In this document: positions 1-64,000 of the stretch, piece by piece | Numbering within the stretch: position 1 is the stretch's first letter | Layout: every line of letters starts with the position of its first letter | Source: Verrucomicrobiia bacterium | Lineage (GTDB): Bacteria > Verrucomicrobiota > Verrucomicrobiia > Limisphaerales > JADLHS01 | Length of the DNA: 64,000 nucleotides | Direction: 5' to 3' | NCBI GenBank assembly: GCA_026125285.1 | Contig: JAHCLO010000035.1 | Location: 1-64,000, forward strand | Position numbers and translations under genes: made by a program | Notes under the pieces: generated by a model | Databases searched by the model: none | Told to the model about the DNA's origin: nothing | The model's input: only the letters and a program-made list of their open reading frames with translations

Positions 1-169
1 CCACCTCACACTAACACTCCGCCGAGCCAAGAAGCCGCGCTGTCAGCTCTCATTGTCCTCAATTCCTGATTACTTCTTTTGCACACAGCCGACAGGCTTT
101 GGCCCGCAACAGCGACCAGCGTATTTGATGGCGTCTTGCGATCTTCGCTTCGGGGGAGACACATCCAAC

Positions 170-634
170 TCAAGCACCTCCCGGCGGTGTTCCAGGACAG
201 GGTGTTATTACCAATCCACCAAGAGTCGTTGGCGCACTTACTCCGGCAGTGCCAACCGAGCATACACAATCCATCACCGGTTTCCCAGGGCCAAGGTCTG
301 CGGGACACTCACCATTATGAACGGTCAGAGTGACGTTCACGCTTGGACCGGTGCGGAGGGAGTCAATCCATGACGAAGTGCATTCATGCAGTACAGCTGC
401 GTTCGCGCTATACCATGTGCAAGGGATTTCGACAGAGCAAGCCAACGTGCATGGCGGGTACTTTGGATCGCTAAGAAAGCGACAGCTTGAACAAGCCCAA
501 CTGCGGTTATCCATCGACGGCATCATCTTCGTGCATATACAGGCGACGGCCTGTGCTGCCATAGCTAGCAGTATGGCCACCATAGCCGATGGAGTTCTGA
601 ACCAAGTATTGCAATACAACTTTGTGTTATTCAT
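170..634 (-). CDS. Cys-rich probable secreted protein, unknown function
   Basis: This is a 154-residue reading frame. A hydrophobic stretch at about residues 16-32 (PSAMVAILLAMAAQAVA) could be a signal peptide, and about a dozen Cys residues follow, including CIC, CSSC and CVC motifs, which suggests a disulfide-stabilised exported polypeptide. Its ATG (634-632) overlaps the TGA (633-631) of the upstream gene in an ATGA arrangement, so the two are probably translationally coupled. I do not recognise the family. The tail is Pro/Gly-rich (PGTPPGGA). The DNA here is more AT-rich than most of the window. The alternative is a chance open frame, but the exact stop/start overlap argues for a real gene. 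Confidence 0.5.
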   Translation of the reverse strand: MNNTKLYCNTWFRTPSAMVAILLAMAAQAVACICTKMMPSMDNRSWACSSCRFLSDPKYPPCTLACSVEIPCTWYSANAAVLHECTSSWIDSLRTGPSVNVTLTVHNGECPADLGPGKPVMDCVCSVGTAGVSAPTTLGGLVITPCPGTPPGGA

Positions 635-1809
635 TTACATGTCCTCACTTTCTTCTTGTTTGGATTCGTATTCGTTGTCTCTGCCTCGCCATTTCTTAAG
701 CCTTTTGCGCGCAGACAGAAGTAGAGAAGTGGGCTGGCGACTACCGCCAATAGGACGAGCCTGACGAGCCATGGGGAAACATTTGCGTTTTGTTGGTAGC
801 GCATTGGCGCTAATCTTGCCACGGCTGCACTCATGGCTGCAAATTGATGCGAGTTTGTAATGTCAGCCTCAGATAGAAAACCGGAGGACGATTTGTAGTT
901 CTGGAATAGGGCTCTGTCCACAAACCGTTCGTCAGTCACGAGGGTAATCCCCGGAAAGCGGGGCACAAAACTGGTCATCGAACTGCCCGCTTGGAAATTC
1001 GTGGCCATGATTTGATATTTGCTGAAGCGTAGCAAATCATTTGATGTCTTTCCGAGATCTCTCGGTGAGAATTCCTGGTCTTTCGGAGCAAAGACCACCA
1101 GGAACGCCGCGGTCGGCAAAGCGAATCCATTCACATTGGTAAAGGAATCGGCAACAAGGATTGCATTCGTAAAGCCGGTGTCATAAGGTCGCGCACGTTT
1201 GAAAGGCGGTGCCGCACGAGTTCCGTTTCTCTCCAAGCCATCATCAAAAAACACGACTCGGGTCGGTAGATGTGGGACAGCAGGGTGCCGGGTTATTTCC
1301 GTCTCTTGTAGCACAACGTTCTGGATGGAGAATATCCCTGTTGAGAGCGGCCAGAAGATTATGGGTTCAAGGCGAGAGTCCTTAACGTTATCGAGATAAC
1401 AGCCGGATGCGTAGGCGAAGCAGACGGGTGCAATTGCATGGGCATGGGCATCGTGCAAGACCGCCGTTTTGGATATTCTCGCGACCGCGATATTATCTCC
1501 AACCTTCTCCCCTTTCAATCGTTGGTTGTTCACCCACGTCTCCATGCATGAGAGATAATAAAGATTTTCCCCATCGAACGACGCATCAACGTAGTCCCAA
1601 GAAAGGTTGTCTGGCCATGTCATCCTGATGTACCACTTACATCCACTCACAGTTAAACGGAAAAAAACTGCAGGCTCATCAGGCGCGCGGATGCACTCGA
1701 AACTCGCAACCCCTTCTACAGTGTATTCCTGAGCCGATGAAGTCTCCTCCCCGAAAAGCGGTAAAAGGCAAATTAGGACCGAAAGCCAAACCAAGGCTCG
1801 GTTACTCAT
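631..1809 (-). CDS. Secreted/membrane-anchored protein of unknown function
   Basis: A 392-residue product if started at the ATG at 1809, which gives a classical signal peptide (MSNRALVWLSVLICLLPLFG). The frame stays open upstream to 1968, but that extension is not signal-like. Near the C-terminus a hydrophobic helix (WLVRLVLLAVVASPLLYF) is followed by a basic, Asn/Lys-rich tail, so the protein is probably exported and anchored in the inner membrane by a C-terminal segment. No catalytic motif or known domain is recognised in the roughly 300 residues between. It is followed in an ATGA overlap by the small Cys-rich gene, so the two likely act together. Base composition is lower in G+C than downstream genes. 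Confidence 0.75.
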   Translation of the reverse strand: MSNRALVWLSVLICLLPLFGEETSSAQEYTVEGVASFECIRAPDEPAVFFRLTVSGCKWYIRMTWPDNLSWDYVDASFDGENLYYLSCMETWVNNQRLKGEKVGDNIAVARISKTAVLHDAHAHAIAPVCFAYASGCYLDNVKDSRLEPIIFWPLSTGIFSIQNVVLQETEITRHPAVPHLPTRVVFFDDGLERNGTRAAPPFKRARPYDTGFTNAILVADSFTNVNGFALPTAAFLVVFAPKDQEFSPRDLGKTSNDLLRFSKYQIMATNFQAGSSMTSFVPRFPGITLVTDERFVDRALFQNYKSSSGFLSEADITNSHQFAAMSAAVARLAPMRYQQNANVSPWLVRLVLLAVVASPLLYFCLRAKGLRNGEAETTNTNPNKKKVRTCK

Positions 1810-2361
1810 GGGTTGGGAATGCAGAGGGAGCGGCACCGACTTTTGACACGCCTCCAAGCAATCAGGTTTAGGGTTCGGGCCATAGGTTGCCAGCTTGAGC
1901 CTTTGGGTTGCCCATGCAAACACAGTTTTCAGGCGCGACAACGAGCGCCGCGGCACCGCACAGAGCACAAGAAAGGCGTTGGTTCATGAGTTTGGAACAT
2001 TAGCCGCCGATCTGAAGGGTGGCATCTCACAACGCCGCGTTAGCCACCGCTTGCACTTCCGTATTTTGTTCGATGCTTTCTCGAACCAGCACCTGAGCCC
2101 ATCGCCTCCAATTCTCGGTTCAATCGAGTTTTCCTTTGATTCCACGCCGAGCCAATCGTCAGACTCTCTCGCTTCCACCCCATTCCTCCTCCTACCTCCC
2201 GGTCCGCTGTTGGGAACGGGTGCTTGAGAACGGCTTGTACGCACTTCTACGCCCTCTCGCATGGCGATGTATCCGCACATGCGTAAATCCGATGCTCCAC
2301 AATCTGCTCCCAAGAAGTTCGCGCATCGGTTCATTTGATTTCCAAGTTCTGCCCGCGCCTA
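1810..2361. other. Intergenic stretch, no gene recognised
   Basis: About 550 bases between the signal-peptide start of the unknown exported protein and the stop of the AraC-like gene. Open frames on both strands are short, rich in Arg/Ser/Pro and carry no recognisable motif. I see no tRNA, no strong terminator and no clear promoter. Confidence 0.5.
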
Positions 2362-2778
2362 TCAAACCACTTCCCACGGCCAGAAAGCAAAAGGAAAGGT
2401 GTATGAATTGTCGTCAAGAATTAGATGCCCTCCTTCTTCGCGCCGCGTCGTCTTCCGTCTTCCGTCTTCCGTCTTCCGCAGACGGCTCGGCGGGCAGCCG
2501 AAATGCTTCTTGAAAGCCAGACTGAAATTCTCCTGGTGGTTGTAGCCCAATTTATCAGCCGTCTCTTGGACATTGAATCCGGCGATCAAGAACCGCCGAC
2601 CTTGGAGCATCCGCTCAACTTTCAACCATTCACGTGGGCATTGGCCGAGGTGTTCGTGAAAGTAGCGCTCCAGCATGGCCAACGAAACGCCGCAATTTGC
2701 CGCCAGTGTGGCCACGCACCAGCCGGCTTGCGCCGCGCGCTCCCGCCACTTCCAGATCTCATGCAACAGTTCGTTCAT
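2362..2778 (-). CDS. AraC-family DNA-binding domain protein (solo HTH)
   Basis: A 138-residue protein that is essentially only the AraC/XylS double helix-turn-helix. The first HTH reads TLAANCGVSLAMLERYFHEH and the second NVQETADKLGYNHQENFSLA, followed by FKKHFGCPPSRLRK, which matches the AraC signature. There is no ligand-binding or cupin domain, so signal sensing must come from elsewhere or be absent. The ATG overlaps the TGA of the O-antigen ligase-like gene (ATGA), so the pair is coupled. The last 35 or so residues after SRLRK are encoded through a 7-bp tandem repeat and are probably not part of the fold. It is likely a transcription regulator. The target is unknown. Confidence 0.8.
   Translation of the reverse strand: MNELLHEIWKWRERAAQAGWCVATLAANCGVSLAMLERYFHEHLGQCPREWLKVERMLQGRRFLIAGFNVQETADKLGYNHQENFSLAFKKHFGCPPSRLRKTEDGRRKTTRREEGGHLILDDNSYTFPFAFWPWEVV
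2450..2477. repeat. Heptanucleotide tandem repeat (GTCTTCC x4)
   Basis: Four perfect head-to-tail copies of a 7-bp unit lie inside the 3' part of the AraC-like coding sequence. Since 7 is not a multiple of 3, gain or loss of a unit would shift the frame of the C-terminal tail. Confidence 0.85.
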
Positions 2779-4406
2779 CGTCCCTTGTCCCTTCCCAACT
2801 CCAGCAATACCCAGAACACCGTCGCCGTTGCCAGCTTGAACAGTCCGCCGTCAAACCAGAATCCCACGAGCAACACCATCGCGCCCGCGCGGCAGGTGAT
2901 TCCCAGCCACGCTGAAGCCGGGCTTTGCTTCCAGCCGGTCACCAATGTTCGAGCACCAGATTCAGTATCGTCCATCGCCCTCACCTCACCCTGAACCTCT
3001 CCCCTCCCTCCGGGAGCGGAGAGGGTATCTTTTGGGCGCATCACCGATGATGGCGTTCCGCAGCTTGGACCCCGTGCCAGCGAGAATGCCAGGTACGCCG
3101 CAAAACACACCAGCGCCGGAATGCCGAGTGTTGTTCCGAGCATGAAATAATCGTTCATCTGTATGGCCATGCCCTCGTCCACCTGCGGCGCGCGATAGTA
3201 CCGGTCATACGCTCGCTCCGGTTGATTCCAGCCGAACCCGAGCCACGGTTTGTCCGCCATCATTTGCAGCGTCCCTTCCCACGCCGCCACGCGATTGCGC
3301 CACGAAAAGTCGTTCACGTTCGCCACGGAAAACGCCCGCCGCAGAGCCGTGCGTTCCGTGTCGCGAAAATTCCAAAAGGCGAGTACCAGGAGTGCAACCC
3401 CAGTGGCCGCGGCAGGAATCCAGTTGCGCCGCAGAAGGTTCAGGGACCGGCCAGGCAACGTATCCCCCGAAGTCCCGGTGACTTGACGTCCCGCAAACCG
3501 CAAGCTCCAAAATACCAAATACCCCAGAGCGAGAGCCGTCGCCAGCCAGGCCCCGCGGCTGTAGCTTTTGACCAAGCCTACCGCCAGGATGCCTGCCGCC
3601 GGCACCAGGATCACGATTCTTCCCCACCAGCGCATTGCAGTCATCAATGTTCGCGGTTCTCGCGGACGCGCCCGCGGCCACCAGCGATCCGTCATCAGCC
3701 TTAACAACTGGCCCATTGCCAGGACGAGTCCGGCGCCCGTCAGCAACCCGAATATATTGGGATTGTCCCAGACGCCGGACCAGCGTTCCGCTCCGCGATA
3801 CTGGAACGTGTAGCCTGTTTCCATCGGCCAGAGCGCGCCGACGGCCAGCAAGAACACCAGAACGAAGACAATGATTTCCTCGTTCCACCTTTGCCCCTCT
3901 GCGTGAACCACTGGAGGTGCGCTTTCCGCCCGCGGGTATCCATAGTGGAACGAAGCCCAGTTTGCCATGCCTTTGCCGAGCGCCGCGCCCGCCAGCAACA
4001 CCAGCGCGTGCGTACTGCTGGAGGCGCTGCCGTAACTGAACAGATACTGCCCGGTCGCCAGAACGACCAAGGACCAGAGCCATGCGTCGGGGGTTCCCAA
4101 GCGGCAAAGATGCGTTCCCGAGCGGCGGTTTTGCAGCAGGGTAAATGTGGCCAGATAGATCAGCAGACACCCAAACACCATCCACTGCGTGCCGGGATCG
4201 CGAAACACGGCGGTCAGTTCCACGGTCACGGGTCCGAACCAGGGCGACACGCGTGCCATCGGCGTGCCGCCAAACAAACACAGCACCAGGAGAACAACCG
4301 CGCCGGTGGCAGCAACGGTCGCCTTGAAACCGACAGGGCGGACAGGGGATTTTCGTTGAGCGGAACGGGAAGCGGAGACTTGGTTCGGATTTTGGATGTT
4401 ACCCAT
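2775..4406 (-). CDS. O-antigen ligase/polymerase-like membrane protein
   Basis: A 543-residue polytopic membrane protein with about a dozen hydrophobic segments (for example ATGAVVLLVLCLFGG, LWSLVVLATGQYLF, IIVFVLVFLLAVGALW). It carries the features of the Wzy/WaaL O-antigen ligase family (PF04932): a large central periplasmic loop with LVKSYSRGAWLA and, later, DKPWLGFGWNQ. It would join or polymerise lipid-linked glycans on the periplasmic side of the inner membrane. Start is ATG at 4406. Near the C-terminus (roughly residues 457-475) the sequence contains a Gly/Arg/Glu-rich stretch encoded by a palindromic intergenic-type repeat, so the reading frame has absorbed a repeat in frame. It is coupled (ATGA) to the AraC-like gene. 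No other glycan genes are adjacent. Confidence 0.82.
   Translation of the reverse strand: MGNIQNPNQVSASRSAQRKSPVRPVGFKATVAATGAVVLLVLCLFGGTPMARVSPWFGPVTVELTAVFRDPGTQWMVFGCLLIYLATFTLLQNRRSGTHLCRLGTPDAWLWSLVVLATGQYLFSYGSASSSTHALVLLAGAALGKGMANWASFHYGYPRAESAPPVVHAEGQRWNEEIIVFVLVFLLAVGALWPMETGYTFQYRGAERWSGVWDNPNIFGLLTGAGLVLAMGQLLRLMTDRWWPRARPREPRTLMTAMRWWGRIVILVPAAGILAVGLVKSYSRGAWLATALALGYLVFWSLRFAGRQVTGTSGDTLPGRSLNLLRRNWIPAAATGVALLVLAFWNFRDTERTALRRAFSVANVNDFSWRNRVAAWEGTLQMMADKPWLGFGWNQPERAYDRYYRAPQVDEGMAIQMNDYFMLGTTLGIPALVCFAAYLAFSLARGPSCGTPSSVMRPKDTLSAPGGRGEVQGEVRAMDDTESGARTLVTGWKQSPASAWLGITCRAGAMVLLVGFWFDGGLFKLATATVFWVLLELGRDKGR
2978..3027. repeat. Palindromic REP-like element inside the O-antigen ligase gene
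   Basis: A CCCTCACCTCACCCTGAAC-type lead is followed by a two-part hairpin: CCTCTCC (2996-3002) pairs with GGAGAGG (3018-3024), and CTCCC (3004-3008) with GGGAG (3012-3016). This format is typical of intergenic REP sequences, but here it is read in frame as part of a coding sequence. Confidence 0.7.
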
Positions 4407-4600
4407 ATCAACCCCAGTGGATTCTGGCCAAACGATAAGCGATCCTTCCGCTCCCTGCCAATAAGTGTTTGAAGTTTTCGCCGGAGCCTTGCAGGGCCAA
4501 CGAGGTTCAGTTTGGGGATGACCCGACGGCAGCAGAGCTAGGAATCCACGGTCGGAATCGTCTTTACGCCGGTGAAGGGCATGGCCATCTTCGCCGCCAG

Positions 4601-7054
4601 ATGAAGCCTGTTCTTATTCTCCGCAAGATTTGTTCTACCCACCGGCAACGGCAGCGTGGACAGTCCTGTCCGCGCGAATTCGTTCCGAGAATTCCGTGGA
4701 CGAGACTGCTCGCGCTTCCGCCAGGCGCGGGTTTCGCACTGGTTTGCTTCTCGGCGATCGCCTTGTTTTGTTCCGCCAGCGTGGCGCGGGGCGAGGTGGC
4801 CAACCAGGAATCGCGCCGGCTGTGGAAACCGGTTGCCGATGAGGTTTATCTTCAGGAAATCGGTGAGAAGATCGCCACGGACGCGCCGGTTACGGCGGTA
4901 GCCGTTCACAACGGCGCAGTGTACGTCGTCGTCGGTGGGGCGGTGAAATCCTTGCGGGATGGAAGTCTGGCGGATGCAAACGGTGCTCCCTCCGGTGTGA
5001 AACGAATGTGGATGCTGGGCGGCGCGATCTGGATAACGGCGGAAAACGGCACATATCGTTTCACTAACGGCAACTGGTCGCGGGTGGATGAAAAGACTTT
5101 CACCGATCTTTGTATTCACCTTGGCCAGGTTTATGGAGCGACGCGTGACGATGTTTTCCGGTTTGAAGCGGGCCGGTTCGTCAATATCCGCCCGGCGGAG
5201 GGTTATTTGTCGAGCGACAGCACGATGGTGATGGAGGATTTCACCCAAGTGCTGGCCAATCCCGTGCGGATTGGGCCGGTGGAACGCATCGCATCCTACA
5301 GCGGCACGCTTTACTTGTTGCGTCCCGGTGAACTGGCTTTGCTCGACGGCAAGACTTTCGTGGAAAACCCGGTGGACTGGGGGATGATGCCTTCGCCAGT
5401 CACGCGCGATTTGCTGGCGCTGGGCAGCCGGCTTTACCTGGCTACGGATCGGGGCGTGGCGGTGTTGCGTGGCATGGCGCTGACGACGTTGCGGGGCGCG
5501 GACGGACTGCCGTTCGAGGACGCGACATGCCTGGCCGAAGGGTTCGACGGCGATCTGTGGATCGGCACGAGCCGTGGTGCGATTCGCCAGACGGGCAGCG
5601 AGTTTCATTATTTCGGAGCGCAACACTGGTTGCCCGGCGATTATGTACGCGACATCGCTGTGGCTGAAGGCGTGGTGTACATCGCCACGGATGGAGGATT
5701 GGGCATCATTCGCTACGCGCCTTTCACGCTGGCGAAGAAGGCAGCGTATTTCGAGAGCGAGTTGGAGCAACGCGGGTTCAGACGCCTGGGCTTCGTTCAC
5801 AAGCTCTACTGGTCCGGCGCCGCTGATGGTTGGTTGCGGGAAATCAGTGACAACGACGGCGGGCACACCGCGCATTATCTGGCGGCCATGACTTTCAAAT
5901 ACGCGGCCACGGGCGAGGAGAAAGCCCGGCAGGAGGCGCTGGAGGCGTTCAAAGCGATGGTCTGGCTGGATGACATCACGCCGAAGCCGGGGTTCATTGC
6001 GCGCTCGGTGTGGTCCGTCAAGGCGGACAAGGGGCAGCGCGCCACGCAAGGATCAGGCGGCTTGCCGGCCAAGTGGTATCCCACGGACGACGGGCTTTGG
6101 ATTTGGAAAGGCGACACTTCGAGCGATGAGGTGAACGCGCACTATTATGCGGTAGCGCTCTTTCACGATCTGGCGGCCAAAGGGCCGGAGAAGGAACGCG
6201 CGGCGAAACACCTGGCGAACATCACCACGCACATCATCGAAAACGGTTGGGTGTTGCGCGACATGGACGGCCAGCCGACGCGTTGGGGACGATGGAACCC
6301 CGAATACCTGCTGCGCCCGTACGGCATCGAGTCCCGCGGCTTGAATGGGATGGAGGCACAGACTTACGTGCAAACGGCGTATGCGCTGACGGGTGACGAG
6401 CGATTTCAGGCGGGGCTCGAACAGCTTTTGAAATGGCGTTACCATACCTACACCGTGCGGCAAAAGTTGACCTTCCCGCCGGACTCAGTCGTGCCGTGGG
6501 ATGATGAACTGGCGTTTCGCTGCTATCATCCGCTGCTCCGCTACGCGCGGGATCCGGAATTGCGGTCCATTTATTTGCGTAGTCTGGAGCGACATTGGGA
6601 GGTGATGCGCATGCAGCGGGTGCCGTTCTTCAACTTCATCTACGGCGCCCTGACCGGGAATGACTGTGAAGTGCCACAGGCAGTGCAACATCTTCGCGAG
6701 TGGTCGCTGGACGTGGTGAGTCACACCTACCGCAATTCGCATCGGCACGACCTTTCCCCACGCCCGGGCTATGTGCCCTACGGTGGCGGCACGCGAGCCA
6801 TTTCGCCGCGGGAATCCGCCGCCGAGTGGGGGAGCCGTTCCGCGCTGGAGTACGACGGAGGCAACGGTGGTCGGGTGATGACACCGCCGATTGGTTGGCT
6901 GGAAGATTATTGGATGGGCCGATATTACGGATTCATCGCAGCGCCAAAATCCAAGGACTTGGACACGGTGCAAATTCGAGAGCGGGTTGCTGGGGAGCGC
7001 GGTGCGTTGCCGTACAACGGCCCGGCCCGGCCAAGGGCCGGATGGGAACACTAA
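4601..7054 (+). CDS. Exported beta-propeller protein with C-terminal alpha-toroid-like domain
   Basis: An 817-residue product from the ATG at 4601. A longer frame begins with TTG at 4469 but adds non-signal-like sequence. A hydrophobic export segment (LLALPPGAGFALVCFSAIALF) lies about 35-55 residues in, followed by SVARGE. Residues up to about 390 contain propeller-type repeats of the two-component-regulator kind (DLWIGTSRGAIRQTG, VYIATDGGLGIIR). The rest is helical with regularly spaced aromatic/tryptophan motifs (TDDGLWIWKGDTSSDE, RWGRWNPEYLLRPYG, VPWDDELAFRCYHPLLRY) reminiscent of alpha/alpha-toroid sugar-active enzymes. Family not identified with certainty. The periplasmic location and carbohydrate link are inference. 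It lies 64 bp upstream of the ChbG-like deacetylase on the same strand. Confidence 0.75.
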   Translation: MKPVLILRKICSTHRQRQRGQSCPREFVPRIPWTRLLALPPGAGFALVCFSAIALFCSASVARGEVANQESRRLWKPVADEVYLQEIGEKIATDAPVTAVAVHNGAVYVVVGGAVKSLRDGSLADANGAPSGVKRMWMLGGAIWITAENGTYRFTNGNWSRVDEKTFTDLCIHLGQVYGATRDDVFRFEAGRFVNIRPAEGYLSSDSTMVMEDFTQVLANPVRIGPVERIASYSGTLYLLRPGELALLDGKTFVENPVDWGMMPSPVTRDLLALGSRLYLATDRGVAVLRGMALTTLRGADGLPFEDATCLAEGFDGDLWIGTSRGAIRQTGSEFHYFGAQHWLPGDYVRDIAVAEGVVYIATDGGLGIIRYAPFTLAKKAAYFESELEQRGFRRLGFVHKLYWSGAADGWLREISDNDGGHTAHYLAAMTFKYAATGEEKARQEALEAFKAMVWLDDITPKPGFIARSVWSVKADKGQRATQGSGGLPAKWYPTDDGLWIWKGDTSSDEVNAHYYAVALFHDLAAKGPEKERAAKHLANITTHIIENGWVLRDMDGQPTRWGRWNPEYLLRPYGIESRGLNGMEAQTYVQTAYALTGDERFQAGLEQLLKWRYHTYTVRQKLTFPPDSVVPWDDELAFRCYHPLLRYARDPELRSIYLRSLERHWEVMRMQRVPFFNFIYGALTGNDCEVPQAVQHLREWSLDVVSHTYRNSHRHDLSPRPGYVPYGGGTRAISPRESAAEWGSRSALEYDGGNGGRVMTPPIGWLEDYWMGRYYGFIAAPKSKDLDTVQIRERVAGERGALPYNGPARPRAGWEH

Positions 7055-7118
7055 GAATCCACGTTGCCCGCCATGCGCCTAATGAGTATTCTCCCGCGTG
7101 CATCCTGAACTGCTGTCC

Positions 7119-8072
7119 ATGAAAATTCACGCCCTCATCGTTTTGTCGTTATCCGTTTGTGCCATGGTGGGATTCAGTGCCGAACAACGTTCGCTCGCCG
7201 AGCGGTTGGGCTACCGAGCCACCGACAAGATACTTATCGTCAACGGCGACGATACGGGCATGTGCCACGCGGCCAACCTGGCGACCATCGAGTGTTTGGA
7301 GCAAGGGGTGATGCGCTCGGCCACGATCATGGTGCCGTGCCCTTGGTTTCCCGAAATTGCAGCGTACGCGAAACAGAATCCAGACAGGGATTTCGGCATC
7401 CACTTGTGCCACACTTCCGAGTGGGTGAAGTATCGTTGGGGGCCGGTCGCGGATCGCGCCCAGGTGCCGGGACTGATTGACCCGGATGGCTATTTGTGGC
7501 GCGGCGTTGAGGATGTCTATCGAAATGCCAAACCCGAGGAGGCGTTGATTGAAGGACGCGCGCAAATCAAGCGTGCGTTGGCCGCCGGCATTGATGTAAC
7601 GCATTTGGATTCGCACATGGGCACGCTGCAATTGCACCCCGAATATGTGAGGGTGTATCTGCAACTGGCGGTGGAGTTCAATCTGCCGGTGCGCATGGCC
7701 TCACAGGAAACTCTCGCTCGTTTCGGGCAGACGGAACTGCGCCAGCAATTCGCCGCCAAGGGCGTTCTTTTCCCGGATTACTTTGTGTATGACGAGTTGA
7801 AGGACCTGAAGCAGGGCGTGAAGCCTTTTTGGCTGAACATCGTGAAGAACCTGAAACCGGGAGTGACGGAGCTGTACATCCATGCTGCGCTGCCCACCGA
7901 GGAATCCAAGGCCATCACGGGTAGCTGGGCAATCCGTGCCCAGGAATACGAACTGTTTTCCCGGGACGATGACATGAAGCGCTTGATGGAAGAGGAAAAG
8001 ATCATCCTGATCAGTTTCCGGCCGCTTCGCGAACTGCAACGAAGCGGTCAGCAGCGCGGAACCGTGCGTTGA
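7119..8072 (+). CDS. ChbG/YdjC (HpnK)-family carbohydrate deacetylase, exported
   Basis: A 317-residue protein starting at the ATG at 7119 with a signal peptide (MKIHALIVLSLSVCAMVGF). The YdjC-like fold is recognisable: the metal-binding NGDDTGMCHAAN motif, then DFGIHLCHTSEW and THLDSHMGTLQLHPEY, supplying the Asp and His ligands expected of this family. ChbG-type enzymes remove acetyl groups from N-acetylated sugars. Here the export signal points to periplasmic or outer substrates rather than cytosolic chitobiose. The preceding propeller/toroid gene may act on the same glycan (inference from proximity). The substrate cannot be told from sequence. Confidence 0.88.
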   Translation: MKIHALIVLSLSVCAMVGFSAEQRSLAERLGYRATDKILIVNGDDTGMCHAANLATIECLEQGVMRSATIMVPCPWFPEIAAYAKQNPDRDFGIHLCHTSEWVKYRWGPVADRAQVPGLIDPDGYLWRGVEDVYRNAKPEEALIEGRAQIKRALAAGIDVTHLDSHMGTLQLHPEYVRVYLQLAVEFNLPVRMASQETLARFGQTELRQQFAAKGVLFPDYFVYDELKDLKQGVKPFWLNIVKNLKPGVTELYIHAALPTEESKAITGSWAIRAQEYELFSRDDDMKRLMEEEKIILISFRPLRELQRSGQQRGTVR

Positions 8073-8328
8073 AAGGCGGAGTTGAACACCGCATCATCTG
8101 GTCCAACCGGCCGTGAAACCCTCGCGCAAGCCGCCCGAGGCCTTGCGCTTCGAGGTTTCTTCGGCCCTTCTTTGCGCTTGAATTTCAGATCCGGCGTCAG
8201 TAGGTTTTTCGTGTGCCCAACTCCAAACGTGATTGCCAAGTTGCCTTTCCGGGTATCGGCTGGTCTGCGGGAGCAGGTTCGGTTGACCCGCATCCACAGA
8301 GTGGGCTTCAACCAGAGGGAGATTAACC

Positions 8329-9063
8329 ATGCACCTACCTCATCGTCACACAACGTTCCGTATCGGCTTCACTTTGATCGAATTGCTGGTGGTGATCGCC
8401 ATCATTGCCATCCTCGCAGGGATGTTGCTGCCGGCCTTGAGCAAGGCCAAAGAAAAGGCCAATCGCGCCAAGTGCATCAACAACGTCAAACAAATCCTCC
8501 TGAGCACGCACCTATACACGGTGGATTTCAACGACTATCTGCCCTACACCGGCTGGAGTTCCGGCACTTTTGACGTACCCAATTGGTGCTATACGCGGAC
8601 CCGCGTCGCGACCAACAAGGACAATATCACGATGGGGCAACTTTGGCCGTATCACAAGCAGCGCGACCTTTACTGGTGTCCCATTGAGAAGACCAACACA
8701 CTGGCTTTCCGACTGCGGGAAATGCAGGTCACCAGCTATACCATGAATGGCTCGGTTTCCAGTTTCGGCACCACCCCGGGCGCCGTGCCTTATGTCAGCC
8801 ACAAAATGGCCCGCTTTCGGCCGCACTACATGATCTATTGGGAATCAGATGAGAACCAACCGTCCTACTATGACAATGCCACAAGTTCCCCAAATGAGGG
8901 GGCCAGCGTACGCCATAGCCAGGGCATCGTCATGGGGATGTTCGGTGGCCAGACCGAATTCATCAAGTTCCGGGCCTACGCCATGGAAGCTGGCTTAGGC
9001 GGATTCCGGGGCAATCGCCCTGGCCGGATGTGGTGCAGTCCAAACAGTCCTACCGGTGAATGA
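8329..9063 (+). CDS. Pseudopilin-like protein with prepilin N-terminal motif
   Basis: A 244-residue protein with the type IV prepilin/pseudopilin N-terminus [19 protein letters not shown] preceded by a short basic leader ([12 protein letters not shown]). Cleavage by prepilin peptidase would be after the Gly and methylation at the following Phe, with Glu at +5. The rest is the large globular type common in Verrucomicrobiota and Planctomycetes, with [18 protein letters not shown] near the C-terminus. A good ribosome site (AGAGGGAG, 8314-8321) precedes the ATG. No secretion or pilus assembly genes are nearby, so the machinery it serves lies elsewhere. A lipoprotein gene follows 31 bp downstream. 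Confidence 0.9.
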
Positions 9064-9094
9064 TCCTCAACCCAGCGAAATAGTTTTCAAGCCC

Positions 9095-9499
9095 ATGAAA
9101 AGCATCACTCACAGGCAGGCTGGCCCTGCGGGCGGGTTGTTTCTGGCGCTGCTAATCTTGACGGGCTGTAGCAAACCCGAGGGTGACCAAAACGTCACCG
9201 CCACGCCGCCCAAACCTGCGGAAGCCGCCACCCAATTGCAGAAGGCCTTTGTCACTGCCAATCCTGAAATCAAGAACACCGCCGACACGGCGTCCGCAGC
9301 TATGGAGGCGGCCAACTACGAGCAGGCGATCCAGTCCTTGCAGGCTATCAAGGCGCGGCAAAACTTGACGATAGAGCAGGGGATGGCGGTGTACAACTCC
9401 GAGCGGTCCTTGGAAGCCCGATTAATTGCCGCCATGGAGGCCGGCGATCCCAACGCTAAACGTGCGTACGAGATGCTGAAGAAGAGCCGACGGAATTAG
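9095..9499 (+). CDS. Small lipoprotein of unknown function
   Basis: A 134-residue product from the ATG at 9095 with a type II signal peptide and lipobox (FLALLILTGC-SKPEG), so it should be lipid-anchored. The mature part is Ala-rich and helical (AATQLQKAFVTANPEIKNTA, AANYEQAIQSLQAIKARQNL) and resembles a short tetratricopeptide-like hairpin. It probably forms an operon with the pseudopilin gene 31 bp upstream. The function is unknown. Confidence 0.8.
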   Translation: MKSITHRQAGPAGGLFLALLILTGCSKPEGDQNVTATPPKPAEAATQLQKAFVTANPEIKNTADTASAAMEAANYEQAIQSLQAIKARQNLTIEQGMAVYNSERSLEARLIAAMEAGDPNAKRAYEMLKKSRRN

Positions 9500-9607
9500 C
9501 CGGTGGTCCCGCCTGCGATTGAAGCGGTCTATTCCTGACGAACCAAGTCGGCGGAGTTCTGATGAATCCGTTGCTGCACACCGCAATTCGGGTGGTCGCT
9601 TGGGAAA

Positions 9608-9643
9608 AGCAGGAAACGACTGCCCGCTCAAGCGGCGCAGTCG
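9608..9643 (-). terminator. Probable intrinsic terminator downstream of the YWTD-repeat gene
   Basis: CGACTGC (9617-9623) pairs with GCAGTCG (9637-9643) and CCGCT with AGCGG inside. On the minus strand the stem is followed by TTTCCTGCTTTTCCC. It lies about 70 bp beyond the stop codon. Confidence 0.5.
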
Positions 9644-9712
9644 CCTCCGTTGCTAACTCAACTACTGGATCGTCTCCGCAGCGCCATTCGGACGCTGCGG
9701 CTCGGGTAACCG

Positions 9713-12700
9713 TCAGTTACCTTTGACGCGATAAAACATTTGCTGCGAACCCAAGCCGTCAGTGGCTTGATTGGATGATGTAGTCGCCCCAACATTTTCC
9801 CAGTCGCCCTGTGCCGCTTCGGTGCGGCGCTGCAACTGGAACGGTCCCTGTCCACCCTGCCATGTAATCGTGACAGTGGCATCGGCAACGCTGATATCGG
9901 TGATCCGGATATTCCCAACCGGCACCTGCGACAGGGCGGCAACGCCAAACGGAGTGCTGCCGATCCCGACCACGGTCAGGTCCACTCCGGAAGTCCCGTC
10001 CGTCTTGGCCGTGCCCAACCGCTGGCCTGCTCCCACCCAGAAGAGCGATTCATCGGGACGCAACGCGATCCCGAGCGGTGCCAGACCGGAATCCTGAAGG
10101 AGGGGAGTTTGATTCGAGCCATCTAGGTTCATGCGCTTGATCTCATGGGTGCCGGTATCCGTGTAGTAGATGAAACCTTTGGCGGCATCCACGGCCATGG
10201 CGTTGAAGCGGAAGTCGGCCTGGGCAATATCGCGGGCCAGTTCCACCCCATTGGCGCCGTTGAGGTCACAACGGAAGAGCACCCCGTTCTGCATGGGGTC
10301 GCCGTAATAGATGTGGCCGTTCACGAGATCCAGTGCCAGCGCCGTATATCGGCTCCCCAACCCGCCGAGCACCGTGAGGCCGGTGCCGTCCAGATTACCC
10401 CGGAGCACGCCCAGCATGAAGTCGGTCCAATAGACATGGCCATTGGCGGTATCCAGGCCGAGCATTTGGGCGTTGGTGAATCCGTCTTCCCACTCATTGA
10501 AGAGCACTTCCTGGCTGGAACCGTCAAACCGGGCGCGCACGATTCGGCTGGGCGTCTGGCCGCCGATCCCATCTTCGGCCCAGTAGAGATAACTATTGGC
10601 CTCGTCCACCGCGATGCCAATGGGCCGGTTAAGCCCGACCGCGATGGGCGTTTTGCCGCTGCCGTCAAAGGCGGCGCTCCAAACCGAGCCGGCATCCACG
10701 TTGAAGCCTCCCGTTTCGGTCCAGAAGATTTGCGGCGCAACCACCACTTCCTTGAGGTGCAGGGCGATGATGCCGTTGTTGGCAGCCAGCGCGAACACTT
10801 TGCCGCCACCGAACGTGACCGACCCAACCCCATTGCCGTTGTTGTAATTGCCGGGGAAAAGGCGCGACGTTACAGGATGATCCTGCTGGACCATGCCCGC
10901 GGCAGTCGGCTTGAACAGTCTTAACTCATGAATCCCGCTCGTGGCGGCGCTGGGGGTCACGGTTTTGACGATGGCGAGCAAACCACGTTCGGAGTCGTAG
11001 TCAATAAGTCCACCCAGGTTGGCGAGGTTGGCGTTGGTTCGCAACAGCGTGGCCAGACCCCACTCAACCGTCAGTTCAAACTGCTGCAAGGCGAATTGTT
11101 GGGCGGGGGTCGGGTGGTCGTTCTTGGTGAAAAACGTGTTTCCGGGTCCCCATGCGATGCTGTTCATGAAGGTGCTGGTCGTGCTGGTGATCTCGGAAAC
11201 CAGAATCTTGGTGTGGGTGAAATTAATCCCATCGGTGGTTCTAAAGACTGCGACAATGTTCCCCTGCCGTGTCCCGCAAAGGATTTCGGTGGTCACTCCG
11301 GCGCCCCGGACGTCAATCGTGTCCCCAAACCGCCGATTCGCCGCGATCGCATCATTGTCACTGGGGTCGCCTTCGTAAGCCAGCGTCGGATCAGCGTTTT
11401 CGTCGGCCCACCGATAAATGCGGAACGGCCCGTTGTTGCTGATGGGATCGGTGGGTTCCGTGACGCTGTTCACGGCCAGGCTGCAGGCGTAGATTGCCCC
11501 GTCATCGGCCACGCCAATCATGTTGATGGGAAAATTCTTGTCGTACTTGATGCCGGTGGTGCTCAGGTTCTTGAGGAAAGTCCCGTTGGTCGAATTGATG
11601 ACGTAAACCGCACCGCTGCCATTGGCGGGGTGCCGGCTGACCGTAAGCAGATTGCCCGACACTGCGTTGTAGGCCAGTCCGCGTTGCAGGTGATTGGTGG
11701 ACATCCATTCGTACGGTTCGAGTGGCGGGATGTTCCACAATGGCTCCAGAACATAAGCCTTGAGGCGCACCGGGCCGGCTAACTCAAACAACGCACCCGT
11801 GCCGCCGAGCAGCATTTCGCCCTCCGCTGTAACATCAAACCCCCAAAACTGGCCGCTGTAGCCCGTCAGGTCGGTCAAGTGTTCCTTCGTGTAAGTCGTG
11901 TGCAGTGCGCCGAGGCTGGTCGCGCTGTTCATGCTGTAAACCTGAACGCCGTTGTCCGTCGTCTGGACATAAAGATAACCGCCGCGTTCCACCACGGTCC
12001 ACACGCCAAAACTACCTCCGCCGGTCAGCGTGCCGGCATTGCCGAGCAAAGTCTCCTGACCGGTCGCCAGATTGATGGCGTAGAAGTTGGGGTTCGTGTT
12101 CTGGCCGGCGTCACCGTAGTAAGCATAACCACCGTAAACATCCCCGACGCGAACATTTCGGATTCGAGCGCTGACGCTGGTCGTGATGTAGCCTTCACTG
12201 TTCCATCGTGTGTCGGGGGTTACCGAAAAAGGTTCCGCCACCACGTGGGCCAGGCCGAGGCGCTTGCGACTGCTAGAGGGATTGTAGAACGTGTAGATAA
12301 TCGTATTGCCATCCACCCAGTCAAATCCCTCGGTGGCTTGCGCGTCGCCAGGCACGGGCACATCCAAGCGGTTCTCGCCGTTGAAATCGTAGCGTGAGAT
12401 AGAGGTGGTAATCGGTCCGACGGCTCCGCTTGCTCCCAGCAGGTACGTGTGACGCAACGCTCCGCGGAACGGTGCCACCATCCGGTGTTCCAGTGGTGTG
12501 AAGGTGTTGTTCACCAGCAAGGTGGCCGTGCTCGAGCCCTGGGGGTAACGCCCGAACGCCGGGGTGTTGATCTGGTTCGCATAAATATCGCCATCAAAGA
12601 AGCGGGGATTGAACAAACTGCTGGCACCGATGCCGATGTCAGCGTGTACCTGAATCGTGGTTCTCAGGCGGAGTTCCTGGGGAGCGAGGGGTTCAGACTG

Positions 12701-12748
12701 GCACAAAGGAGCGGCCAGCAAGACAGTAGCGAGAAGAATTCTTTTCAT
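9713..12748 (-). CDS. Large exported YWTD-propeller protein
   Basis: A 1011-residue product from the ATG at 12748, which gives the signal peptide MKRILLATVLLAAPLCQSEP. The frame remains open upstream to 12973, but that part is not signal-like and crosses a dispersed repeat. The N-terminal two-thirds look like irregular propeller blades (YGGYAYYGDAGQN, MLLGGTGALFELAG). From about residue 680 there are LDL-receptor-type YWTD repeats (LYWAEDGIGG, VYWTDFMLGVLRGNLDGTG, IYYTDTGTHEIKRMNLDGS). The C-terminus (IRITDISVADATVTITWQGG ... FYRVKGN) is a short beta domain recurrent on verrucomicrobial exported proteins. A binding or structural surface role is likely. No catalytic motif is seen. Confidence 0.85.
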   Translation of the reverse strand: MKRILLATVLLAAPLCQSEPLAPQELRLRTTIQVHADIGIGASSLFNPRFFDGDIYANQINTPAFGRYPQGSSTATLLVNNTFTPLEHRMVAPFRGALRHTYLLGASGAVGPITTSISRYDFNGENRLDVPVPGDAQATEGFDWVDGNTIIYTFYNPSSSRKRLGLAHVVAEPFSVTPDTRWNSEGYITTSVSARIRNVRVGDVYGGYAYYGDAGQNTNPNFYAINLATGQETLLGNAGTLTGGGSFGVWTVVERGGYLYVQTTDNGVQVYSMNSATSLGALHTTYTKEHLTDLTGYSGQFWGFDVTAEGEMLLGGTGALFELAGPVRLKAYVLEPLWNIPPLEPYEWMSTNHLQRGLAYNAVSGNLLTVSRHPANGSGAVYVINSTNGTFLKNLSTTGIKYDKNFPINMIGVADDGAIYACSLAVNSVTEPTDPISNNGPFRIYRWADENADPTLAYEGDPSDNDAIAANRRFGDTIDVRGAGVTTEILCGTRQGNIVAVFRTTDGINFTHTKILVSEITSTTSTFMNSIAWGPGNTFFTKNDHPTPAQQFALQQFELTVEWGLATLLRTNANLANLGGLIDYDSERGLLAIVKTVTPSAATSGIHELRLFKPTAAGMVQQDHPVTSRLFPGNYNNGNGVGSVTFGGGKVFALAANNGIIALHLKEVVVAPQIFWTETGGFNVDAGSVWSAAFDGSGKTPIAVGLNRPIGIAVDEANSYLYWAEDGIGGQTPSRIVRARFDGSSQEVLFNEWEDGFTNAQMLGLDTANGHVYWTDFMLGVLRGNLDGTGLTVLGGLGSRYTALALDLVNGHIYYGDPMQNGVLFRCDLNGANGVELARDIAQADFRFNAMAVDAAKGFIYYTDTGTHEIKRMNLDGSNQTPLLQDSGLAPLGIALRPDESLFWVGAGQRLGTAKTDGTSGVDLTVVGIGSTPFGVAALSQVPVGNIRITDISVADATVTITWQGGQGPFQLQRRTEAAQGDWENVGATTSSNQATDGLGSQQMFYRVKGN

Positions 12749-12905
12749 AGAAGTATGCGTGTTACAACCGAGTCGCGAATTAACAGGAAGTAATTTTCCA
12801 TGCAAGCAGTTTCGACTGCGGGTTCGCGAACTATTTGACGAAAGGACGATGGCCAGTATGGGCTTTCGCGAGGGAGCGCCAGCTTGAAGCCGGCTTATCG
12901 CTAAA

Positions 12906-13048
12906 GCCATGACAAATAAATTCCGCGACACGGTGGGGCGCGTCACTCCGTGCGCGCCGCAACTTACTCCCACTTCCCCAACGGCGCGCCCGGAGCGAAG
13001 CGCCCTCCCTGTGCCTCGCGGGAGTTATGGAGACTTCTTTGTCGCAGC
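12906..13048. repeat. Dispersed palindromic element, family B (copy B1)
   Basis: The outer ends GCCATGACAAA (12906-12916) and TTTGTCGCAGC (13038-13048) are imperfect inverted repeats. The interior holds GGCGCGTCACTCCGTGCGCG and its approximate inverse. Length and organisation match the copy at 58531-58675. Confidence 0.8.
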
Positions 13049-13136
13049 AAGTGGAATTTTTACCCGCAATGATGTAGTGCAAGCGATGTCACCCGCGAGT
13101 TGCGCCAGCTAGCCAGCCGCGACACCCACACAGTGC

Positions 13137-13175
13137 TTAAAAAGACGCCGCCTGACCTTGGGAGGTCAGGCGGCG
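13137..13175 (-). terminator. Intrinsic terminator of the CBM/LamG-like protein gene
   Basis: A perfect 13-bp stem (13146-13158 with 13163-13175, arms CGCCGCCTGACCT) has a 4-base loop and, on the minus strand, is followed by TCTTTTTAA. It lies 28 bp past the stop of the gene ending at 13203. Confidence 0.9.
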
Positions 13176-13202
13176 CTGTTCGGAATTATGGGCCGGTTTC
13201 TC

Positions 13203-15950
13203 TTACGGATAAACCAGGCGGAAATACTGCGTGCCGGTGGCGGGCGCGGAATACGCGTTGTGGTCTCCGACCTGACTGATGCCGCTTGTCACTTCCGTCC
13301 AGGGGCCACCGACGCCGGGAGCACTTTGGAGCCGGAACGGAATCAGCGGCCAGGCGAGATTCACATTGCCACCCGACAAATCCACCGACAGACGCGGTTC
13401 CGCTGTCGTGGCGAGGAAGTTGTCAAACGTGACGTCGCCCGCCACCGTGAGGCTGCCTTGACTCGCGACGATCAAGCCGACCTGGCCGGTGGGATAAAGC
13501 TCGAACGGATCAACCGCCGGCAGGCGCTTGATCGGATTGCTGGTATCCGGCAGTTCATAGACCAAGCCCTCAAGTTCGAAGCCTTTGCCCATAAAGACAA
13601 ACCGGTAACTCTTGCCCCGCTCCAGATGCAAACCGCTGGGTTCGGTTTCAATCTGGCCGGTGGGCAACTCGCCCTCGAGGCGGCTGATATCCAAATCTCC
13701 GTTTTCCGTGCCCGGCAATTCACCGCCACCCGGTTCCCAGCTAAACAGGTATCCGCCCGTTGTACCCAATCCGGGAGTATTGATGCGTGCCGCAATGCCA
13801 AAGGCCTGCCGCACGGTATCGTCAAAGTCAATGATGTCTGCGGAGATGTAGAAATCACCCAGTTCAAGCCCGTTCAAGAAACTGCCCGCGCGGGCCTGGC
13901 CGGCATCCGGCGCTTGGGGCGCTGGCGCTTGGATGCGATAGCCGCCTTCGGGGAATGAGAATGTGGCCGGAGCGGCGGTCACTCCGCCAATCGGATCATA
14001 CCGATCCCACTTCGGCGTGGTGTCGTTCCCGTCATTGAAGTTGTCGAAGATGGTGGTCGTGACGACCTCCGGTGCCGGGACAAACAACAGGTAGTTGATG
14101 TTGAGCTTGCGGTTGTCCTGGCCGGCCGTGCCCAGCATCGTGAGTCGCACGGTGTTCGTGCCGGCCAGACTGACCACGGCCGGCGCCCCTCCATTCATTA
14201 AAGGCACGTAGGTGTGGTTGTTATGCATGATGTTATTCGGCACGGAGAAGACTCCCAAGGGCGTGGTGGTCTGTTCTTCGAGGCTTGGGTCGCTGGTGAC
14301 CTGATCCAACTGGACCTCGGTGGCGCCAAAGGATCCGACGCGGAGATAGACGTGGTAATTCTCCGCGGCAAACGCGCGCGTGTAGTTAAGCCATTCGCCG
14401 GGTTCGGTTCGAGCCACCACGTACTCCAGCATGCCCACTTCCGCGTATTGCTGGCGTTGCTTGAAGAACACGATCTGGGCGTTGAGTGCATGGTTCAAAT
14501 CTTCCACAAACTTGTTGCCTTGGGAGGTGCCGACGCCATCCAGGAAACGATATTCGTTGAAACCGCCTTCGCCGGTGGTCCGGGCGTCAAAAAAATCCAC
14601 TCCCCGCGTACCGACCATATCCAGATATCCCACGTAATTCCCGTTGACCGCAGACAGGTTGGTGTCAATTCCTGACACCGGAATAGGATCCAATTGATAC
14701 ATGCCACTCTCGTAGTTGTAATCTTCCGCCTCGATGGTCTTGACGGGCGACTCCGCGAGATACGCTTCCGAGAAGGTGTCGAACCAGAAGGTGTTCGCCG
14801 AAGATTTGGTCCCGGCCACATCCGTGACTTCAATCCGGCCGGCATAAACCGTATTGGGTTTCAGCGCACTGCCAGGCAAGTTGCCTGTAATAGTACTCCC
14901 GTTCGCCGAGAGGACCAACTGGCCGGAGACATCCACGCCATTGAGATAAAGCTTCGTGGCCGCGGCATTGATCTCATCCGCAGTGTAGGTCTTGGCGGTG
15001 AAGCTGATGCCGGTGGCCGGATTATGGAAGTTCTCCCAACGGGCGGCGGGAACGCGGGTATCCACCACCGGCGTGCCGGTGATCGGGTGTGCCAGTGCGG
15101 GCGGGGTGGCGGGATTCGGGTCCGTCGGGCCGGAATAGTAGTTGTCGAAAGTCACATCCGCCGTTCCGGTTGTGCCTTCGCGACTGAAGGCGAGAAAGCC
15201 GCAAGCACCGTTCGGTGTGAACTCATCCGGGACATCTGCTTGCAGAGTGACCAAAGGCGTAGTCAGGTCGTGCATATCGTATGCCTGGGCCGTGTAAAGT
15301 GTGCCGACGGCTTTGAACACAAGGCGATACGCTCGGCCAGGCACGAAAGTGATTTCCGCAACTGCTCTCGGGCTGGTGGAGAATAGCGCTCCAACCCGGT
15401 TGATCTGCAGTTGTCCCTGTCGCCGACTAGTCGGGTCTTCTCCATATTGGGATGCATCATAGTTGCAGATCATCCCTTGCGCGGCGGCGGGATTCAGGTT
15501 GGGAGTTACAATACCACCCGCACTCGCATCAGTCATGCGCGCGAACAGTACCATCGCTTGATTCTTATCGGTGCCTGGCCATTCGGCAATGTCCACCGCC
15601 ACATAAAAGTCTGTGTACTCATTCGTTCGATACCACATTTGCACCGCCGGTGCTTCGGGCGGGAAGGGGATTGCCTGGAGACGCAGGCCCTTGCCGGAAC
15701 CCACTGCGGGAAAAGTCGTGGTGACCAGGGCGGGGTTGAGCGAGGACAGAATCCATCCCGACGCAGTCATATCGGCGGCGCTGGAATAGGAATCAAAGTT
15801 GTCACTGACGATGCCCTGGGCGTTAGCCGTGGGCGACCAGGCCGCCACCGACAGGAGCGTCATGGCGGCGGCGAATTTGCCGACCAAGGAACGCTTCGGC
15901 TGCGGGCGCAACGGGACTTGATGATAGTTTGGTTTGAGTTGGGTTTTCAT
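13203..15950 (-). CDS. Large exported protein with duplicated jelly-roll-like domains and a CBM6-like domain
   Basis: A 915-residue product from the ATG at 15950. The N-terminal leader (MKTQLKPNYHQVPLRPQPKR followed by FAAAMTLLSVAAWSPTANA) is a long signal peptide. Two concanavalin-like modules are apparent, one near the N-terminus (SDNFDSY ... FYVAVDIAEW ... VTFDNYYSG) and one near the C-terminus (FDNFNDGNDTTPKWDRYD ... FYISADIIDF ... VTFDNFLAT). They share layout and so look duplicated. Between them, VKTIEAEDYNYESGMY ... GEWLNYTR ... YHVYLRVGS resembles carbohydrate-binding family 6. The C-terminus (LSVDLSGGNVNLAWPLIPFR ... YFRLVYP) is the usual terminal beta domain of these proteins. A role in binding polysaccharide outside the cell is inferred. 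No catalytic residues are recognised. Confidence 0.82.
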   Translation of the reverse strand: MKTQLKPNYHQVPLRPQPKRSLVGKFAAAMTLLSVAAWSPTANAQGIVSDNFDSYSSAADMTASGWILSSLNPALVTTTFPAVGSGKGLRLQAIPFPPEAPAVQMWYRTNEYTDFYVAVDIAEWPGTDKNQAMVLFARMTDASAGGIVTPNLNPAAAQGMICNYDASQYGEDPTSRRQGQLQINRVGALFSTSPRAVAEITFVPGRAYRLVFKAVGTLYTAQAYDMHDLTTPLVTLQADVPDEFTPNGACGFLAFSREGTTGTADVTFDNYYSGPTDPNPATPPALAHPITGTPVVDTRVPAARWENFHNPATGISFTAKTYTADEINAAATKLYLNGVDVSGQLVLSANGSTITGNLPGSALKPNTVYAGRIEVTDVAGTKSSANTFWFDTFSEAYLAESPVKTIEAEDYNYESGMYQLDPIPVSGIDTNLSAVNGNYVGYLDMVGTRGVDFFDARTTGEGGFNEYRFLDGVGTSQGNKFVEDLNHALNAQIVFFKQRQQYAEVGMLEYVVARTEPGEWLNYTRAFAAENYHVYLRVGSFGATEVQLDQVTSDPSLEEQTTTPLGVFSVPNNIMHNNHTYVPLMNGGAPAVVSLAGTNTVRLTMLGTAGQDNRKLNINYLLFVPAPEVVTTTIFDNFNDGNDTTPKWDRYDPIGGVTAAPATFSFPEGGYRIQAPAPQAPDAGQARAGSFLNGLELGDFYISADIIDFDDTVRQAFGIAARINTPGLGTTGGYLFSWEPGGGELPGTENGDLDISRLEGELPTGQIETEPSGLHLERGKSYRFVFMGKGFELEGLVYELPDTSNPIKRLPAVDPFELYPTGQVGLIVASQGSLTVAGDVTFDNFLATTAEPRLSVDLSGGNVNLAWPLIPFRLQSAPGVGGPWTEVTSGISQVGDHNAYSAPATGTQYFRLVYP

Positions 15951-16219
15951 AAGAAGCCTTGAAGTGGTTATCGCTTCTGGTACTAGTTGGGACACAACTC
16001 GACGCTACTCAATGCGTTGCACCCGGTCAAGCGGGATTTTCCGAGATTCTACAATTGCAGTTGCTTAAGCTGAACATTCGCCCTCGCTGAGAAGGGTCGT
16101 CGGCCGGTTTCCGGTCTGTGGAAGTCGGCAGGCCTAGTCGGTCTAAGGCCAGCTTTCCGTTCGGTTGGAGTCTAAAACGAGGTTTTGGATTTCCGGCCTT
16201 CCCATCCGGGAGAGACTCT

Positions 16220-16390
16220 GCCGAATCCAGATTCGCGCTTTGAACCCCCGAACCGTAGCCGACGTGAGGAGGCGGACAACGCTGCTACTGAGGGGAATCC
16301 GCCTCCTCACGTCGGCGCACATGAAAAGCGAGGTCAAGACATAGTTTCGCCCCAGCGAAAGCCAGCTACGAGCGAAGGGTTCGGGGGGAG
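16220..16390. repeat. Dispersed palindromic element, family A (copy A1)
   Basis: The core palindrome at 16255-16316 (GTAGCC-GACGTGAGGAGGCGGA, loop, TCCGCCTCCTCACGTCGGCG) lacks one GCC compared with other copies. The left flank (16220-16254) and the segment at 16365-16390 (GCTACGAGCGAAGGGTTCGG) match, inverted, the flanks of the copy at 24622-24757. About 48 extra bases separate the core from the right flank. Confidence 0.85.
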
Positions 16391-16487
16391 ACAAAACGAT
16401 TTGATTTTTTTGAGGTTGACGTGATTGCCGACTTGGCTAACTTTGGCAAAACTATTTTAAGAGAAAAATAGTCGCACAATACCCACC

Positions 16488-19400
16488 ATGAAAACAAAAC
16501 TCCTATCTCTCCTGACGGTCTCGCTGCTGGCGGGAATGTCGTTGCCGGCCGCTAACATCGCTTGGGTCAGTTTCCACGCCGCCGACAATGCGCCTTCTTC
16601 GGCCGCTGCTGGCGCGGGCTTCACCAACGCACCCGACGCCGGCTACACGGCGTTGTTGACGGCCAATGGCCATACCGTGACGCGCTTTCTGCGCGTGGCG
16701 GACCTGCAAAACCTGCCGGACCTGATAACGGCGCTCAACACGAACGATCTGGTAATCGTCAGCCGTTCGGTGCCTAGCGGAGATTTTGATTCGCTGCCGG
16801 AAACTGCAGCTTGGAACACCAGCATCACGGTACCAATGATATCAGTCAATGGCTACATCAACCGTGCCAACCGGCTGGGGTTCAACACGGGTGACACGAT
16901 CCCCGACGTGAACAGCAGTCAGATGCGCTTGCGCGTACTTTATCGGGCGCATCCAATCTTTGCCGGGGTGTCGTTAAACGACACCAACCTCATGATCAAT
17001 CCTTACGCAGAACGGGTTACCTTTACGAATGCCACAACTGGGGCGACAACACTGCAGAACGGCATCTCCGTGGTAACCAGTGCCATGCGGGCCGGTGGGT
17101 CGCTGCTGGCCACCGTCGGCACGCCGGGTGATGCGGCGATTGGCGGAATGGTCATCGCGGAGTTTCCGGCGGGCGTTACGTCTCAACGCGGCGACGTGCT
17201 GGCCAACAAGCGCCTGGTGTTCCTCACGGGCAGTCGGGAATCGGGAATCACCTCGGAAGGTGCTGGCATTTATGATCTGCAGCCGGATGGCGCGCAGATG
17301 TTCTTAAACGCCGTCAACTATTTGACCACCCCGCAGGGTCCGCTCCCGGTGGAATGTACTACGCCTCTGGTGGGCGGGGTGAATCTCCCCGAGGGATCCC
17401 CTTGGACCTTCAACGCCGGAGTCGTCGGCGACACGCCAAGAACCTATCAGTGGTATAAAGACGGACAGCCGATTCCGACAGGTACTGAGGAGACTCTGGT
17501 CATTCCCAGCCTGACTTTAGCCGATGCTGGCGCATACCAATTGTTCGTCACCAATGCGGGCGGCTTCGCCTCCAGTACGATTGCCAGCCTGGCGTTTGCC
17601 ACCTTCCCGCCCGCCAGCATCACCAACGGTTTGATCTCTTACTGGCCCTTGAATGAGGTGCAAGGCAACAAGACATTTGATGTTGTCAGCACCTACGACA
17701 TGAGCCTCATCAACATGAGTGGTGCCGACATTGTTCCCGGCAAATGGGGCAACGCTTTTCAATTCAACGGCACCAATGCTTACCTTGAACGTATTAGCAA
17801 TCCGAGTGACGCCCTGCCCATTTATCAGCACCCTGACTTCACTGTCTCGCTCTGGGTCCTGGGCATCGCGCAAGGTGACCGACGCGTTTTCTCCGAGGGC
17901 TCCCTGACCGCTGGCAATCCGCTGTTCAACATCGGCACCCACAACACCGGAGCTGATGGTACTGTTGATATTTATATCCGCAACGACGCCGGGACCGTCG
18001 TTGGCGACCACCGCCACTCGCAGGCGTGGGCCTATGACGGAGCCAACTGGCATAACATCGTGTATGTCCAACGGGACATCGGTGGTGGCAATATGAATGC
18101 ACAACTCTGGGTGGATGGAGTGCTGGATCCAGTGGTCATCACCCCAGTACGTCCAATGACGGTGCAAACCACGACCATTGGTGCCATCCGGCGAGCCGCG
18201 GCGTCGGCTTGGTTTAACGGCATGATTGACGACGTAGCCGTTTGGAATCGGGCGCTTTCTCCGGATGAAATTCAGATTCTGCAAGTGACCGCCATCACCA
18301 ACCCGCCGGTGCGGCTCATACCCTTGGCGATCAACAGATTTCAGTCTGACGTGCCAGCCGTGGTCGCGGGCGGCTCGACCACACTGCGCTGGGAGGTCAG
18401 CCGGGATGTGACGCAGGTCACAGTCAACGGGGCAGATTTGACGGCTAGTACGGTTTTCGGCTCTGGATCGCTTTCCGTGACCCTGAACGCGTTCACAAAC
18501 TACGTGCTGACGATCAGCCGGGGAGTGGACACGCTCTCCGCGACCACCAGCGTGGCCGTGGTGGATGGCGTCAACCCCGGGTGGGCCTTGCTGGATAACT
18601 TTGACCAGACACCCCTCGGCATCCTGTCGGCCGCTGGCTATTGGAGGGATGCCACCGGCAATTCTGCCCAAGTGGTGGACACCAACGCCAACCACACTCT
18701 GCGTACGGCCACCGGTAACAGCATCTCCTTCCTGAATCTGCAAAACCTGTCCGTGAACGAAAACCAGGCCAGGTCATTGTTCTTCCGCCTGATCCCAGGT
18801 GCGGATAACGCGTCCGGCGTCACGAATATCGTCGGCCTCTCGGACAAGAGCCAGCGTGGCTATGGCGACGCGTATCAGAACCTCGGTCCGGTGCTCTACG
18901 TGGCGGCGTTCACGAACGAACTCGCCGGCGTCCTGACCAATGGTTGGTATATCGGCGCCCGCAATGGTTTTGCCGGTTTCAACACCAGCAACCCGATAGA
19001 TTACCTGGCCGAGCCGCTCGAAGCTGGTGCGGTGTACAACGTCTGGATTGACGTCACCAATGCGCCGCTGGATCAGTACTTCCAGGATTTGACCACGGTG
19101 GATACGTTTACCGTGTATCTCCAGAAGCTGGGTGATCCCACGCGCACGGTAGCTTTCCAGGACTACCGAAGTGATCGCGATCCCGAGTGGATTGACGTGG
19201 TGCTGGGCGGCATGTTGCCCGCGCTCGACCAAGTGGTGGTCCTGGGTAACAATGCCACCCACAGTGCCTTGTTTGACGACTTCTACCTGAGCAGCACGAC
19301 CTACAACGCCACCGTGCCGCGGCCTTATGGGTTCACGGCACCACAGCCTGGTTCACTCACCATCGAAGTGTCGGGTAACCAACTCGAGATTGGTTGGACC

Positions 19401-19523
19401 ACCGGCACGTTGCAGCATGCCCCGAGTGTGACCGGCCCCTGGACGGACGTGCCCGGCAATCCCAGTTCGCCGTACCTGGTTGCGCCCTCGGGTGACGCCA
19501 CGTTCTATCGCACGCGCCAGTAG
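16488..19523 (+). CDS. Large exported protein with Ig-like and LamG-like domains
   Basis: A 1011-residue protein with signal peptide MKTKLLSLLTVSLLAGMSLPA. Domain order: an N-terminal region of about 270 residues (NIAWVSFHAADN ... DLVIVSRSVPSGDFDSLPET) resembling an amidotransferase/ThuA-like fold; an Ig-like domain at about 285-365 (YQWYKDGQPIPTGTEETLVI ... DAGAYQLFVTNAGG); a LamG/concanavalin domain at about 380-600 (LISYWPLNEVQGN ... FTVSLWVLG ... WFNGMIDDVAVWNRALSPDE); a second jelly-roll-like part; and a C-terminal beta domain ending in FYRTRQ. It is likely a surface or matrix binding protein. It is transcribed away from the preceding minus-strand gene and ends at a strong terminator. 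Confidence 0.88.
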   Translation: MKTKLLSLLTVSLLAGMSLPAANIAWVSFHAADNAPSSAAAGAGFTNAPDAGYTALLTANGHTVTRFLRVADLQNLPDLITALNTNDLVIVSRSVPSGDFDSLPETAAWNTSITVPMISVNGYINRANRLGFNTGDTIPDVNSSQMRLRVLYRAHPIFAGVSLNDTNLMINPYAERVTFTNATTGATTLQNGISVVTSAMRAGGSLLATVGTPGDAAIGGMVIAEFPAGVTSQRGDVLANKRLVFLTGSRESGITSEGAGIYDLQPDGAQMFLNAVNYLTTPQGPLPVECTTPLVGGVNLPEGSPWTFNAGVVGDTPRTYQWYKDGQPIPTGTEETLVIPSLTLADAGAYQLFVTNAGGFASSTIASLAFATFPPASITNGLISYWPLNEVQGNKTFDVVSTYDMSLINMSGADIVPGKWGNAFQFNGTNAYLERISNPSDALPIYQHPDFTVSLWVLGIAQGDRRVFSEGSLTAGNPLFNIGTHNTGADGTVDIYIRNDAGTVVGDHRHSQAWAYDGANWHNIVYVQRDIGGGNMNAQLWVDGVLDPVVITPVRPMTVQTTTIGAIRRAAASAWFNGMIDDVAVWNRALSPDEIQILQVTAITNPPVRLIPLAINRFQSDVPAVVAGGSTTLRWEVSRDVTQVTVNGADLTASTVFGSGSLSVTLNAFTNYVLTISRGVDTLSATTSVAVVDGVNPGWALLDNFDQTPLGILSAAGYWRDATGNSAQVVDTNANHTLRTATGNSISFLNLQNLSVNENQARSLFFRLIPGADNASGVTNIVGLSDKSQRGYGDAYQNLGPVLYVAAFTNELAGVLTNGWYIGARNGFAGFNTSNPIDYLAEPLEAGAVYNVWIDVTNAPLDQYFQDLTTVDTFTVYLQKLGDPTRTVAFQDYRSDRDPEWIDVVLGGMLPALDQVVVLGNNATHSALFDDFYLSSTTYNATVPRPYGFTAPQPGSLTIEVSGNQLEIGWTTGTLQHAPSVTGPWTDVPGNPSSPYLVAPSGDATFYRTRQ

Positions 19524-19549
19524 GCGAAGTTCGGACAGTGTAAATTCGC

Positions 19550-19582
19550 AAGCGGCTGACCTCGGGTCAGCCGCTTTTGTTT
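19550..19582 (+). terminator. Intrinsic terminator after the Ig/LamG protein
   Basis: A perfect 12-bp stem (AAGCGGCTGACC, 19550-19561, with 19565-19576) has loop TCG and is followed by TTGTTTGG, 27 bp beyond the stop codon. Confidence 0.9.
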
Positions 19583-19687
19583 GGTCATCGTGATTTCCGG
19601 GAGCACGTGGGTGGTTGAGTTGCGCGATCAAACGCGAGCGCCTGACGGGATTATGATCGCCGATGTAATGCCTCGTTTTCTTCCGGC

Positions 19688-19820
19688 GGTAGCGCAGACT
19701 TGTAGTCTGCTGTATCGCCGAATTTCATTCGGCAACCGGTCAAACGAACGGAATCGCCGGCCTTGGCGAAGCATTGCGGATCGAAAATCCGCGATAGAGC
19801 AGCATGGAATCCTGCGCTAC
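19688..19820. repeat. Dispersed palindromic element, family C
   Basis: The ends GGTAGCGCAG (19688-19697) and CTGCGCTAC (19812-19820) are inverse to each other, and inside them CTGCTGTATCGC is inverse to GCGATAGAGCAG. ATTTCATTCGG and CGGATCGAAAATCCG form inner hairpins. It is non-coding and lies between the Ig/LamG gene and rnpB. Confidence 0.75.
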
Positions 19821-19871
19821 GAGCATTCACGTCGGGGAGGAATGCGGCATCACTTGCTACCTTACGCAGTT

Positions 19872-20291
19872 GGTTTTGGAAGGGCTGTAAGCCGAATTCT
19901 GTCTGCCGCGAATTGCTCCGCGGGAGAGAATCATTTATCTCAGCAGCCATACCCGGAACCCGTTCCACTTTCGCGGACACTGGAGCGGGCCGCTCCGGGG
20001 TTCCCTATTTGGCCTTGCACCCGATGGGGTTTTCCGTGCCCCGCCGATTACTCGACGAGCGGTGGTCTCTTACACCACCTTTTCACCTTTTCCCGCTCCG
20101 TTGCCGGAACGGGTAGTCTGTTTTCTGTGGCACTGTCCGTTGGGACGGCTCGCGCCGTCACCGCCCGCGTGTATCCTGAAGTCCGCCTCCTTGCGTCAGC
20201 GGCCCGAGGTTACGCGGCATCGCGCCCTGAGGTGTTCGGACTTTCCTCCCCCGGCTCACGCCGGGAGCGATTCTCCACCCTTCCAAAACCA
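19872..20291 (-). ncRNA. rnpB: RNase P RNA
   Basis: On the minus strand this encodes the catalytic RNA of RNase P, which trims 5' leaders from tRNA precursors. Visible bacterial type A landmarks, read 5' to 3': GGAGGAAAGTCCGAACACC near the 5' end (plus-strand positions around 20230-20250), the internal ACAGAAAACAGACTACC, GGTGAAAAGGTGGTGTAAGA, GCACGGAAAACCCCATCGGG, and the 3' ATAAATGATT ... GACAGAATTCGGCTTA segment. The 5' GGTTTTGGAAGGG and the 3' CCCTTCCAAAACC pair as helix P1, which sets the ends at about 20291 and 19872. The 5' end is only 24 bp past the stop of the symporter gene on the same strand. Ends are approximate by a few bases. Confidence 0.96.
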
Positions 20292-20314
20292 CCGGGAAGA
20301 TATGTCAGCATTCC

Positions 20315-22441
20315 TTACTTGTATAGTCTCTCCAGCTTCACCGGTTGATCCCGCCGCCGGCCGACGACATTGCGGAACGCGGTTTCCTCCATTGCCACTG
20401 TCATTTGATCCCCTGCGTCCACGATTTCCGCCACAATGACATGCGCGGAGTGCAAGCCGCCGGTCCACCAGCGCGAATCGGTGATGTAAAGCAAATCGCC
20501 TACGTGCGCGTCCAGTTTGCACGCGAGCGCGGAAGAAATCCGGATCCCGGCGAGTTCGGCGGTGCCGAAGTGCGGGAGTTCGGCGTGGAGCAATTGGGGC
20601 GTGGCCAATGCCCGCGTCACCTGGCTTTCGCGTCCGGGAGAGCCTTTGTAATGGCGCAGGGCATCGCCAATGGTGCCCCAGACCAGCCCGCGCTGCTTTT
20701 CCAGCGGTTCCGGCCGGGTCAGCAGCGTGACTACGACGCCAATCACGGCGCACAAGACAGTGCCATAGCAAGCGCGCATGAATTGCTGTTCTCTCATCCC
20801 GGCGAGAAAATCCCACACGGTATGACCGCCGGGCACGCCGTGAGCAAAAGGAATGATCACCGCCGGAAACACCATGGAGATTCCCATGAGCAACAGCCCG
20901 GCTACCAGGGTCCAGAGCGCGGCCACACGGGTGAACCGGCGCCAGAAAACCGCCAGCAGCAAAGTCACCACCATGGGCGGAGTGACGGCAGCGGTAAACG
21001 CCGCATGAGCTACATAAATGGATTTGAACTGCATGAACACGGGCACCATCAGCACGCCAATCACCGTCACGGAAATGGCGGCGATGCGGGCGGCGCGGAG
21101 CAGTTGCTTGTCCGTGGCTTTGGGGCGGAGGTAAGCCCGGTAGAGATCATTCACCGTCACGGCTGATACCGCGGTGATCAGCGTATCCACAGTGGACATG
21201 AGTGCAGCCGTCATCGCCGCGAGGATCAAGCCGAAGATGCCCGGATGACTGAGCAACTCTGCCGCGATGAAGAAAGCTTCGCGGGCCTGAACTTCCGGCA
21301 GGATGCCAGCGTTGGTGAAAGCGCGCGCCACCAAGCCACCGGAAGACACGACCAGCGCGCCGATGAACATCAGTCCCACCATCAAAACCGTCGTCGCCTT
21401 CCGGCTTTCGTCCAGCGACTTCGCGGCCATGAAGCGCATGATGATCCCCTGATTCAGAAAGTAGAACATTGCCGAGTTGGCGAACGCGTCCTGCCAGAAA
21501 ATGCCCACGGCCGGAAACTCCGGGTCTTCGTTGAAATTTGGAAAAGCCAGGCGTGCGGCTCGCGGCAGATTCAACCAGAGCAGATCAAACCCGCCGATGT
21601 AGGAAGCCCCCAGCACGAAAATCAGGAGCCCAACGAGCAGCAGGAAAACGCCGTTGATCAGATCGTTCATGATCACGCTACTCTGGCCTCCAAACGTGAC
21701 GTACGAGGCTGAAATCATCGCCACCCCCAAGGCCGCGAGCGGGATTGGCCAGCCAACCATGATGTTCACCACCACGCCCATCGTATAAAGATTCACCCCG
21801 ACATAGCCGACCAGATAAATCAGCAAATAGATGGTGGCCCACAACCGGACCTGTGGATCAAAGCGCCGGCCAAAGTACTCGGGCACCGAAATAATGCGCG
21901 AGAAATAGAGAATCGGCAGCCAGCCGAAGACCAGCAGCGGAAACCAGATCCAATCGTTCCAATACGCCTGGCTCGCGCCCAGCCCGTACTTGTAACCAAT
22001 CTCGCTGTACTTGACGAAACTGTAGGAGCCGATGGTGGTAGCGACCAGACTGATGGCAATCAGCCACCAGGCGAAACGTTGTCCGCCAAAAAAGAAATCC
22101 TTGGTCGTCTTCTGCCGGCGGCCAAAGTACATCCCGTTGAAGAGAATCAAGCCGAAGTAGAGCGCCACGATGGCATAATCCAGGGCAGTGCCGCGAATGT
22201 GTCCCACGTCCTTGAGCACCGCCTCAGCGCCGCCGGTGTATTCCTTCGCTGGCAGAGCCGACATGGGCGCGTATTGCAGCCAGCCTTGCAGCATGGCGAA
22301 GAACATCAGCACGGCCAGACTGATCAGCAGATTCCGCAGTTTGCGGCCCGTGAACCCGACGTAATCGTGCTTTACGGCGAAGTACATACCGATCAGGAAA
22401 AAGACTCCCCCCACCAGGTAAGTGTAAAAATATGCGTCCAT
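20315..22441 (-). CDS. Sodium/solute symporter (SSS family)
   Basis: A 708-residue membrane protein starting at the ATG at 22441 (MDAYFYTYLVGGVFFLIGMY). The upstream open extension to 22594 is rejected because it is not membrane-like. About 13 hydrophobic helices are visible, with SSS motifs such as DFFFGGQRFAWWLIAISLVA, EYFGRRFDPQVRLWATIYL, TFGGQSSVIMNDLINGVFLL and LILAAMTAALMSTVDTLITA. It would use the sodium gradient to import a small organic solute (sugar, amino acid or similar). The substrate is not determinable. After the last helix a soluble tail of about 130 residues is present (from about RPEPLEKQRGLVWG). A beta-rich C-terminal part (GDLLYITDSRWWTGGLHSAH) may be regulatory. rnpB follows immediately. 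Confidence 0.92.
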   Translation of the reverse strand: MDAYFYTYLVGGVFFLIGMYFAVKHDYVGFTGRKLRNLLISLAVLMFFAMLQGWLQYAPMSALPAKEYTGGAEAVLKDVGHIRGTALDYAIVALYFGLILFNGMYFGRRQKTTKDFFFGGQRFAWWLIAISLVATTIGSYSFVKYSEIGYKYGLGASQAYWNDWIWFPLLVFGWLPILYFSRIISVPEYFGRRFDPQVRLWATIYLLIYLVGYVGVNLYTMGVVVNIMVGWPIPLAALGVAMISASYVTFGGQSSVIMNDLINGVFLLLVGLLIFVLGASYIGGFDLLWLNLPRAARLAFPNFNEDPEFPAVGIFWQDAFANSAMFYFLNQGIIMRFMAAKSLDESRKATTVLMVGLMFIGALVVSSGGLVARAFTNAGILPEVQAREAFFIAAELLSHPGIFGLILAAMTAALMSTVDTLITAVSAVTVNDLYRAYLRPKATDKQLLRAARIAAISVTVIGVLMVPVFMQFKSIYVAHAAFTAAVTPPMVVTLLLAVFWRRFTRVAALWTLVAGLLLMGISMVFPAVIIPFAHGVPGGHTVWDFLAGMREQQFMRACYGTVLCAVIGVVVTLLTRPEPLEKQRGLVWGTIGDALRHYKGSPGRESQVTRALATPQLLHAELPHFGTAELAGIRISSALACKLDAHVGDLLYITDSRWWTGGLHSAHVIVAEIVDAGDQMTVAMEETAFRNVVGRRRDQPVKLERLYK

Positions 22442-22698
22442 GATCAGACTTCTCGCAGCCCATTGAACCGGGAATGACGGCAAAAGCCAATCACGGAACC
22501 GTTTCAACTGGCCAATAATGCCGACAGTCGTGCTGCCAGTAAACGAACAAGCGACCACGCAAACTTGATAGTGGTTGCTTCCCGATGCCTCCACATCGGA
22601 TTCAAGCGCGATCAGCAGTGCGGTGTGATGAATTGGTGTGCCAGCGCTTCGTCAATCACTCCCGCCACTCGCGCCCGCAGTTAGCGCGGTGACCAAGA

Positions 22699-22745
22699 AG
22701 CGACGCGCCCTACCACGTTGCGCGATTTGTTTGTCGCAGTATTAG
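22699..22745. repeat. Family B repeat, right-half fragment (copy B4)
   Basis: GCGACGCGCCCTACC followed by TTTGTCGCAGTATT repeats the right half of the element at 58531-58675. The left half is missing. The surrounding spacer (22442-22796, about 355 bp) shows nothing else. Confidence 0.65.
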
Positions 22746-22796
22746 CCCAAATTCCCGTGTCGTCTGAGGGAGCGGCTTGATCCCGCATTCCGCCGC

Positions 22797-24146
22797 TTAC
22801 TCCTCAATCCGATAGAGGTGCGTTTTGGTTCGCAGGAACAGAGCTTTGCCCGAAGCTGCCGGCGAGGCCATGAAACCGTCGTCCAGGGTGTTGGTGGCCA
22901 GCACCTCCAGCTTGCGCCCCGGTTTGAGCACGGTGGTTGTGCCTTGCTGATCGAAGAAATAGAGCCGGCCATCCGCATAGATCGGCGAGGCCGCATACTT
23001 CCCCCCGACCCGCTCCGTCCAGACGGTCTTGCCCGTATCGGCTTCCAGACAGGTGATGAAGCTTTCTTCTGCGGCCGTGTAAATCAGTCCGTCCACGAGA
23101 ATGGGTGACGCGTATTTGCCGACGTGCGTCTTGAGCTTCCAGACGACGTGCGTATCCGTAACGTCACCTTCCCCGTCCGTCTTCACCGCCCAAAGTTCCT
23201 TCTTCGTCAAACCGGTGACGATGTAGGCGAGGCCGTTGTGAAACAGAGGCCGGGGCGCCACCGACCAATCCGGGTATTGCACCATCCAAAGCTCGCGTCC
23301 GGTACGCGGGTCGTAGCCGTAGGCGGCTTTGGCGCCGGGGCTGATCATCTGCGGCTTTCCCGCCGCGTTCACAATCAGCGGCGTGCTGTGGGCCTTGCGC
23401 AAATCCCCATCCCGCGCCATGGGACCGGGAATGTGTTCGTCATTCCACACCACCGAACGATCAGTCTTCCAGACGGTTTGGCCGGTCTGTTTGTCGAGCG
23501 CGACATGATATTGCAGATCGGCCCCATCCATGGTGAGGATCAGCAATTTCTCAAACGAAACCAGTGAGGACGACGACCCGCGGTAGTGCCGGCAGGGAAG
23601 ATCGTTTCGTTTCCACAGAACTTTGCCAGTCCGGGTGTCGAGGCAGGCCGTGCCCGGACTGCCGAAGTGAACATACACCCGGCCCGGCTCAATCAACGAT
23701 GAAGGTGTGGCATAGCAGTTCATGGACGCGCCGTTCCCCAGCGGCTCCGGATCATCCGTATGAAACACCTTTTCGTTGAAGAGAATCTTCCCCGTCTGCG
23801 CATCAAGGCCGATGGCGAAATAATCGTGGCCCTCATCCGTGGCCGTCGTGACCCACACCTGCCCGCCCAACACCACTGGCGCCGACCAGCCGCGATGCGG
23901 AATCTCCGTTTTCCACCTGACATGGTTCGTTTCGCTCCAGTGCAACGGAAAGCCCCGGAGCTTGGTGTCGCCCGGCGCCGAAACGCGCCCATCCCCCGAC
24001 GGGCCGCGAAACTCAGGCCAGTCCGCGCGGCCTACGAACGCACCGACAGTCAGGAGCAACAGTATCAGGAGGAAACGGGCGCGGGATTGCTGGCGGCGAT
24101 CCGAAACCTTGCCGGGACAGAAACAGTGGCTTGTGTTGAAATTCAT
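22797..24146 (-). CDS. Exported PQQ-like beta-propeller protein
   Basis: A 449-residue protein from the ATG at 24146. A GTG at 24185 is possible but adds little. The N-terminal segment ARFLLILLLLTVGAFVGRA is a signal peptide, followed by the DWPEFRGPSGDGR motif that opens this verrucomicrobial and planctomycetal family. Blades with the PQQ signature (ALDKQTGQTVWKTDRS, LDTRTGKVLWKR, LEADTGKTVWTERVGGKYAA) give a propeller of about seven or eight blades, as in BamB and quinoprotein dehydrogenases. No catalytic or PQQ-ligand residues are evident, so a scaffolding or binding function outside the inner membrane is more likely than dehydrogenase activity. No partner gene is adjacent. Confidence 0.9.
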   Translation of the reverse strand: MNFNTSHCFCPGKVSDRRQQSRARFLLILLLLTVGAFVGRADWPEFRGPSGDGRVSAPGDTKLRGFPLHWSETNHVRWKTEIPHRGWSAPVVLGGQVWVTTATDEGHDYFAIGLDAQTGKILFNEKVFHTDDPEPLGNGASMNCYATPSSLIEPGRVYVHFGSPGTACLDTRTGKVLWKRNDLPCRHYRGSSSSLVSFEKLLILTMDGADLQYHVALDKQTGQTVWKTDRSVVWNDEHIPGPMARDGDLRKAHSTPLIVNAAGKPQMISPGAKAAYGYDPRTGRELWMVQYPDWSVAPRPLFHNGLAYIVTGLTKKELWAVKTDGEGDVTDTHVVWKLKTHVGKYASPILVDGLIYTAAEESFITCLEADTGKTVWTERVGGKYAASPIYADGRLYFFDQQGTTTVLKPGRKLEVLATNTLDDGFMASPAASGKALFLRTKTHLYRIEE

Positions 24147-24420
24147 GGGCGCAGCCTGCGGTGAGAGCCGAAACAAGTCAATCACGAGGGATACAGCCCC
24201 AGTGCAATCAGGTCAGCAACGTCCGTCTCCACCCGCGCAAATGCCCGAGCAACTGATTGACGGTGTGACGTTCCAGCTTTTGACCAAGTTGTTGCGTGTC
24301 GAGGATCAGTGCGTTTTCCGGCGGCCACCAGATCGCTGCGGCTTCTCCGCTGTTATGCCTCGAGTGTGACTGATGGCGACAACTCCGACTGGGGCGTCCG
24401 TTCTATTGATGGTGCGGCGG

Positions 24421-24921
24421 CTATATCTGCACAATCCAGCACGTCGCGAGCGTCCGCAGTTCATTGATTGGAATTGCCAAGCGATCAAAGAGTCTTCGGA
24501 TCTCCGCTTCATCTCGATAGGGCTGGGTTTCCGGCGTGGCCTGGATGAGGTCGAGTCCGCGCCGACGCATCGCGTAGCGGATCATCACGGAACTGAAATC
24601 CACGCCGTCGCATTGGAATCCCTCCCCCCGAACCCTTCGCTCGTAGCCGCCGACGTGAGGAGGCGGACAACGTTGCACCTCAGGGGAATCCGCCTCCTCA
24701 CGTCGGCGGCTACGGTTCGGGGGTTCAAAGCGCGAATTTGGATCCGGCGAAATCTTTCCCTGCAACTCGGCCACCAGCAGCCCTTGCCCTGCGCCGACCA
24801 CCAGCACGGATGACCGGACGTCACCCGTGATCTGCCGCAGACTCGCCAAATCGAGATAGTTGTCCTCAACGGCGGCATGATGCTCCGCCAGCGCGTCCCA
24901 GAATCGGCTTGGCTCGTGCAT
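24421..24921 (-). pseudogene. Class I SAM-dependent methyltransferase, interrupted by repeat and internally deleted
   Basis: The frame begins like a methyltransferase: MHEPSRFWDALAEHHAAVED, then motif I SVLVVGAGQGLLVAELQ. At this point about 45 codons (GKISPDPNSRF ... YERRVRGE) are encoded by the family A repeat at 24622-24757. The methyltransferase sequence then resumes with GFQCDGVDFSSVMIRYA, the expected acidic strand-2 region. Soon after GLDLIQA the sequence jumps to TPETQPYRDEAEIRRLFDRL, which looks like a distal C-terminal segment. The central region with the remaining cofactor and substrate sites is therefore missing. Without the insert only about 120 residues remain, roughly half the usual length. 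The frame is intact, but the product is unlikely to be active. Confidence 0.65.
24622..24757. repeat. Dispersed palindromic element, family A (copy A2), inside the methyltransferase frame
   Basis: Perfect 25-bp arms at 24643-24667 and 24689-24713 surround a 21-bp loop. The left flank (CTCCCCCCGAACCCTTCGCT) and right flank (GGTTCGGGGGTTCAAAGCGC) recur inverted around the copy at 16220-16390. It lies in frame inside the methyltransferase remnant. On the minus strand it is read in the frame giving SRRREEA. Confidence 0.92.
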
Positions 24922-24972
24922 GGGTTTGCGTCTGGGAGCGCATCATGACCGATGCCCTGGCCGGGAGGAACC

Positions 24973-27447
24973 TCATTCCTTCCACAGTCGAAAGAACTTC
25001 CGCTCCGCGCTGGCGGGAACGGTGACGGAGATTTGCGCGCCATTGGTCACGGGTAGTTGAGCCACGGGCAACCACGCACCGGGCAGCGCTGGATTTGTGC
25101 TTTCCTGCAATTGAAATCCCGGCGCACCTACGGGCCACGAGAGGGTCACCAACGCATTGGATCGCACCAGGTTCAGCGAGGGCGGAACCGACTGACCGAA
25201 AAGCCGCGCCACCCGTGGGCGCAACACACCTTTGACCGTCGTGAAGTTGCCGCCGATGAGAATGTTTCCATCGGACTGCACCGCGATGGAACGCACTGCC
25301 CCGCCCCATGACGTGCCCTGATTGAAACCGGCGTCGAGAGTGCCGTCGGCATTGCGCCGCGTGATGCCGTAAATGTAGTTCGTGCCACTCAAGAAGTAGT
25401 AGTCACCGCCCACCAGCACTTTCCCGTCTGGCTGCAAGGCAACTGATTGAACCGCGCCGCTCATGCCCGGTCCGTAATTAAAACTACCGTCCACACTGCC
25501 ATTGGCATTGAGGCGCAGAACACCACTGTGGTTCGGGGCTTGGAGGACGTAGAAGGCGCCTCCGAGAACCAGCTTGCCATCCGGTTGCAGCGCGATGGAT
25601 CGGACTGAACCAATCGGGCCAGCGTTGAAAGCGAGGTCAAGTGAGCCATCGGGGTGCAACCGGGAGATACCTTCGACCCCGCCGACTACGAGTTTGCCAT
25701 CTGGCTGCAAAATCATGCAGCTCTCGGAATAGTTCGTGCCGGAAGTGAAACTCCAATCCCGGCTGCCGTTCGTCTCGAATCGGCCGAGGAACGGACGGAG
25801 TACGTCGTAGGACCATTCATCCCCGTAAACCGTGGTCCAAGCATGTCCACCGACAAGCACCTTGCCGTCTGGCTGGACCAGGACGGAGGTGGCTTCAACG
25901 GATTGCCAACAACCATAGTTCGGCAGGCAATCTCCTGGCTGGACGAAGGGCCACAGGTCCGGCCAGAAACCGCTGTCCCAACTGCCGTCGGGATTGAACC
26001 GCGCGACCGAACCGGAGGGCACACCATTGGTCGGCGCGAAGATACCAGTCGCCAACACCTTGCCATCCGGCTGCAGGGTGATTGATCGAATGTACGAGGC
26101 GGTCGCCAAAAAATTGATGTCGGGATGGAAAGCGTCGTCCACGCTGCCATCAGGATTGAGCCGGGCGAGACCGGTGCGGGCGAGTCCACCAACTGTGGTG
26201 AAGGTCCCGCCAATCAGCAGCTTGCCATCGGGCTGTAACGCGGTGGTCAGGACGCCACTGTCAATGGAACCGCCGGGATCAAAACTGGCGTCGAGACTGC
26301 CACCGATATTGAGCCGCGCGATGCCATGGCGTTTCGTGCCATGGACGGAAGTGAACGCTCCACCGATGAACATTTTCCCGTCCGGCTGAACGGCAACCGC
26401 GACCACGCTGTTGCCGGCGCTGGTGCCCGGATCGAAACCCGTGTCGTGCGTGCCATCGCCGTTGAGTCTGGCCAGATTGATCCAGTTCGTGGCGTTGAGC
26501 GCGAAGGTTCCGCCGACCAGCACTTTGCCGCCCGCCTGCGTGGCGAGAGAAATGACGGTGCTGTAGTTGAGCGCGTCACCCGTGAGGAGTGTGCCGGGAT
26601 TGAAACTGCTGTCCCTGGTGCCATCGTCATTGAGCCGGGCGATGCCGTGGCTGATCGTGCCGTGGCACCAGAAAAAGTTCCCGCCGATGAACACCTTTCC
26701 GTCCGGCTGCAATGCCATGGTATAGACCCAGTCGCTGGGGCCGGCGCCGGGATCGAAACTGCCATCCAGACTCCCGTTGGCATGGAGTCGCGCAACGTGG
26801 TTGCGGTTGGTGCCATTCACCGCCTGGAATCCGCCCGCGATCAGCACCCGACCATCCGGTTGCAGCGCGATGGCATAAACGCCATAAGCGCCCGTGCCGG
26901 GATCGAAGCTGGTGTCGAGGCTGCCGTTGGTATTGAGCCGGGCGATCCCGACGCGGTTCGTGCCATTGACGACGGTGAACCCGCCACCGATAAGCACCTT
27001 GCCATCCGGTTGAACGGCGATGGAATAAATCCCCTCATCAAATGCCGCGATGCTGGCGGAAAAGGTGTTGTCCAAACTTCCGTCGGCATGAAGCCGAACC
27101 AGGCCGCCATAGGTGTTCACCAGCACTTTGCCATCGGCCTGCAACGCGAACAGTCCGCCGCCGGCCACCGCCGGATTGAAACTGTTGTCACCGCTGCCGT
27201 CCGCGTTGAGCCGGGCGAGTCCGGGGCGCGAGAGACCTTTGACGGTGGTGAACGAACCGCTGATGAGCACCTTGCCATCCGGTTGCAATGCGATGGTGGA
27301 CACACCGCCATTGACGCCCGAACCGGGATCAAAGGACAGGTCCACGTCGCCCGCCGCGGCGTGCGCATGAAAGCAGGGAATGGTGACGAGCTGCAGCAGC
27401 AGGCTGCCGATCAACAAGCGACTGCGGAACAGGTTTGAGATTCTCAT
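24973..27447 (-). CDS. Exported delta-60 repeat protein (paralogue 1)
   Basis: An 824-residue protein with a signal peptide (MRISNLFRSRLLIGSLLLQL ... HAHAA). After it comes GDVDLSFDPGSG, then more than a dozen delta-60 repeats (TIGR02608 type) of the pattern ALQPDGKVLIGG-F-T-V-G--R-GIARLN-DGS-D-SF-PG. These fold as propeller blades in a cell-surface protein. Around residue 500 the spacing is broken by a longer unit with two Cys (FVQPGDCLPNYGCWQSVEAT), also found in the neighbour. The C-terminal segment (FQLQESTNPALPGAWLPVAQ ... FFRLWKE) is a terminal beta domain nearly identical in the neighbour. The gene ends 50 bp before the methyltransferase remnant. The ligand is unknown. Confidence 0.92.
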   Translation of the reverse strand: MRISNLFRSRLLIGSLLLQLVTIPCFHAHAAAGDVDLSFDPGSGVNGGVSTIALQPDGKVLISGSFTTVKGLSRPGLARLNADGSGDNSFNPAVAGGGLFALQADGKVLVNTYGGLVRLHADGSLDNTFSASIAAFDEGIYSIAVQPDGKVLIGGGFTVVNGTNRVGIARLNTNGSLDTSFDPGTGAYGVYAIALQPDGRVLIAGGFQAVNGTNRNHVARLHANGSLDGSFDPGAGPSDWVYTMALQPDGKVFIGGNFFWCHGTISHGIARLNDDGTRDSSFNPGTLLTGDALNYSTVISLATQAGGKVLVGGTFALNATNWINLARLNGDGTHDTGFDPGTSAGNSVVAVAVQPDGKMFIGGAFTSVHGTKRHGIARLNIGGSLDASFDPGGSIDSGVLTTALQPDGKLLIGGTFTTVGGLARTGLARLNPDGSVDDAFHPDINFLATASYIRSITLQPDGKVLATGIFAPTNGVPSGSVARFNPDGSWDSGFWPDLWPFVQPGDCLPNYGCWQSVEATSVLVQPDGKVLVGGHAWTTVYGDEWSYDVLRPFLGRFETNGSRDWSFTSGTNYSESCMILQPDGKLVVGGVEGISRLHPDGSLDLAFNAGPIGSVRSIALQPDGKLVLGGAFYVLQAPNHSGVLRLNANGSVDGSFNYGPGMSGAVQSVALQPDGKVLVGGDYYFLSGTNYIYGITRRNADGTLDAGFNQGTSWGGAVRSIAVQSDGNILIGGNFTTVKGVLRPRVARLFGQSVPPSLNLVRSNALVTLSWPVGAPGFQLQESTNPALPGAWLPVAQLPVTNGAQISVTVPASAERKFFRLWKE

Positions 27448-27490
27448 GGGTTGACGGTGGTTGATTTTGCAACGGGTGGTGCGGCTGAAA

Positions 27491-29737
27491 CTACTCCGAC
27501 TTCAGCCGAAAGAACTTCCGCTCCGCGCTGGCGGGAATGGTGACGGAGATTTGCGCGCCGTTCGTGACGGGAAGCTGAACGACCGGCAACCAGGCATTCG
27601 GCTGTGCGAGGTTTGTGCTTTCCTGCAACTGAAAGCTCAACCCGTTCACGGGCCACGAAATAGTCATCAACGCGTTCGACCGCGCGATGCTCAACGTCGG
27701 CGCGGAATCACCGTAAAGCCTCGCTACATACGGCCGCACCACACTGTTGACCGTGGTGAAATCGCCGGCGATGAGGACATTGCCATCGGCTTGCAGCGCG
27801 ACGCAACGAACCATTCCGTTCGCTCCGGTGCCCGGATGAAAACTGAGGTCCAGACTGCCATCGGCATTGAGGCGGGCAATGCGATTGCGGGCCGTGCCAT
27901 TGACGGCGAAGAAATCGCCGCCGATAACCACCTTCCCATCCGGCTGCACCGCGAGCGAAGTAATCCCAAATGTTCCACCGCCGGGATCGAAACTGTTGTC
28001 CAGCGTCCCGTCGGCATCGAGTCGAGCGATCCCGTAGCTCACGTTCGTGCCGCGAAGGGTGCTGAATCCGCCCGCGAGCAGCACCTTGCCATCGGCTTGC
28101 AGCGCTACTGCGGAAACCCACGGATTATCAATCCCGGAATTGAAACTGGTGTCCGGACTTCCATCCGTGTGAAGTCTGGCAATCCCTGAATAGGTGCGGC
28201 CAACAACGACCTTGCCGTTCGGCTGCACCGCGAACGCCGTCACCTCGGGCACATCGCGTGTCTGCCCAATCAACGGCTGAAAACTCGTGTCGCGACTTCC
28301 GTCCGCATGCACGCGGGCAAGAAAGCAGCGATGGCTGATGAACGGGTGGTTATCGAACAAGTCGAGAACGATGGTGGCGGTGTAGCCGCCGACGAGCACC
28401 TTTCCATCCGGCTGCACGAGCACGGTGGTAGCCGTCGAGGACTGCGAACACTCGAAGTCCGGCGGGCCAGCCCAGCAATCTCCGGCCTGAATCACGAACG
28501 ACAGATCCGGATTGAAGCTGCTGGAAACAAGAGTGCCGTCCACGCGCCCAGCCGCATTGAGCCGGTCGCGTCCGTATCGGTTCGTGCCATTGAGGAAGGT
28601 GAACGCCCCGCCGATCAACACTTGGCCATCCGCCTGCAGAACGAGAGCAGAAACCGGACTCTCCACTCCGCGGATCACCCGGAAACTACTGTCCAGACTG
28701 CCGTCAGCGTTGAGCCGCGCCACCCGGTTGCAGTTTGTGCCATTGACCGAAGTGAAAGCGCCGGCAATGAGCACCTGCCCATTCGACTGCAACGACATGG
28801 ATGCTACTGCACCGTTCGCTCCCGTGCCGGCGTTGAAACTGGAGTCCAAACTGCCATCGGCATTGAGCCTGGCGAATCCCCGAACAATCACCTTGCCATC
28901 GGGCTGCAACGCGAGTGGAGATCCGCCTACTCCGGCGGCGGGAATGAAAGTGGCATCCAGAGCTCCATCCGCGTTGAGACGGGCCAACGCGTTCCGGTCC
29001 GTGCCGTTGACGGTGTTGAACGGACCGCCGATGAGCAACTTGCCGTCAGGCTGCGGCACGATCGAATCAACGCCCAGACCAGCTCCAATGCTGGTATTGA
29101 AATTCGTGTCCCGAATCCCGTTGGCATTGAGCCGGACTATTCCTCGGACCAGGCCATAGCCCACATAGCCGACCACGACTTCGCCGTTTGGCTGCACTGC
29201 CAAGGTTCTCACCTGGGGAATCTGTTCGACTGCCAGACCCAGGTCTCCGATGAACGGAGTAAAACTGGTGTCGTGACTGCCATCGGCATTGAGGCGGGTC
29301 ACAAAGCTCGAAAAGGTGTTTTGGCACTCCTCTTCGGGACAGTTACGAGCCACCATTCCACCCACGAGCACTTTGCCATCCGATTGCACTGCCACCGCCA
29401 CCGCCTCGGCATCATTGAAAAAGCCGTTCTGAAATAGATGGGTCCAATCCGGGATGAAGCTGTCCGAAACGAAAGCGGTGTCCCGGCTTCCGTCTGTGTT
29501 GAGTCGGACGCTTGCGTAGCGGTTGGTGCCGTTGATGAACGTCAGCGGGCCGCCGACGAGCACTTTGCCATCTGATTGCACCGCGATGGCCGCCACAGCA
29601 TTGGTGATAGGCGAACCGGGGTCAAACGAGAGGTCCACGTCGCCGGGCGCGGCGGTCGCGTGAAAGCAGAGCACGCTCGCTTGCAGCAGCAGGCTGCCGG
29701 CAAGAATCAGCGATTCAGGTGCATACGGAGTTTTCAT
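27491..29737 (-). CDS. Exported delta-60 repeat protein (paralogue 2)
   Basis: A 748-residue protein, ATG at 29737, signal peptide MKTPYAPESLILAGSLLLQA followed by SVLCFHATAAPGDVDLSFDP. It contains about a dozen delta-60 repeats (VAVQSDGKVLVGGPLTFING, ALQADGKVLLAGGFSTLRGT). Two repeats are expanded: one early with ARNCPEEECQ and one in the middle with IQAGDCWAGPPDFECSQSST, matching the expanded Cys unit of the neighbouring paralogue. The terminal beta domain (LQESTNLAQPNAWLPVVQLP ... FFRLKSE) is almost the same as in the neighbour 43 bp downstream, so this is a tandem duplication with later divergence. A surface binding role is inferred. No enzyme motif is present. Confidence 0.92.
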   Translation of the reverse strand: MKTPYAPESLILAGSLLLQASVLCFHATAAPGDVDLSFDPGSPITNAVAAIAVQSDGKVLVGGPLTFINGTNRYASVRLNTDGSRDTAFVSDSFIPDWTHLFQNGFFNDAEAVAVAVQSDGKVLVGGMVARNCPEEECQNTFSSFVTRLNADGSHDTSFTPFIGDLGLAVEQIPQVRTLAVQPNGEVVVGYVGYGLVRGIVRLNANGIRDTNFNTSIGAGLGVDSIVPQPDGKLLIGGPFNTVNGTDRNALARLNADGALDATFIPAAGVGGSPLALQPDGKVIVRGFARLNADGSLDSSFNAGTGANGAVASMSLQSNGQVLIAGAFTSVNGTNCNRVARLNADGSLDSSFRVIRGVESPVSALVLQADGQVLIGGAFTFLNGTNRYGRDRLNAAGRVDGTLVSSSFNPDLSFVIQAGDCWAGPPDFECSQSSTATTVLVQPDGKVLVGGYTATIVLDLFDNHPFISHRCFLARVHADGSRDTSFQPLIGQTRDVPEVTAFAVQPNGKVVVGRTYSGIARLHTDGSPDTSFNSGIDNPWVSAVALQADGKVLLAGGFSTLRGTNVSYGIARLDADGTLDNSFDPGGGTFGITSLAVQPDGKVVIGGDFFAVNGTARNRIARLNADGSLDLSFHPGTGANGMVRCVALQADGNVLIAGDFTTVNSVVRPYVARLYGDSAPTLSIARSNALMTISWPVNGLSFQLQESTNLAQPNAWLPVVQLPVTNGAQISVTIPASAERKFFRLKSE

Positions 29738-29777
29738 GATAATCTTTCAGTGATGGAGATGGTTGCGAGTACTCCGC

Positions 29778-30968
29778 TCACGGCAGTTCCAGCGTGACCA
29801 GTCGGCCAGTGGCCAATTCGGTAACTACCAGGCGGGCGCCGCGACGATCCAGCACCATGCTGGTCGGAGTCGTGAGGCAATCTGCCAGGACAACCGGTTG
29901 TGCGTCCGGCGCCGCGAAGTATTGGAGACGTCCTGGGCCCGGCACTGGGAAAGTCAGGTTGTGTTCCAGAGTCAGATAATCTTCGTCGCATCCTCGGAGT
30001 GGAGTGATGTCAATGGCGGAGGAAAGACCGGTGAGTAGTGGCGTGATGGCTCCCGTGCGCGGATCCACATGTTGAACTTGTGAATAACCCGGGATAAAAA
30101 ATGGCCCACCGCTCAACAGTGTCACCGCCAGTTGATTGCCATCCCAGCGAATGCTCGTCGGCACGTTCTCGATGAAGGGCGGACCCGGAAGCGGGTTGGG
30201 CGTGGGAGCAAAGGATGCGAGCGTTTCGTACTCGGCGCTGAGGACGTTTACCTTATGCACGTTGTTGAAGCCCGCGTCCACGATGTAGAGGTGGCGGCCG
30301 TGACCAACGACGCCGTACGGATGCGAATGCCGGACGTTGTCTGCGAAGTTCGGGCGCAGCTCCGGCGCGTAGTCCGGGAAGTCCGCGACCAGTTGGATGA
30401 GCATGCGCTGTCCCCGGGCATCCGCGCGGATCAACCGTTGACCGGCTTTCAACGCTTGATGATCGGCCAGAGTTAACGTGACGCCAGTGGTTGCCTCCTC
30501 CATTGCCGCGCTGAAATGGATCGCCAGCACGGAACTGAAGAGCGGTGAAGACGGTGTGGGATTGGCGCGCTCGGTGACGGGAACGGGGCCGGCCAAGGTG
30601 ACATCGCACTGGCCGTTCAAAACGAAGAGGGTCCGGCCCTCGAGCCAAACGCCGGTGGTGCCGTTGAAGTCTCCCACGAAGGTGCGGGCCGAGGGCAATC
30701 CTTCCAACAGGGTGCGCCGCTTGCCGCGCTGATCCACGATGGACACCCGACCGTGGTTGGGAATTTCCGGTCCATTCTCCGCCACAATGAAATCGCCACG
30801 CGGCGTCTGGATGATTTTGCTCGGGGCCAGCAGGCCCGTGGCGAAGGTCTTGACGCCGGGACAAGGAGTCTGCGCCGAGCCGGCAAGAGCTGCACCGAGC
30901 AGACCGAGTGTGAGAGCGATTATTTGAGTCCGACGACTGAGATGTGAATTGGCCGATGTTCTTTTCAT
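29778..30968 (-). CDS. ScyD/ScyE-family exported propeller protein
   Basis: A 396-residue protein with signal peptide (TQIIALTLGLLGAALAGSAQ). It matches the ScyD/ScyE family in layout: VKTFATGLLAPSKIIQTPRG followed by GDFIVAENGPEIPNHGRVSI, HSHPYGVVGHGRHLYIVDAG, and PTSIRWDGNQLAVTLLSGGP. In cyanobacteria the family belongs to the scytonemin locus, but many bacteria carry homologues of unknown role. Here there are no scytonemin genes, so only a six-bladed NHL-like propeller in the cell envelope is supported. The upstream region carries the same TGAGCC/GGCTCA inverted repeat as the GloVer gene, 49-75 bp before the start codon, suggesting shared control. Confidence 0.85.
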   Translation of the reverse strand: MKRTSANSHLSRRTQIIALTLGLLGAALAGSAQTPCPGVKTFATGLLAPSKIIQTPRGDFIVAENGPEIPNHGRVSIVDQRGKRRTLLEGLPSARTFVGDFNGTTGVWLEGRTLFVLNGQCDVTLAGPVPVTERANPTPSSPLFSSVLAIHFSAAMEEATTGVTLTLADHQALKAGQRLIRADARGQRMLIQLVADFPDYAPELRPNFADNVRHSHPYGVVGHGRHLYIVDAGFNNVHKVNVLSAEYETLASFAPTPNPLPGPPFIENVPTSIRWDGNQLAVTLLSGGPFFIPGYSQVQHVDPRTGAITPLLTGLSSAIDITPLRGCDEDYLTLEHNLTFPVPGPGRLQYFAAPDAQPVVLADCLTTPTSMVLDRRGARLVVTELATGRLVTLELP

Positions 30969-31012
30969 AGCTTTGTCTGGATTGGTTTCGAATGTTTGCT
31001 GCTTTCCTTCTC

Positions 31013-31060
31013 GTCATGAGCCAAAACGTGGTGAAAAGGCTCAGGTGATTTGATTTTGTT
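31013..31060 (-). promoter_or_regulatory. Inverted repeat TGAGCC-N15-GGCTCA upstream of the ScyD-like gene
   Basis: TGAGCC (31017-31022) and GGCTCA (31038-31043) are separated by 15 bases. The flanks CA and GATTT are conserved with the copy before the GloVer gene (32596-32622), which has identical spacing. It may be an operator. The site also lies just past the GloVer stop codon at 31081. Confidence 0.5.
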
Positions 31061-31080
31061 CTTAGCGTCACGCTGATGCT

Positions 31081-32583
31081 CTATTGCGCCTTCAGACGAA
31101 AGAACCGCTGTGGCTCGGACGCAGGATTGGTGACGGTGTTCTGGCCGTTGACGACCGTCGGCATCAGAGAATTGGCGCTCCAAACCGGTGATGCCAGGTT
31201 GGTGGTGGATTGCAGAATGAACCCGGTGTAATCGAACCCGGCGACATTCGTCGGCCAGGTCAAAATCACATTGGCTGCGGAACGGGTGATGCTCAGTTGC
31301 GGCGTGAACGAGAGACGGAACACTGTGCCGTTGTCGAAGTTGCCGTAATACCTCGCCACTCCATACAGCGAGTTACCCACCAACGTCAGAGTGTCTGGAC
31401 CGCCTCCGTCGGTGTCATTGATGAAACGATGGAGAACTGTAAAACCTGAGCCGTCGGTGTTGAGCGCGAACACCGTGCCGCCACCAAAGCCGCCGCTTCC
31501 AATCGCTGCCCCGTAAAGGGTATTGCCCGACAGGATCAATGTGCCATTGGCGTAGTATCCATCGGTGGCATGATAGAAATCATGCAGGGTCGTGAAATCA
31601 CCGCCGTTGGTATTCAGAGCGAAGACCACGCCCTGGCCAAAAGCGCCGCCAGCCTCGGTCGTACCATACAGCGTGTTGTCAGATAAAACCAAACCGGCAA
31701 CGGGATTGACGCCATCACTGTTGGCGGAAAAAGGGTTGAGAACCGGATGGTAATCGGCTCGCGTAAAACTGTGCAGCGTCGTTAAGCCCGAGCCATCGGT
31801 GTTGACCTTGAACACGGTTCCTCGGGCGAACCGGCCACCGCCGATCGCCGTCCCGTAGAGCGCGTTGCCTGATAAAACCAGCCCGCCGTTCGGACGAATA
31901 CCGCCAATGTTGGTGTAGTTGCCAAAGATGGACTCTTCAGCACCGGCCGGAAAACTATGCACGGTTGTAAAGCCCGTGCCGTCGGTGTTCAGGGCGAACA
32001 CGGTGCCATTGCCGCCGCTGCCGCCATATTCTGTCGTCCCGTACAGCCGGTCGCCGGAGAGAATCAATCCCGCACGCGATCTGGCTCCGTCGCTGTTGGT
32101 GGCAAAAGGCTCAGGGCCAACGGTCGCCGAGAAGCGATGCAGGACGGTATAACCCGTGCCGTCGGTGTTCAGGGCGAACACGCCGCCGTTGCCCGATGGG
32201 CCGCCCACCCATGCGGTCCCATACAGCCGGTTGCCCGACAAAATCACCCCGCCCAGCGGTTGCGTTCCGTTGGTGTAGATGAAACTGTGCAGATTCGTAA
32301 GCCCTGAACCATCGGCATTCACGACGAACACCGTGCCGAAAGCCGAGCCGCCGGTGTTCGCGGTCCCGTACAAAACAGTGCCGGAAGCATTGGCAGCCAA
32401 CCTTCCCACTGGATAAGACCCGTCGTAGTTGGTGACCTCAGGCCGAGGCGTAAAGCTGTGCAAAACGGAGAAGGTCTGCGCCCTCACTGGGGTAAAGGGT
32501 ATCCCGGCGAGAACGGTGGTTAACGCGGCGAGGCCCAGGGCCATCCGGCGGCGATTGACCTTGATGTTGGCGTCTTTGCTCAT
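31081..32583 (-). CDS. Exported GloVer tandem-repeat protein
   Basis: A 500-residue protein from the ATG at 32583. The leader MSKDANIKVNRRRMALGLAA followed by LTTVLAGIPFTPVRAQ is a signal peptide. The body is a chain of about nine 45-60-residue GloVer repeats with the pattern LYGT---GG--G-GTVF-LNTDGSGFTVLHSF (for example LYGTTEYGGSGGNGTVFALN). The C-terminal segment (SAANVILTWPTNVAGFDYTG ... RFFRLKAQ) is the terminal beta domain seen on many exported proteins here. The family name reflects Gloeobacter and Verrucomicrobia. Its function is unknown, and a propeller on the cell surface is likely. It is transcribed divergently from the kinase gene across a region dense in TGAGCC half-sites. Confidence 0.9.
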   Translation of the reverse strand: MSKDANIKVNRRRMALGLAALTTVLAGIPFTPVRAQTFSVLHSFTPRPEVTNYDGSYPVGRLAANASGTVLYGTANTGGSAFGTVFVVNADGSGLTNLHSFIYTNGTQPLGGVILSGNRLYGTAWVGGPSGNGGVFALNTDGTGYTVLHRFSATVGPEPFATNSDGARSRAGLILSGDRLYGTTEYGGSGGNGTVFALNTDGTGFTTVHSFPAGAEESIFGNYTNIGGIRPNGGLVLSGNALYGTAIGGGRFARGTVFKVNTDGSGLTTLHSFTRADYHPVLNPFSANSDGVNPVAGLVLSDNTLYGTTEAGGAFGQGVVFALNTNGGDFTTLHDFYHATDGYYANGTLILSGNTLYGAAIGSGGFGGGTVFALNTDGSGFTVLHRFINDTDGGGPDTLTLVGNSLYGVARYYGNFDNGTVFRLSFTPQLSITRSAANVILTWPTNVAGFDYTGFILQSTTNLASPVWSANSLMPTVVNGQNTVTNPASEPQRFFRLKAQ

Positions 32584-32595
32584 TCCATCCCGACA

Positions 32596-32688
32596 TGAGC
32601 CAAATCCCGGCAAAAAGGCTCATGCGATTTATTATTTCGTAAAATGAGCCTTTTTGTGGTTGTATGGCGCATACATGGGCGATGAGCC
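32596..32688. promoter_or_regulatory. Cluster of TGAGCC half-sites between divergent GloVer and kinase genes
   Basis: TGAGCC occurs at 32596-32601, 32645-32650 and 32683-32688 and its inverse GGCTCA at 32617-32622. The first pair repeats the TGAGCC-N15-GGCTCA site found before the ScyD-like gene. The 12-base AAAAAGGCTCAT (32612-32623) and ATGAGCCTTTTT (32644-32655) form a second, larger perfect inverted repeat with a 20-base AT-rich centre. It may be an operator controlling both directions, or a hairpin in both leaders. Confidence 0.5.
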
Positions 32689-32695
32689 AACTGCC

Positions 32696-35600
32696 ATGAC
32701 GCCCGCTCCCTCCGAACAATCGGTGTTCGCTGAAGCGATCCTGCTCTCCACCCCACAGGCTCGCGCGGCCTATCTCGATTCGGCCTGTGGCACGGACACG
32801 ACGTTGCGCCAGCGCGTTGAGGCATTGCTCCGCGCGGCGGAAAACGCGGGGGATTTTCTGGAAGAGCCACCGACCGGCTTGAGCGGTGACGCTGACTCAA
32901 CCATAGTTTTGCGCGAACTCAGCGAGAAGCCCGGTGACAGAATTGGCCGCTACAAACTGCTTCAGCAAATTGGTGAGGGCGGTTGTGGCGTCGTTTACAT
33001 GGCCGAACAGCTTGAACCGGTCAAGCGCCGCGTCGCGCTCAAGGTCATCAAGCTCGGGATGGATACGAAATCCGTCATCGCCCGCTTCGAGGCCGAACGC
33101 CAGGCGCTGGCGTTGATGGATCATCCCAACATTGCGAAGGTGCTCGATGCCGGCGCGACGGAGACGGGGCGACCCTACTTCGTGATGGAACTCGTGCGCG
33201 GCATCAAGATTACGGAATACTGCGACCAGAATAATCTTTCGACCGACGAACGGCTGAAACTCTTTACCGAAGTTTGTCACGCCATCCAGCACGCGCATCA
33301 AAAGGGCATCATCCATCGCGACATCAAGCCCTCGAACATTCTCGTCACGCAGAACGAAAACGAGGCCGTGCCCAAGGTGATTGATTTCGGCATTGCCAAG
33401 GCCACCACCGACCAACGTCTGACCGACAAGACCGTCTTCACCGCCTTCGAGCAATTCATCGGCACGCCCGCCTACATGAGCCCGGAGCAGGCCATGATGA
33501 CGAGCCTCGACATTGACACACGCACGGACATCTACGCGCTGGGTGTGTTGCTCTACGAACTGCTCACCGGGCAGACGCCCTTCGACGCGAATGAGCTGAT
33601 GGCTGCTGGACTCGACGCGATGCGGCGGACCATTCGCGAGCAGGAGCCACCGAGGCCCTCCACGCGGCTTACCCAACAGCTGGTAGCCGCCGACGTGAGG
33701 AGGCGGAACTCGGGCGAGGTCGAACCATCCGCCTCGTCACCTCGGCGGCTACAAGACCTCATCCATGCGCTACGCGGCGATCTGGACTGGATCGTAATGA
33801 AGGCGCTGGAGAAGGACCGCACGCGCCGTTACGAAACCGCCAACGGGCTGGCGATGGACATTCAGCGCCACCTGCACAATGAGCCGGTCACCGCCCGTCC
33901 GCCCAGCCGCCTGTATGAGTTCCAAAAAACCGTCCGGCGACACAAGTTTGGGTTCGCGGCGGCGGCAGGGCTGATCCTCGTGCTGACGCTGGGTGTTTTG
34001 GCGAGCAGTTGGCAAGCATTGCGGGCGACACGCGCCAAGGCGGCGGCCGTGGCGGAAAAGCAGCGCGCGGATCGAGAGGCCGCCACCGCCACCAGCGTCA
34101 CCGAGTACTTACAGCAGATGCTCGGCTCGATTGATCCCGCGAGCGGCAGGGGGCTCGATTATTCGGTCCGGCAACTTCTTGACGATTACGCGGACAACCT
34201 GGCGAAGCAATTGCCGGATCAGCCGGAGGTGGAGGCGGCACTGCGGAGCACCATCGGCAGGGCTTACTTTCGGCTGGGCCAGAGAGACAAGGCGCGCCAG
34301 CACCTGATGCGTGCGCTGGTCTTGCGGCGCGGCCTCTTCGGGGAGAAGCATGAAGAGTATGCCGACAGCCTGGTTGATTACGCCTGGACCTCCGATCAGG
34401 CCGGCGAGTTTCCCGGGCGCGAAGCGGACCTGCACCAGGCCATCGGCATCTACCGGGCACGCGGGATGGAAGGCGAGCCCGTGATTCGCGCGCTGTTCAC
34501 GCTGCAAACCCTGCTGCTCGAGCAGTCCTATGGAGGTCTCCCAGGCCGATGGGATGAAATCGAAGCCGTCTCCCTGGAAGCGCTGGCCGAAGGGAGCAAA
34601 CAACCGAGACTTGAGTTCGCGGATATTGCGAGAATCCAGGGCGGGCTGGTTCACGTGAAACTGGTCCGTTCCCAATTTGACGAAGCGCAAAAGATCGCGC
34701 GGGAAAGCCTTGCGGCGCGGCTGCGACTTTACGGGCCGGAGCATCCCGAAACCGCCTGGGGACACTACCTTCTCGGTGAAGCCCTGCGCGGCCAGCGCAA
34801 TTTTTCCGAGGCGATGCAGGCCCACAAACAAACGCTCGCCCTGATGCGAAAAATCTTTTCGCCGGAGCAAAAGAACATCGCCACGGCCTTGAGCGCGGTG
34901 ATTCGCACTCTCGAACTCGCCGGCCAATCACAGGCGGTGACGAACCTGTTTCCCTCCGGCGACGAACTCAACGAGTTGGAAGCCTCGTTTCGCGAAGTCC
35001 TGGCGAAGACCAAGCCTTCCACGCTGGACAGCGACGACCCGGTGGTGGTGGCCGTGCGCGGTCTGGCTGGTTTCAGCGAAATCCGCCTGCGGCTCAACCA
35101 TGAATTGGCGGCGACGGGTCAGCACCGGGAGGCTGAGGAATCCCGCGCCGCGGCGATTATGTTGCTGGAGAACCTGGAAACGCAATTCGCAGGAAATCCC
35201 AACCTCCTTGCACAGGTTTACGGCTATGGCGCAATCGCATTGATGAAAGGCGGGCAGCGACAACCGGCGCTGGACTTCTGCCGCAAGCTGCTGAACCGGG
35301 TGACCCCGAAGAAGGGCGGGTTGCACAACCATGTGGCGTGGTTTTTGGCCACGGCCGAAAACCCGGCGCAGCGCGCACCCGCTCTGGCCGTCGAATTGGC
35401 GCAGAAAGCCGTCGAAGCAAATCCCCAATCCACCAACCATCGAAACACGCTCGGCGTGGCCCGCTATTACGCTGGAGACTGGACGCAGGCCATCGCGGAC
35501 TTGGAAGCATCCGTCGCGCTCGGAAAGGGCGGCAACAGTTTTGATATGTTTTTCCTCGCTATGGCGCATTGGCAACTCGGCCAGGCGGACGAAGCCCGGC

Positions 35601-35737
35601 GACTCTACACGCACGGAATCCAGAAAATAGGCCCGCAGCCAGGTGAAGACCTGAGCCGTTTCCAACTCGAGGCGGAAGCGCTCATCAAACCGCCGTCCGC
35701 GAACGCGCTTCAACACCCCGGAGGCGAAAAGAGATGA
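32696..35737 (+). CDS. Membrane Ser/Thr protein kinase with TPR sensor region
   Basis: A 1013-residue protein from the ATG at 32696 (MTPAPSEQSVFAEAI). ATG 32675 is an alternative. The N-terminal helical region (ARAAYLDSACGTDTTLRQRV) is typical of verrucomicrobial and planctomycetal kinases. The Hanks-type domain spans about residues 80-395: glycine loop IGEGGCGVVY, VALKVIK lysine, catalytic loop HRDIKPSN, DFG (VIDFGIAKA), GTPAYMSPEQ and DIYALGVLLYELLTG. In the C-lobe, residues about 330-352 (VAADVRRRNSGEVEPSASSP) are encoded by a family A palindrome inserted in frame. A single transmembrane helix (AAAAGLILVLTLGVLASSW) follows, then extracytoplasmic TPR repeats to the end. It would sense an envelope signal and phosphorylate targets. 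The ECF sigma gene overlaps its stop (ATGA). Confidence 0.95.
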   Translation: MTPAPSEQSVFAEAILLSTPQARAAYLDSACGTDTTLRQRVEALLRAAENAGDFLEEPPTGLSGDADSTIVLRELSEKPGDRIGRYKLLQQIGEGGCGVVYMAEQLEPVKRRVALKVIKLGMDTKSVIARFEAERQALALMDHPNIAKVLDAGATETGRPYFVMELVRGIKITEYCDQNNLSTDERLKLFTEVCHAIQHAHQKGIIHRDIKPSNILVTQNENEAVPKVIDFGIAKATTDQRLTDKTVFTAFEQFIGTPAYMSPEQAMMTSLDIDTRTDIYALGVLLYELLTGQTPFDANELMAAGLDAMRRTIREQEPPRPSTRLTQQLVAADVRRRNSGEVEPSASSPRRLQDLIHALRGDLDWIVMKALEKDRTRRYETANGLAMDIQRHLHNEPVTARPPSRLYEFQKTVRRHKFGFAAAAGLILVLTLGVLASSWQALRATRAKAAAVAEKQRADREAATATSVTEYLQQMLGSIDPASGRGLDYSVRQLLDDYADNLAKQLPDQPEVEAALRSTIGRAYFRLGQRDKARQHLMRALVLRRGLFGEKHEEYADSLVDYAWTSDQAGEFPGREADLHQAIGIYRARGMEGEPVIRALFTLQTLLLEQSYGGLPGRWDEIEAVSLEALAEGSKQPRLEFADIARIQGGLVHVKLVRSQFDEAQKIARESLAARLRLYGPEHPETAWGHYLLGEALRGQRNFSEAMQAHKQTLALMRKIFSPEQKNIATALSAVIRTLELAGQSQAVTNLFPSGDELNELEASFREVLAKTKPSTLDSDDPVVVAVRGLAGFSEIRLRLNHELAATGQHREAEESRAAAIMLLENLETQFAGNPNLLAQVYGYGAIALMKGGQRQPALDFCRKLLNRVTPKKGGLHNHVAWFLATAENPAQRAPALAVELAQKAVEANPQSTNHRNTLGVARYYAGDWTQAIADLEASVALGKGGNSFDMFFLAMAHWQLGQADEARRLYTHGIQKIGPQPGEDLSRFQLEAEALIKPPSANALQHPGGEKR
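33683..33752. repeat. Dispersed palindromic element, family A (copy A3), in frame inside the kinase gene
   Basis: The left arm 33683-33707 is identical to the arm of the copy at 24643. The right arm 33728-33752 differs at two positions, and the loop is 20 bp. It starts exactly at a codon boundary and is read as VAADVRRR ... SPRRL. It lies in a normally variable loop of the kinase C-lobe. Confidence 0.93.
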
Positions 35738-36294
35738 GCGACGTCACGCGCATCCTCACTGCCATCGAGCAGGGCAACGCGCGAGCGACCGAGGAATTGT
35801 TGCCGGTGGTTTACAACGAACTCCGCCGCCTGGCCGCGCACAAGATGGCGGGCGAACGTCCAGGTCACACCCTGCAACCCACAGCGCTCGTCCACGAGGC
35901 GTGGCTCAAACTGGTGGATTCGCCCAACCAATCGTGGCAAAACCGCGCGCATTTCTTCGGCGCCGCCGCTGAAGCGATGCGCCGCATCCTCATCGCCCGC
36001 GCCCGCCGCAAACAAACCCAGCGTCGCGGCGAGCGTGCCGAGCATCTCGACGTGGACGCACTCGAAATTGCCAGCCCCGCGCCCGATGACCAGTTGCTTG
36101 CGCTCAACGACGCTTTGGATCGTTTCGCCAAACTCGAACCGCAGCAGGCCGAACTGGTGAAGCTCCGTTATTTCGTCGGCCTGAAGATTGAAGAAGCAGC
36201 CGAGGTGCTTGGCATCTCCAAGGCCACTGCCAAACGCTGGTGGGCCTACGCGCGTGCTTGGTTGTTTCAAGAGATACAAACTGTGTCCAAGTGA
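35734..36294 (+). CDS. ECF-type RNA polymerase sigma factor coupled to the kinase
   Basis: A 186-residue protein of the ECF group found with Ser/Thr kinases in Planctomycetes and Verrucomicrobiota. Sigma region 2 (EELLPVVYNELRRLAAHKMA ... LVHEAWLKLVD ... FFGAAAEAMRRILIARARRK) and region 4 (LVKLRYFVGLKIEEAAEVLG followed by ISKATAKRWWAYARAWL) are clear. A good ribosome site (GGAGGCGAAAAG) precedes the ATG, which overlaps the kinase stop as ATGA, so the two proteins are made together. No anti-sigma gene follows, so the kinase may control it by phosphorylation (inference; known for some ECF/kinase pairs). A hairpin at 36351-36376 may end the transcript. Confidence 0.93.
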   Translation: MSDVTRILTAIEQGNARATEELLPVVYNELRRLAAHKMAGERPGHTLQPTALVHEAWLKLVDSPNQSWQNRAHFFGAAAEAMRRILIARARRKQTQRRGERAEHLDVDALEIASPAPDDQLLALNDALDRFAKLEPQQAELVKLRYFVGLKIEEAAEVLGISKATAKRWWAYARAWLFQEIQTVSK

Positions 36295-36350
36295 GGATTT
36301 CAGCTTGGTCGTCACTCGCTTGTGGGCTTTGGCGGACTCGATAAGGACGC

Positions 36351-36376
36351 AGGAAGTCCTCTCACGCGGACTTCCT
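36351..36376 (+). terminator. Hairpin downstream of the kinase-sigma operon
   Basis: AGGAAGTCC (36351-36359) and GGACTTCCT (36368-36376) are perfect inverse arms with an 8-base loop. Only a short T tract follows (TTGAAATT), so termination is uncertain. Confidence 0.4.
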
Positions 36377-36983
36377 TGAAATTCGTGCTGTGCTACACCG
36401 TCGCTTCTTCGCTTCGTGGTAATTCTTTTCGCGTGATTGGCGGCATGTGGCCGCCGTCCAGAGCCAACATGACGAAAACAGGCACACGCCACGCTTCGCT
36501 TGATTGCATCTTGAAATTGGAGATTGCAGACGCCAACGGCTTGCTCGCCGGCAGCGGGCATCCCTGCAAATAACACGGGCCGGACTTCCAAGTCCGGCCC
36601 ACAAGAATGAGAACTGGAGTTAGATTAGCACCCTTCTTCTCCCTCACCAGTCACCAATCCTGGGGACATGGATTGCGGTTTGCCCGACCGCCGTTGAATG
36701 CAAGCACCCTCGGTGTTGGCCACAGCCTCGGCGACTGAATACCATACGGTCATGTCTGGTCAGACGCCGAGAACCGGCATACCGCAGAAGTTCTTATCGG
36801 TTGGCTTTCGCTACGTCACCAACAAGAAAGTTGGGGCGCGTCACTCCGTGCGCGCCGCACCGGGCAACCGCTTTTCCGGGACGGCGCGGACGGAGTGACA
36901 CGCCCTGCCACGCAACGGAATTCAATTATCCCAGTACGCGATCCTCCCACTGCCGTTGCCTTGCGAGAGTCATCGCCACGCCG
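36377..36983. other. Long intergenic spacer with hairpins and a repeat, no gene
   Basis: Together with the preceding hairpin this makes about 690 bases without a credible reading frame. It contains a perfect 11-bp inverted repeat GGGCCGGACTT/AAGTCCGGCCC (36577-36587 and 36590-36600) and the family B repeat at 36833-36908. The rest looks like decayed sequence. Confidence 0.6.
36833..36908. repeat. Family B palindromic core (copy B2)
   Basis: GGGGCGCGTCACTCCGTGCG at 36833-36852 and GGCGCGGACGGAGTGACACG at about 36883-36902 form the inverted arms seen in the other B copies. The outer terminal inverted repeats are not preserved here. Confidence 0.75.
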
Positions 36984-38042
36984 TTACCCGCTGGCCTGCA
37001 CTTGCCGCGTGATCTCGAACGCCAGTTCCAGTGCCCGCTTGGCGGATTCGCCGCTGACCATCGGGGTTTGCTGCTCGCGCACGCATTGGATGAAGTGCTG
37101 GAGCTCCAGTTTCAGTGGCTCTTCCTTGGCGATGGGGACTGGTTCGCGGACGATGCGTTTGCCGCCAAATTCACTCACGATGGTCGAGTCCTTGCCCACG
37201 CCCAGCTTGGCAGCCAGGAGTTTCTTCAAAATGGAACTCTCCTCCTCACCGTCGCGGGCGATGCGGTAGATGAACCCTTCCTGCGCGCGATAATCGAGCG
37301 AGATGTAGCTCGGCACTTCGCCGCCGCTGAACACGCGAATTTTGCGCATTCGTTCCGGGCTGACGCGGCTCACGGTGAGATTGGCCACACAGCCATTGGC
37401 AAAGCGCAACCGGGCGTTGGCAATATCCTCGGACTGGCTCAACACGGGAATGCCAACGGCGTCCACGCTCGTCACCGGTGATCGCACAAACGCCAATACC
37501 ACGTCGAGATCGTGAATCATCAGGTCCAGCACCACGCCGATGTCGGTGGAGCGGGCAGGGTAGGGGGACAGTCGGTGGGTTTCAATGAAGCGGGGTGCCG
37601 GCGCGGCATTTTCCAGATACTTGAACACGGGATTGAACCGCTCCACGTGTCCGACCTGGAGCACACAGTTATGTTGCTGCGCGAGTTCCACCAACTCGGC
37701 CGCTTGTGCCGAGTTGTCGGTCATCGGTTTTTCCACGAGCACGTGTTTGCCTTGCCGGAGCAGGGACCGCGTGAGTTCAAAGTGGGTGGTCGTGGGCGTT
37801 ACCACGTTGACCGCGTCCGCGGCAGCGGTGAGTTCGGCCATCGAGTTGAACACGTGGGTACTGCATTTCGCCCCAATCTTGCGCGCGGTATCCGGGGAAG
37901 CATCGTAAAGTCCGGCGAATTCCACCGACCCCGCGGCCGCGAGCTCGGCGTAGAGGCGGGCGTGTTCCTTGCCGAGCGCGCCGGCACCCAACACGGCGAC
38001 TTTCACTCGAGGCCGCTTCCGTGGTCCATGTTCAGTAGCCAT
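36984..38042 (-). CDS. Gfo/Idh/MocA-family NAD(P)-dependent oxidoreductase
   Basis: A 352-residue protein with an N-terminal Rossmann fold (VKVAVLGAGALGKEHARLYA), the family motif VLVEKPMTD whose Lys is the usual catalytic/cofactor residue, and GHVERFNPVFKYLE, DIGVVLDLMIHDLDVVLAFV and DYRAQEGFIYRI in the C-terminal sheet domain. These enzymes oxidise or reduce a sugar, often a nucleotide sugar, in the cytosol. In many Gram-negative genomes close relatives sit beside lipid A or LPS genes, but here the neighbours are plsY-gpsA, transcribed divergently 88 bp away. The substrate is unknown. Length is typical. Confidence 0.9.
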   Translation of the reverse strand: MATEHGPRKRPRVKVAVLGAGALGKEHARLYAELAAAGSVEFAGLYDASPDTARKIGAKCSTHVFNSMAELTAAADAVNVVTPTTTHFELTRSLLRQGKHVLVEKPMTDNSAQAAELVELAQQHNCVLQVGHVERFNPVFKYLENAAPAPRFIETHRLSPYPARSTDIGVVLDLMIHDLDVVLAFVRSPVTSVDAVGIPVLSQSEDIANARLRFANGCVANLTVSRVSPERMRKIRVFSGGEVPSYISLDYRAQEGFIYRIARDGEEESSILKKLLAAKLGVGKDSTIVSEFGGKRIVREPVPIAKEEPLKLELQHFIQCVREQQTPMVSGESAKRALELAFEITRQVQASG

Positions 38043-38130
38043 CGCGCGCAGTCTGCCACTGACGGTTCATGGCTGACAACAGGCAAACTTTGCACTTTCA
38101 ACTTTCCGCCCAAGCTTCTAAATCAACGCT

Positions 38131-38778
38131 GTGGAAATCATCGCCTACCTTGTCGTCGCGCTCGCCGCCTATTTGTTAGGCTCGATACCGACGGGCTATC
38201 TCGTGGGTCTGGCCAAGGGCGTGGACATTCGAACCGTAGGCAGCGGCAATATCGGGGCGACTAATGTATTTCGTTTTCTGGGCAAACCAGCCGGCATTTT
38301 CGTGCTGCTGATGGACGCGCTCAAAGGCTGGTTCGCCGTGCGCATTGTGGCGCTCTGGCTGGCTGCTCGGTTGCTGCCGGCCGAGGCGGTGGAGGAGTCT
38401 GGCGAGGTCGCCGCCATCCTCGCTGCCCTGTTCGCCGTGTTGGGACACAATTATACGTGCTGGCTGAAATTCAAAGGCGGCAAAGGCATTGCCACGAGCG
38501 CCGGGGTGTATCTGGCGCTTGCGCCCCTGGCGGTTGGCATCGCGCTGGCAACCTGGATCATCGTGTTTCTGCTCACGCGCTATGTCTCGGTGGCTTCCAT
38601 CGCCGCCGCCGTCGCCTTGCCCGTGGCCGTGTGGTTCACGAGCCACAGTCTCCTGCTGGGCATTGTCACCACGGCGCTGGGCGCATTGGCAATCTACAAG
38701 CACCGGACCAATATCCAACGGCTGCTCGCGGGCACGGAACATCGCTTTAACTTCAAACGTAAAGGCAAAACGACATGA
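38131..38778 (+). CDS. plsY: Glycerol-3-phosphate acyltransferase PlsY
   Basis: A 215-residue inner-membrane enzyme that transfers an acyl group from acyl phosphate to glycerol 3-phosphate, the first step of phospholipid synthesis. The three PlsY motifs are visible: LLGSIPTGYLVG with VGSGNIGATN, LGHNYTCWLKFKGGKGIATS, and the late YKHRTNIQRLLAGTEHRF. About five membrane helices are present. The start is GTG at 38131, the only one in frame that keeps the N-terminal membrane helix. The last four bases overlap the gpsA start (ATGA), placing substrate supply and use in one operon. Confidence 0.96.
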   Translation: MEIIAYLVVALAAYLLGSIPTGYLVGLAKGVDIRTVGSGNIGATNVFRFLGKPAGIFVLLMDALKGWFAVRIVALWLAARLLPAEAVEESGEVAAILAALFAVLGHNYTCWLKFKGGKGIATSAGVYLALAPLAVGIALATWIIVFLLTRYVSVASIAAAVALPVAVWFTSHSLLLGIVTTALGALAIYKHRTNIQRLLAGTEHRFNFKRKGKTT

Positions 38779-39755
38779 TTATTTCTGTGCTCGGCGCGGG
38801 CGCTTGGGGGACAGCATTGGCTCGCATGTTGGCCGCTCGGCAACACGCGGTCACGCTTTGGGATTTTTTCCCGGAGACGGTTGAAGCCATCCGTAGAACT
38901 GGCAGTAACGAACGCTACCTTCCGGGCATTGGATTGCCGGTGGAACTCCAGGTCGAGGCGGACGCTGCCTCTGCCATCAAAGCGGCGGAACTGGTCGTGG
39001 TCGCCAGTGTATCGAAGGGCTTTCGCAACGTGACGAAGTGTTTGGGTTCGTTCGATGGCATCGTGGTGAGTGTGACCAAGGGAATCGAGTTTGAGACGGG
39101 CTACACCATGTCGGACATCCTCCGAGAGAATGCGCCACTTGCCCGTATCGTGGCGATGTCCGGTCCGACCCTGGCGATGGAAGTGGCGAAAGGCGTGCCC
39201 ACCGCCATCGTGGCGGCCAGTGCGGATGAAGCCGCGGCCCAGGCGGTCCAGGAAGTTTTTCACAGTCCGGCGTTTCGCGTTTACACGAGTAGCGATGTTC
39301 ACGGCGTGGAACTGGGGGGCGCGCTTAAGAACGTCATCGCCATCGGCGCCGGCGTGTGCGACGGGCTTGGTTTTGGCGACAACTCGAAAGCCGCCCTGGT
39401 CACGCGGGCGATTGCCGAGATGCGGCGAGTGGGCGTGGCGTGCGGCGCACAGGCCGACACCTTCACTGGTTTGAGTGGTCTGGGGGATTTGATGGTGACG
39501 TGTTTCTCGCGCCTGAGCCGCAACCGTGGTTTTGGCGAGCGGCTTGGCCAGGGCGAGAGCGCCGAGGCGATTGTCGCGAGCATGACGGCCGTGGCGGAAG
39601 GCTATCCGACCGCCCGCTCCGCCTGGGAACTTGCGCGCAATCACAGCGTCGAAGCACCGATCATTGAGGAAGTGTATGCGATGCTTTACGCGGCCAAGAA
39701 CGTGCGGCAAGCGGTGCAGGATTTGACGGGCCGGGAATCCAAGGCGGAGGATTGA
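38775..39755 (+). CDS. gpsA: Glycerol-3-phosphate dehydrogenase [NAD(P)+]
   Basis: A 326-residue cytosolic enzyme that reduces dihydroxyacetone phosphate to sn-glycerol 3-phosphate, the substrate of PlsY encoded just upstream. It shows the nucleotide-binding motif ISVLGAGAWGTALARMLA, SVTKGIEF, MSGPTLAMEVAKGVPTA and the C-terminal substrate-binding ELGGALKNVIAIGAGVCDGL with GLSGLGDLMVTCFSRLSRNR. Length is standard. The ATG overlaps the plsY stop. Confidence 0.97.
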   Translation: MIISVLGAGAWGTALARMLAARQHAVTLWDFFPETVEAIRRTGSNERYLPGIGLPVELQVEADAASAIKAAELVVVASVSKGFRNVTKCLGSFDGIVVSVTKGIEFETGYTMSDILRENAPLARIVAMSGPTLAMEVAKGVPTAIVAASADEAAAQAVQEVFHSPAFRVYTSSDVHGVELGGALKNVIAIGAGVCDGLGFGDNSKAALVTRAIAEMRRVGVACGAQADTFTGLSGLGDLMVTCFSRLSRNRGFGERLGQGESAEAIVASMTAVAEGYPTARSAWELARNHSVEAPIIEEVYAMLYAAKNVRQAVQDLTGRESKAED

Positions 39756-39863
39756 GGGCGCGCCACCAACGCTACGCTCACGCAGTCATCTCCGCTGTGG
39801 AGAAACCTTCGCCACGTTGGGACGGTTCTGCCGCTTGGCCACAATTGGACTGCGGTTCGCGTT

Positions 39864-41582
39864 TCATTCTCGCACCAGGGCGAGTACACGCTCGAGAGCA
39901 TCGGCGATCTTCGCGGCGAGCATCGCGCCACCGCGCGGTTTGATCTCGACTTCGCCTTTGGCCAGGGATTTCTCGCCAATGCTAACGCGGATCGGGAAGC
40001 CCACGAGATCGGCGTCCTTGAACTTTACCCCCGGTCGTTCGTCGCGGTCGTCGAGGATGACTTCCACGCCCGCGGCGGTGAGTTCGGCGTAAAGCTTTTC
40101 CGCCAACTGCATCCCCGCATTGTCCGGCGCGACGTTCAGCGGGGTGATGCAGACTTGGTACGGGGCGACGCTCAAGGGCCAGATGATGCCGTCCTTGTCG
40201 TTGCACTGCTCAATGACCGCCTGGAGGGTGCGCGTGACGCCGATGCCGTAACAGCCCATGACCAGGGGATGGCGCGTGCCCGCTTCATCGAGGTAAAGCG
40301 CGCCCATCTTCTCGCTGTACTTGGTGCCGAGCTTGAAGACATGGCCCACTTCAATGGCGCGGCGGATCTTGAGGGTATTGCTGCATTTGACGCACGGCTC
40401 GCCAACGATCACGGTCCGTAAATCACGCCACTGCGTTACGGTGATGTCGCGTTCGATGGACACGTTGCGCAGATGGAAACCGTCGTCGTTCGCGCCGGTG
40501 GTCATGTCGTTGGCGCCGCGCAGACGTTCGTCGGCATAAACCGGAATGTCTTTTGATTTCAACGTGGCGGCCACTGCGCCGAGGCTGCCAGGACGCGCAC
40601 CGAGGGCGGCGAGAATCTCATCGGCCGTGGCCGCCCGGAAGATTGTCGTACCGACGGCGGCCGCGAACTTCGTTTCGTTCAATTGATCGTCGCCGCGGAC
40701 GAGCGCAATGGCCGGCTTGTCCTGGACGATGAAGACCAGGGTCTTGATCTGCCGATTAGCCGCGACCTTGTAGGGCTCCTTGCTCAACGCTTCGATGGTG
40801 AGGACGCCGGGCGTGGGAAACTTTTCCGGCGACGCGCCGATTTCGCGCGCGGCGGTCTTGGGGATGCCGCTGGTGGCTTTCTCCAGGTTCGCGGCGTAGC
40901 CACACGCCTCGCAGTACACAACCTCGTTCTCACCGGTTTCCGCCGGGACCATGAATTCGTGCGAAAACTTACCGCCAATAACGCCGGTGTCGGCCTCGAC
41001 CGGAAACGTCTTCAGTCCGCAACGCGCGAAGATGCGCGTATAGGCGTCATACATTTTCTGGTAGGCGATTTGTGCGGCTTCGTCGGTGGTGTCGAAACTG
41101 TAGGCGTCCTTCATGATGAACTCGCGGGCGCGCATGAGGCCGAACCGCGGGCGGATTTCGTCGCGAAACTTGACGCTGATCTGATAGAAGTTCTTCGGAA
41201 GTTGACGATAGGAATTGATGTCGGCCGCGGCGATCAGCGTGATGACTTCCTCAGCCGTGGGGCTGAGCACCCATTCGCGGGCGGCACTGTCCTTGACCTT
41301 GAAGAGCACGTCGCGGGCAGTCTCGTAGCGCCCGCTTTGTTGCCAGATTTCGGGTGGTTGGATGGCGGGCATGAGCACTTCCACGGCGCCCGCCCGATTC
41401 ATTTCTTCGCGGACGATTTGTTCAACCTGGCGAAGGGCGCGAACGCCCACCGGCAGAAAAGTGTAAACACCACCGGCCAGTTTGCGGATGAGGCCGGCGC
41501 GCAAGAGGAGTTTGTGCGACAGAATCTCGGCGTCCGCCGGGGCTTCGCGCAGAGTAGGAATGAGGGTTTGAGTCCAACGCAT
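39864..41582 (-). CDS. proS: Prolyl-tRNA synthetase (bacterial type)
   Basis: A 572-residue class II aminoacyl-tRNA synthetase charging tRNA-Pro. It starts MRWTQTLIPTLREAPADAEI. Motif 2 is seen in KFRDEIRPRFGLMRAREFIM and motif 3 in MGCYGIGVTRTLQAVIEQ. The segment of about 170 residues between them is the INS editing domain that clears Ala-tRNA-Pro, the mark of the bacterial type. The anticodon-binding domain closes the protein (YQVCITPLNVAP ... FPIRVSIGEKSLAKGEVEIK). It is probably co-transcribed with the small ORF and the FAA-hydrolase gene upstream on the same strand. Confidence 0.97.
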   Translation of the reverse strand: MRWTQTLIPTLREAPADAEILSHKLLLRAGLIRKLAGGVYTFLPVGVRALRQVEQIVREEMNRAGAVEVLMPAIQPPEIWQQSGRYETARDVLFKVKDSAAREWVLSPTAEEVITLIAAADINSYRQLPKNFYQISVKFRDEIRPRFGLMRAREFIMKDAYSFDTTDEAAQIAYQKMYDAYTRIFARCGLKTFPVEADTGVIGGKFSHEFMVPAETGENEVVYCEACGYAANLEKATSGIPKTAAREIGASPEKFPTPGVLTIEALSKEPYKVAANRQIKTLVFIVQDKPAIALVRGDDQLNETKFAAAVGTTIFRAATADEILAALGARPGSLGAVAATLKSKDIPVYADERLRGANDMTTGANDDGFHLRNVSIERDITVTQWRDLRTVIVGEPCVKCSNTLKIRRAIEVGHVFKLGTKYSEKMGALYLDEAGTRHPLVMGCYGIGVTRTLQAVIEQCNDKDGIIWPLSVAPYQVCITPLNVAPDNAGMQLAEKLYAELTAAGVEVILDDRDERPGVKFKDADLVGFPIRVSIGEKSLAKGEVEIKPRGGAMLAAKIADALERVLALVRE

Positions 41583-41587
41583 AATTA

Positions 41588-41740
41588 TCAGGTGTAGAAT
41601 TTATTGAGTAATTTCTCAGGTGAAGCAAAGACGGGTGCGGGCAGGTCCAGTTCCCGCAGCAACCAGGCGAGTTTGTCGCTGTCCGCCTCCAGCCGATGAC
41701 AATCGCGACTTACGAGCAGGATGCACTTGTCAATCTTCAC
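41588..41740 (-). CDS. Small 50-residue protein between the FAA-hydrolase and proS genes
   Basis: A GTG-started frame (41740-41738) beginning 3 bases after the FAA-hydrolase stop and ending 5 bases before the proS ATG. The peptide begins KIDKCILLVSRDCHRLEADS and continues DKLAWLLREL ... KLLNKFYT. The composition is well balanced, with alternating hydrophobic residues like a strand followed by an amphipathic helix. The tight fit between two genes on the same strand argues that it is translated. I recognise no family. The alternative is a fortuitous frame in a 160-bp spacer. Confidence 0.5.
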   Translation of the reverse strand: MKIDKCILLVSRDCHRLEADSDKLAWLLRELDLPAPVFASPEKLLNKFYT

Positions 41741-41743
41741 CCT

Positions 41744-42499
41744 TCACTTCACCGAATTGAGTAGCGGCGCCATGCCCTGGATGCGCACTTCCAGGCGGTC
41801 GCCTGAGCGGATGGGACCGGAGCCGCCCGGGGTGCCGGTGAGGATTAAATCACCCGCCAGCAGGGTCATATTTGCGGAGATGAAGCTGACGAGTCGGTAA
41901 CAATTGAAGAGGAGTTGAGCGGTATTGGCATTCTGGCGAAGCTGGCCATTCTGGAACATCTGGAGCGTCAGGTTGTGCGGATCAATCTGCGTTTCAATAT
42001 ACGGCCCGAACGGGAGGAAGGTATCGAACGATTTCGCCCGACACCACTGGCTTTCGGAATTCTGCACCGTGCGATCTGTGATGTCCTGAGCCGGCGCATA
42101 GCCGAGAATGTAGCGTGCCGCAGCGGTGGGCGGAACATTGCGCACGCGGCGGCCAATGACAATCGCCAGTTCGGCTTCGAAATCCACGCGGTGCTGCGGA
42201 TGAGGAATTTCGATCTTGGCGCCGTCGGCCAAGAGTGCGGATGGGGCTTTGAACCAGATTAGAGGTTCCTTGGGCATGGCTTGGCCGCTATCGCGCACGT
42301 GTTCGGCATAATTCAGCCCCACGGCAATGATCTTCGTCGGCGTCACGGGGGTCAGTGTGCGGATTCCTTTGGCGGGGGTAGGCTTACGATCAAAGGAAGG
42401 TGAGCCGAAGAGGTCGCCGCGCAGTCGGAACAATTCGCCATCCACGACCTTCGCGTGGAAAACGTCATCACCCTTCTGAAATCGGCCAATGGCTGCCAT
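41744..42499 (-). CDS. Fumarylacetoacetate-hydrolase-family protein
   Basis: A 251-residue product if started at the ATG at 42499 (MAAIGRFQKGDDVFHAKVVD), the usual start of the family. The frame is open upstream to 42715 but that overlaps the divergent TetR gene. Motifs: KIIAVGLNYAEHVRDSGQAM, VDFEAELAIVIGRR (the Glu metal ligands), YAPAQDITDRTVQNSESQW and GDLILTGTPGGSGPI. These are metal-dependent cytosolic enzymes that cleave or decarboxylate acyl-pyruvate-like compounds in aromatic breakdown, or act as oxaloacetate tautomerase or decarboxylase. The exact reaction cannot be told here. Divergent from the TetR gene with a 134-bp shared upstream region. Confidence 0.92.
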   Translation of the reverse strand: MAAIGRFQKGDDVFHAKVVDGELFRLRGDLFGSPSFDRKPTPAKGIRTLTPVTPTKIIAVGLNYAEHVRDSGQAMPKEPLIWFKAPSALLADGAKIEIPHPQHRVDFEAELAIVIGRRVRNVPPTAAARYILGYAPAQDITDRTVQNSESQWCRAKSFDTFLPFGPYIETQIDPHNLTLQMFQNGQLRQNANTAQLLFNCYRLVSFISANMTLLAGDLILTGTPGGSGPIRSGDRLEVRIQGMAPLLNSVK

Positions 42500-42633
42500 A
42501 AGTGCTGCCCAAACGTAACTGATGCCAAAATCGCCGGGCAAGACGAAAGACCAGATGCCACCTGGCAGACGTGGCTCGCTGGCAACGCAGGCTTGACAGG
42601 AAACCGCAGATACTCGATTAGTTTCCAAAGTAT

Positions 42634-43266
42634 ATGAGCCGACACTTGTCAGTTTTGGCGATTCAGCCGGATGAAGCGGAATCTCCCATCCGAGCGCGGA
42701 TCGTTCAGCAGGCACGAAGGCACTTCCTATTGCATGGCTTCCGCGGAGTAAGCATGGACGACCTGGCGGTGGATTTGGGGATCAGCAAGAAGACGCTGTA
42801 TGCTCATTTCGCCAGCAAAGCCGACTTGTTGAAAGAGGCCATTCGCGCAAAGTTCGGAGAAGTTGACGCCGACCTTGAGCGGCTGGTAGCGGTGGAGGGA
42901 AGGAGTTTCCCCAACCAACTCCAACAACTGCTGGAGTGTCTTGAGCGCCATCTGAAGGAACCACAACCCTCATTCATACGTGACATGCAGCGTGAACCGG
43001 AGTTGTTTGCCTGGATTCAAACGCTGCGGCGTGAGCGCATTGAGCGCTATTTTGGAAAGCTCTTTGCGGAGGGGCGGCGCGCGGAATTGATTCGCGAAGA
43101 TGTGTCCGCCAAGTTGATGATCGAAATCCTCTTGGGTGCAATCGAAGCGATCATCAATCCACAGAAACTTGAGGAACTGGGACTGACGCCCAAGACCGCG
43201 TTCCCGATGGTTGTCACAGTTGTTTTGCGGGGAATTCTCACTGACCACGGGAGGCAGCAATCATGA
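42634..43266 (+). CDS. TetR/AcrR-family transcriptional regulator
   Basis: A 210-residue regulator with an N-terminal TetR helix-turn-helix (ARRHFLLHGFRGVSMDDLAV, DLGISKKTLYAHFASKADLL) and a helical ligand-binding half. As first gene of a four-gene overlapping export operon it most likely represses that operon and responds to an exported compound, as CecR does for ybhGFSR in E. coli (family knowledge, inferred here). Its TGA overlaps the ATG of the HlyD-like gene (ATGA). The divergent FAA-hydrolase gene shares the promoter region and could also be controlled. Confidence 0.94.
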   Translation: MSRHLSVLAIQPDEAESPIRARIVQQARRHFLLHGFRGVSMDDLAVDLGISKKTLYAHFASKADLLKEAIRAKFGEVDADLERLVAVEGRSFPNQLQQLLECLERHLKEPQPSFIRDMQREPELFAWIQTLRRERIERYFGKLFAEGRRAELIREDVSAKLMIEILLGAIEAIINPQKLEELGLTPKTAFPMVVTVVLRGILTDHGRQQS

Positions 43267-44279
43267 AATTGTTCACTCGAACCAAGCCGCAGCGCGAGCG
43301 CGTGCGGCGAACACCGATACTTGTGATCCTCCTGGCCTTAACGGGTGGCGGGCTTATCTGCGGATGCCAACCTGCTTCCACTAATCGCCTTCAGGGTTAT
43401 CTCGAAGGTGAGTTTATTTTCGTGGCGGCGCCACACGCCGGGGCGCTGGAGAGTCTGGCCGTAACCCGCGGGGCACAAGTGCAGGCCGGCGATCCCATGT
43501 TCACGCTTGAGCGCCAGGCCGAGACCGCTGCCCGCGACGAGGCTGAACGGCGCTTATCCCAAGCCCGCGCCAATTTGGCGGACTTGAAGAAGGGCCGGCG
43601 TCCGTCGGAGATTGATTCGCTGGTTGCCAGCCTCAAGCAAGCTCAAGCCGCGCGCGAGCTTTCCGAAAGAGAACTGGTGCGCGAGGAAAGCCTGCTGACT
43701 TCGGTGGGCGGAACCACCGAACAGGCGGTGGATCGCGCACGCACCACCCGCGACCAAAGCCGGCAGCGCGTGGCGCAGCTCGAAGCGGAACTGACCACCG
43801 CCCGTCTCGGTGCGCGGGCAGACCAGGTGACGGCGGCCGAGGCAAACGTCAGCGCCCTGGAGGCCGCTCTTGCGAAGGCGGAATGGGACGTGGCGCAGAA
43901 GAGCCAATATGCTCCGCAGGCGGGTCTCGTCTTTGACACTCTGTACCGGCCCGGCGAATGGGTTGCTGCGGGCCGCCCCGTAGTCGTGGTGTTGCCACCC
44001 CAGAACATCAAACTCCGCGTGTTTGTGCCGGAGCGACAGCTTGGTTCGATTCAAGTGAGCGACCCGGTGCAGGTGTTCATGGATGGCGTCAGCGGCAGTG
44101 TGACGGCCAAGGTAAGTTTCATCTCGCCCAAAGCCGAATATAGTCCGCCCATGGTTTACAGCCGGGAGAACCGGCAGAAGTTCGTCTATCTCGTCGAGGC
44201 CAGCTTCGAGCCGGAGGTGGCCACAACTCTCCATCCCGGCCAACCGGTGGAGGTACAATTCCTGACCCGCCAACCGTGA
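43263..44279 (+). CDS. HlyD-family efflux adaptor, lipoprotein-type
   Basis: A 338-residue periplasmic adaptor. The N-terminus has a hydrophobic segment ending in LICGC, a plausible lipobox, so it may be lipid-anchored. A barrel-sandwich half motif (GYLEGEFIFVAAPHAGALES) is followed by a long coiled-coil hairpin (ETAARDEAERRLSQARANLA ... DQVTAAEANVSALEAALAKA), the second half motif (PQAGLVFDTLYRPGEWVAAG) and a beta barrel. It resembles YbhG. It should link the ABC exporter encoded next to an outer-membrane channel not found in this window. Coupled on both sides by overlapping start and stop codons. Confidence 0.93.
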   Translation: MKLFTRTKPQRERVRRTPILVILLALTGGGLICGCQPASTNRLQGYLEGEFIFVAAPHAGALESLAVTRGAQVQAGDPMFTLERQAETAARDEAERRLSQARANLADLKKGRRPSEIDSLVASLKQAQAARELSERELVREESLLTSVGGTTEQAVDRARTTRDQSRQRVAQLEAELTTARLGARADQVTAAEANVSALEAALAKAEWDVAQKSQYAPQAGLVFDTLYRPGEWVAAGRPVVVVLPPQNIKLRVFVPERQLGSIQVSDPVQVFMDGVSGSVTAKVSFISPKAEYSPPMVYSRENRQKFVYLVEASFEPEVATTLHPGQPVEVQFLTRQP

Positions 44280-45202
44280 TGCCTGAAGTCACCATTGACG
44301 TGCGCGGGATGACGAAGCGATTTGGTCATCTCACCGCGGTGGATCAAATTGATCTCCAGGTATGCGCGGGCGAAATCTGCGGTTTTCTCGGGCCGAACGG
44401 CAGTGGCAAGACCACCTTCATCCGGATGTTGTGTGGTTTGTTGCGCGCGGACGCTGGCAGCGGGAGGTGCCTGGGATACGACGTGATTCGCGAGAGCGAG
44501 CAGATCAAGCGTCAGGTTGGTTATATGACGCAGCGCTTCAGTTACTACGAAGACTTGAGTATCATCGAGAATCTCGATTTTGTGGCGCGGATGTATCAGG
44601 TGAAAAACCGGCGCGCCGCCGTGGCTGCCAGTTTGGAAAAGCTCGGTCTCAGCGAACGGCGGAATCAACTGGCCGGTAATCTTTCGGGCGGCTGGAAACA
44701 ACGCCTGGCTTTGGCCGCCTGCATGATTCACGAGCCAAAGTTGTTGCTGCTGGACGAGCCGACCGCCGGGGTGGACCCCAAAGCCCGCCGTGACTTTTGG
44801 GAACAAATCCATCAATTGGCGGCGGCGGGACTCACCTGCCTTATCGCCACGCATTACATGGATGAAGCCGAGCGTTGCCATCGGCTGGCGTATATCGGCT
44901 ACGGCAAGTTGCTCACCCAGGGCACGGTGGCGGAAGTCATCGCCCACGCGAACCTCACCACTTGGGAAGTCACTGGCCCACGTCTGGTGGAACTGGCGGA
45001 GAGACTCCGGTCCGCTGCTGGCGTGCAGCAGGCCGTGGCTTTTGGCAACACACTGCATGTCAGTGGCGACGATGCCGGGGCACTCCGCCGGGCAATTCAG
45101 CCCCTGCGCGTCGCTCCCTATCAGTGGCGCGAAACCGACTCCAGTCTCGAGGATGTCTTCATTCACCTCATGGACCAATTGCCCGACAACGCGCGTTCAT
45201 GA
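44279..45202 (+). CDS. ABC transporter ATP-binding protein
   Basis: A 307-residue ATPase from the ATG at 44279, which shares one base with the HlyD stop; GTG at 44276 is an alternative. Walker A GFLGPNGSGKTTF, Q-loop YMTQRFSYYEDLS, signature LSGGWKQRLALAA, Walker B LLLLDEPTAGVD and H-loop TCLIATHYMDEA are all intact. A C-terminal extension of about 80 residues follows, ending SSLEDVFIHLMDQ, as in YbhF/CcmA-type exporters. It has one ATPase domain, whereas E. coli YbhF has two, so it must dimerise. It powers the permease encoded next. Confidence 0.96.
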   Translation: MPEVTIDVRGMTKRFGHLTAVDQIDLQVCAGEICGFLGPNGSGKTTFIRMLCGLLRADAGSGRCLGYDVIRESEQIKRQVGYMTQRFSYYEDLSIIENLDFVARMYQVKNRRAAVAASLEKLGLSERRNQLAGNLSGGWKQRLALAACMIHEPKLLLLDEPTAGVDPKARRDFWEQIHQLAAAGLTCLIATHYMDEAERCHRLAYIGYGKLLTQGTVAEVIAHANLTTWEVTGPRLVELAERLRSAAGVQQAVAFGNTLHVSGDDAGALRRAIQPLRVAPYQWRETDSSLEDVFIHLMDQLPDNARS

Positions 45203-46341
45203 ATGTCTTGCGTAAATTCTCGCTGGCGCGGCTCGTCGCAATGCTCGTGAAGGAGTTCACCCAGATGCGCCGCGACAAGCTGACTTTCGGCATGATGCTC
45301 GGCATTCCCTTGATGCAATTGATCCTGTTTGGTTTCGTCATAAACGCCGATCCCAAGCATCTGGCCACCGCCGTGCTGCTGGCGGATCAGGGGCCGCAAG
45401 GCCGCACGATGCTAAGTGCGATTCGCAACAGCGGCTATTTCGACTTCGTCAAGGTATTGCAGACGGAAATGGAGGCCGAGGAAGCTTTGGCGCGTGGCGA
45501 GGTCCAGTTCGTGGTCAACATCCCGGCCGCCTTCAGCCGCGATCTGCTGCGCGGGGATCGTCCTGCCATCCTGGTGGAAGCCGATGCCACTGATCCGGCG
45601 GCGACGGGCAACGCGCTAGGCGCCTTGCGCGTGCTGGTTCGCGATGCGTTGCAGCATGACCTAAAAGGTCCGCTGGCCGCATTGGCTGGCGTGGACGGAC
45701 CCATCGAACTGCGCATCCACCCGCGCTACAATCCGGAAGCGATCACGCAATACAACATCATCCCGGGTCTGATGGGTGTAATCCTAACGATGACCATGAT
45801 CATGATCACCGGTCTGGCTATCACGCGCGAGCGCGAGCGGGGCACAATGGAGAATCTGCTGTCCATGCCCACGCGCCCGCTGGAAGTGCTCGCGGGGAAG
45901 ATCATCCCTTACATTTTGGTGGGTTACATTCAGGTGGGAGTAATTCTGGTCGCGGGCTATTTCCTTTTCGGCGTACCGATCACGGGCAACGTCCCGTTGC
46001 TGTTTCTTGCCGCATTTGTATTCATCGTCGCCAATCTCGCGATGGGCATCACGTTTTCGACCATTGCCCGGAATCAACTTCAGGCCATGCAAATGGCTTT
46101 CTTCGTCTTTCTACCTTCCATCTTGCTGTCGGGTTTCATGTTTCCCTTCCGGGGAATGCCGGTGTGGGCGCAGTATCTCGGGGAAATCCTGCCAATTACC
46201 CATTTCCTGCGCATCGTCCGTGGCATCATGTTGAAAGGCAACGGATATGCCGAAGTCATTCACGACCTCTGGCCAATCGCGCTGTTCGGCCTGGTTGCGC
46301 TGGTCATCGCCGTCAAACGTTACCGTCGCACGCTCGATTAG
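45199..46341 (+). CDS. ABC-2-type permease (YbhS-like)
   Basis: A 380-residue inner-membrane protein from the ATG at 45199, overlapping the ATPase stop as ATGA. One N-terminal helix (FGMMLGIPLMQLILFGFVIN) is followed by a large periplasmic domain of about 150 residues and five more helices (PGLMGVILTMTMIMITGLAI ... MQMAFFVFLPSILLSGFMFP ... DLWPIALFGLVALVIAVKRY). This is the ABC-2 / YhgE-like layout of YbhS and YhiI-associated exporters. Only one permease gene is present, whereas E. coli has YbhS and YbhR, so it probably works as a homodimer. Substrate unknown, drug or lipid export likely. Confidence 0.94.
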   Translation: MNVLRKFSLARLVAMLVKEFTQMRRDKLTFGMMLGIPLMQLILFGFVINADPKHLATAVLLADQGPQGRTMLSAIRNSGYFDFVKVLQTEMEAEEALARGEVQFVVNIPAAFSRDLLRGDRPAILVEADATDPAATGNALGALRVLVRDALQHDLKGPLAALAGVDGPIELRIHPRYNPEAITQYNIIPGLMGVILTMTMIMITGLAITRERERGTMENLLSMPTRPLEVLAGKIIPYILVGYIQVGVILVAGYFLFGVPITGNVPLLFLAAFVFIVANLAMGITFSTIARNQLQAMQMAFFVFLPSILLSGFMFPFRGMPVWAQYLGEILPITHFLRIVRGIMLKGNGYAEVIHDLWPIALFGLVALVIAVKRYRRTLD

Positions 46342-46434
46342 CAGTGTCCGGTCCCAGCGGATGGAAGGGCTTGGCTCGAAATAGGCGGCCATCGCCACGG
46401 TTGCGGTCCAGAGTGGGCTTGCTATAATGGGCGC

Positions 46435-46566
46435 GTGAACCATTTGACAAAGCAGGAGCAATTGGTTCTCTGCATCATACTGGGACTGCTGCTGACAGGC
46501 TGGGCGGTCAAGTCGTGTCGCACCGCGCATACGCCAGCGGCCACGATGCAAACGGGGAAAACTTAA
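46435..46566 (+). CDS. Small single-pass membrane protein (43 residues)
   Basis: A GTG-started frame that ends 2 bases before the ATG of the Minf_1886-family gene. The peptide begins MNHLTKQEQLVLCIILGLLL and continues TGWAVKSCRTAH, a short amphipathic start, one membrane helix and a polar tail. The TAA is immediately followed by the next start, so translation is likely coupled. Too short for family assignment. The consistent membrane-protein character supports a real gene. Confidence 0.6.
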   Translation: MNHLTKQEQLVLCIILGLLLTGWAVKSCRTAHTPAATMQTGKT

Positions 46567-46568
46567 AT

Positions 46569-47006
46569 ATGCAGGAAATCAGTTTTGAGGAAGCCGTCGA
46601 GCGGATCCTCGCGAAAGACGGGCGTTTCCATCGCGATGCGTACGGATTTGTGCGGGATGCGTTGGACTACACCCAGAAGGCCGGCGCCAACCGGGAGAAG
46701 CTAGGCAAAGTCCACCATGTAACCGGTGCGGAATTGCTGGAGGGCATCCGCCAGTTTGCCTTGAGTCCGGCGGGATTCGGTCCGATGACGATTACGGTGC
46801 TGGAAGAATGGGGCGTGCGGCAGTGTCGGGATTTTGGCGAGATTGTTTTCAATATGGTCGAAATCGGTTTGCTGGCCAAGACCGAGCAGGATCGTTTGGA
46901 AGACTTCGATGAGGGCTACGATTTTGTGACCGCGTTTCGGAAACCGTTTTTGCCGGCGAGCAAGCTCACCACCAGTCCCCCAGTGGTCCCGACCACAAAT
47001 GACTGA
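46569..47006 (+). CDS. Minf_1886-family protein
   Basis: A 145-residue protein from the ATG at 46569 (MQEISFEEAVERILAKDGRF). The first 18 codons of the longer frame belong to the overlapping small-ORF region. The conserved core is YGFVRDALDYTQKAGANREK, HHVTGAELLEGIRQFALSPA, GFGPMTITVLEEWGVRQCRD and FGEIVFNMVEIGLLAKTEQD. This family is named after a Methylacidiphilum infernorum gene and is typical of Verrucomicrobiota and Planctomycetes; its function is unknown. It is cytosolic and lacks signal or membrane segments. The gene precedes an M16 peptidase by 53 bp. Confidence 0.93.
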   Translation: MQEISFEEAVERILAKDGRFHRDAYGFVRDALDYTQKAGANREKLGKVHHVTGAELLEGIRQFALSPAGFGPMTITVLEEWGVRQCRDFGEIVFNMVEIGLLAKTEQDRLEDFDEGYDFVTAFRKPFLPASKLTTSPPVVPTTND

Positions 47007-47059
47007 GCCAGGCAGCGATTCATGATTCAAGACCTTGCCTCCGAGTTCGCACCATTTCA

Positions 47060-49639
47060 ATGATCGCCAACGCCATTGCCTCCGCCGAGACTCCTTCGGA
47101 AATTCCTGCGATCCCGCCCGGCGTGAAACTGACCACGCTGGATAATGGCTTGATGATCATCGTGCGCGAGGATCACAGCGCGCCGGTTGTTTCCGCCCAG
47201 GCATGGTGCATGGCGGGGAGCATTCATGAGGGCAGGTGGCTGGGCGCCGGTTTGTCGCACGTGCTGGAGCACATGTTGTTCAAGGGCACCACCACGCGTC
47301 CCGGCAGCCGCATTGACCAGGAGGTCCAGGAAGCCGGCGGATACATGAACGCGTACACCTCGTTTGACCGCACGGTGTATCACATTGATGTGCCGAACAC
47401 CGGCGCCCGCGTGGCCATTGACATCCTGTGCGACATCATGCAGCACGCCGCGTTGCCGGACGAAGAGCTGGACAAGGAGAAGCAGGTCATCGTGCGGGAA
47501 ATGGACATGAATCAAGACGACCCCGGCCGGCGCGCGGGCCGGCGGTTGTTTGAGGTTGCCTACACCAAGAGTCCCTACCGCTACACGGTGATTGGTTATC
47601 CGGATATTTTCCATGAAGTGAAACCAGCCGATATCCGCGGCTATTACCAGGAGAAATATGTTCCGAACAACGTCTTCTTCGTGATCGTGGGTGACGTGAA
47701 GCACGAAGAAGTGGTGGGGCAGATTCGCGCGGCCTACGCCAGCACCAAAGCCAGGGCGCTGCCGCCGGTGGTTCTCCCGGAAGAGCCGCGCCAGACCGCT
47801 CCGCGCGAAATCATTGAGGAAGCACCCATTGAACTGGGGTACTTGCACTTTGCTTGGCACATTCCGGAGTTGCGGCATCCCGACGTGCCGGCGCTGGACG
47901 TGCTGGCGGTGCTGCTGGGCAGTGGACGCAGTTCACGCCTGTATCGCGAAGTGCGCGAAAAATTGGGGCTGGTGAACTACGCGGATGCGTGGACCTATAA
48001 TCCCGGCAACGCGGGGTTGCTGGGGATGAGCGCGGTGGTGGATGGGGACAAATTCGCAACGGCACGGAACGCCCTGCTTGCCGAGGTGGAGAAACTCCAG
48101 CGCGAGGTCATCGCCGTCGAGGAAGTGAGCAAGGCGGTCAAGCAATACATTGCCGCCACGCTGGCGACCCGCAAAACGATGCAAGGCCAGGCGCAGGACC
48201 TGGGCGGAAGCTGGCTGGTGGCCGGCGATCTTAATTTCTCCGAGCGTTATCTTGCGGCGGTCAAGCGTGTGACCCCCGCCGAGTTGCAGCGGGTCGCTCG
48301 CCTGTATCTGACCGCAGAGAATCGCACGCTTTACGCGCTTCTACCCAATGGAGTCGCGCCCAAGTCCACGGTGGCCGTCGAGTTGTCCCGCGAGCATGCC
48401 ATTCAGAAAGTCGAATTGCCGAGCGGCTTGCGCTTGCTGATCAAAGAAGATCATCGCCTTCCATTCGTGGAATTCCGCGCCGTCTTTCAGGGTGGCGTGC
48501 TCATGGAAAACCCCGCCAACAATGGGGCCACCCAGTTGCTCGCCAAACTCTTGCTCAAAGGCACCGCAACGCGTACGGCCGAGGAAATAGCCACGGAAAT
48601 CGAATCTGTCGGCGGCAGCATTGACAGCTACGGCGGCAATAACAGTTTCGGAGTAAACGTCGAGGTACTCAGTTCGGATTTTGCCGCGGGGCTGGAATTG
48701 CTGTCCGATGCGCTCCTCAATCCCGTGTTCCCGGCATCGGCGCTGGAACGGGAGCGGGAAATTCAGCTTGCCGGAATCCGTGCCCAGAAGGATGAACTGC
48801 TCAAGAGCGCCAGCAAGGCGATGCGCCGCGCATTGTTCGGTGAAGCCGGCTATGGACTTGATCCTTTGGGTTCGGAAGCAAGCGTCGAGCGAATCCAGGT
48901 CGCCGATTTGAAGACAATTCACCGTGAACTCGCGACGCCGGCCAATTGTGTGCTGGCCATTTACGGTGATGTGACTCCCCGGGAAGTGAAGCTGGCCGTG
49001 GAGCGGGCTTTTGCGAAGTGGAAACCGGCGAGACTGACCACGGATCAGTTGATCAAGTCCCAAAGCGTCGAACTCACGACGATCAAACGAGTCAGCGAGA
49101 CGCGCGACAAGAAACAGGCGGTGCTGGTCATTGGCTTTCCGGGTACGACCTTGTGTGCGGAAGACCGTCATGCCCTGGACTTGCTACAGGAGGCATGCAG
49201 TGACCTCGGCTCACGATTGTTTTTGCGCGTCCGCGAGAAACTCGGACTGGCTTACTATGTCGGCGCGCAGAATTTTGTCGGCCTGGTACCGGGGTTCTTC
49301 GCCTTCTACGCCGGCACAGAACCGGAAAAGGCGGCGTTGGTGGAGAGCGAGATGCTGAAGGAGGCCGCCTTGCTGCGCAGCGAAGGACTGACGGCGGAGG
49401 AACTGCAGCGGGCGAAAGCCAAACTGATTGGCCAGAAAAAGATCGCACGGCAAGACCTCGGCAGTCTGGCCATGACGACCGCGTTGGATGAGCTTTACGG
49501 CCTGGGCTTTGGCTACACGGATGCCGAGGATGCGAAACTGGAAGCGGTCACGCTTGAGGATGTCAAACGCGCGGCGCAACTGTATCTCAGGTCTGATGCC
49601 TTCGTCGTTGCGTTGGTGAAACCTGAAGCCGGTAACTGA
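47060..49639 (+). CDS. M16-family zinc peptidase with two fused domains
   Basis: An 859-residue protein containing two M16 (pitrilysin) halves. The first holds the inverted zinc motif HVLEH (residues 67-71) within LSHVLEHMLFKG, and the downstream Glu region EKQVIVREMDMNQDDPGRRA. The second half, from about residue 450 (VELPSGLRLLIKEDHRLPFV), aligns in layout (GATQLLAKLLLKGTATRTAE) but has no HXXEH, so it is a structural partner, as in mitochondrial processing peptidase or PqqL-type proteins. No clear signal peptide is seen, so either the start lies elsewhere or the enzyme is cytosolic. It likely degrades peptides. Confidence 0.94.
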   Translation: MIANAIASAETPSEIPAIPPGVKLTTLDNGLMIIVREDHSAPVVSAQAWCMAGSIHEGRWLGAGLSHVLEHMLFKGTTTRPGSRIDQEVQEAGGYMNAYTSFDRTVYHIDVPNTGARVAIDILCDIMQHAALPDEELDKEKQVIVREMDMNQDDPGRRAGRRLFEVAYTKSPYRYTVIGYPDIFHEVKPADIRGYYQEKYVPNNVFFVIVGDVKHEEVVGQIRAAYASTKARALPPVVLPEEPRQTAPREIIEEAPIELGYLHFAWHIPELRHPDVPALDVLAVLLGSGRSSRLYREVREKLGLVNYADAWTYNPGNAGLLGMSAVVDGDKFATARNALLAEVEKLQREVIAVEEVSKAVKQYIAATLATRKTMQGQAQDLGGSWLVAGDLNFSERYLAAVKRVTPAELQRVARLYLTAENRTLYALLPNGVAPKSTVAVELSREHAIQKVELPSGLRLLIKEDHRLPFVEFRAVFQGGVLMENPANNGATQLLAKLLLKGTATRTAEEIATEIESVGGSIDSYGGNNSFGVNVEVLSSDFAAGLELLSDALLNPVFPASALEREREIQLAGIRAQKDELLKSASKAMRRALFGEAGYGLDPLGSEASVERIQVADLKTIHRELATPANCVLAIYGDVTPREVKLAVERAFAKWKPARLTTDQLIKSQSVELTTIKRVSETRDKKQAVLVIGFPGTTLCAEDRHALDLLQEACSDLGSRLFLRVREKLGLAYYVGAQNFVGLVPGFFAFYAGTEPEKAALVESEMLKEAALLRSEGLTAEELQRAKAKLIGQKKIARQDLGSLAMTTALDELYGLGFGYTDAEDAKLEAVTLEDVKRAAQLYLRSDAFVVALVKPEAGN

Positions 49640-49733
49640 GGCTGAGGAGCGGCGATATGGTGATTCCAGAATTGTCTCGCGCGTGTCGAGTGCGGGGCTT
49701 ACGATGCGAGGCGGGTAAAGACCCGCGTAATTC

Positions 49734-51209
49734 ATGAAAGTACTGCTCGTCAGTCCGCAAACCCCAGACACCTTCTGGAGCTTCAAGCATGTCCTCCGTT
49801 TTGTCGCCAAACGGGCCGCGTTTCCGCCCCTCGGCCTGCTCACTGTCGCCGCGATGCTGCCACGTGAGTGGGACCTTCGGGTGGTGGACATGAACGTGAC
49901 CCGGCTCACAGACGACGATTTGCGCTGGGCGGATTATGTGATGTTGAGCGCCATGATTGTTCACAAGGAATCCGTGCGCGAAGTGGTGGCACGCTGCACA
50001 GCGCTGGAGCGGCAGGTGATCGCCGGTGGGCCGCTGTTTACCACCGGCCATGAGACGTTCCCGGAGATCCAACATTTCGTGCTCGGAGAGGCGGAGGAAG
50101 TGATGCCCCAACTGGTGGCGGATTTGCAGCAGAGCTGTCTGCAACGCATTTACCGCGCCCCGCGTTGGCCGAGTCTTCACCAGACGCCCATCCCGCGCTG
50201 GGATTTGGTGGACCTGCGCCATTACGTGACGATGGCCGTGCAATTCTCGCGCGGCTGTCCGTTCGACTGCGAATTCTGCGATATCATCGTCATGAACGGT
50301 CGCATCCCCCGCACCAAGACCCCCGAGCAACTCGTCGCCGAACTGGAAGCCCTGCGGTTGCGGGGTTGGAAGGACATGGTGTTTATCGTGGATGACAACT
50401 TTATCGGTGACAAACGACGCACGCGGGCCTTATTGCGCGCCCTCGTGGACTGGCGGCGCCGCACGCGGCCATCCATGGGCTTTCTGACGGAGGCCTCGGT
50501 GAATCTGGCCGACGATCCGGAATTGTGCGCCCTCATGGTCGAGGCGGGATTCACCAAGGTTTTTGTCGGCATCGAAACCCCGTCCAAGGAGGCCTTGGAG
50601 GAGTGTCGCAAACTCCAGAATCGAAGCCGGGATCTGGTTGCTTCCGTTCGGCGATTGCAGCAGGCCGGCCTGGAGGTCATGGGCGGCTTCATCGTCGGTT
50701 TTGACAGCGACAAGAGCGACATCTTCAAACGTCAGTTTGAGTTCATCCAACATTCCGGCGTGGTGACGGCAATGGTGGGGCTGCTCACCGCCTTGCCACA
50801 AACGCGGCTCTGGCAACGGCTCAAGAGCGAAGGGCGGCTTGAAACCGAAACCAGCGGCAACAACACTCAGGCGGAACTGAATTTTCAACCGCGGTTGAAC
50901 CGTGACTTCCTGCAATCGGGTTATCGGGAATTGATGAAGAAGCTCTACGAGCCCAAGGTCTATTACCAGCGCGTGCGGACTTTTCTGCAACATCATCACC
51001 GTCCCACTGGCCCCCGCCTCCGACTCTCCTGGTCGGACTTCATGGCCTTCCTGAAGTCCTTCTGGCTTCTGGGCGTATGGTATCGGGGACGCGTGGCTTA
51101 CTGGCGTTTTTTTTGGAGCACGCTCCTGCGCCGTCCCCGTCAATTCCGGCGCGCCATTGAGTTTGCGATTGTGGGCTACCATTTCCGGCGGGTGGCGCGG
51201 CAACTGTGA
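49734..51209 (+). CDS. B12-binding-domain radical SAM protein
   Basis: A 491-residue enzyme. The N-terminal 130 residues form a cobalamin-binding Rossmann fold (MKVLLVSPQTPDTFWSFKHV ... IAGGPLFTTGHE). The radical SAM core begins with SRGCPFDCEFCD, giving the CX3CX2C cluster at Cys175, Cys179 and Cys182, and continues with FIVDDNFIGDKRRTRALLRA and VFVGIETPSKEALEECRKLQ. The C-terminal 130 residues resemble the DUF4070 domain, with LNRDFLQSGYRELMKKLYEP. Relatives include hopanoid-modifying HpnP/HpnR-type methylases, but the reaction here is unassigned. The histidine of classical B12 ligation is not evident. Confidence 0.92.
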   Translation: MKVLLVSPQTPDTFWSFKHVLRFVAKRAAFPPLGLLTVAAMLPREWDLRVVDMNVTRLTDDDLRWADYVMLSAMIVHKESVREVVARCTALERQVIAGGPLFTTGHETFPEIQHFVLGEAEEVMPQLVADLQQSCLQRIYRAPRWPSLHQTPIPRWDLVDLRHYVTMAVQFSRGCPFDCEFCDIIVMNGRIPRTKTPEQLVAELEALRLRGWKDMVFIVDDNFIGDKRRTRALLRALVDWRRRTRPSMGFLTEASVNLADDPELCALMVEAGFTKVFVGIETPSKEALEECRKLQNRSRDLVASVRRLQQAGLEVMGGFIVGFDSDKSDIFKRQFEFIQHSGVVTAMVGLLTALPQTRLWQRLKSEGRLETETSGNNTQAELNFQPRLNRDFLQSGYRELMKKLYEPKVYYQRVRTFLQHHHRPTGPRLRLSWSDFMAFLKSFWLLGVWYRGRVAYWRFFWSTLLRRPRQFRRAIEFAIVGYHFRRVARQL

Positions 51210-51293
51210 AGTTACCTCGGATGCCCGGTCGGTCGAATCAAAGCCCCTCGTCGGGTCGGCCCTTCCATCGGTTATTCTGGCATCTGGCTCCAG

Positions 51294-53498
51294 CTATTTC
51301 TTCAGATAGTACTTCTCGGTGTATTCCCGCACCATGCGTTCGGTGTTGAACTGCGGTACCAGGGTGGCCATGGCGTGGCGGACTTTCTGAATCCACTGGC
51401 GGGGGATACCTTGGGCGTCGCGATTGAAGAAGCAGGGGATGACTTCCTCGGTGAGGGCTTTGTAGAGATTGGCGCTGTCGAGACGGTCCTGTTCCTCGAC
51501 GGATTCCGGGTGGGCATCCTCGCCGATGGCGAAACCATTCTCGCCGTCGTAGCCTTCACGCCACCAGCCGTCGAGGATGCTGAGGTTGAGGCAGCCGTGG
51601 CAGCCGGCTTTCATGCCGCTGGTGCCCGAGGCCTCCAGTGGTCGGCGGGGGTTGTTCAACCACACGTCGCAGCCGGACACCATCTGGCGGGCGATGTGGA
51701 CGTCATAATTCTCGATGAACACGAGATGGCCCTTGAGGTCGCTGTACTGGCTGAGGTGAATGATGTGTTGGATGTAGCGTTTGCCGTCATCGTCGCGGGG
51801 GTGGGCCTTGCCGGCGAAGATGAATTGCACGGGTTGGGCCTGGTCGCGGGTGAGCCGGACGATGTTCTCCATCTGCTGGAAAATAAGCGGGGCGCGTTTG
51901 TAGGTGGCAAAGCGCCGGGCGAAGCCGATGGTCAACGCGTCGTTGTTGAGCAGGTGATCGAAGGCAATGAAATCGCCGTGCGTGACGCGTTGGTGTTGGA
52001 GCAGGAGGCGGCGGCGGGTGAATTCGAGCAGCTCGCGGCGCAGTTTGTAGCGCAGCGCCCAGATTTCCTCGTCGCTGATAAATTCCGGGTCGGTCATGCG
52101 CTGCCAGAATTCGGGTGAACTCATTTCGCGGTCCCAGTCGCGGGCGGCGCGGACCCGCCAGAAGCGTGTGCTGTCGCCAACCGGAACCGGTTCGGAGGCC
52201 ACCTGTGGCTGCTCCGTGAGTTTGCGGCGCCAGAAGCGGCGCACGGGGCCTTTCATCCAGCCGAGAAGGTGAATGCCATTGGTGACGTGCCCGATGGGGA
52301 CCTTTTCGACCGGGACGTTCGGATACAGGCTGTGCCACATGTGGCGGCTGACGCGGCCATGCAATTCACTGACGCCGTTGGCGGCGCGCGAGAGCTTGAG
52401 CGCGAGGACGGTCATGCAGAAGGGCTCGTGTTTGTCATCGGGTTTTACGCGGCCCAGCGCCATCAAATCCTCGAAGGGCACGGTGGTATGCACCCGGAAG
52501 CGGTGCAGGGCGTAATCCATCAATTCCGGGCTGAAGCGGTCGTGCCCGGCTTCGACGGGAGTGTGCGTGGTGAAGAAACATTCGGTCTTGGTCTCGGCGA
52601 CGGCTTTGGCAAATGGTTTTCCGGCCGCCATGCGTTCACGAATCAATTCCAGCGTGAGGAAGGCGGCGTGGCCTTCGTTCATGTGGAACAGCGATGGCTG
52701 AATGCCCAGGGCGCGAAGCAAACGCACGCCGCCCATGCCGAGCAGGACCTCTTGCATGATGCGCGTGGTGCTGTCGCCGCCGTAAACCCGTTGAGTCAGG
52801 TCGCGGTAGTGTTGTTCGTTCTCGGGGCGGTTGGCATCGAGCAGGAACACGGGCACACGGCCGACATTGACGCGCCAGGCCTGGAAGAAGACCTGGTTCA
52901 TGCCAATGTCCACGGAGCAGACCAGCGGTTCGCCCTTGGAATTGAGAACGGGCTCCACGGGCAGGTTTTTGGGATTCAGATGGGTGTAGTATTCGGTCTG
53001 CCAGTTGTTGGCATCGAAGGCTTGTTGGAAATAACCCTCGCGATAGAACAGGCTGATGCCGACGAAGCCGAGGCCCAGATCGCTGGCGGACTTGGCGTGA
53101 TCGCCGGCGAGGATGCCCAACCCGCCGGCGGCGATGGGAAGGGTTTCATGGAAACCGAATTCCGCCGAGAAGTAGGCGACGGGACGCTCCGCCAGTTGCG
53201 GGGCGTGCTTGGCGGCCCAGGTGTCCTTCTCATTCAGGTAATCGTCGAAATCGCGCAGGACCTGGCGGACGTGGTCGGCGAAATCCTGCTCCTGTAGGCG
53301 GACGCGGAGTTCGTATTCGGAGACTTCGTGCAGGATCGCGACGGCATTGTGGTAAAGATTCTGCCAACTGCGCGGCGAGAGTTCCTGGTAGAGTTCCTGG
53401 GCTTCCTGGTCCCAGGTCCACCACAAGTTGCGCGCCAGGCGGTTGAGGCCGTTGACGAGTTCCGTGATTTCTGCCGCCGATAACGGTTGCTTTGCCAT
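51294..53498 (-). CDS. glgP: Alpha-glucan phosphorylase (glycogen phosphorylase-like)
   Basis: A 734-residue enzyme of the archaeal/bacterial alpha-glucan family, shorter than the classic 800-850-residue GlgP. The N-terminal DUF3417 domain is seen in VNGLNRLARNLWWTWDQEAQ. YFSAEFGFHETLPIAAGGLG and FHMNEGHAAFLTLELI follow, and the pyridoxal-phosphate lysine lies in EASGTSGMKAGCHGCLNLSI. It releases glucose 1-phosphate from glycogen or maltodextrin using inorganic phosphate in the cytosol. The partial glgA gene at the right edge makes the opposite reaction plausible in the same cell, though not in the same operon. The upstream region overlaps the leader of the divergent permease gene. Confidence 0.94.
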   Translation of the reverse strand: MAKQPLSAAEITELVNGLNRLARNLWWTWDQEAQELYQELSPRSWQNLYHNAVAILHEVSEYELRVRLQEQDFADHVRQVLRDFDDYLNEKDTWAAKHAPQLAERPVAYFSAEFGFHETLPIAAGGLGILAGDHAKSASDLGLGFVGISLFYREGYFQQAFDANNWQTEYYTHLNPKNLPVEPVLNSKGEPLVCSVDIGMNQVFFQAWRVNVGRVPVFLLDANRPENEQHYRDLTQRVYGGDSTTRIMQEVLLGMGGVRLLRALGIQPSLFHMNEGHAAFLTLELIRERMAAGKPFAKAVAETKTECFFTTHTPVEAGHDRFSPELMDYALHRFRVHTTVPFEDLMALGRVKPDDKHEPFCMTVLALKLSRAANGVSELHGRVSRHMWHSLYPNVPVEKVPIGHVTNGIHLLGWMKGPVRRFWRRKLTEQPQVASEPVPVGDSTRFWRVRAARDWDREMSSPEFWQRMTDPEFISDEEIWALRYKLRRELLEFTRRRLLLQHQRVTHGDFIAFDHLLNNDALTIGFARRFATYKRAPLIFQQMENIVRLTRDQAQPVQFIFAGKAHPRDDDGKRYIQHIIHLSQYSDLKGHLVFIENYDVHIARQMVSGCDVWLNNPRRPLEASGTSGMKAGCHGCLNLSILDGWWREGYDGENGFAIGEDAHPESVEEQDRLDSANLYKALTEEVIPCFFNRDAQGIPRQWIQKVRHAMATLVPQFNTERMVREYTEKYYLKK

Positions 53499-53618
53499 AG
53501 TTCAAAACATCTGATTCAAGTTTCCAGCAATGAAGCTGGGACGGTAGTGACGGAGCCGCGCTGGGGCAAACAAAAATCCTTGTTCCCCTGGCACGCGGCC
53601 ATCGGTACGCTGCGTGCA

Positions 53619-54434
53619 ATGCCCGGTCTGACCAAGTACTGGCACGTGCTGAACATTGGCGTGCAAAACAGCCTGACGTATCGCTTCAATTTTCTGACGC
53701 GGACGTTGTTCGGGTTCATTCCGCTGACGGCAATGCTGTGGTTGTGGCGGACGATCTACGAGGGCAAGGGCGCGGATGCCACCGTGGGCACCTACACATT
53801 GGCGCAGATGATCTCCTACTATTTGGTGGTGACGGTGGTGGACGCTTTCACGGCGGTGAGCGAAGACGATTGGCAGATCGCGGCGGACATCAAGGACGGG
53901 CGGATCAGCCAGTTTTTGCTCAAGCCGATAGACTACCTGTGGTTCCGCCTGTGCCTGTATTTTTCCGGCCGGCTGACTTACCTGGCGGTGGCGTTTGTGC
54001 CGGTGACGTTGCTGATTCTCTATCTGCGGCATTACTTCGTGCTGCCGCCGGATGGAATGACGGTGGCGTTCTTTGCGCTTTCGGTGCTACTCACGGCGTT
54101 GCTCCAGTTCTTTCTTTCTTACATGATGGCGATGCTGGCGTTCTGGGTGCTCGAAGTCTCCACGTTCATTTTCATCCTCTATGCGTTTGAGTACATTGCC
54201 AGCGGACACATGTTCCCGCTGGACATCCTGCCGCCGGTGGTGGAAGGGGCGTTGTATTTCACGCCCTTTCCTTATCAACTCTATTTTCCAGTCGGCATTT
54301 ACATGGGCAAAGTCACGGGGATGGAATTGATCACGGGACTGGTAATGCAGGCGGGGTGGGTGGTGCTGGCGTATCTGCTGGCGCGCTTCGCCTGGCATCG
54401 CGGCATCAAGCGATACGCTGCGGCGGGAGGTTGA
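53619..54434 (+). CDS. ABC-2 family permease (PF06182-like), first of a pair
   Basis: A 271-residue inner-membrane protein from the ATG at 53619 (MPGLTKYWHVLNIGVQNSLT). The frame extends upstream to 53487 but that part is not conserved-looking and overlaps glgP. Six hydrophobic helices are visible (FNFLTRTLFGFIPLTAMLWL ... FFLSYMMAMLAFWVLEVSTF ... ITGLVMQAGWVVLAYLLARF). The pattern IADDIKDGRISQFLLKPIDY (the text reads IAADIKDG) is characteristic of the ABC2_membrane_6 family, whose members work in pairs with an ATPase. The partner permease follows 3 bp downstream. No ATPase gene is adjacent. Confidence 0.9.
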   Translation: MPGLTKYWHVLNIGVQNSLTYRFNFLTRTLFGFIPLTAMLWLWRTIYEGKGADATVGTYTLAQMISYYLVVTVVDAFTAVSEDDWQIAADIKDGRISQFLLKPIDYLWFRLCLYFSGRLTYLAVAFVPVTLLILYLRHYFVLPPDGMTVAFFALSVLLTALLQFFLSYMMAMLAFWVLEVSTFIFILYAFEYIASGHMFPLDILPPVVEGALYFTPFPYQLYFPVGIYMGKVTGMELITGLVMQAGWVVLAYLLARFAWHRGIKRYAAAGG

Positions 54435-54437
54435 GGC

Positions 54438-55313
54438 ATGAACCGCAAGCACCAAGACTACTCAACGGCGGCGGGGCAGGGGCAGGAGGCGGGGGGCCTG
54501 GCCTCGTCGCGGCTGGCGAAGCTGGGGCGTTACGCCGGCATCTACGCGGCCCTGTGGAAAAACTCCGTCACGCGGGAGACAATGTTCAAAGGCAACTTCC
54601 TGCTCTGGATCGTGGTGGAATTGCTGTGGTTTGGTCTGCAACTGGGATTCATCGGCGTGTTGTATTTGCACACGGACGCCATTGGCACCTGGACGAAATG
54701 GGAAGTCGTGTTGCTGGTGGGCGCGAGTCAGTTCATCCAGCAGATTTACCAGGCGTTCTTTCTGATCAACTGCGCGAATCTCTCGGAACTGATCCGCACC
54801 GGCAAACTGGATTTTCTTCTTATGCTCCCGGTGAACACGCGCTTTGTGGTTTCGTTGCGGCAGGTGGACCTGGGCGGGTTCGTGAATGCGTCATCCGCCC
54901 TGGCCGTGATGCTCTACGCCGCACGGCAACTTCAACTCGTGCCCACGGTGGGCACGGTGTTCGCGTTTCTGGGCCTCTGCGCGGCAGGGATTCTCATCCA
55001 CTATTCGCTGATGTTCATGCTGGCCACGATCAGCTTCTGGACGGTGAAAGCGCAGGGGATTGTCTTTGGCTACTACAATTTGTTTCAGATCGCCCGCATG
55101 CCGGATGAGGCATTTCGCGGAATGTACAAAGCAGTGTTCACGTTCGTGCTGCCGATGCTGCTGGTGAGCAATGTGCCGGTGCGGTTGCTGGCGGACAAAT
55201 TGGAATCGCACGGAGCGCTGTTGTTGCTGTTGGGGATGGCGGCGGCGTGCGCAGTGGTTTCGGAATGGGTATGGCGACTGTCCGTCCGCCGCTACACCAG
55301 TGCAAGCAATTGA
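54438..55313 (+). CDS. ABC-2 family permease (PF06182-like), second of a pair
   Basis: A 291-residue membrane protein, ATG at 54438 with GGGAGG upstream. A hydrophilic leader of about 30 residues precedes six hydrophobic segments (GNFLLWIVVELLWFGLQLGF, LMFMLATISFWTVKAQGIVF, LLLLLGMAAACAVVSEWVWR). ELIRTGKLDFLLMLPVNTRF is the counterpart of the family motif in the neighbour, so the two probably form a heterodimeric permease. The exported compound is unknown. The ATPase must be encoded elsewhere. Confidence 0.9.
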   Translation: MNRKHQDYSTAAGQGQEAGGLASSRLAKLGRYAGIYAALWKNSVTRETMFKGNFLLWIVVELLWFGLQLGFIGVLYLHTDAIGTWTKWEVVLLVGASQFIQQIYQAFFLINCANLSELIRTGKLDFLLMLPVNTRFVVSLRQVDLGGFVNASSALAVMLYAARQLQLVPTVGTVFAFLGLCAAGILIHYSLMFMLATISFWTVKAQGIVFGYYNLFQIARMPDEAFRGMYKAVFTFVLPMLLVSNVPVRLLADKLESHGALLLLLGMAAACAVVSEWVWRLSVRRYTSASN

Positions 55314-55716
55314 GCGTTGGCAAGGGCGGCAAAATCTCTTGAAACAAAACGCCCGTCTGTCGGGTATTGATCCCGACGATATGAAAGCAATTCACTTTAT
55401 GACGAAACCGAATCCGGCCTTCAAGGTGACCCAGCCTTTGCCGCTGTTGCCCAGCGATTACAGGGGTGGCCGGGGGCGGGCCGCGATACCCGCCTGTGCG
55501 TCACTTTCAGCCCTCGCCGGGCTGCCGTTGACGGCCGCGAAGAGCGTCGTCGGGGCGATTTGCCCCAAGGCCGACCTGGGGTCGCGGATGCCCCGCTTGG
55601 TTGCCTGAAAGGCGCCTCATGCAATCCGTCACTGATTATCCAGCAGGTTATGCAACAGCTTTGCATCTTAACCGTCTTCGGCCCTAAACTGACCTCCGGG
55701 CGATGCTCGCCGGCCA
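55314..55716. other. Intergenic spacer, nothing recognised
   Basis: About 400 bases between the permease pair and the ECF sigma gene. G+C-rich with several short inverted repeats, the clearest being TCGGG/CCCGA around 55360-55376. No reading frame, tRNA or known repeat is convincing. It presumably holds the promoter of the sigma operon near its right end. Confidence 0.5.
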
Positions 55717-56262
55717 ATGACCGAGACGCAACAGTTCGAGGCGTTCCTGCACAATTACCAGAACATGGTTTTTAGCACTGCCATGCGCCTGCTCGCCAAC
55801 CAATCCGAAGCCGAGGATGTCACACAAGAGGTTTTCCTGCGCGCCTACGAGAGGTTCGCCACGTTGCGTGACAGTCCGACGGTTGGCGGGTGGCTCAAGA
55901 CGGTGGCCACCAATCTGAGCCTCAACCATCTCGCGCGCTACCGGGCGCGCTGGAGTTTTTTCTCGGAACTGAGCCGCAGTTCGGATGAGGGTGATGAACT
56001 GGTGGTGGATTTCCCCGCGCCGGAGGACACGCACGCCGCAATTGAGGCCGCCGATCGGCGCGAGCTGGTGGAGCGCGCCCTGCAAAGTCTGCCGCCCGCG
56101 CAACGGGTGCCGCTGGTGCTTTTCCATCTGGAGAGTCTGCAATACGATGAGATTGCCGAAAAGCTCGGCGTGTCGCTGGGCAAGGTGAAGACAGACATCT
56201 TTCGCGGACGCGAGGCGTTGCGCCAAAAGCTGCAACTCAAACTGGAGGCAGAATCGCTTTAA
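55717..56262 (+). CDS. ECF sigma factor, RpoE-like
   Basis: A 181-residue sigma-70 family protein with region 2 (FEAFLHNYQNMVFSTAMRLL ... AEDVTQEVFLRAYERFATLR ... GWLKTVATNLSLNHLARYRA) and region 4 (ALQSLPPAQRVPLVLFHLES ... YDEIAEKLGVSLGKVKTDIF). It directs RNA polymerase to specific promoters, probably for an envelope stress response. The next gene, 13 bp downstream, encodes a small membrane protein where an anti-sigma factor would be expected. The third gene is a membrane protein, so the operon may regulate envelope functions (inference). Confidence 0.95.
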   Translation: MTETQQFEAFLHNYQNMVFSTAMRLLANQSEAEDVTQEVFLRAYERFATLRDSPTVGGWLKTVATNLSLNHLARYRARWSFFSELSRSSDEGDELVVDFPAPEDTHAAIEAADRRELVERALQSLPPAQRVPLVLFHLESLQYDEIAEKLGVSLGKVKTDIFRGREALRQKLQLKLEAESL

Positions 56263-56275
56263 CGGACCACCACGC

Positions 56276-56740
56276 ATGGACTCCGAACTCGAGAAACAAC
56301 TGACGGCAAGCGTGCAACGGGAGTTGAACACGTTGGGCGAACTTGCGGCGCCAAGCGGGTTGGCGGCGCGGATCATGGGAACGATTCAACAACGCGCCGC
56401 CGCGCCGTGGTACCGACGCGCGTGGCAGACCTGGCCATTCCCACAACGAGCGGCGGCACTGGTGGTGATGCTCGCGCTGTTTGCCGGTCTGTGCGTCGGG
56501 AGCTGGCAGTTTGGCCAGAGCGATCTGTTGGCGGACGCGCTGGGTTCGATCGGCGAGCGCTTGAGCCTGGTGAATGTGCTTTGGGGCGCATTGGGCGCCC
56601 TGGGCAACGCCATCACGCTGGCAGTCCAGAGCATCCATCCGCTGGTATGGATCGGCGGTGCGTTGGTGATGCTGGGCTGTTACGCCGCGTGTGTCGGTCT
56701 GGGAACGGTCTGTGTGCGGCTCGCGTGGGCGCGCCGCTAA
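56276..56740 (+). CDS. Small membrane protein, possible anti-sigma factor
   Basis: A 154-residue protein. The N-terminal 55 residues are helical and charged (MDSELEKQLTASVQRELNTL ... AARIMGTIQQRAAAPWYRR), followed by two membrane helices (AAALVVMLALFAGLCVGSWQ and WIGGALVMLGCYAACVGLGT). The cytosolic helical head plus membrane segments, and the position directly after an ECF sigma gene, fit an anti-sigma factor, but no ZAS zinc motif (HXXXCXXC) is present. It is therefore either a non-zinc anti-sigma factor or another membrane protein of the operon. Confidence 0.75.
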   Translation: MDSELEKQLTASVQRELNTLGELAAPSGLAARIMGTIQQRAAAPWYRRAWQTWPFPQRAAALVVMLALFAGLCVGSWQFGQSDLLADALGSIGERLSLVNVLWGALGALGNAITLAVQSIHPLVWIGGALVMLGCYAACVGLGTVCVRLAWARR

Positions 56741-56752
56741 ACCAGGAGAATC

Positions 56753-58453
56753 ATGAAAACAAATCTTAAACAAACGTGGGGCCGGGGCGGAACAGGGATT
56801 CTTGGCACGCTGCTGTTCTGCGGCTGGGTGATGAGCGGGACGACGCAAGAAGTCGTGCCGGAGGCTAACCCGGACGAGGCGACGAATGCGTCGGTGACGG
56901 AAAGCGCCACGGAAGAAGCGCCGACGCCCTCGATCACCTCACCCTTGGTGCGGCATGGTTATCATGGCACCTCGGGGCAGGAGATCGTGGTGTTTGGACA
57001 CAGCGCAGAACTCGCGGCAGGTCAATCCATCCGGGATATGGTGGCGATTTTTGGTTCGGCCACCGTGCGCGGCGAGGTGCGCGACCAGGTGGTTGCCGTC
57101 TTCGGTAACATTGTCATTGAGGGACAGACGCGCGACGCCGTAGCAGTGTTTGGCAACATCAAACTCGCCCCCAACGCCGTTGTCTCGCGCGATGCCGTAT
57201 CGGTGTTTGGCAACGTCAAACTTGGGCCCGGCGCCAAAATCGAACGCGACGTGGTGGCCGTGGGTGGCGCCGTGGATCGGGAGGAAGGCGCCACGATTGG
57301 CGGACAAATCGTGAGCATTCCTGGGTTTGGTTGGATGGGAAATTGGGTGGAGCATTGCCTGTTGAAACTGCGTCCGCTGGCGCCGCGCGTTGGCTGGCTG
57401 TGGGTGCTGCCGGGCGCGTTCTTCCTGCTGTATCTGCTCGTGGCGTTGGCGTTGCCGCGTCCCGTGAACGCGTGTTTGGAGGAAATTACGCGCCGCCCGG
57501 CAACGACACTGATGGTGGGACTGTTGACCAAAATACTCATGCCGTTGGTGATCTTCATTCTCGTGGCCACGGGCATCGGGGTCTTCGTTGTGCCGTTCCT
57601 GCTCGCGGCGCTGTTCTTTGCGGCCATTCTGGGCAAGGTGGCTTTGCTGCAATATGTCGGCCGGCAGTTGGGACGACAATTTGGCAGCAGCGCCTTTGAG
57701 GCACCGTTGCTGGCGTTCGTAGTGGGGTGGATTCTTATCACGCTGCTGTACTTCGTGCCGGTCTTGGGTCTGGTGGTGTTTGGCGTAACGGGAATCTGGG
57801 CGTTGGGCGCGGCGGTCATGGCCATGTTTGGCGGCACGCGACGCGAATTGCCCCCGCGCACGGCGCCTCCACCGGTGACGAACCAACCGCAGCCTGCGAC
57901 ACCTGCCACGGCGACTGGCGCGGCCACTTTCGCCGTCGAGACCGCCGCGAACAATCCTGCCGAACCCGGCGAAACGCCGGCGAGCAGCAGCGCCGAAAGT
58001 GGGCCGCCACCACCCCTGCCGACTCCCATGCCAGTGACGGAAACTGCGTCCGCGGGCAATTCCGAGGCGTTGACCTTTCCGCGCGCCAATTTCTGGGAGC
58101 GCATGGGCGCGGCGTTTCTCGATGTGATCCTCGTCTCGATTCTGAGTTCGCTGGTCGGCGGAGTGCCGCTGGGATTCCTCGTGGCACTGGCCTATTTCGC
58201 GGGGATGTGGGCGTGGAAAGGCACGACGGTTGGCGGCATTGTGCTGAATCTTAAAGTCGTCCGGCTCGATAACCAACCGGTCACTTTTCCGGTGGCGTTG
58301 GTGCGCGGGCTGGCAGCGGCGTTCTCCGTCGTTGTGCTGTTCCTCGGCTTTCTGTGGATGATTTGGGATCGCGACAAGCAAACCTGGCACGATAAAATCG
58401 CCGGGACGGTTGTGATTCGCCTGCCGCGCGGCACATCGCTGGTGTGTTTCTGA
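56753..58453 (+). CDS. Fusion of a bactofilin-like repeat region, membrane domain and RDD domain
   Basis: A 566-residue protein with an AGGAG ribosome site before the ATG. It starts with a signal-like segment (TGILGTLLFCGWVMSGTTQE). Residues about 75-190 are short beta repeats spaced every 18-20 residues (RDMVAIFGSATVRGEVRDQV, DAVAVFGNIKLAPNAVVSRD) resembling the polymer-forming/bactofilin helix. Next come several membrane helices (WVLPGAFFLLYLLVALALPR ... FVVGWILITLLYFVPVLGLV), a Pro/Ala-rich linker, and a C-terminal RDD domain (NFWERMGAAFLDVILVSILS, DRDKQTWHDKIAGTVVIRL). The repeat region should face the periplasm. It is the third gene of the sigma operon. Function unknown. Confidence 0.87.
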   Translation: MKTNLKQTWGRGGTGILGTLLFCGWVMSGTTQEVVPEANPDEATNASVTESATEEAPTPSITSPLVRHGYHGTSGQEIVVFGHSAELAAGQSIRDMVAIFGSATVRGEVRDQVVAVFGNIVIEGQTRDAVAVFGNIKLAPNAVVSRDAVSVFGNVKLGPGAKIERDVVAVGGAVDREEGATIGGQIVSIPGFGWMGNWVEHCLLKLRPLAPRVGWLWVLPGAFFLLYLLVALALPRPVNACLEEITRRPATTLMVGLLTKILMPLVIFILVATGIGVFVVPFLLAALFFAAILGKVALLQYVGRQLGRQFGSSAFEAPLLAFVVGWILITLLYFVPVLGLVVFGVTGIWALGAAVMAMFGGTRRELPPRTAPPPVTNQPQPATPATATGAATFAVETAANNPAEPGETPASSSAESGPPPPLPTPMPVTETASAGNSEALTFPRANFWERMGAAFLDVILVSILSSLVGGVPLGFLVALAYFAGMWAWKGTTVGGIVLNLKVVRLDNQPVTFPVALVRGLAAAFSVVVLFLGFLWMIWDRDKQTWHDKIAGTVVIRLPRGTSLVCF

Positions 58454-58530
58454 GGTTGAGAAACGGCAGGGCAGGGGAGGACGACGCTCCATCGCCAAGA
58501 GATTGGTGATGGGGCGTCGGCGCTTGTAGT

Positions 58531-58675
58531 GCCGTGACAAACATATTTGGAGGCAAGGTCGGGCGCGTCACTCTGTGCGCGCCGCAACCGGGGACTGGCT
58601 TTCCCAACGGCGAGCACGGAGCGACGCGCCCTACCCGCGACCCGCAGGGTGCAATGAAACTTCTTTGTCGCGGCA
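58531..58675. repeat. Dispersed palindromic element, family B (copy B3, most complete)
   Basis: The ends GCCGTGACAAA (58531-58541) and TTTGTCGCGGC (58664-58674) are inverse at 10 of 11 positions. Inside, GGGCGCGTCACTCTGTGCGC is mirrored by GAGCACGGAGCGACGCGCCC. At about 144 bp it equals copy B1. It lies in the spacer between two convergent genes. Confidence 0.85.
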
Positions 58676-58716
58676 GTATTGGGGCTGGGAAGTCAGTTCG
58701 GCAGTGCCGGCGATGC

Positions 58717-59589
58717 TCACTTCGGAGTCCCGGGCGGAAGGATTTCAAGCTTCGGCGTGACGCCAGGTTCGCAGAATCTGATGACCGAATACTTGGCAAC
58801 GAAGACCTGTTTTCCATCGGCTTGTTCGAGTTCGATGAAATCAGCCACCAGGTCGCTGTCCTCGCCAGACAACCTTCGCAGACCTTTGAACAAGACGTTG
58901 CGGTACACGACGAGGTTCTGATTTCGCTCGGTGCAATACACATCGTAGCGCTTGTTCGTCTCAACTGCGTCCCGCGTCTCTGTTGGCATTGAGATGTTGT
59001 CTTTGGTTTCTGGGTTGGAAGGCGGAGCAGTAGTATCGCTGGTGTGTATCGTTTCGGATTCCGCGTGCTGCGCATCAAAGTTGGGATCAAGTTCCTTGAG
59101 GATTTTCCGCCGCGCCACCTCCACGCTCACGCCCAGATTTCTCAACACCCGGGCGGCCACATTGTCGCCCTCGTGCAACAGGCCAAGCAGGATATGCTCA
59201 GTCCCGACATAGGTGTGGTTTAGCGCCTTGGATTCCTTCACTGCCAGTGCCAACACTTTCTTCACTCGGGGTGTGTAGGGAATGTTGCCAGTCATGTTCT
59301 GGTCGGGTCTGGTGCCGACTTGTTGCTCGACTTCCAACCGCACGGTCTCAAGGTCGAGGCCCAGTTTGCCGAGAACATTGATGGCCACGCCTTGCCGGAG
59401 CGCAATCAATCCCAACAGCAGGTGTTCGGTGCCGACGAAGTTGTGGTGCATACGATCCGCTTCCTTGCGGGCGAGCGCCAGTGACTGCTGGGCACGGGGA
59501 GTGAGATTGTTGAGGGATTCATTCATAAACGGCGTCGGGCTTAGAGCGGGTTCCGTCAATGCCCTTCGGATTCGCTTGAACCAGTTCAT
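58717..59589 (-). CDS. ClpC-type double Clp-N domain protein lacking the AAA+ ATPase
   Basis: A 290-residue protein starting at ATG 59589 (MNWFKRIRRALTEPALSPTP); an internal ATG at 59526 (MNESLNNLTPRAQQSLALAR) is an alternative. Two Clp-N repeats are clear: LTPRAQQSLALARKEADRMH with NFVGTEHLLLGLIALRQGVA, and YTPRVKKVLALAVKESKALN with TYVGTEHILLGLLHEGDNVA, then VARRKILKELDPNF. In ClpC these domains recruit adaptors and substrates to the unfoldase. Here no Walker motif follows. After a Thr/Ser/Glu linker there is an unfamiliar C-terminal module of about 85 residues (KRYDVYCTERNQNLVVYRNV ... FIELEQADGKQVFVAKYSVI). It may act as an adaptor or decoy for Clp. Confidence 0.88.
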   Translation of the reverse strand: MNWFKRIRRALTEPALSPTPFMNESLNNLTPRAQQSLALARKEADRMHHNFVGTEHLLLGLIALRQGVAINVLGKLGLDLETVRLEVEQQVGTRPDQNMTGNIPYTPRVKKVLALAVKESKALNHTYVGTEHILLGLLHEGDNVAARVLRNLGVSVEVARRKILKELDPNFDAQHAESETIHTSDTTAPPSNPETKDNISMPTETRDAVETNKRYDVYCTERNQNLVVYRNVLFKGLRRLSGEDSDLVADFIELEQADGKQVFVAKYSVIRFCEPGVTPKLEILPPGTPK

Positions 59590-59770
59590 AACCAAATTGG
59601 GTTTACCCGGAGAATACCACGTCCGTTATCCGGAAGGCCAACAGTGTTTCCGCCCCATTTTCCTTTCCTTTCGGCGCTTTGGGCTTATCCTGCCGCGCTC
59701 GGGTTGGGAGTTCGGAATAAGATCAGGATCAAGATTAAGACGAAGAGCAAGCAGTTCAAGAAACACACGG

Positions 59771-61561
59771 ATGGACGCGGAACACATACGCAATTTCAGC
59801 ATCATTGCCCACATTGACCACGGGAAGACGACGCTTTCGGATCGCCTGTTGCATCGCACCGGCACGATAGCCACCCGCGACATGGAGGCGCAGTTGCTCG
59901 ACTCAATGGACCTCGAGCGCGAGCGCGGCATCACCATCAAGGCGCATCCGGTGACGATGCTTTACAAAGCCAAGAATGGCGAGACGTACGAATTGAACCT
60001 GATTGATACGCCGGGGCATGTGGATTTCACGTACGAGGTGTCGCGCAGCCTCAGCGCGTGCGAGGGGGCGCTGTTGATCGTGGACGCGGCGCAAGGGGTC
60101 GAAGCGCAGACGGTGGCCAACGTGCATCTGGCCATGAAGCAGGAACTCGCGATCATCCCGGTGATCAACAAGATTGATCTGCCGCACGCGGACGTGGCGC
60201 TGGCCAAGCAGCAGTTGGAGGATATTCTGGCCATCCCGGCGGAGACGGCGATTCCGGCGAGCGCAAAGGAAGGCATCGGCATTGAGGAAATTCTCGAAGC
60301 CATCGTGGAGCGAGTGCCACCGCCCAAACCCACGGGAGCGCCAAGTTTGCAGGCGCTGGCGTTTGATTCTTATTTCGACACCTACAAAGGCGTGGTGACG
60401 CATGTGCGGGTGTTCAACGGGGAACTGAAGGCCGGCCAACAAGTGAAACTGCTGCACTCGGGCAAGAACGTGGAAGTGAAGGAAGTCGGCAGTTTCAACC
60501 CCAAACCGTATGTCCGCGAGAGATTGGAGGTCGGCGAAACGGGCTATTTCACCGCGAACATCAAGAGTTCCGCCGAGGTGAAGATGGGAGATACCATCAC
60601 CGAGGCCCGCAATCCGTCGCCGCAATTGCCCGGGTTCAAAGAGATCCATCCCATGGTGTTCAGTGGAATTTATCCGATCAACACGGCGGATTACGAGCAT
60701 CTCAAGGTGAACATGGGGAAGTTGCAGCTCAACGACTCGGCCTTCGTCTATCAGGCGGAAACCAGCGTCGCGCTGGGCTTTGGTTTCCGCTGCGGATTTC
60801 TCGGTTTACTACACTTGGAGATTGTCCAGGAGCGTTTGCGCCGCGAATACGGCATGGACATCATCGCTACGTATCCCAGTGTGGTCTATCGGGTGACGAT
60901 GACCGACGGCACAGTGAAGGAGATTGATAATCCGGCGTTCTTGCCCGAGCCCAATTACATCGAGAAGATTGAAGAGCCGATGGTAAAGGCGTTCATCATC
61001 TGCCCCAATGAATACATCGGCGACATGATGGCATTGGTGTCCGAAAAGCGCGGCGCACTGGATCATACGGAGACGCTCGATACCAAGCGGGTGATGTTGC
61101 ACAACCTGGTACCGCTGGGGGAGATTCTGATTGATTTCCATGACCGCATCAAAAGCATCACGCGCGGTTACGGCTCGATGGATTACGAGCACGCGGATTA
61201 TCAGGCGAGTGAAATGGTGAAGCTGGACATGCTGGTGAATGGCGAATCCGTGGACGCCTTTTCGTGTATCGTCCATCGCAGCAAGGCCGAGGGCAGGGGA
61301 CGCGCGCTGGCGCTAAAGCTCAAGGAAGTGATCCCGCGGCAGCAATACCAGGTGAAAATCCAGGCGGCCATCGGCGGAAAGATCATTGCCTCCGAATCCG
61401 TGAGTGCCCTGCGCAAGGACGTCACCGCAAAATGTTACGGCGGCGACATCACGCGCAAACGCAAGTTGCTCGAAAAGCAGAAGGAAGGCAAAAAGCGCAT
61501 GAAATCCGTCGGCAGCGTGAACATTCCGCAGGAAGCCTTTATCGAAGTGTTGAAGACATGA
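59771..61561 (+). CDS. lepA: Elongation factor 4 (LepA)
   Basis: A 596-residue translational GTPase starting at ATG 59771 ([20 protein letters not shown]). The frame is open further upstream to 59282, but that part overlaps the divergent Clp-N gene. G motifs: [33 protein letters not shown] and SAKEG. The LepA-specific C-terminal domain ends with [20 protein letters not shown] and [17 protein letters not shown]. It acts on ribosomes during initiation or elongation. lepB follows 133 bp downstream, the same order as the E. coli lepA-lepB operon. Confidence 0.98.
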
Positions 61562-61694
61562 AAGCCGGCTGCAGCCAAAGGAAGCGGTGTTCGGATCCGC
61601 GCTGCACAATGCGCGCGGGAAAGGGCAGGGGAGGCGTCGCTTCGCTCGGGCCTGGTTCGTGTTCCACTCACCCATCACGCATTACGCATCACTT

Positions 61695-62861
61695 ATGATC
61701 CTACGCTGGTTTCTCTCCAAAACGGTTCGCCAGGCGACGGCGATGCGCAAGCACGTCCACCGGATTCTCTGCGCGCAACGTGACATTCTGTCCACGCCGG
61801 CACGGCAAGCGATCGAGGAGTCGCTAGCCGCGCTGCAAGCGGCTTTGCGTTCCGGCACCGCCAAGGAGGATTTGCTCAAGCAGATGGAGAACGTGGAGAA
61901 GGTCGCCAACAAATGGCTGCGACCGTATCCCCATGCCGCCTGGCGGGAAAATGTGGAAGTGCTGCTGGTCGCGCTGGCCGTGGCAATGGGTATTCGCACT
62001 TTCTTTTTGCAGCCATTCAAGATCCCCACCGGCTCGATGCAGCCAACACTCTTTGGCGTCACTTCCGAGAATCTGATGGAGCAGCCGGATTTTAAGATCC
62101 CAACGGGCCTGACGCGGGTGCGCGAATGGTTCGAGGGCATCTCGTATGTTGAATTACACTCGAAGGCGGATGGGAAGTTGGAACGCGTCGGCGCGCCATG
62201 GCGGTTTCTCATTTTCAGCATCAAGCAAACTTTGTGGATCGGTGGTGTGGCGCATACGATTTGGTTCCCGCCGGATTACGGTCAGCCGCCAGCCGGCAGC
62301 CTGGAAGGTCGGGCGGACCTGCACTATGGCCAGTCATTCTCCAAGGGCGAGCAAGTGGTTCGGCTCAAAGTGCAGAGCGGTGATCATCTGTTCGTAGATC
62401 GGTTAACCTATAATTTCCGCAAACCCACCCGTGGTGAAATCATTGTGTTCGAGACTGCCGGCACGCGAATTCCGCAACAGGACACGTTTTACATCAAACG
62501 TCTGGTGGCGCTGGGTGGCGAACGCGTGCAGATCGGCGAAGACCGGCACTTGCGGATCAACGGCGAGCGGTTGGATGCCAGCACACCACACTTTGAGAAT
62601 GTTTATTCCTTCGATCCGCGTAAGCCACCCAGAGAGAGCGAGTATTCTGGCCATGTCTATCATCCGCAATTGGCGCCGTATTTTTCCGGCCAGCGTGACG
62701 GCGTCTTGATCCCGCCGGACAACTACATGGTCATGGGTGACAACACGGTAAACAGTCTTGATTCGCGCAGTTGGGGCGAGTTTCCAGCCTCCAAAGTGAT
62801 AGGGAAATCATTCTTCGTCTATTGGCCGATCACATGGCGATTCGGCTGGGGACACAAGTAG
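61695..62861 (+). CDS. lepB: Signal peptidase I (long verrucomicrobial form)
   Basis: A 388-residue membrane protease from ATG 61695; the longer frame from 61587 is not expected. It removes signal peptides from exported proteins, of which the window encodes many. A 90-residue helical N-terminal extension precedes the transmembrane helix (VEVLLVALAVAMGIRTFFLQ). The catalytic Ser114 is in FKIPTGSMQPTL and the Lys268 base in FYIKRLVALGG. MVMGDNTVNSLDSRSWGE is the usual C-terminal motif. About 100 residues inserted between the Ser and Lys regions make it longer than E. coli LepB (324 aa). It is likely co-transcribed with lepA. Confidence 0.96.
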   Translation: MILRWFLSKTVRQATAMRKHVHRILCAQRDILSTPARQAIEESLAALQAALRSGTAKEDLLKQMENVEKVANKWLRPYPHAAWRENVEVLLVALAVAMGIRTFFLQPFKIPTGSMQPTLFGVTSENLMEQPDFKIPTGLTRVREWFEGISYVELHSKADGKLERVGAPWRFLIFSIKQTLWIGGVAHTIWFPPDYGQPPAGSLEGRADLHYGQSFSKGEQVVRLKVQSGDHLFVDRLTYNFRKPTRGEIIVFETAGTRIPQQDTFYIKRLVALGGERVQIGEDRHLRINGERLDASTPHFENVYSFDPRKPPRESEYSGHVYHPQLAPYFSGQRDGVLIPPDNYMVMGDNTVNSLDSRSWGEFPASKVIGKSFFVYWPITWRFGWGHK

Positions 62862-62939
62862 AATTATAAGGGACTCCGCAACATTTCGGTTTCGGGCATG
62901 TTGCATGCCCTATATTCCTACGAACAATGTCTGTTATAT

Positions 62940-64000
62940 TTATTTAATGTCGAGCCGGTATGCTCGCAAGTACTCCCCCACAGTCCGCTGCCATGAAAAG
63001 TCGCAACTCATGGCATTCTGCCGATAGCGCCGGAGCAACGCCGGCACTTCATAGATAGCCAGTGCTTTACGCATGGCTTTGGCCAAGGCTCGCGCCGAAT
63101 AATCCAGGAATTTGAAGCCATTTGCCGCGGCCGGGTCCTCGTTTGCGTCAGTAACGGTATCGTCCAGGCCGCCAGTGATCCGCACAATTGGTACGGCACC
63201 GTAACGCAGGCTGTACATTTGATTGAGCCCGCAGGGTTCAAATTTCGATGGCATCAGGTAGAAATCACAGGCCGCTTCAATGCGGTGGGACAGAGCTTCG
63301 TTGTAGCCAAGCTGTACCGCGACTTTGTGCGGGAAACGCCGTGCCAGCCCCTGAAACGCACGCTCATATTCATCAGAGCCGCTGCCCAGCAGGACGAACT
63401 GCAGGTCAGTGGGTAACATCTCCTCCAGTGCGCCGAGCTCGATGTCTATACCTTTCTGATCGGTCAAACGCGTGATGGTGCCGAACAACGGAACGTCAGC
63501 GCGAACGGGCAAACCCAGTTCTTGTTGGAGTGCCAGTTTGTTCGCCAGTTTGCCAGTAAGTCGGCGACTTGTGTAACTGTGCTTCAGGTTTGGATTGCCT
63601 TCGGTATTCCACTCTTCGTAATCAACGCCATTCAGGATTCCAATCAACCGACTCTGGCGCTTACGCAACATTCCATCCAGCGCGCATCCAAATGGCTCGG
63701 TCGTGATCTCGCGCGCGTACCGTGGGCTGACTGTCGTCAGCACGTCCGCGTAAGCGATGCCAGCCTTGAGGCAATTCAAGAGTCCGTAGAACTCCGCACC
63801 CTCCGGATGGAAATAATTCAAAGGCAAGTTCGTCAGGTTGTAGGCCGAACGCGGAAACAATCCCTGGTAAGCGAGATTGTGAATCGTCAGGCAAATCCTG
63901 GGCGGAGTCCCCCACCCTTCGGCGAGCGATTGATGCCGGATGAGGGCCGGAACCAGCCCTGCTTGCCAGTCATTGACGTGAACAACTTCTGGTTTCCAAG
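62940..64000 (-). CDS. glgA: Glycogen synthase (GlgA), 3' part only
   Basis: The reading frame runs off the right edge of the window on the minus strand, and about 353 C-terminal residues are present. At the edge it reads WKPEVVHVNDWQAGLVPALI, the GT5-family substrate motif, then LTIHNLAYQGLFP, GILNGVDYEEWNTEGNPNLK, VPLFGTITRLTDQKGIDIEL, and the catalytic region YLMPSKFEPCGLNQMYSLRY. This matches bacterial starch/glycogen synthases that add glucose from ADP-glucose. An ATG at 63860 is inside the gene, not its start. The upstream KXGG motif lies outside the window. Confidence 0.96.
   Translation of the reverse strand, partial: WKPEVVHVNDWQAGLVPALIRHQSLAEGWGTPPRICLTIHNLAYQGLFPRSAYNLTNLPLNYFHPEGAEFYGLLNCLKAGIAYADVLTTVSPRYAREITTEPFGCALDGMLRKRQSRLIGILNGVDYEEWNTEGNPNLKHSYTSRRLTGKLANKLALQQELGLPVRADVPLFGTITRLTDQKGIDIELGALEEMLPTDLQFVLLGSGSDEYERAFQGLARRFPHKVAVQLGYNEALSHRIEAACDFYLMPSKFEPCGLNQMYSLRYGAVPIVRITGGLDDTVTDANEDPAAANGFKFLDYSARALAKAMRKALAIYEVPALLRRYRQNAMSCDFSWQRTVGEYLRAYRLDIK

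Follow-up and report, generated by a model that had tools for sequence, protein, structure and literature searches.

A GTAG palindromic repeat within a methyltransferase gene remnant, and its in-frame relatives in other genes of a verrucomicrobial genome

Introduction

Can a mobile palindrome enter the catalytic domain of an enzyme and be kept there as extra residues? The question is raised by a methyltransferase-like open reading frame in the window, by which we mean the whole 64,000-nucleotide stretch that was analysed, since a reading of this DNA from its sequence alone (hereafter the sequence-only reading) noticed a palindromic repeat lying in frame inside that gene and a relative of it inside a kinase gene, and took the pair as a sign that genes accept the element whatever the frame in which it is read. 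Here we describe the element, its host gene and its sister copies elsewhere in the genome, and weigh the ways in which it may have arrived.

Results

The repeat occupies 140 bases of the window (24621-24760) and is thus one to three bases wider on each side than the 24622-24757 originally proposed, although an element does lie there. Its ends are set by the consensus of 43 long copies, which drops sharply just beyond them, and genome matches extend over 24619-24763, the best of them being 95-96% identical and situated at unrelated loci. At its centre is a REPIN core in which GTAGCCGCCGACGTGAGGAGGCGGA is followed, after a spacer of 21 nt, by its own exact reverse complement; the GTAG tag and the CCGCC..GGCGG hairpin are exact in both halves, and the hairpin sequence is GTAGCCGCC. 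Folded as single-stranded DNA, the whole element reaches -50.2 kcal/mol, with a z-score of -7.4 against shuffled sequences. The kinship with the kinase copy is confirmed: the same core recurs there, read as VAADVRRR, in a loop that varies both in sequence and in length. An Rfam search over 16000-34500 matched RNase P only. The parts of the element and the related features are collected in Table 1. The window also holds, at 24973-29737, two adjacent DUF5122 beta-propeller-type proteins with internal repeats of about 153 nt.

Table 1. Coordinates of the repeat, its parts, its host gene and related copies (window positions, except the last three lines, which are positions within locus L134)
Feature	Positions	Strand	Basis
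Long repeat version: REPIN core with conserved extensions on both sides	24621..24760	+	Consensus of 43 long copies; genome matches
Left extension CCTCCCCCCGAACCCTTCGCTC; CCCCCGAACC within it pairs with the right extension	24621..24642	+	Folding; long-copy consensus
Left REP: GTAG tag and CCGCC...GGCGG hairpin, exact consensus	24643..24667	+	
21-nt spacer separating the two REPs	24668..24688	.	
Right REP, inverted, exact consensus	24689..24713	-	
Right extension, 47-nt tail, GGTTCGGGGGTTCAAAGCGCGAATYTGGAT..GGCGAARTCTCTCCC	24714..24760	+	Long-copy consensus
Methyltransferase remnant, ORF of 166 aa split by the element; its N-terminal and C-terminal parts align to an orthologue of 265 aa	24421..24921	-	
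Junction of the in-frame 143-codon deletion (...LIQA / TPETQPYR...)	24535..24541	-	
Degenerate, rearranged copy of the long version in non-coding context	16208..16390	-	
Short REPIN belonging to this family, carried in frame by a Ser/Thr kinase-TPR protein of 1027 aa	33683..33752	+	
UvrA-type ORF, first dimer	1952-2025		
UvrA-type ORF, half-site	2634-2658		
UvrA-type ORF, second dimer	4976-5049		

Within the host gene, VLVVGAGQGLLVAELQ and GFQCDGVDFSS border the element, which is in frame and translates as RSRRREEADSPEVQRCPPPHVGGYERRVRGE. Alignment with an orthologue from genome G008, about 55% identical to the window protein, gives a net gain of 44 residues, in good agreement with the roughly 45 codons first estimated; further on, the same alignment shows a loss of 143 residues (orthologue positions 84-226), a gap read from a 79-contig assembly. 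Five further genomes of the order yielded an orthologue. Of these orthologues, four include the N-terminal part and have an open frame of 265-297 codons across the whole protein, and, as anticipated, not one of the four carries extra residues at the insertion point; the fifth lacks that region. The deleted stretch holds 43 residues that are invariant across the four full-length orthologues, and the window protein reaches a Pfam E-value of only 0.077 compared with 3.6e-14 for an orthologue, so that a complete Rossmann methyltransferase domain is absent. Taking out the element consequently does not restore a continuous domain, a point that the sequence-only reading had proposed to check, and the ORF is, on the evidence of its alignment, a gene remnant whose decay is probably recent. 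The same-genus genome G001 has no such methyltransferase gene and yielded no sister-species empty site for it, so the exact insertion boundary rests on the other copies and on more distant orthologues.

The strongest competing account holds that the 44-codon insert is neutral or even useful within a minimised but working methyltransferase-like protein. The remnant does keep its natural start and stop and an open frame through both the insertion and the deletion, for which reason it may still give a residual product, and its retained parts depart from the orthologues at 8 of 47 invariant columns, a figure inside the leave-one-out range of the orthologues themselves. That both changes preserve the frame is nevertheless weak evidence of selection, as by our estimate this would happen about one time in nine by length alone. 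Against a working protein stand the loss of the greater part of the methyltransferase core beyond the second strand, a part that the orthologues possess, the position of the insert, which comes between motif I and the strand that follows it in the fold, and codon-model scores near zero in both flanks. We therefore consider tolerance in a functional enzyme quite unlikely at this locus; because the host has also lost most of its catalytic core, this copy is not, as had been suggested, evidence that the element is accepted.

The wider idea of in-frame acceptance fares better elsewhere in the genome. The repeat has about 100 copies there, some 40 of which were scored at 81-96% identity, and half-sites with up to three mismatches number 207 in the 7.16 Mb, compared with none for a reversed control pattern. 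Of the 320 genomes of the order, 134 have at least one half-site at the same threshold. Just 5 half-sites are present in the same-genus genome, which makes the expansion in the present lineage look recent. We surveyed 89 non-redundant sites out of roughly 110, of which 74 are REPINs, and called coding sequence around them with a simple three-periodic codon model trained on long ORFs. Most copies are extragenic (62 of 88 scored sites without coding sequence flanking on both sides). The remaining 26 are flanked on both sides by coding sequence of the same strand, and at 21 of them the element is in frame and open; one further site keeps the frame but contains a stop, and four are frame-shifted. 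Random insertion would be expected to give about 20% in-frame open sites, a figure derived from element length modulo three and from which frames of each element are open, so that the excess has a binomial p of about 5e-11, a value to be read with the caution that sites sharing one gene are not independent and that sampling leaned towards exact cores.

The use of two frames noted in the sequence-only reading is correct and general, but acceptance is not wholly independent of frame. Translation of the left arm gives VAADVRRR or SRRREEA; in the third frame the TAG contained in GTAG puts a stop into every REPIN (open fractions by frame 0.94, 0.87 and 0.00). The right arm is read in all three (NPPPHVGGY, RLLTSAAT and SASLPRRL).

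The hosts, named through NCBIfam, Pfam or alignment, are UvrA (two sites scored), AroA, a UbiD-family menaquinone decarboxylase, CcoG, an FdhF/YdeP-like oxidoreductase, a dihydrolipoyl-dehydrogenase-like flavoprotein, a carbamoyltransferase, a DNA polymerase IV-DnaE fusion, a GMC-type oxidoreductase, a BatA/VWA protein (two sites), Mfd (UvrB-interaction and RID domains), an FtsX permease and the Ser/Thr kinase of the window. In UvrA, Mfd, DinB-DnaE, AroA, UbiD, CcoG, the carbamoyltransferase and the kinase the insertions occupy variable loops or linkers; the insert is missing from orthologues of the same genus or family (in G001, G003 or G008), which vary in length or sequence at the same loop. 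A clean empty site is provided by the carbamoyltransferase of G001, whose flanks are 84% identical, and several other hosts look as though their native loop had been replaced or had diverged and not just been interrupted.

Some of these loci deserve mention in their own right. A 2040-codon UvrA-type ORF (L134, G000:C5:95367-102366) carries three in-frame copies of the repeat, an unusual density for one repair gene. At L124 (G000:C45:26993-31017) DNA polymerase IV and a DnaE-type polymerase appear to form a single open frame whose linker holds a REPIN; as G003, G008 and G001 likewise have the two parts together on a contig, in open frames of 1348-1613 codons, the fusion looks native. In the UbiD gene of G001 (L177, contig C126) a different repeat-like peptide, GQASRLSPSASENDFRDRRDACPT, is present at the loop that holds the REPIN in the genome under study, and loops of this kind may collect several repeat families.

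Long and short versions of the element differ markedly in where they reside. The 140-bp version is mostly intergenic and the 70-bp version, which is the core alone, is the one found in genes: of 43 scored sites of the former, 5 lie within genes, where the element is in frame at 2 and disruptive at 3, and of 35 of the latter, 20 do (18 in frame), a difference with a Fisher p of 2e-5, and coding flanks on both sides are missing at 38/43 and 15/35 sites, respectively. The methyltransferase copy, a long one, falls outside the 26 coding-flanked sites on account of the near-zero coding score of its flanks. A long version can nonetheless be in frame within an intact-looking gene, as in Mfd (L008), where it sits between the UvrB-interaction and RID domains. 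Three copies (L005, L030 and L020) adjoin the same flanking sequence, CCAATGCATGCTTCAACAAAAGAAAGGAG, and several further copies adjoin a GGGAGAGGGTCAGGGTGAGGG repeat, which suggests nesting in other repeats.

How the element moves is best approached through its ends. One possibility is that the whole 140-bp unit is a MITE, carried by a DDE transposase acting on its outer inverted repeats, and the defined ends conserved in 43 copies as well as the outer inverted repeat CCCCCGAACC/GGTTCGGGGG are what such a transposon would display. The target-site duplications that the sequence-only reading had proposed to seek at the borders are, however, lacking: across 41 long copies the longest word common to both ends averages 3.66 bases compared with 3.60 between unrelated ends. 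Moreover, the core alone is dispersed without outer ends at 36 of 89 sites, as if the unit that moves were the REP pair, and we accordingly hold a DDE-driven MITE to be very unlikely. Movement by Y1 transposases would be expected to leave no such duplication. At 65 Y1_Tnp loci (8 of the 11 in this genome and 57 in relatives), scanned over about 1.5 kb, no exact core of this REP was found; near matches were a variant REPIN about 1 kb off (L084) and a lone degenerate half-site about 380 bp off (L095), neither of them convincing as a RAYT partner locus. Other GTAG REPs do flank Y1 transposases in the same family. Y1 transposase genes with other GTAG hairpins nearby occur at L083, L088 and L038, one example being the inverted GTAGCCCACGGC..GCCGTGGG at L083 and L088, and at L095 such a gene has CAACCGCAACGCGGTTG palindromes.

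There is, finally, virtually no chance that we are dealing with an ordinary methyltransferase loop that happens to resemble the repeat, a notion refuted by the copies at unrelated loci, the best of which match this DNA at 95-96% identity, and by the want of extra residues at that place in any orthologue.

Discussion

The reading that we favour, and regard as very probable, is that the element is a REPIN in an amplified 140-bp version, probably moved by a Y1 transposase and sorted by selection, and that the methyltransferase copy sits in a gene that is not needed. According to this scheme a non-autonomous mobile palindrome would spread, probably as single-stranded DNA, with its hairpins mobilised by a transposase of the RAYT type; insertions would land widely, the element aiming at no reading frame, and selection would then purge the copies that break needed genes while those in frame within flexible loops persist. 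The methyltransferase copy would have persisted for a different reason, namely that its host gene was no longer required.

Taken alone, the methyltransferase copy is an ordinary case of a mobile repeat within a gene undergoing decay. Its interest lies in the natural test set to which it leads, with about twenty in-frame insertions in conserved genes whose orthologues in close relatives are without the element. A bolder proposal is that new protein loops and linkers arise continually from the REPINs of this order, such that in-frame copies are retained and change the proteins that carry them instead of being neutral; this proposal, which refers to the repair proteins (UvrA, Mfd and the DinB-DnaE fusion) and to the metabolic enzymes, we regard as unlikely. 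The repair-gene theme does recur among UvrA, Mfd and DinB-DnaE, yet long linker-rich proteins may simply be large targets, and whether repair genes are preferred hosts or merely targets of this sort is a question open to test.

With respect to known systems, a search of a literature library returned no paper on in-frame REPIN insertion in this order. Inverted REP pairs with a spacer, dispersed as a unit, are common to our family and to the REPIN/RAYT systems (Bertels and Rainey 2011, PMC3116915); the difference is that no cognate RAYT adjoins a copy at the 65 loci scanned in the present work. Rickettsia palindromic elements likewise insert in frame into conserved genes and are read as extra peptide, but they are set apart by their described tag, the R. 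conorii repeats RPE-4 and RPE-6 being of the CGTC type (PMC3733652) and ours of the GTAG type. The closest likeness is to the GTAG REP superfamily described in the PVC superphylum by Di Nocera et al. (2013, PMC3733652), who report in-frame REPs in Opitutus terrae, including both of its uvrA genes, as well as REPs in other repair genes elsewhere and in-frame REPs in DnaE2-type polymerases of other species. The GTAG tag, the short hairpin, head-to-head dimers, high copy number, occurrence in Verrucomicrobia and in-gene, in-frame copies, uvrA of O. terrae among them, are all shared, a likeness to the 24 GTAG REP families of that paper that holds by description and not by sequence. Our family thus echoes, in another verrucomicrobial group, the REPs in uvrA of Opitutus terrae and in error-prone polymerase genes elsewhere, and departs from them in its 140-bp amplified version and in the placement of 20 of 35 short copies within genes. 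Intragenic GTAG REPs are hence already known from Opitutus terrae (PMC3733652), and what is added here is the set of empty sites in close relatives.

Follow-up and report, generated by a model that had tools for sequence, protein, structure and literature searches.

A conserved ECF sigma factor operon of Verrucomicrobiia and its membrane protein with a predicted periplasmic bactofilin-fold beta-helix

The window analysed here, a stretch of 64,000 nucleotides from a Verrucomicrobiia bacterium (GenBank assembly GCA_026125285.1, contig JAHCLO010000035.1, positions 1 to 64,000), contains three genes on the same strand, separated by gaps of 13 and 12 nt, that encode an ECF sigma factor, a 154-aa membrane protein and a 566-aa protein whose gene is present in a single copy in the genome. 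These genes, the domains of the third product and the elements of the upstream promoter are located as follows.

55651..55656, plus strand: −35 element TGCAAC of a conserved promoter of the ECF type, lying 66 nt ahead of the start codon of the sigma gene
55673..55676, plus strand: −10 element CGTC, after a 16-nt spacer from the −35 element
Near A55686, plus strand: candidate transcription start, from conserved T-A columns
55717..56262, plus strand: ECF sigma factor, 181 aa (Pfam Sigma70_r4_2, 1.2e-16; Sigma70_r2, 7.6e-15)
56276..56740, plus strand: probable membrane anti-sigma factor, 154 aa (AlphaFold2; NCBIfam NF052375 in the family)
56753..58453, plus strand: 566-aa membrane protein with signal peptide, predicted periplasmic bactofilin-fold beta-helix, membrane helices, linker and RDD domain
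56984..57322, plus strand: beta-helix domain, residues 78-190 (AlphaFold2, structure superposition, repeat periodicity)
57395..57847, plus strand: membrane domain, residues 215-365 (AlphaFold2 and hydropathy)
58091..58420, plus strand: RDD domain, residues 447-556, with R450, D457 and D547 (Pfam PF06271)

Two neighbouring genes for ABC-2 family permeases (PF06182; 53487-55313) lie directly upstream of the sigma operon, and a minus-strand gene (58717-59595) converges on the RDD gene; its product has Clp N-terminal repeats in two stretches (PF02861, E 1.6e-31) as its sole Pfam match.

The third gene is one open reading frame in which, as the initial annotation had proposed, repeats, membrane helices and an RDD domain (Pfam E 1e-17) are joined in a single polypeptide. 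The regular VAVFGN-type repeats that it had described are borne out by VVAVFG-type cores at residues 96, 113, 129, 148 and 167 and by a lag-19 identity autocorrelation of 0.257, a value reached by 0 of 5000 shuffles. They belong to a domain of six rungs (about residues 78-190), which across homologues lengthens by approximately whole rungs, spanning ~112 residues in most and ~124, 129-131 or 146-148 in others. An AlphaFold2 model built with 79 homologues (mean pLDDT 83 over the whole chain) predicts the strands of residues 78-189 at a pLDDT of about 95-98, with the beta-helical arrangement that had been anticipated, followed by membrane helices (215-365) and, past a disordered linker, the RDD part, both modelled with confidence. 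In a structure comparison with VIA-align 2, residues 84-189 of this predicted model superpose on the Thermus bactofilin 6rib with a Z-score of 15.1 at 1.3 Å, covering 96 of the 101 residues of 6rib at 25% identity, and residues 82-190 superpose on BacA (2n3d) with a Z-score of 12.5, versus 11.1 for the best non-bactofilin row. Foldseek alone returned 6rib weakly (E 0.79, TM-score 0.65 by target). Were the repeats instead ordinary hydrophobic low complexity within a transporter, devoid of a defined fold, the lack of any PF04519 match at E ≤1 in a Pfam scan of the 566-aa protein and the weak score of bactofilin 6ria (E 0.42) in a sequence-only profile search of the PDB would be accounted for; yet the confidence of the predicted beta-helix, its closer fit to 6rib than to the best non-bactofilin, the lag-19 periodicity and the presence of PF04519 matches in 11 of the 79 homologues at E ≤0.01 (best 2.1e-5) make this explanation highly improbable.

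As to the designation of the repeats as bactofilin-like, the fold stands but the family name does not: the beta-helix is held in common with bactofilins (PF04519) such as those of the 6rib and 2n3d structures, but the window protein lacks the Pfam match and carries several membrane helices. Canonical bactofilins are characterized in PMC12448750 as cytoplasmic and mostly without integral membrane helices, N-terminal ones being given for only about 3.2% of them, whereas the present protein is predicted to be periplasmic, is integrated into the membrane by helices that come after the beta-helix, and is fused to an RDD domain. Because this location and membrane architecture do not fit, even though the fold does, we do not file the protein as a bactofilin; elsewhere in the window genome, too, there is no bactofilin match above the Pfam cut-off.

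The membrane domain comprises helices 215-233, 249-272, 276-310, 318-332 and 338-365 in the AlphaFold2 model and contains invariant glycines at positions 256, 303, 325 and 352. Among the 79 homologues, the frequency of lysine plus arginine is 0.00 in the three short loops predicted to lie outside, as against 1.25 to 1.60 per 10 residues in the predicted inside loops and C-terminal tail and 1.85 per 10 residues in the N-terminal region, while the value for the proline-rich linker, 0.63 per 10 residues, does not discriminate between inside and outside. The beta domain is acidic (K+R 9.9, D+E 14.7), and an AxA-like site is found in 65 of the 79 homologues, the window protein's own signal sequence not being a textbook one. 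By these positive-inside charge counts the beta-helix is most likely periplasmic, and the predicted topology thereby agrees with the suggestion that the repeats are tethered to the membrane on that side.

At the other end of the chain, PF06271 matches residues 473-551 with 65.1 bits (gathering cut-off 24.1) and is detected in 78 of the 79 homologues at E ≤0.01. The hallmark residues of the RDD family, whose positions are described in PMC5996927, are present as an arginine that opens the first helix, an aspartate in mid-helix and an aspartate beside a histidine near the C terminus, with conservation of R450 in 77, D457 in 79, H546 in 76 and D547 in 77 of the 79 proteins. What distinguishes the 566-aa protein from the family at large is the extra periplasmic beta-helix, the separate membrane domain and the partial conservation of the antiport residues. 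A similarity of the RDD part to the peroxisomal complex 7t92 (Z 9.8) was set aside as a possible helical-bundle resemblance.

The RDD protein of Halobacillus andaensis is presented in PMC5996927 as a Na+(Li+,K+)/H+ antiporter with four essential residues (R124, R129, D154 and D158), and this precedent, together with the conserved R450, D457, H546 and D547, would speak for an RDD part that works as a cation/proton antiporter, with the beta-helix as an accessory and the operon answering salt or alkaline stress. If spacing alone is used to compare the two proteins, D154 corresponds to D547 and R124 perhaps to R518, but the equivalent of D158 (position 551) is a glycine in 78 of 79 homologues, position 523, near R129, is mostly hydrophobic, and the relatives in the 10 loci fetched from outside the class have no RDD domain. 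Residue spacing thus leaves antiport by this domain doubtful, and an operon built around it is an improbable account of the locus.

The sigma factor consists of sigma2 and sigma4 domains only (Pfam/NCBIfam) and matches NCBIfam TIGR02937 above its cut-off (1.5e-26). Its neighbour, the 154-aa protein, is predicted by AlphaFold2 (mean pLDDT 85) to place helices 3-19 and 29-41 in the cytoplasm and to continue with hydrophobic helices 55-81 and 122-153. Within the family of this middle protein, 24 of 54 members match the NCBIfam anti-sigma model NF052375 (best 2e-6) and 9 match PRK13920, both at E ≤0.1; the window protein itself scores E 0.014 against NF052375, far under the cut-off. A fold search with its model gave no match, a search of the PDB with its profile found no anti-sigma factor, and no zinc motif is seen in the displayed rows of the alignment. 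A two-helix anti-sigma factor is the probable identity of the middle protein, judging by its family matches and by its likeness to the class II anti-sigma factor CnrY, which wraps its sigma with two helices (PMC7406223) and likewise has only two cytoplasmic helices. A sigma factor reduced to sigma2 and sigma4, a neighbouring candidate for a membrane anti-sigma factor and an AAC/CGT-type promoter are all reminiscent of the SigW-RsiW and CnrH-CnrY operons, from which the present locus differs by a fixed third gene of unusual architecture.

This arrangement is conserved in nearly all of the loci surveyed. Matches to the 566-aa protein at E ≤1e-5, some of them to the RDD part only, occur in 163 of 293 genomes of the order; loci were taken from the better-scoring part of this list, so that the gene-order count covers close to moderately distant homologues, with L005, which shares a contig with L038, and the 1-kb placeholder L097 left out of it. 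Of the 80 distinct loci, window included, 79 have a co-oriented sigma gene no more than 2.5 kb upstream; the single exception (L092) is cut by a contig end, and one further locus (L062) gives only a weak sigma match. The middle gene is recovered by phmmer in 76 of the 80. Junctions are mostly short or overlapping, some middle-gene coordinates being wrong (distances such as −796 or 515). Of the four alignments that were compiled, A1 holds all 79 proteins, with a few uncertain N-terminal starts, A2 the window's middle protein and 53 of 76 others, A3 55 of 79 and A4 44 of 79. In family f66 of the same class (17 matching genomes), sigma gene, middle gene, beta-helix/membrane part and RDD follow one another in this order in 10 of 10 loci examined. 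The conserved gene order hence does include the sigma gene and, with the anti-sigma family matches, argues for the co-transcription with an ECF sigma factor and a probable anti-sigma factor that the initial annotation had put forward. In one locus (L047, G165) the sigma gene is split into two adjacent minus-strand ORFs (7868-8245 and 8249-8596), possibly by a frameshift or a sequencing error. A literature search found neither a paper joining RDD with an ECF sigma factor and Verrucomicrobia nor the genomic context of the 566-aa protein in print.

Upstream regions of 74 loci (L005, L062 and loci short of upstream sequence were omitted), aligned from a TG[CA]AAC seed with subsequent free refinement, converge on a consensus of TG[CA]AAC, a 16-nt spacer and GTGT/GGGT, followed by a T-A step at the expected transcription start. 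The information content of this alignment is 23.9 bits, versus a mean of 10.9 (maximum 11.5) in 20 identically treated shuffles and 12.7 in far-upstream stretches, and the strict form TG[CA]AAC-N16-[GC][GT]GT is present in 41 of 74 regions, whereas shuffles give 0.1 and none of the 66 far-upstream controls has it. In 29 of 74 regions, the commonest case, the promoter lies 66 nt before the estimated start of the sigma gene, as it does in the window. The window site, TGCAAC-N16-CGTC, matches the ECF AAC/CGT hallmark and falls outside the 41 strict matches because its −10 element is CGTC rather than the commoner GTGT; a pattern with fixed CGTC (AAC-N16-CGTC) was found in 1 of 74 regions versus 1.8 in shuffles, and the alignment consensus was used instead. 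A longer, clade-specific promoter string has, at up to one mismatch, a single occurrence in the window genome, before the sigma gene. Of the 10 upstream regions of family f66, 7 contain TG[CA]AA[CG] at most 200 nt away from the first match to sigma; in L174 this site seems to fall within coding sequence. L174, L176 and L179 have TGCGAC before CGTGTT or CGGGTT instead, and L177 has CGCAAC.

The B. subtilis sigma-W consensus is TGAAAC-N16-CGTA. AAC/CGT promoters, an anti-sigma partner and autoregulation are named as ECF hallmarks in PMC8103513, and since a promoter of this type is conserved before the sigma gene, the operon is probably autoregulated from it. The regulatory half of our reading, in which a sigma factor and its anti-sigma factor belong to an autoregulated operon whose third gene is fixed, is as a prediction from sequence well supported by conservation.

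A search of 30 genomes with TGMAACTTYN13GTGT returned 28 sites, versus 5 for the reversed control; 13 of them are the operon's own promoter and 15 lie elsewhere (control 5), preceding genes such as those for DUF4097, DUF4252, YbjQ, TerB-like and HlyD-type adaptor proteins and a small membrane protein. This surplus weakly suggests further targets of the sigma factor beyond its own operon. Among 35 regions upstream of the small membrane protein gene, 8 carry a looser form of the motif, but as three of these eight were found through the motif itself, the gene is no settled target. A highly conserved hydrophobic protein of ~65-70 residues, which belongs to no Pfam family, was observed in 46 of 146 genomes (L143-L173; G000:C67:236683-236874), its gene lying ~420 nt downstream of the RDD gene in two of them (G027, G078).

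Relatives of the beta-helix and membrane part also exist beyond the class. A profile of this region has matches in 36 of the 288 phylum genomes: besides the window genome, these comprise 17 from family f66 and 18 from other classes, whose homologues are weaker and mostly shorter. RDD is absent from all 10 loci fetched from these 18. FloA immediately follows the gene in 9 of them, and NfeD-short precedes it in 9 and NfeD-long in 6; the tenth locus (L186) is near a contig end. In one of these loci both NfeD and FloA (E 4e-143) are verified by Pfam, and in a second FloA; of four short homologues scanned, three have a Bactofilin match, which in one case exceeds the cut-off. In L184, L185 and L187-L193 an RDD-less bactofilin-fold membrane protein is thus seen between NfeD-short and FloA, an arrangement for which a literature search found no paper joining bactofilin with NfeD and flotillin.

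These loci bear on the alternative that the third protein is a sensor or co-regulator, whose periplasmic beta-helix would read the state of the envelope and whose membrane helices would signal to the anti-sigma factor and so set sigma activity, rather than serve mainly as an effector. The near-constant three-gene order with its mostly short or overlapping junctions would suit such a role, as would the shortness of the periplasmic part of the anti-sigma factor; however, the RDD-less homologues of other classes accompany FloA and NfeD with no such sigma gene nearby, which argues that the beta-helix/membrane part works without this sigma, and we rate a co-sensor as less likely than an effector.

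B. subtilis has the operon yqeZ-yqfAB. Its flotillins FloA and FloT are reported in PMC8581546 to be under ECF sigma-W and to influence membrane fluidity. In the order of the window, in contrast to the NfeD-FloA operons of other classes, the RDD form belongs to a sigma operon of its own, and FloA is encoded at another place or missing. A FloA gene occurs in 132 of 293 genomes of the order and has no match in the window genome, and the promoter motif occurs in 0 of 16 FloA upstream regions (from 20 loci fetched), versus 6 of 16 for the reversed control, so that the link to flotillin runs only through homology in other classes. The 566-aa protein (E ≤1e-20) and FloA co-occur in 74 of the 293 genomes, with the former only in 60, FloA only in 58 and neither in 101 (odds ratio 2.1, p 0.0015), a statistic that ignores kinship and is given little weight for that reason. 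In two genomes of one genus (L199; G210:C13, G182:C38), the RDD gene is immediately followed by FloA in the reverse orientation.

Our preferred reading, to which we assign a probability of roughly 0.55, is that of an autoregulated ECF sigma/anti-sigma operon with the 566-aa protein as a dedicated membrane-organising stress effector. The anti-sigma factor, through its two cytoplasmic helices and its membrane helices, would hold the sigma factor at the inner membrane; a disturbance of the membrane or envelope would release it, and the freed sigma factor would transcribe its own operon from the TGCAAC-N16-CGTC promoter, raising the level of the third protein. As a protein of the inner membrane, the latter would expose its beta-helix to the periplasm and have its RDD domain at the cytoplasmic end; we infer for it a probable role in organising or scaffolding the membrane, like that of FloA and NfeD in sigma-W-type responses. 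The effector half of this reading, a periplasmic bactofilin-fold protein of the inner membrane that organises membrane or envelope under stress, is probable, the stress role being suggested by the ECF/anti-sigma context and, by analogy, by the relatives in NfeD-FloA operons.

In summary, bactofilins are usually regarded as a cytoplasmic cytoskeleton, and the present locus suggests that a shape known from this internal structure is also used in an envelope-stress system. As a tentative extension, at rather less than even odds, an extracytoplasmic, membrane-integrated bactofilin branch may work with flotillin and NfeD to organise the membrane under stress; in one class it would have been fused to RDD and captured by a dedicated sigma-W-like ECF factor, replacing the flotillin operon as the conserved target. 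If the preferred reading is true, a widely conserved family that presents the bactofilin fold in the periplasm, is governed by a dedicated sigma factor and has kin among the proteins of flotillin operons would extend the uses of this fold. With its direct predictions of promoter, anti-sigma partner and topology, the operon would also offer a good starting point for work on the control of envelope stress in a phylum that has been little studied.
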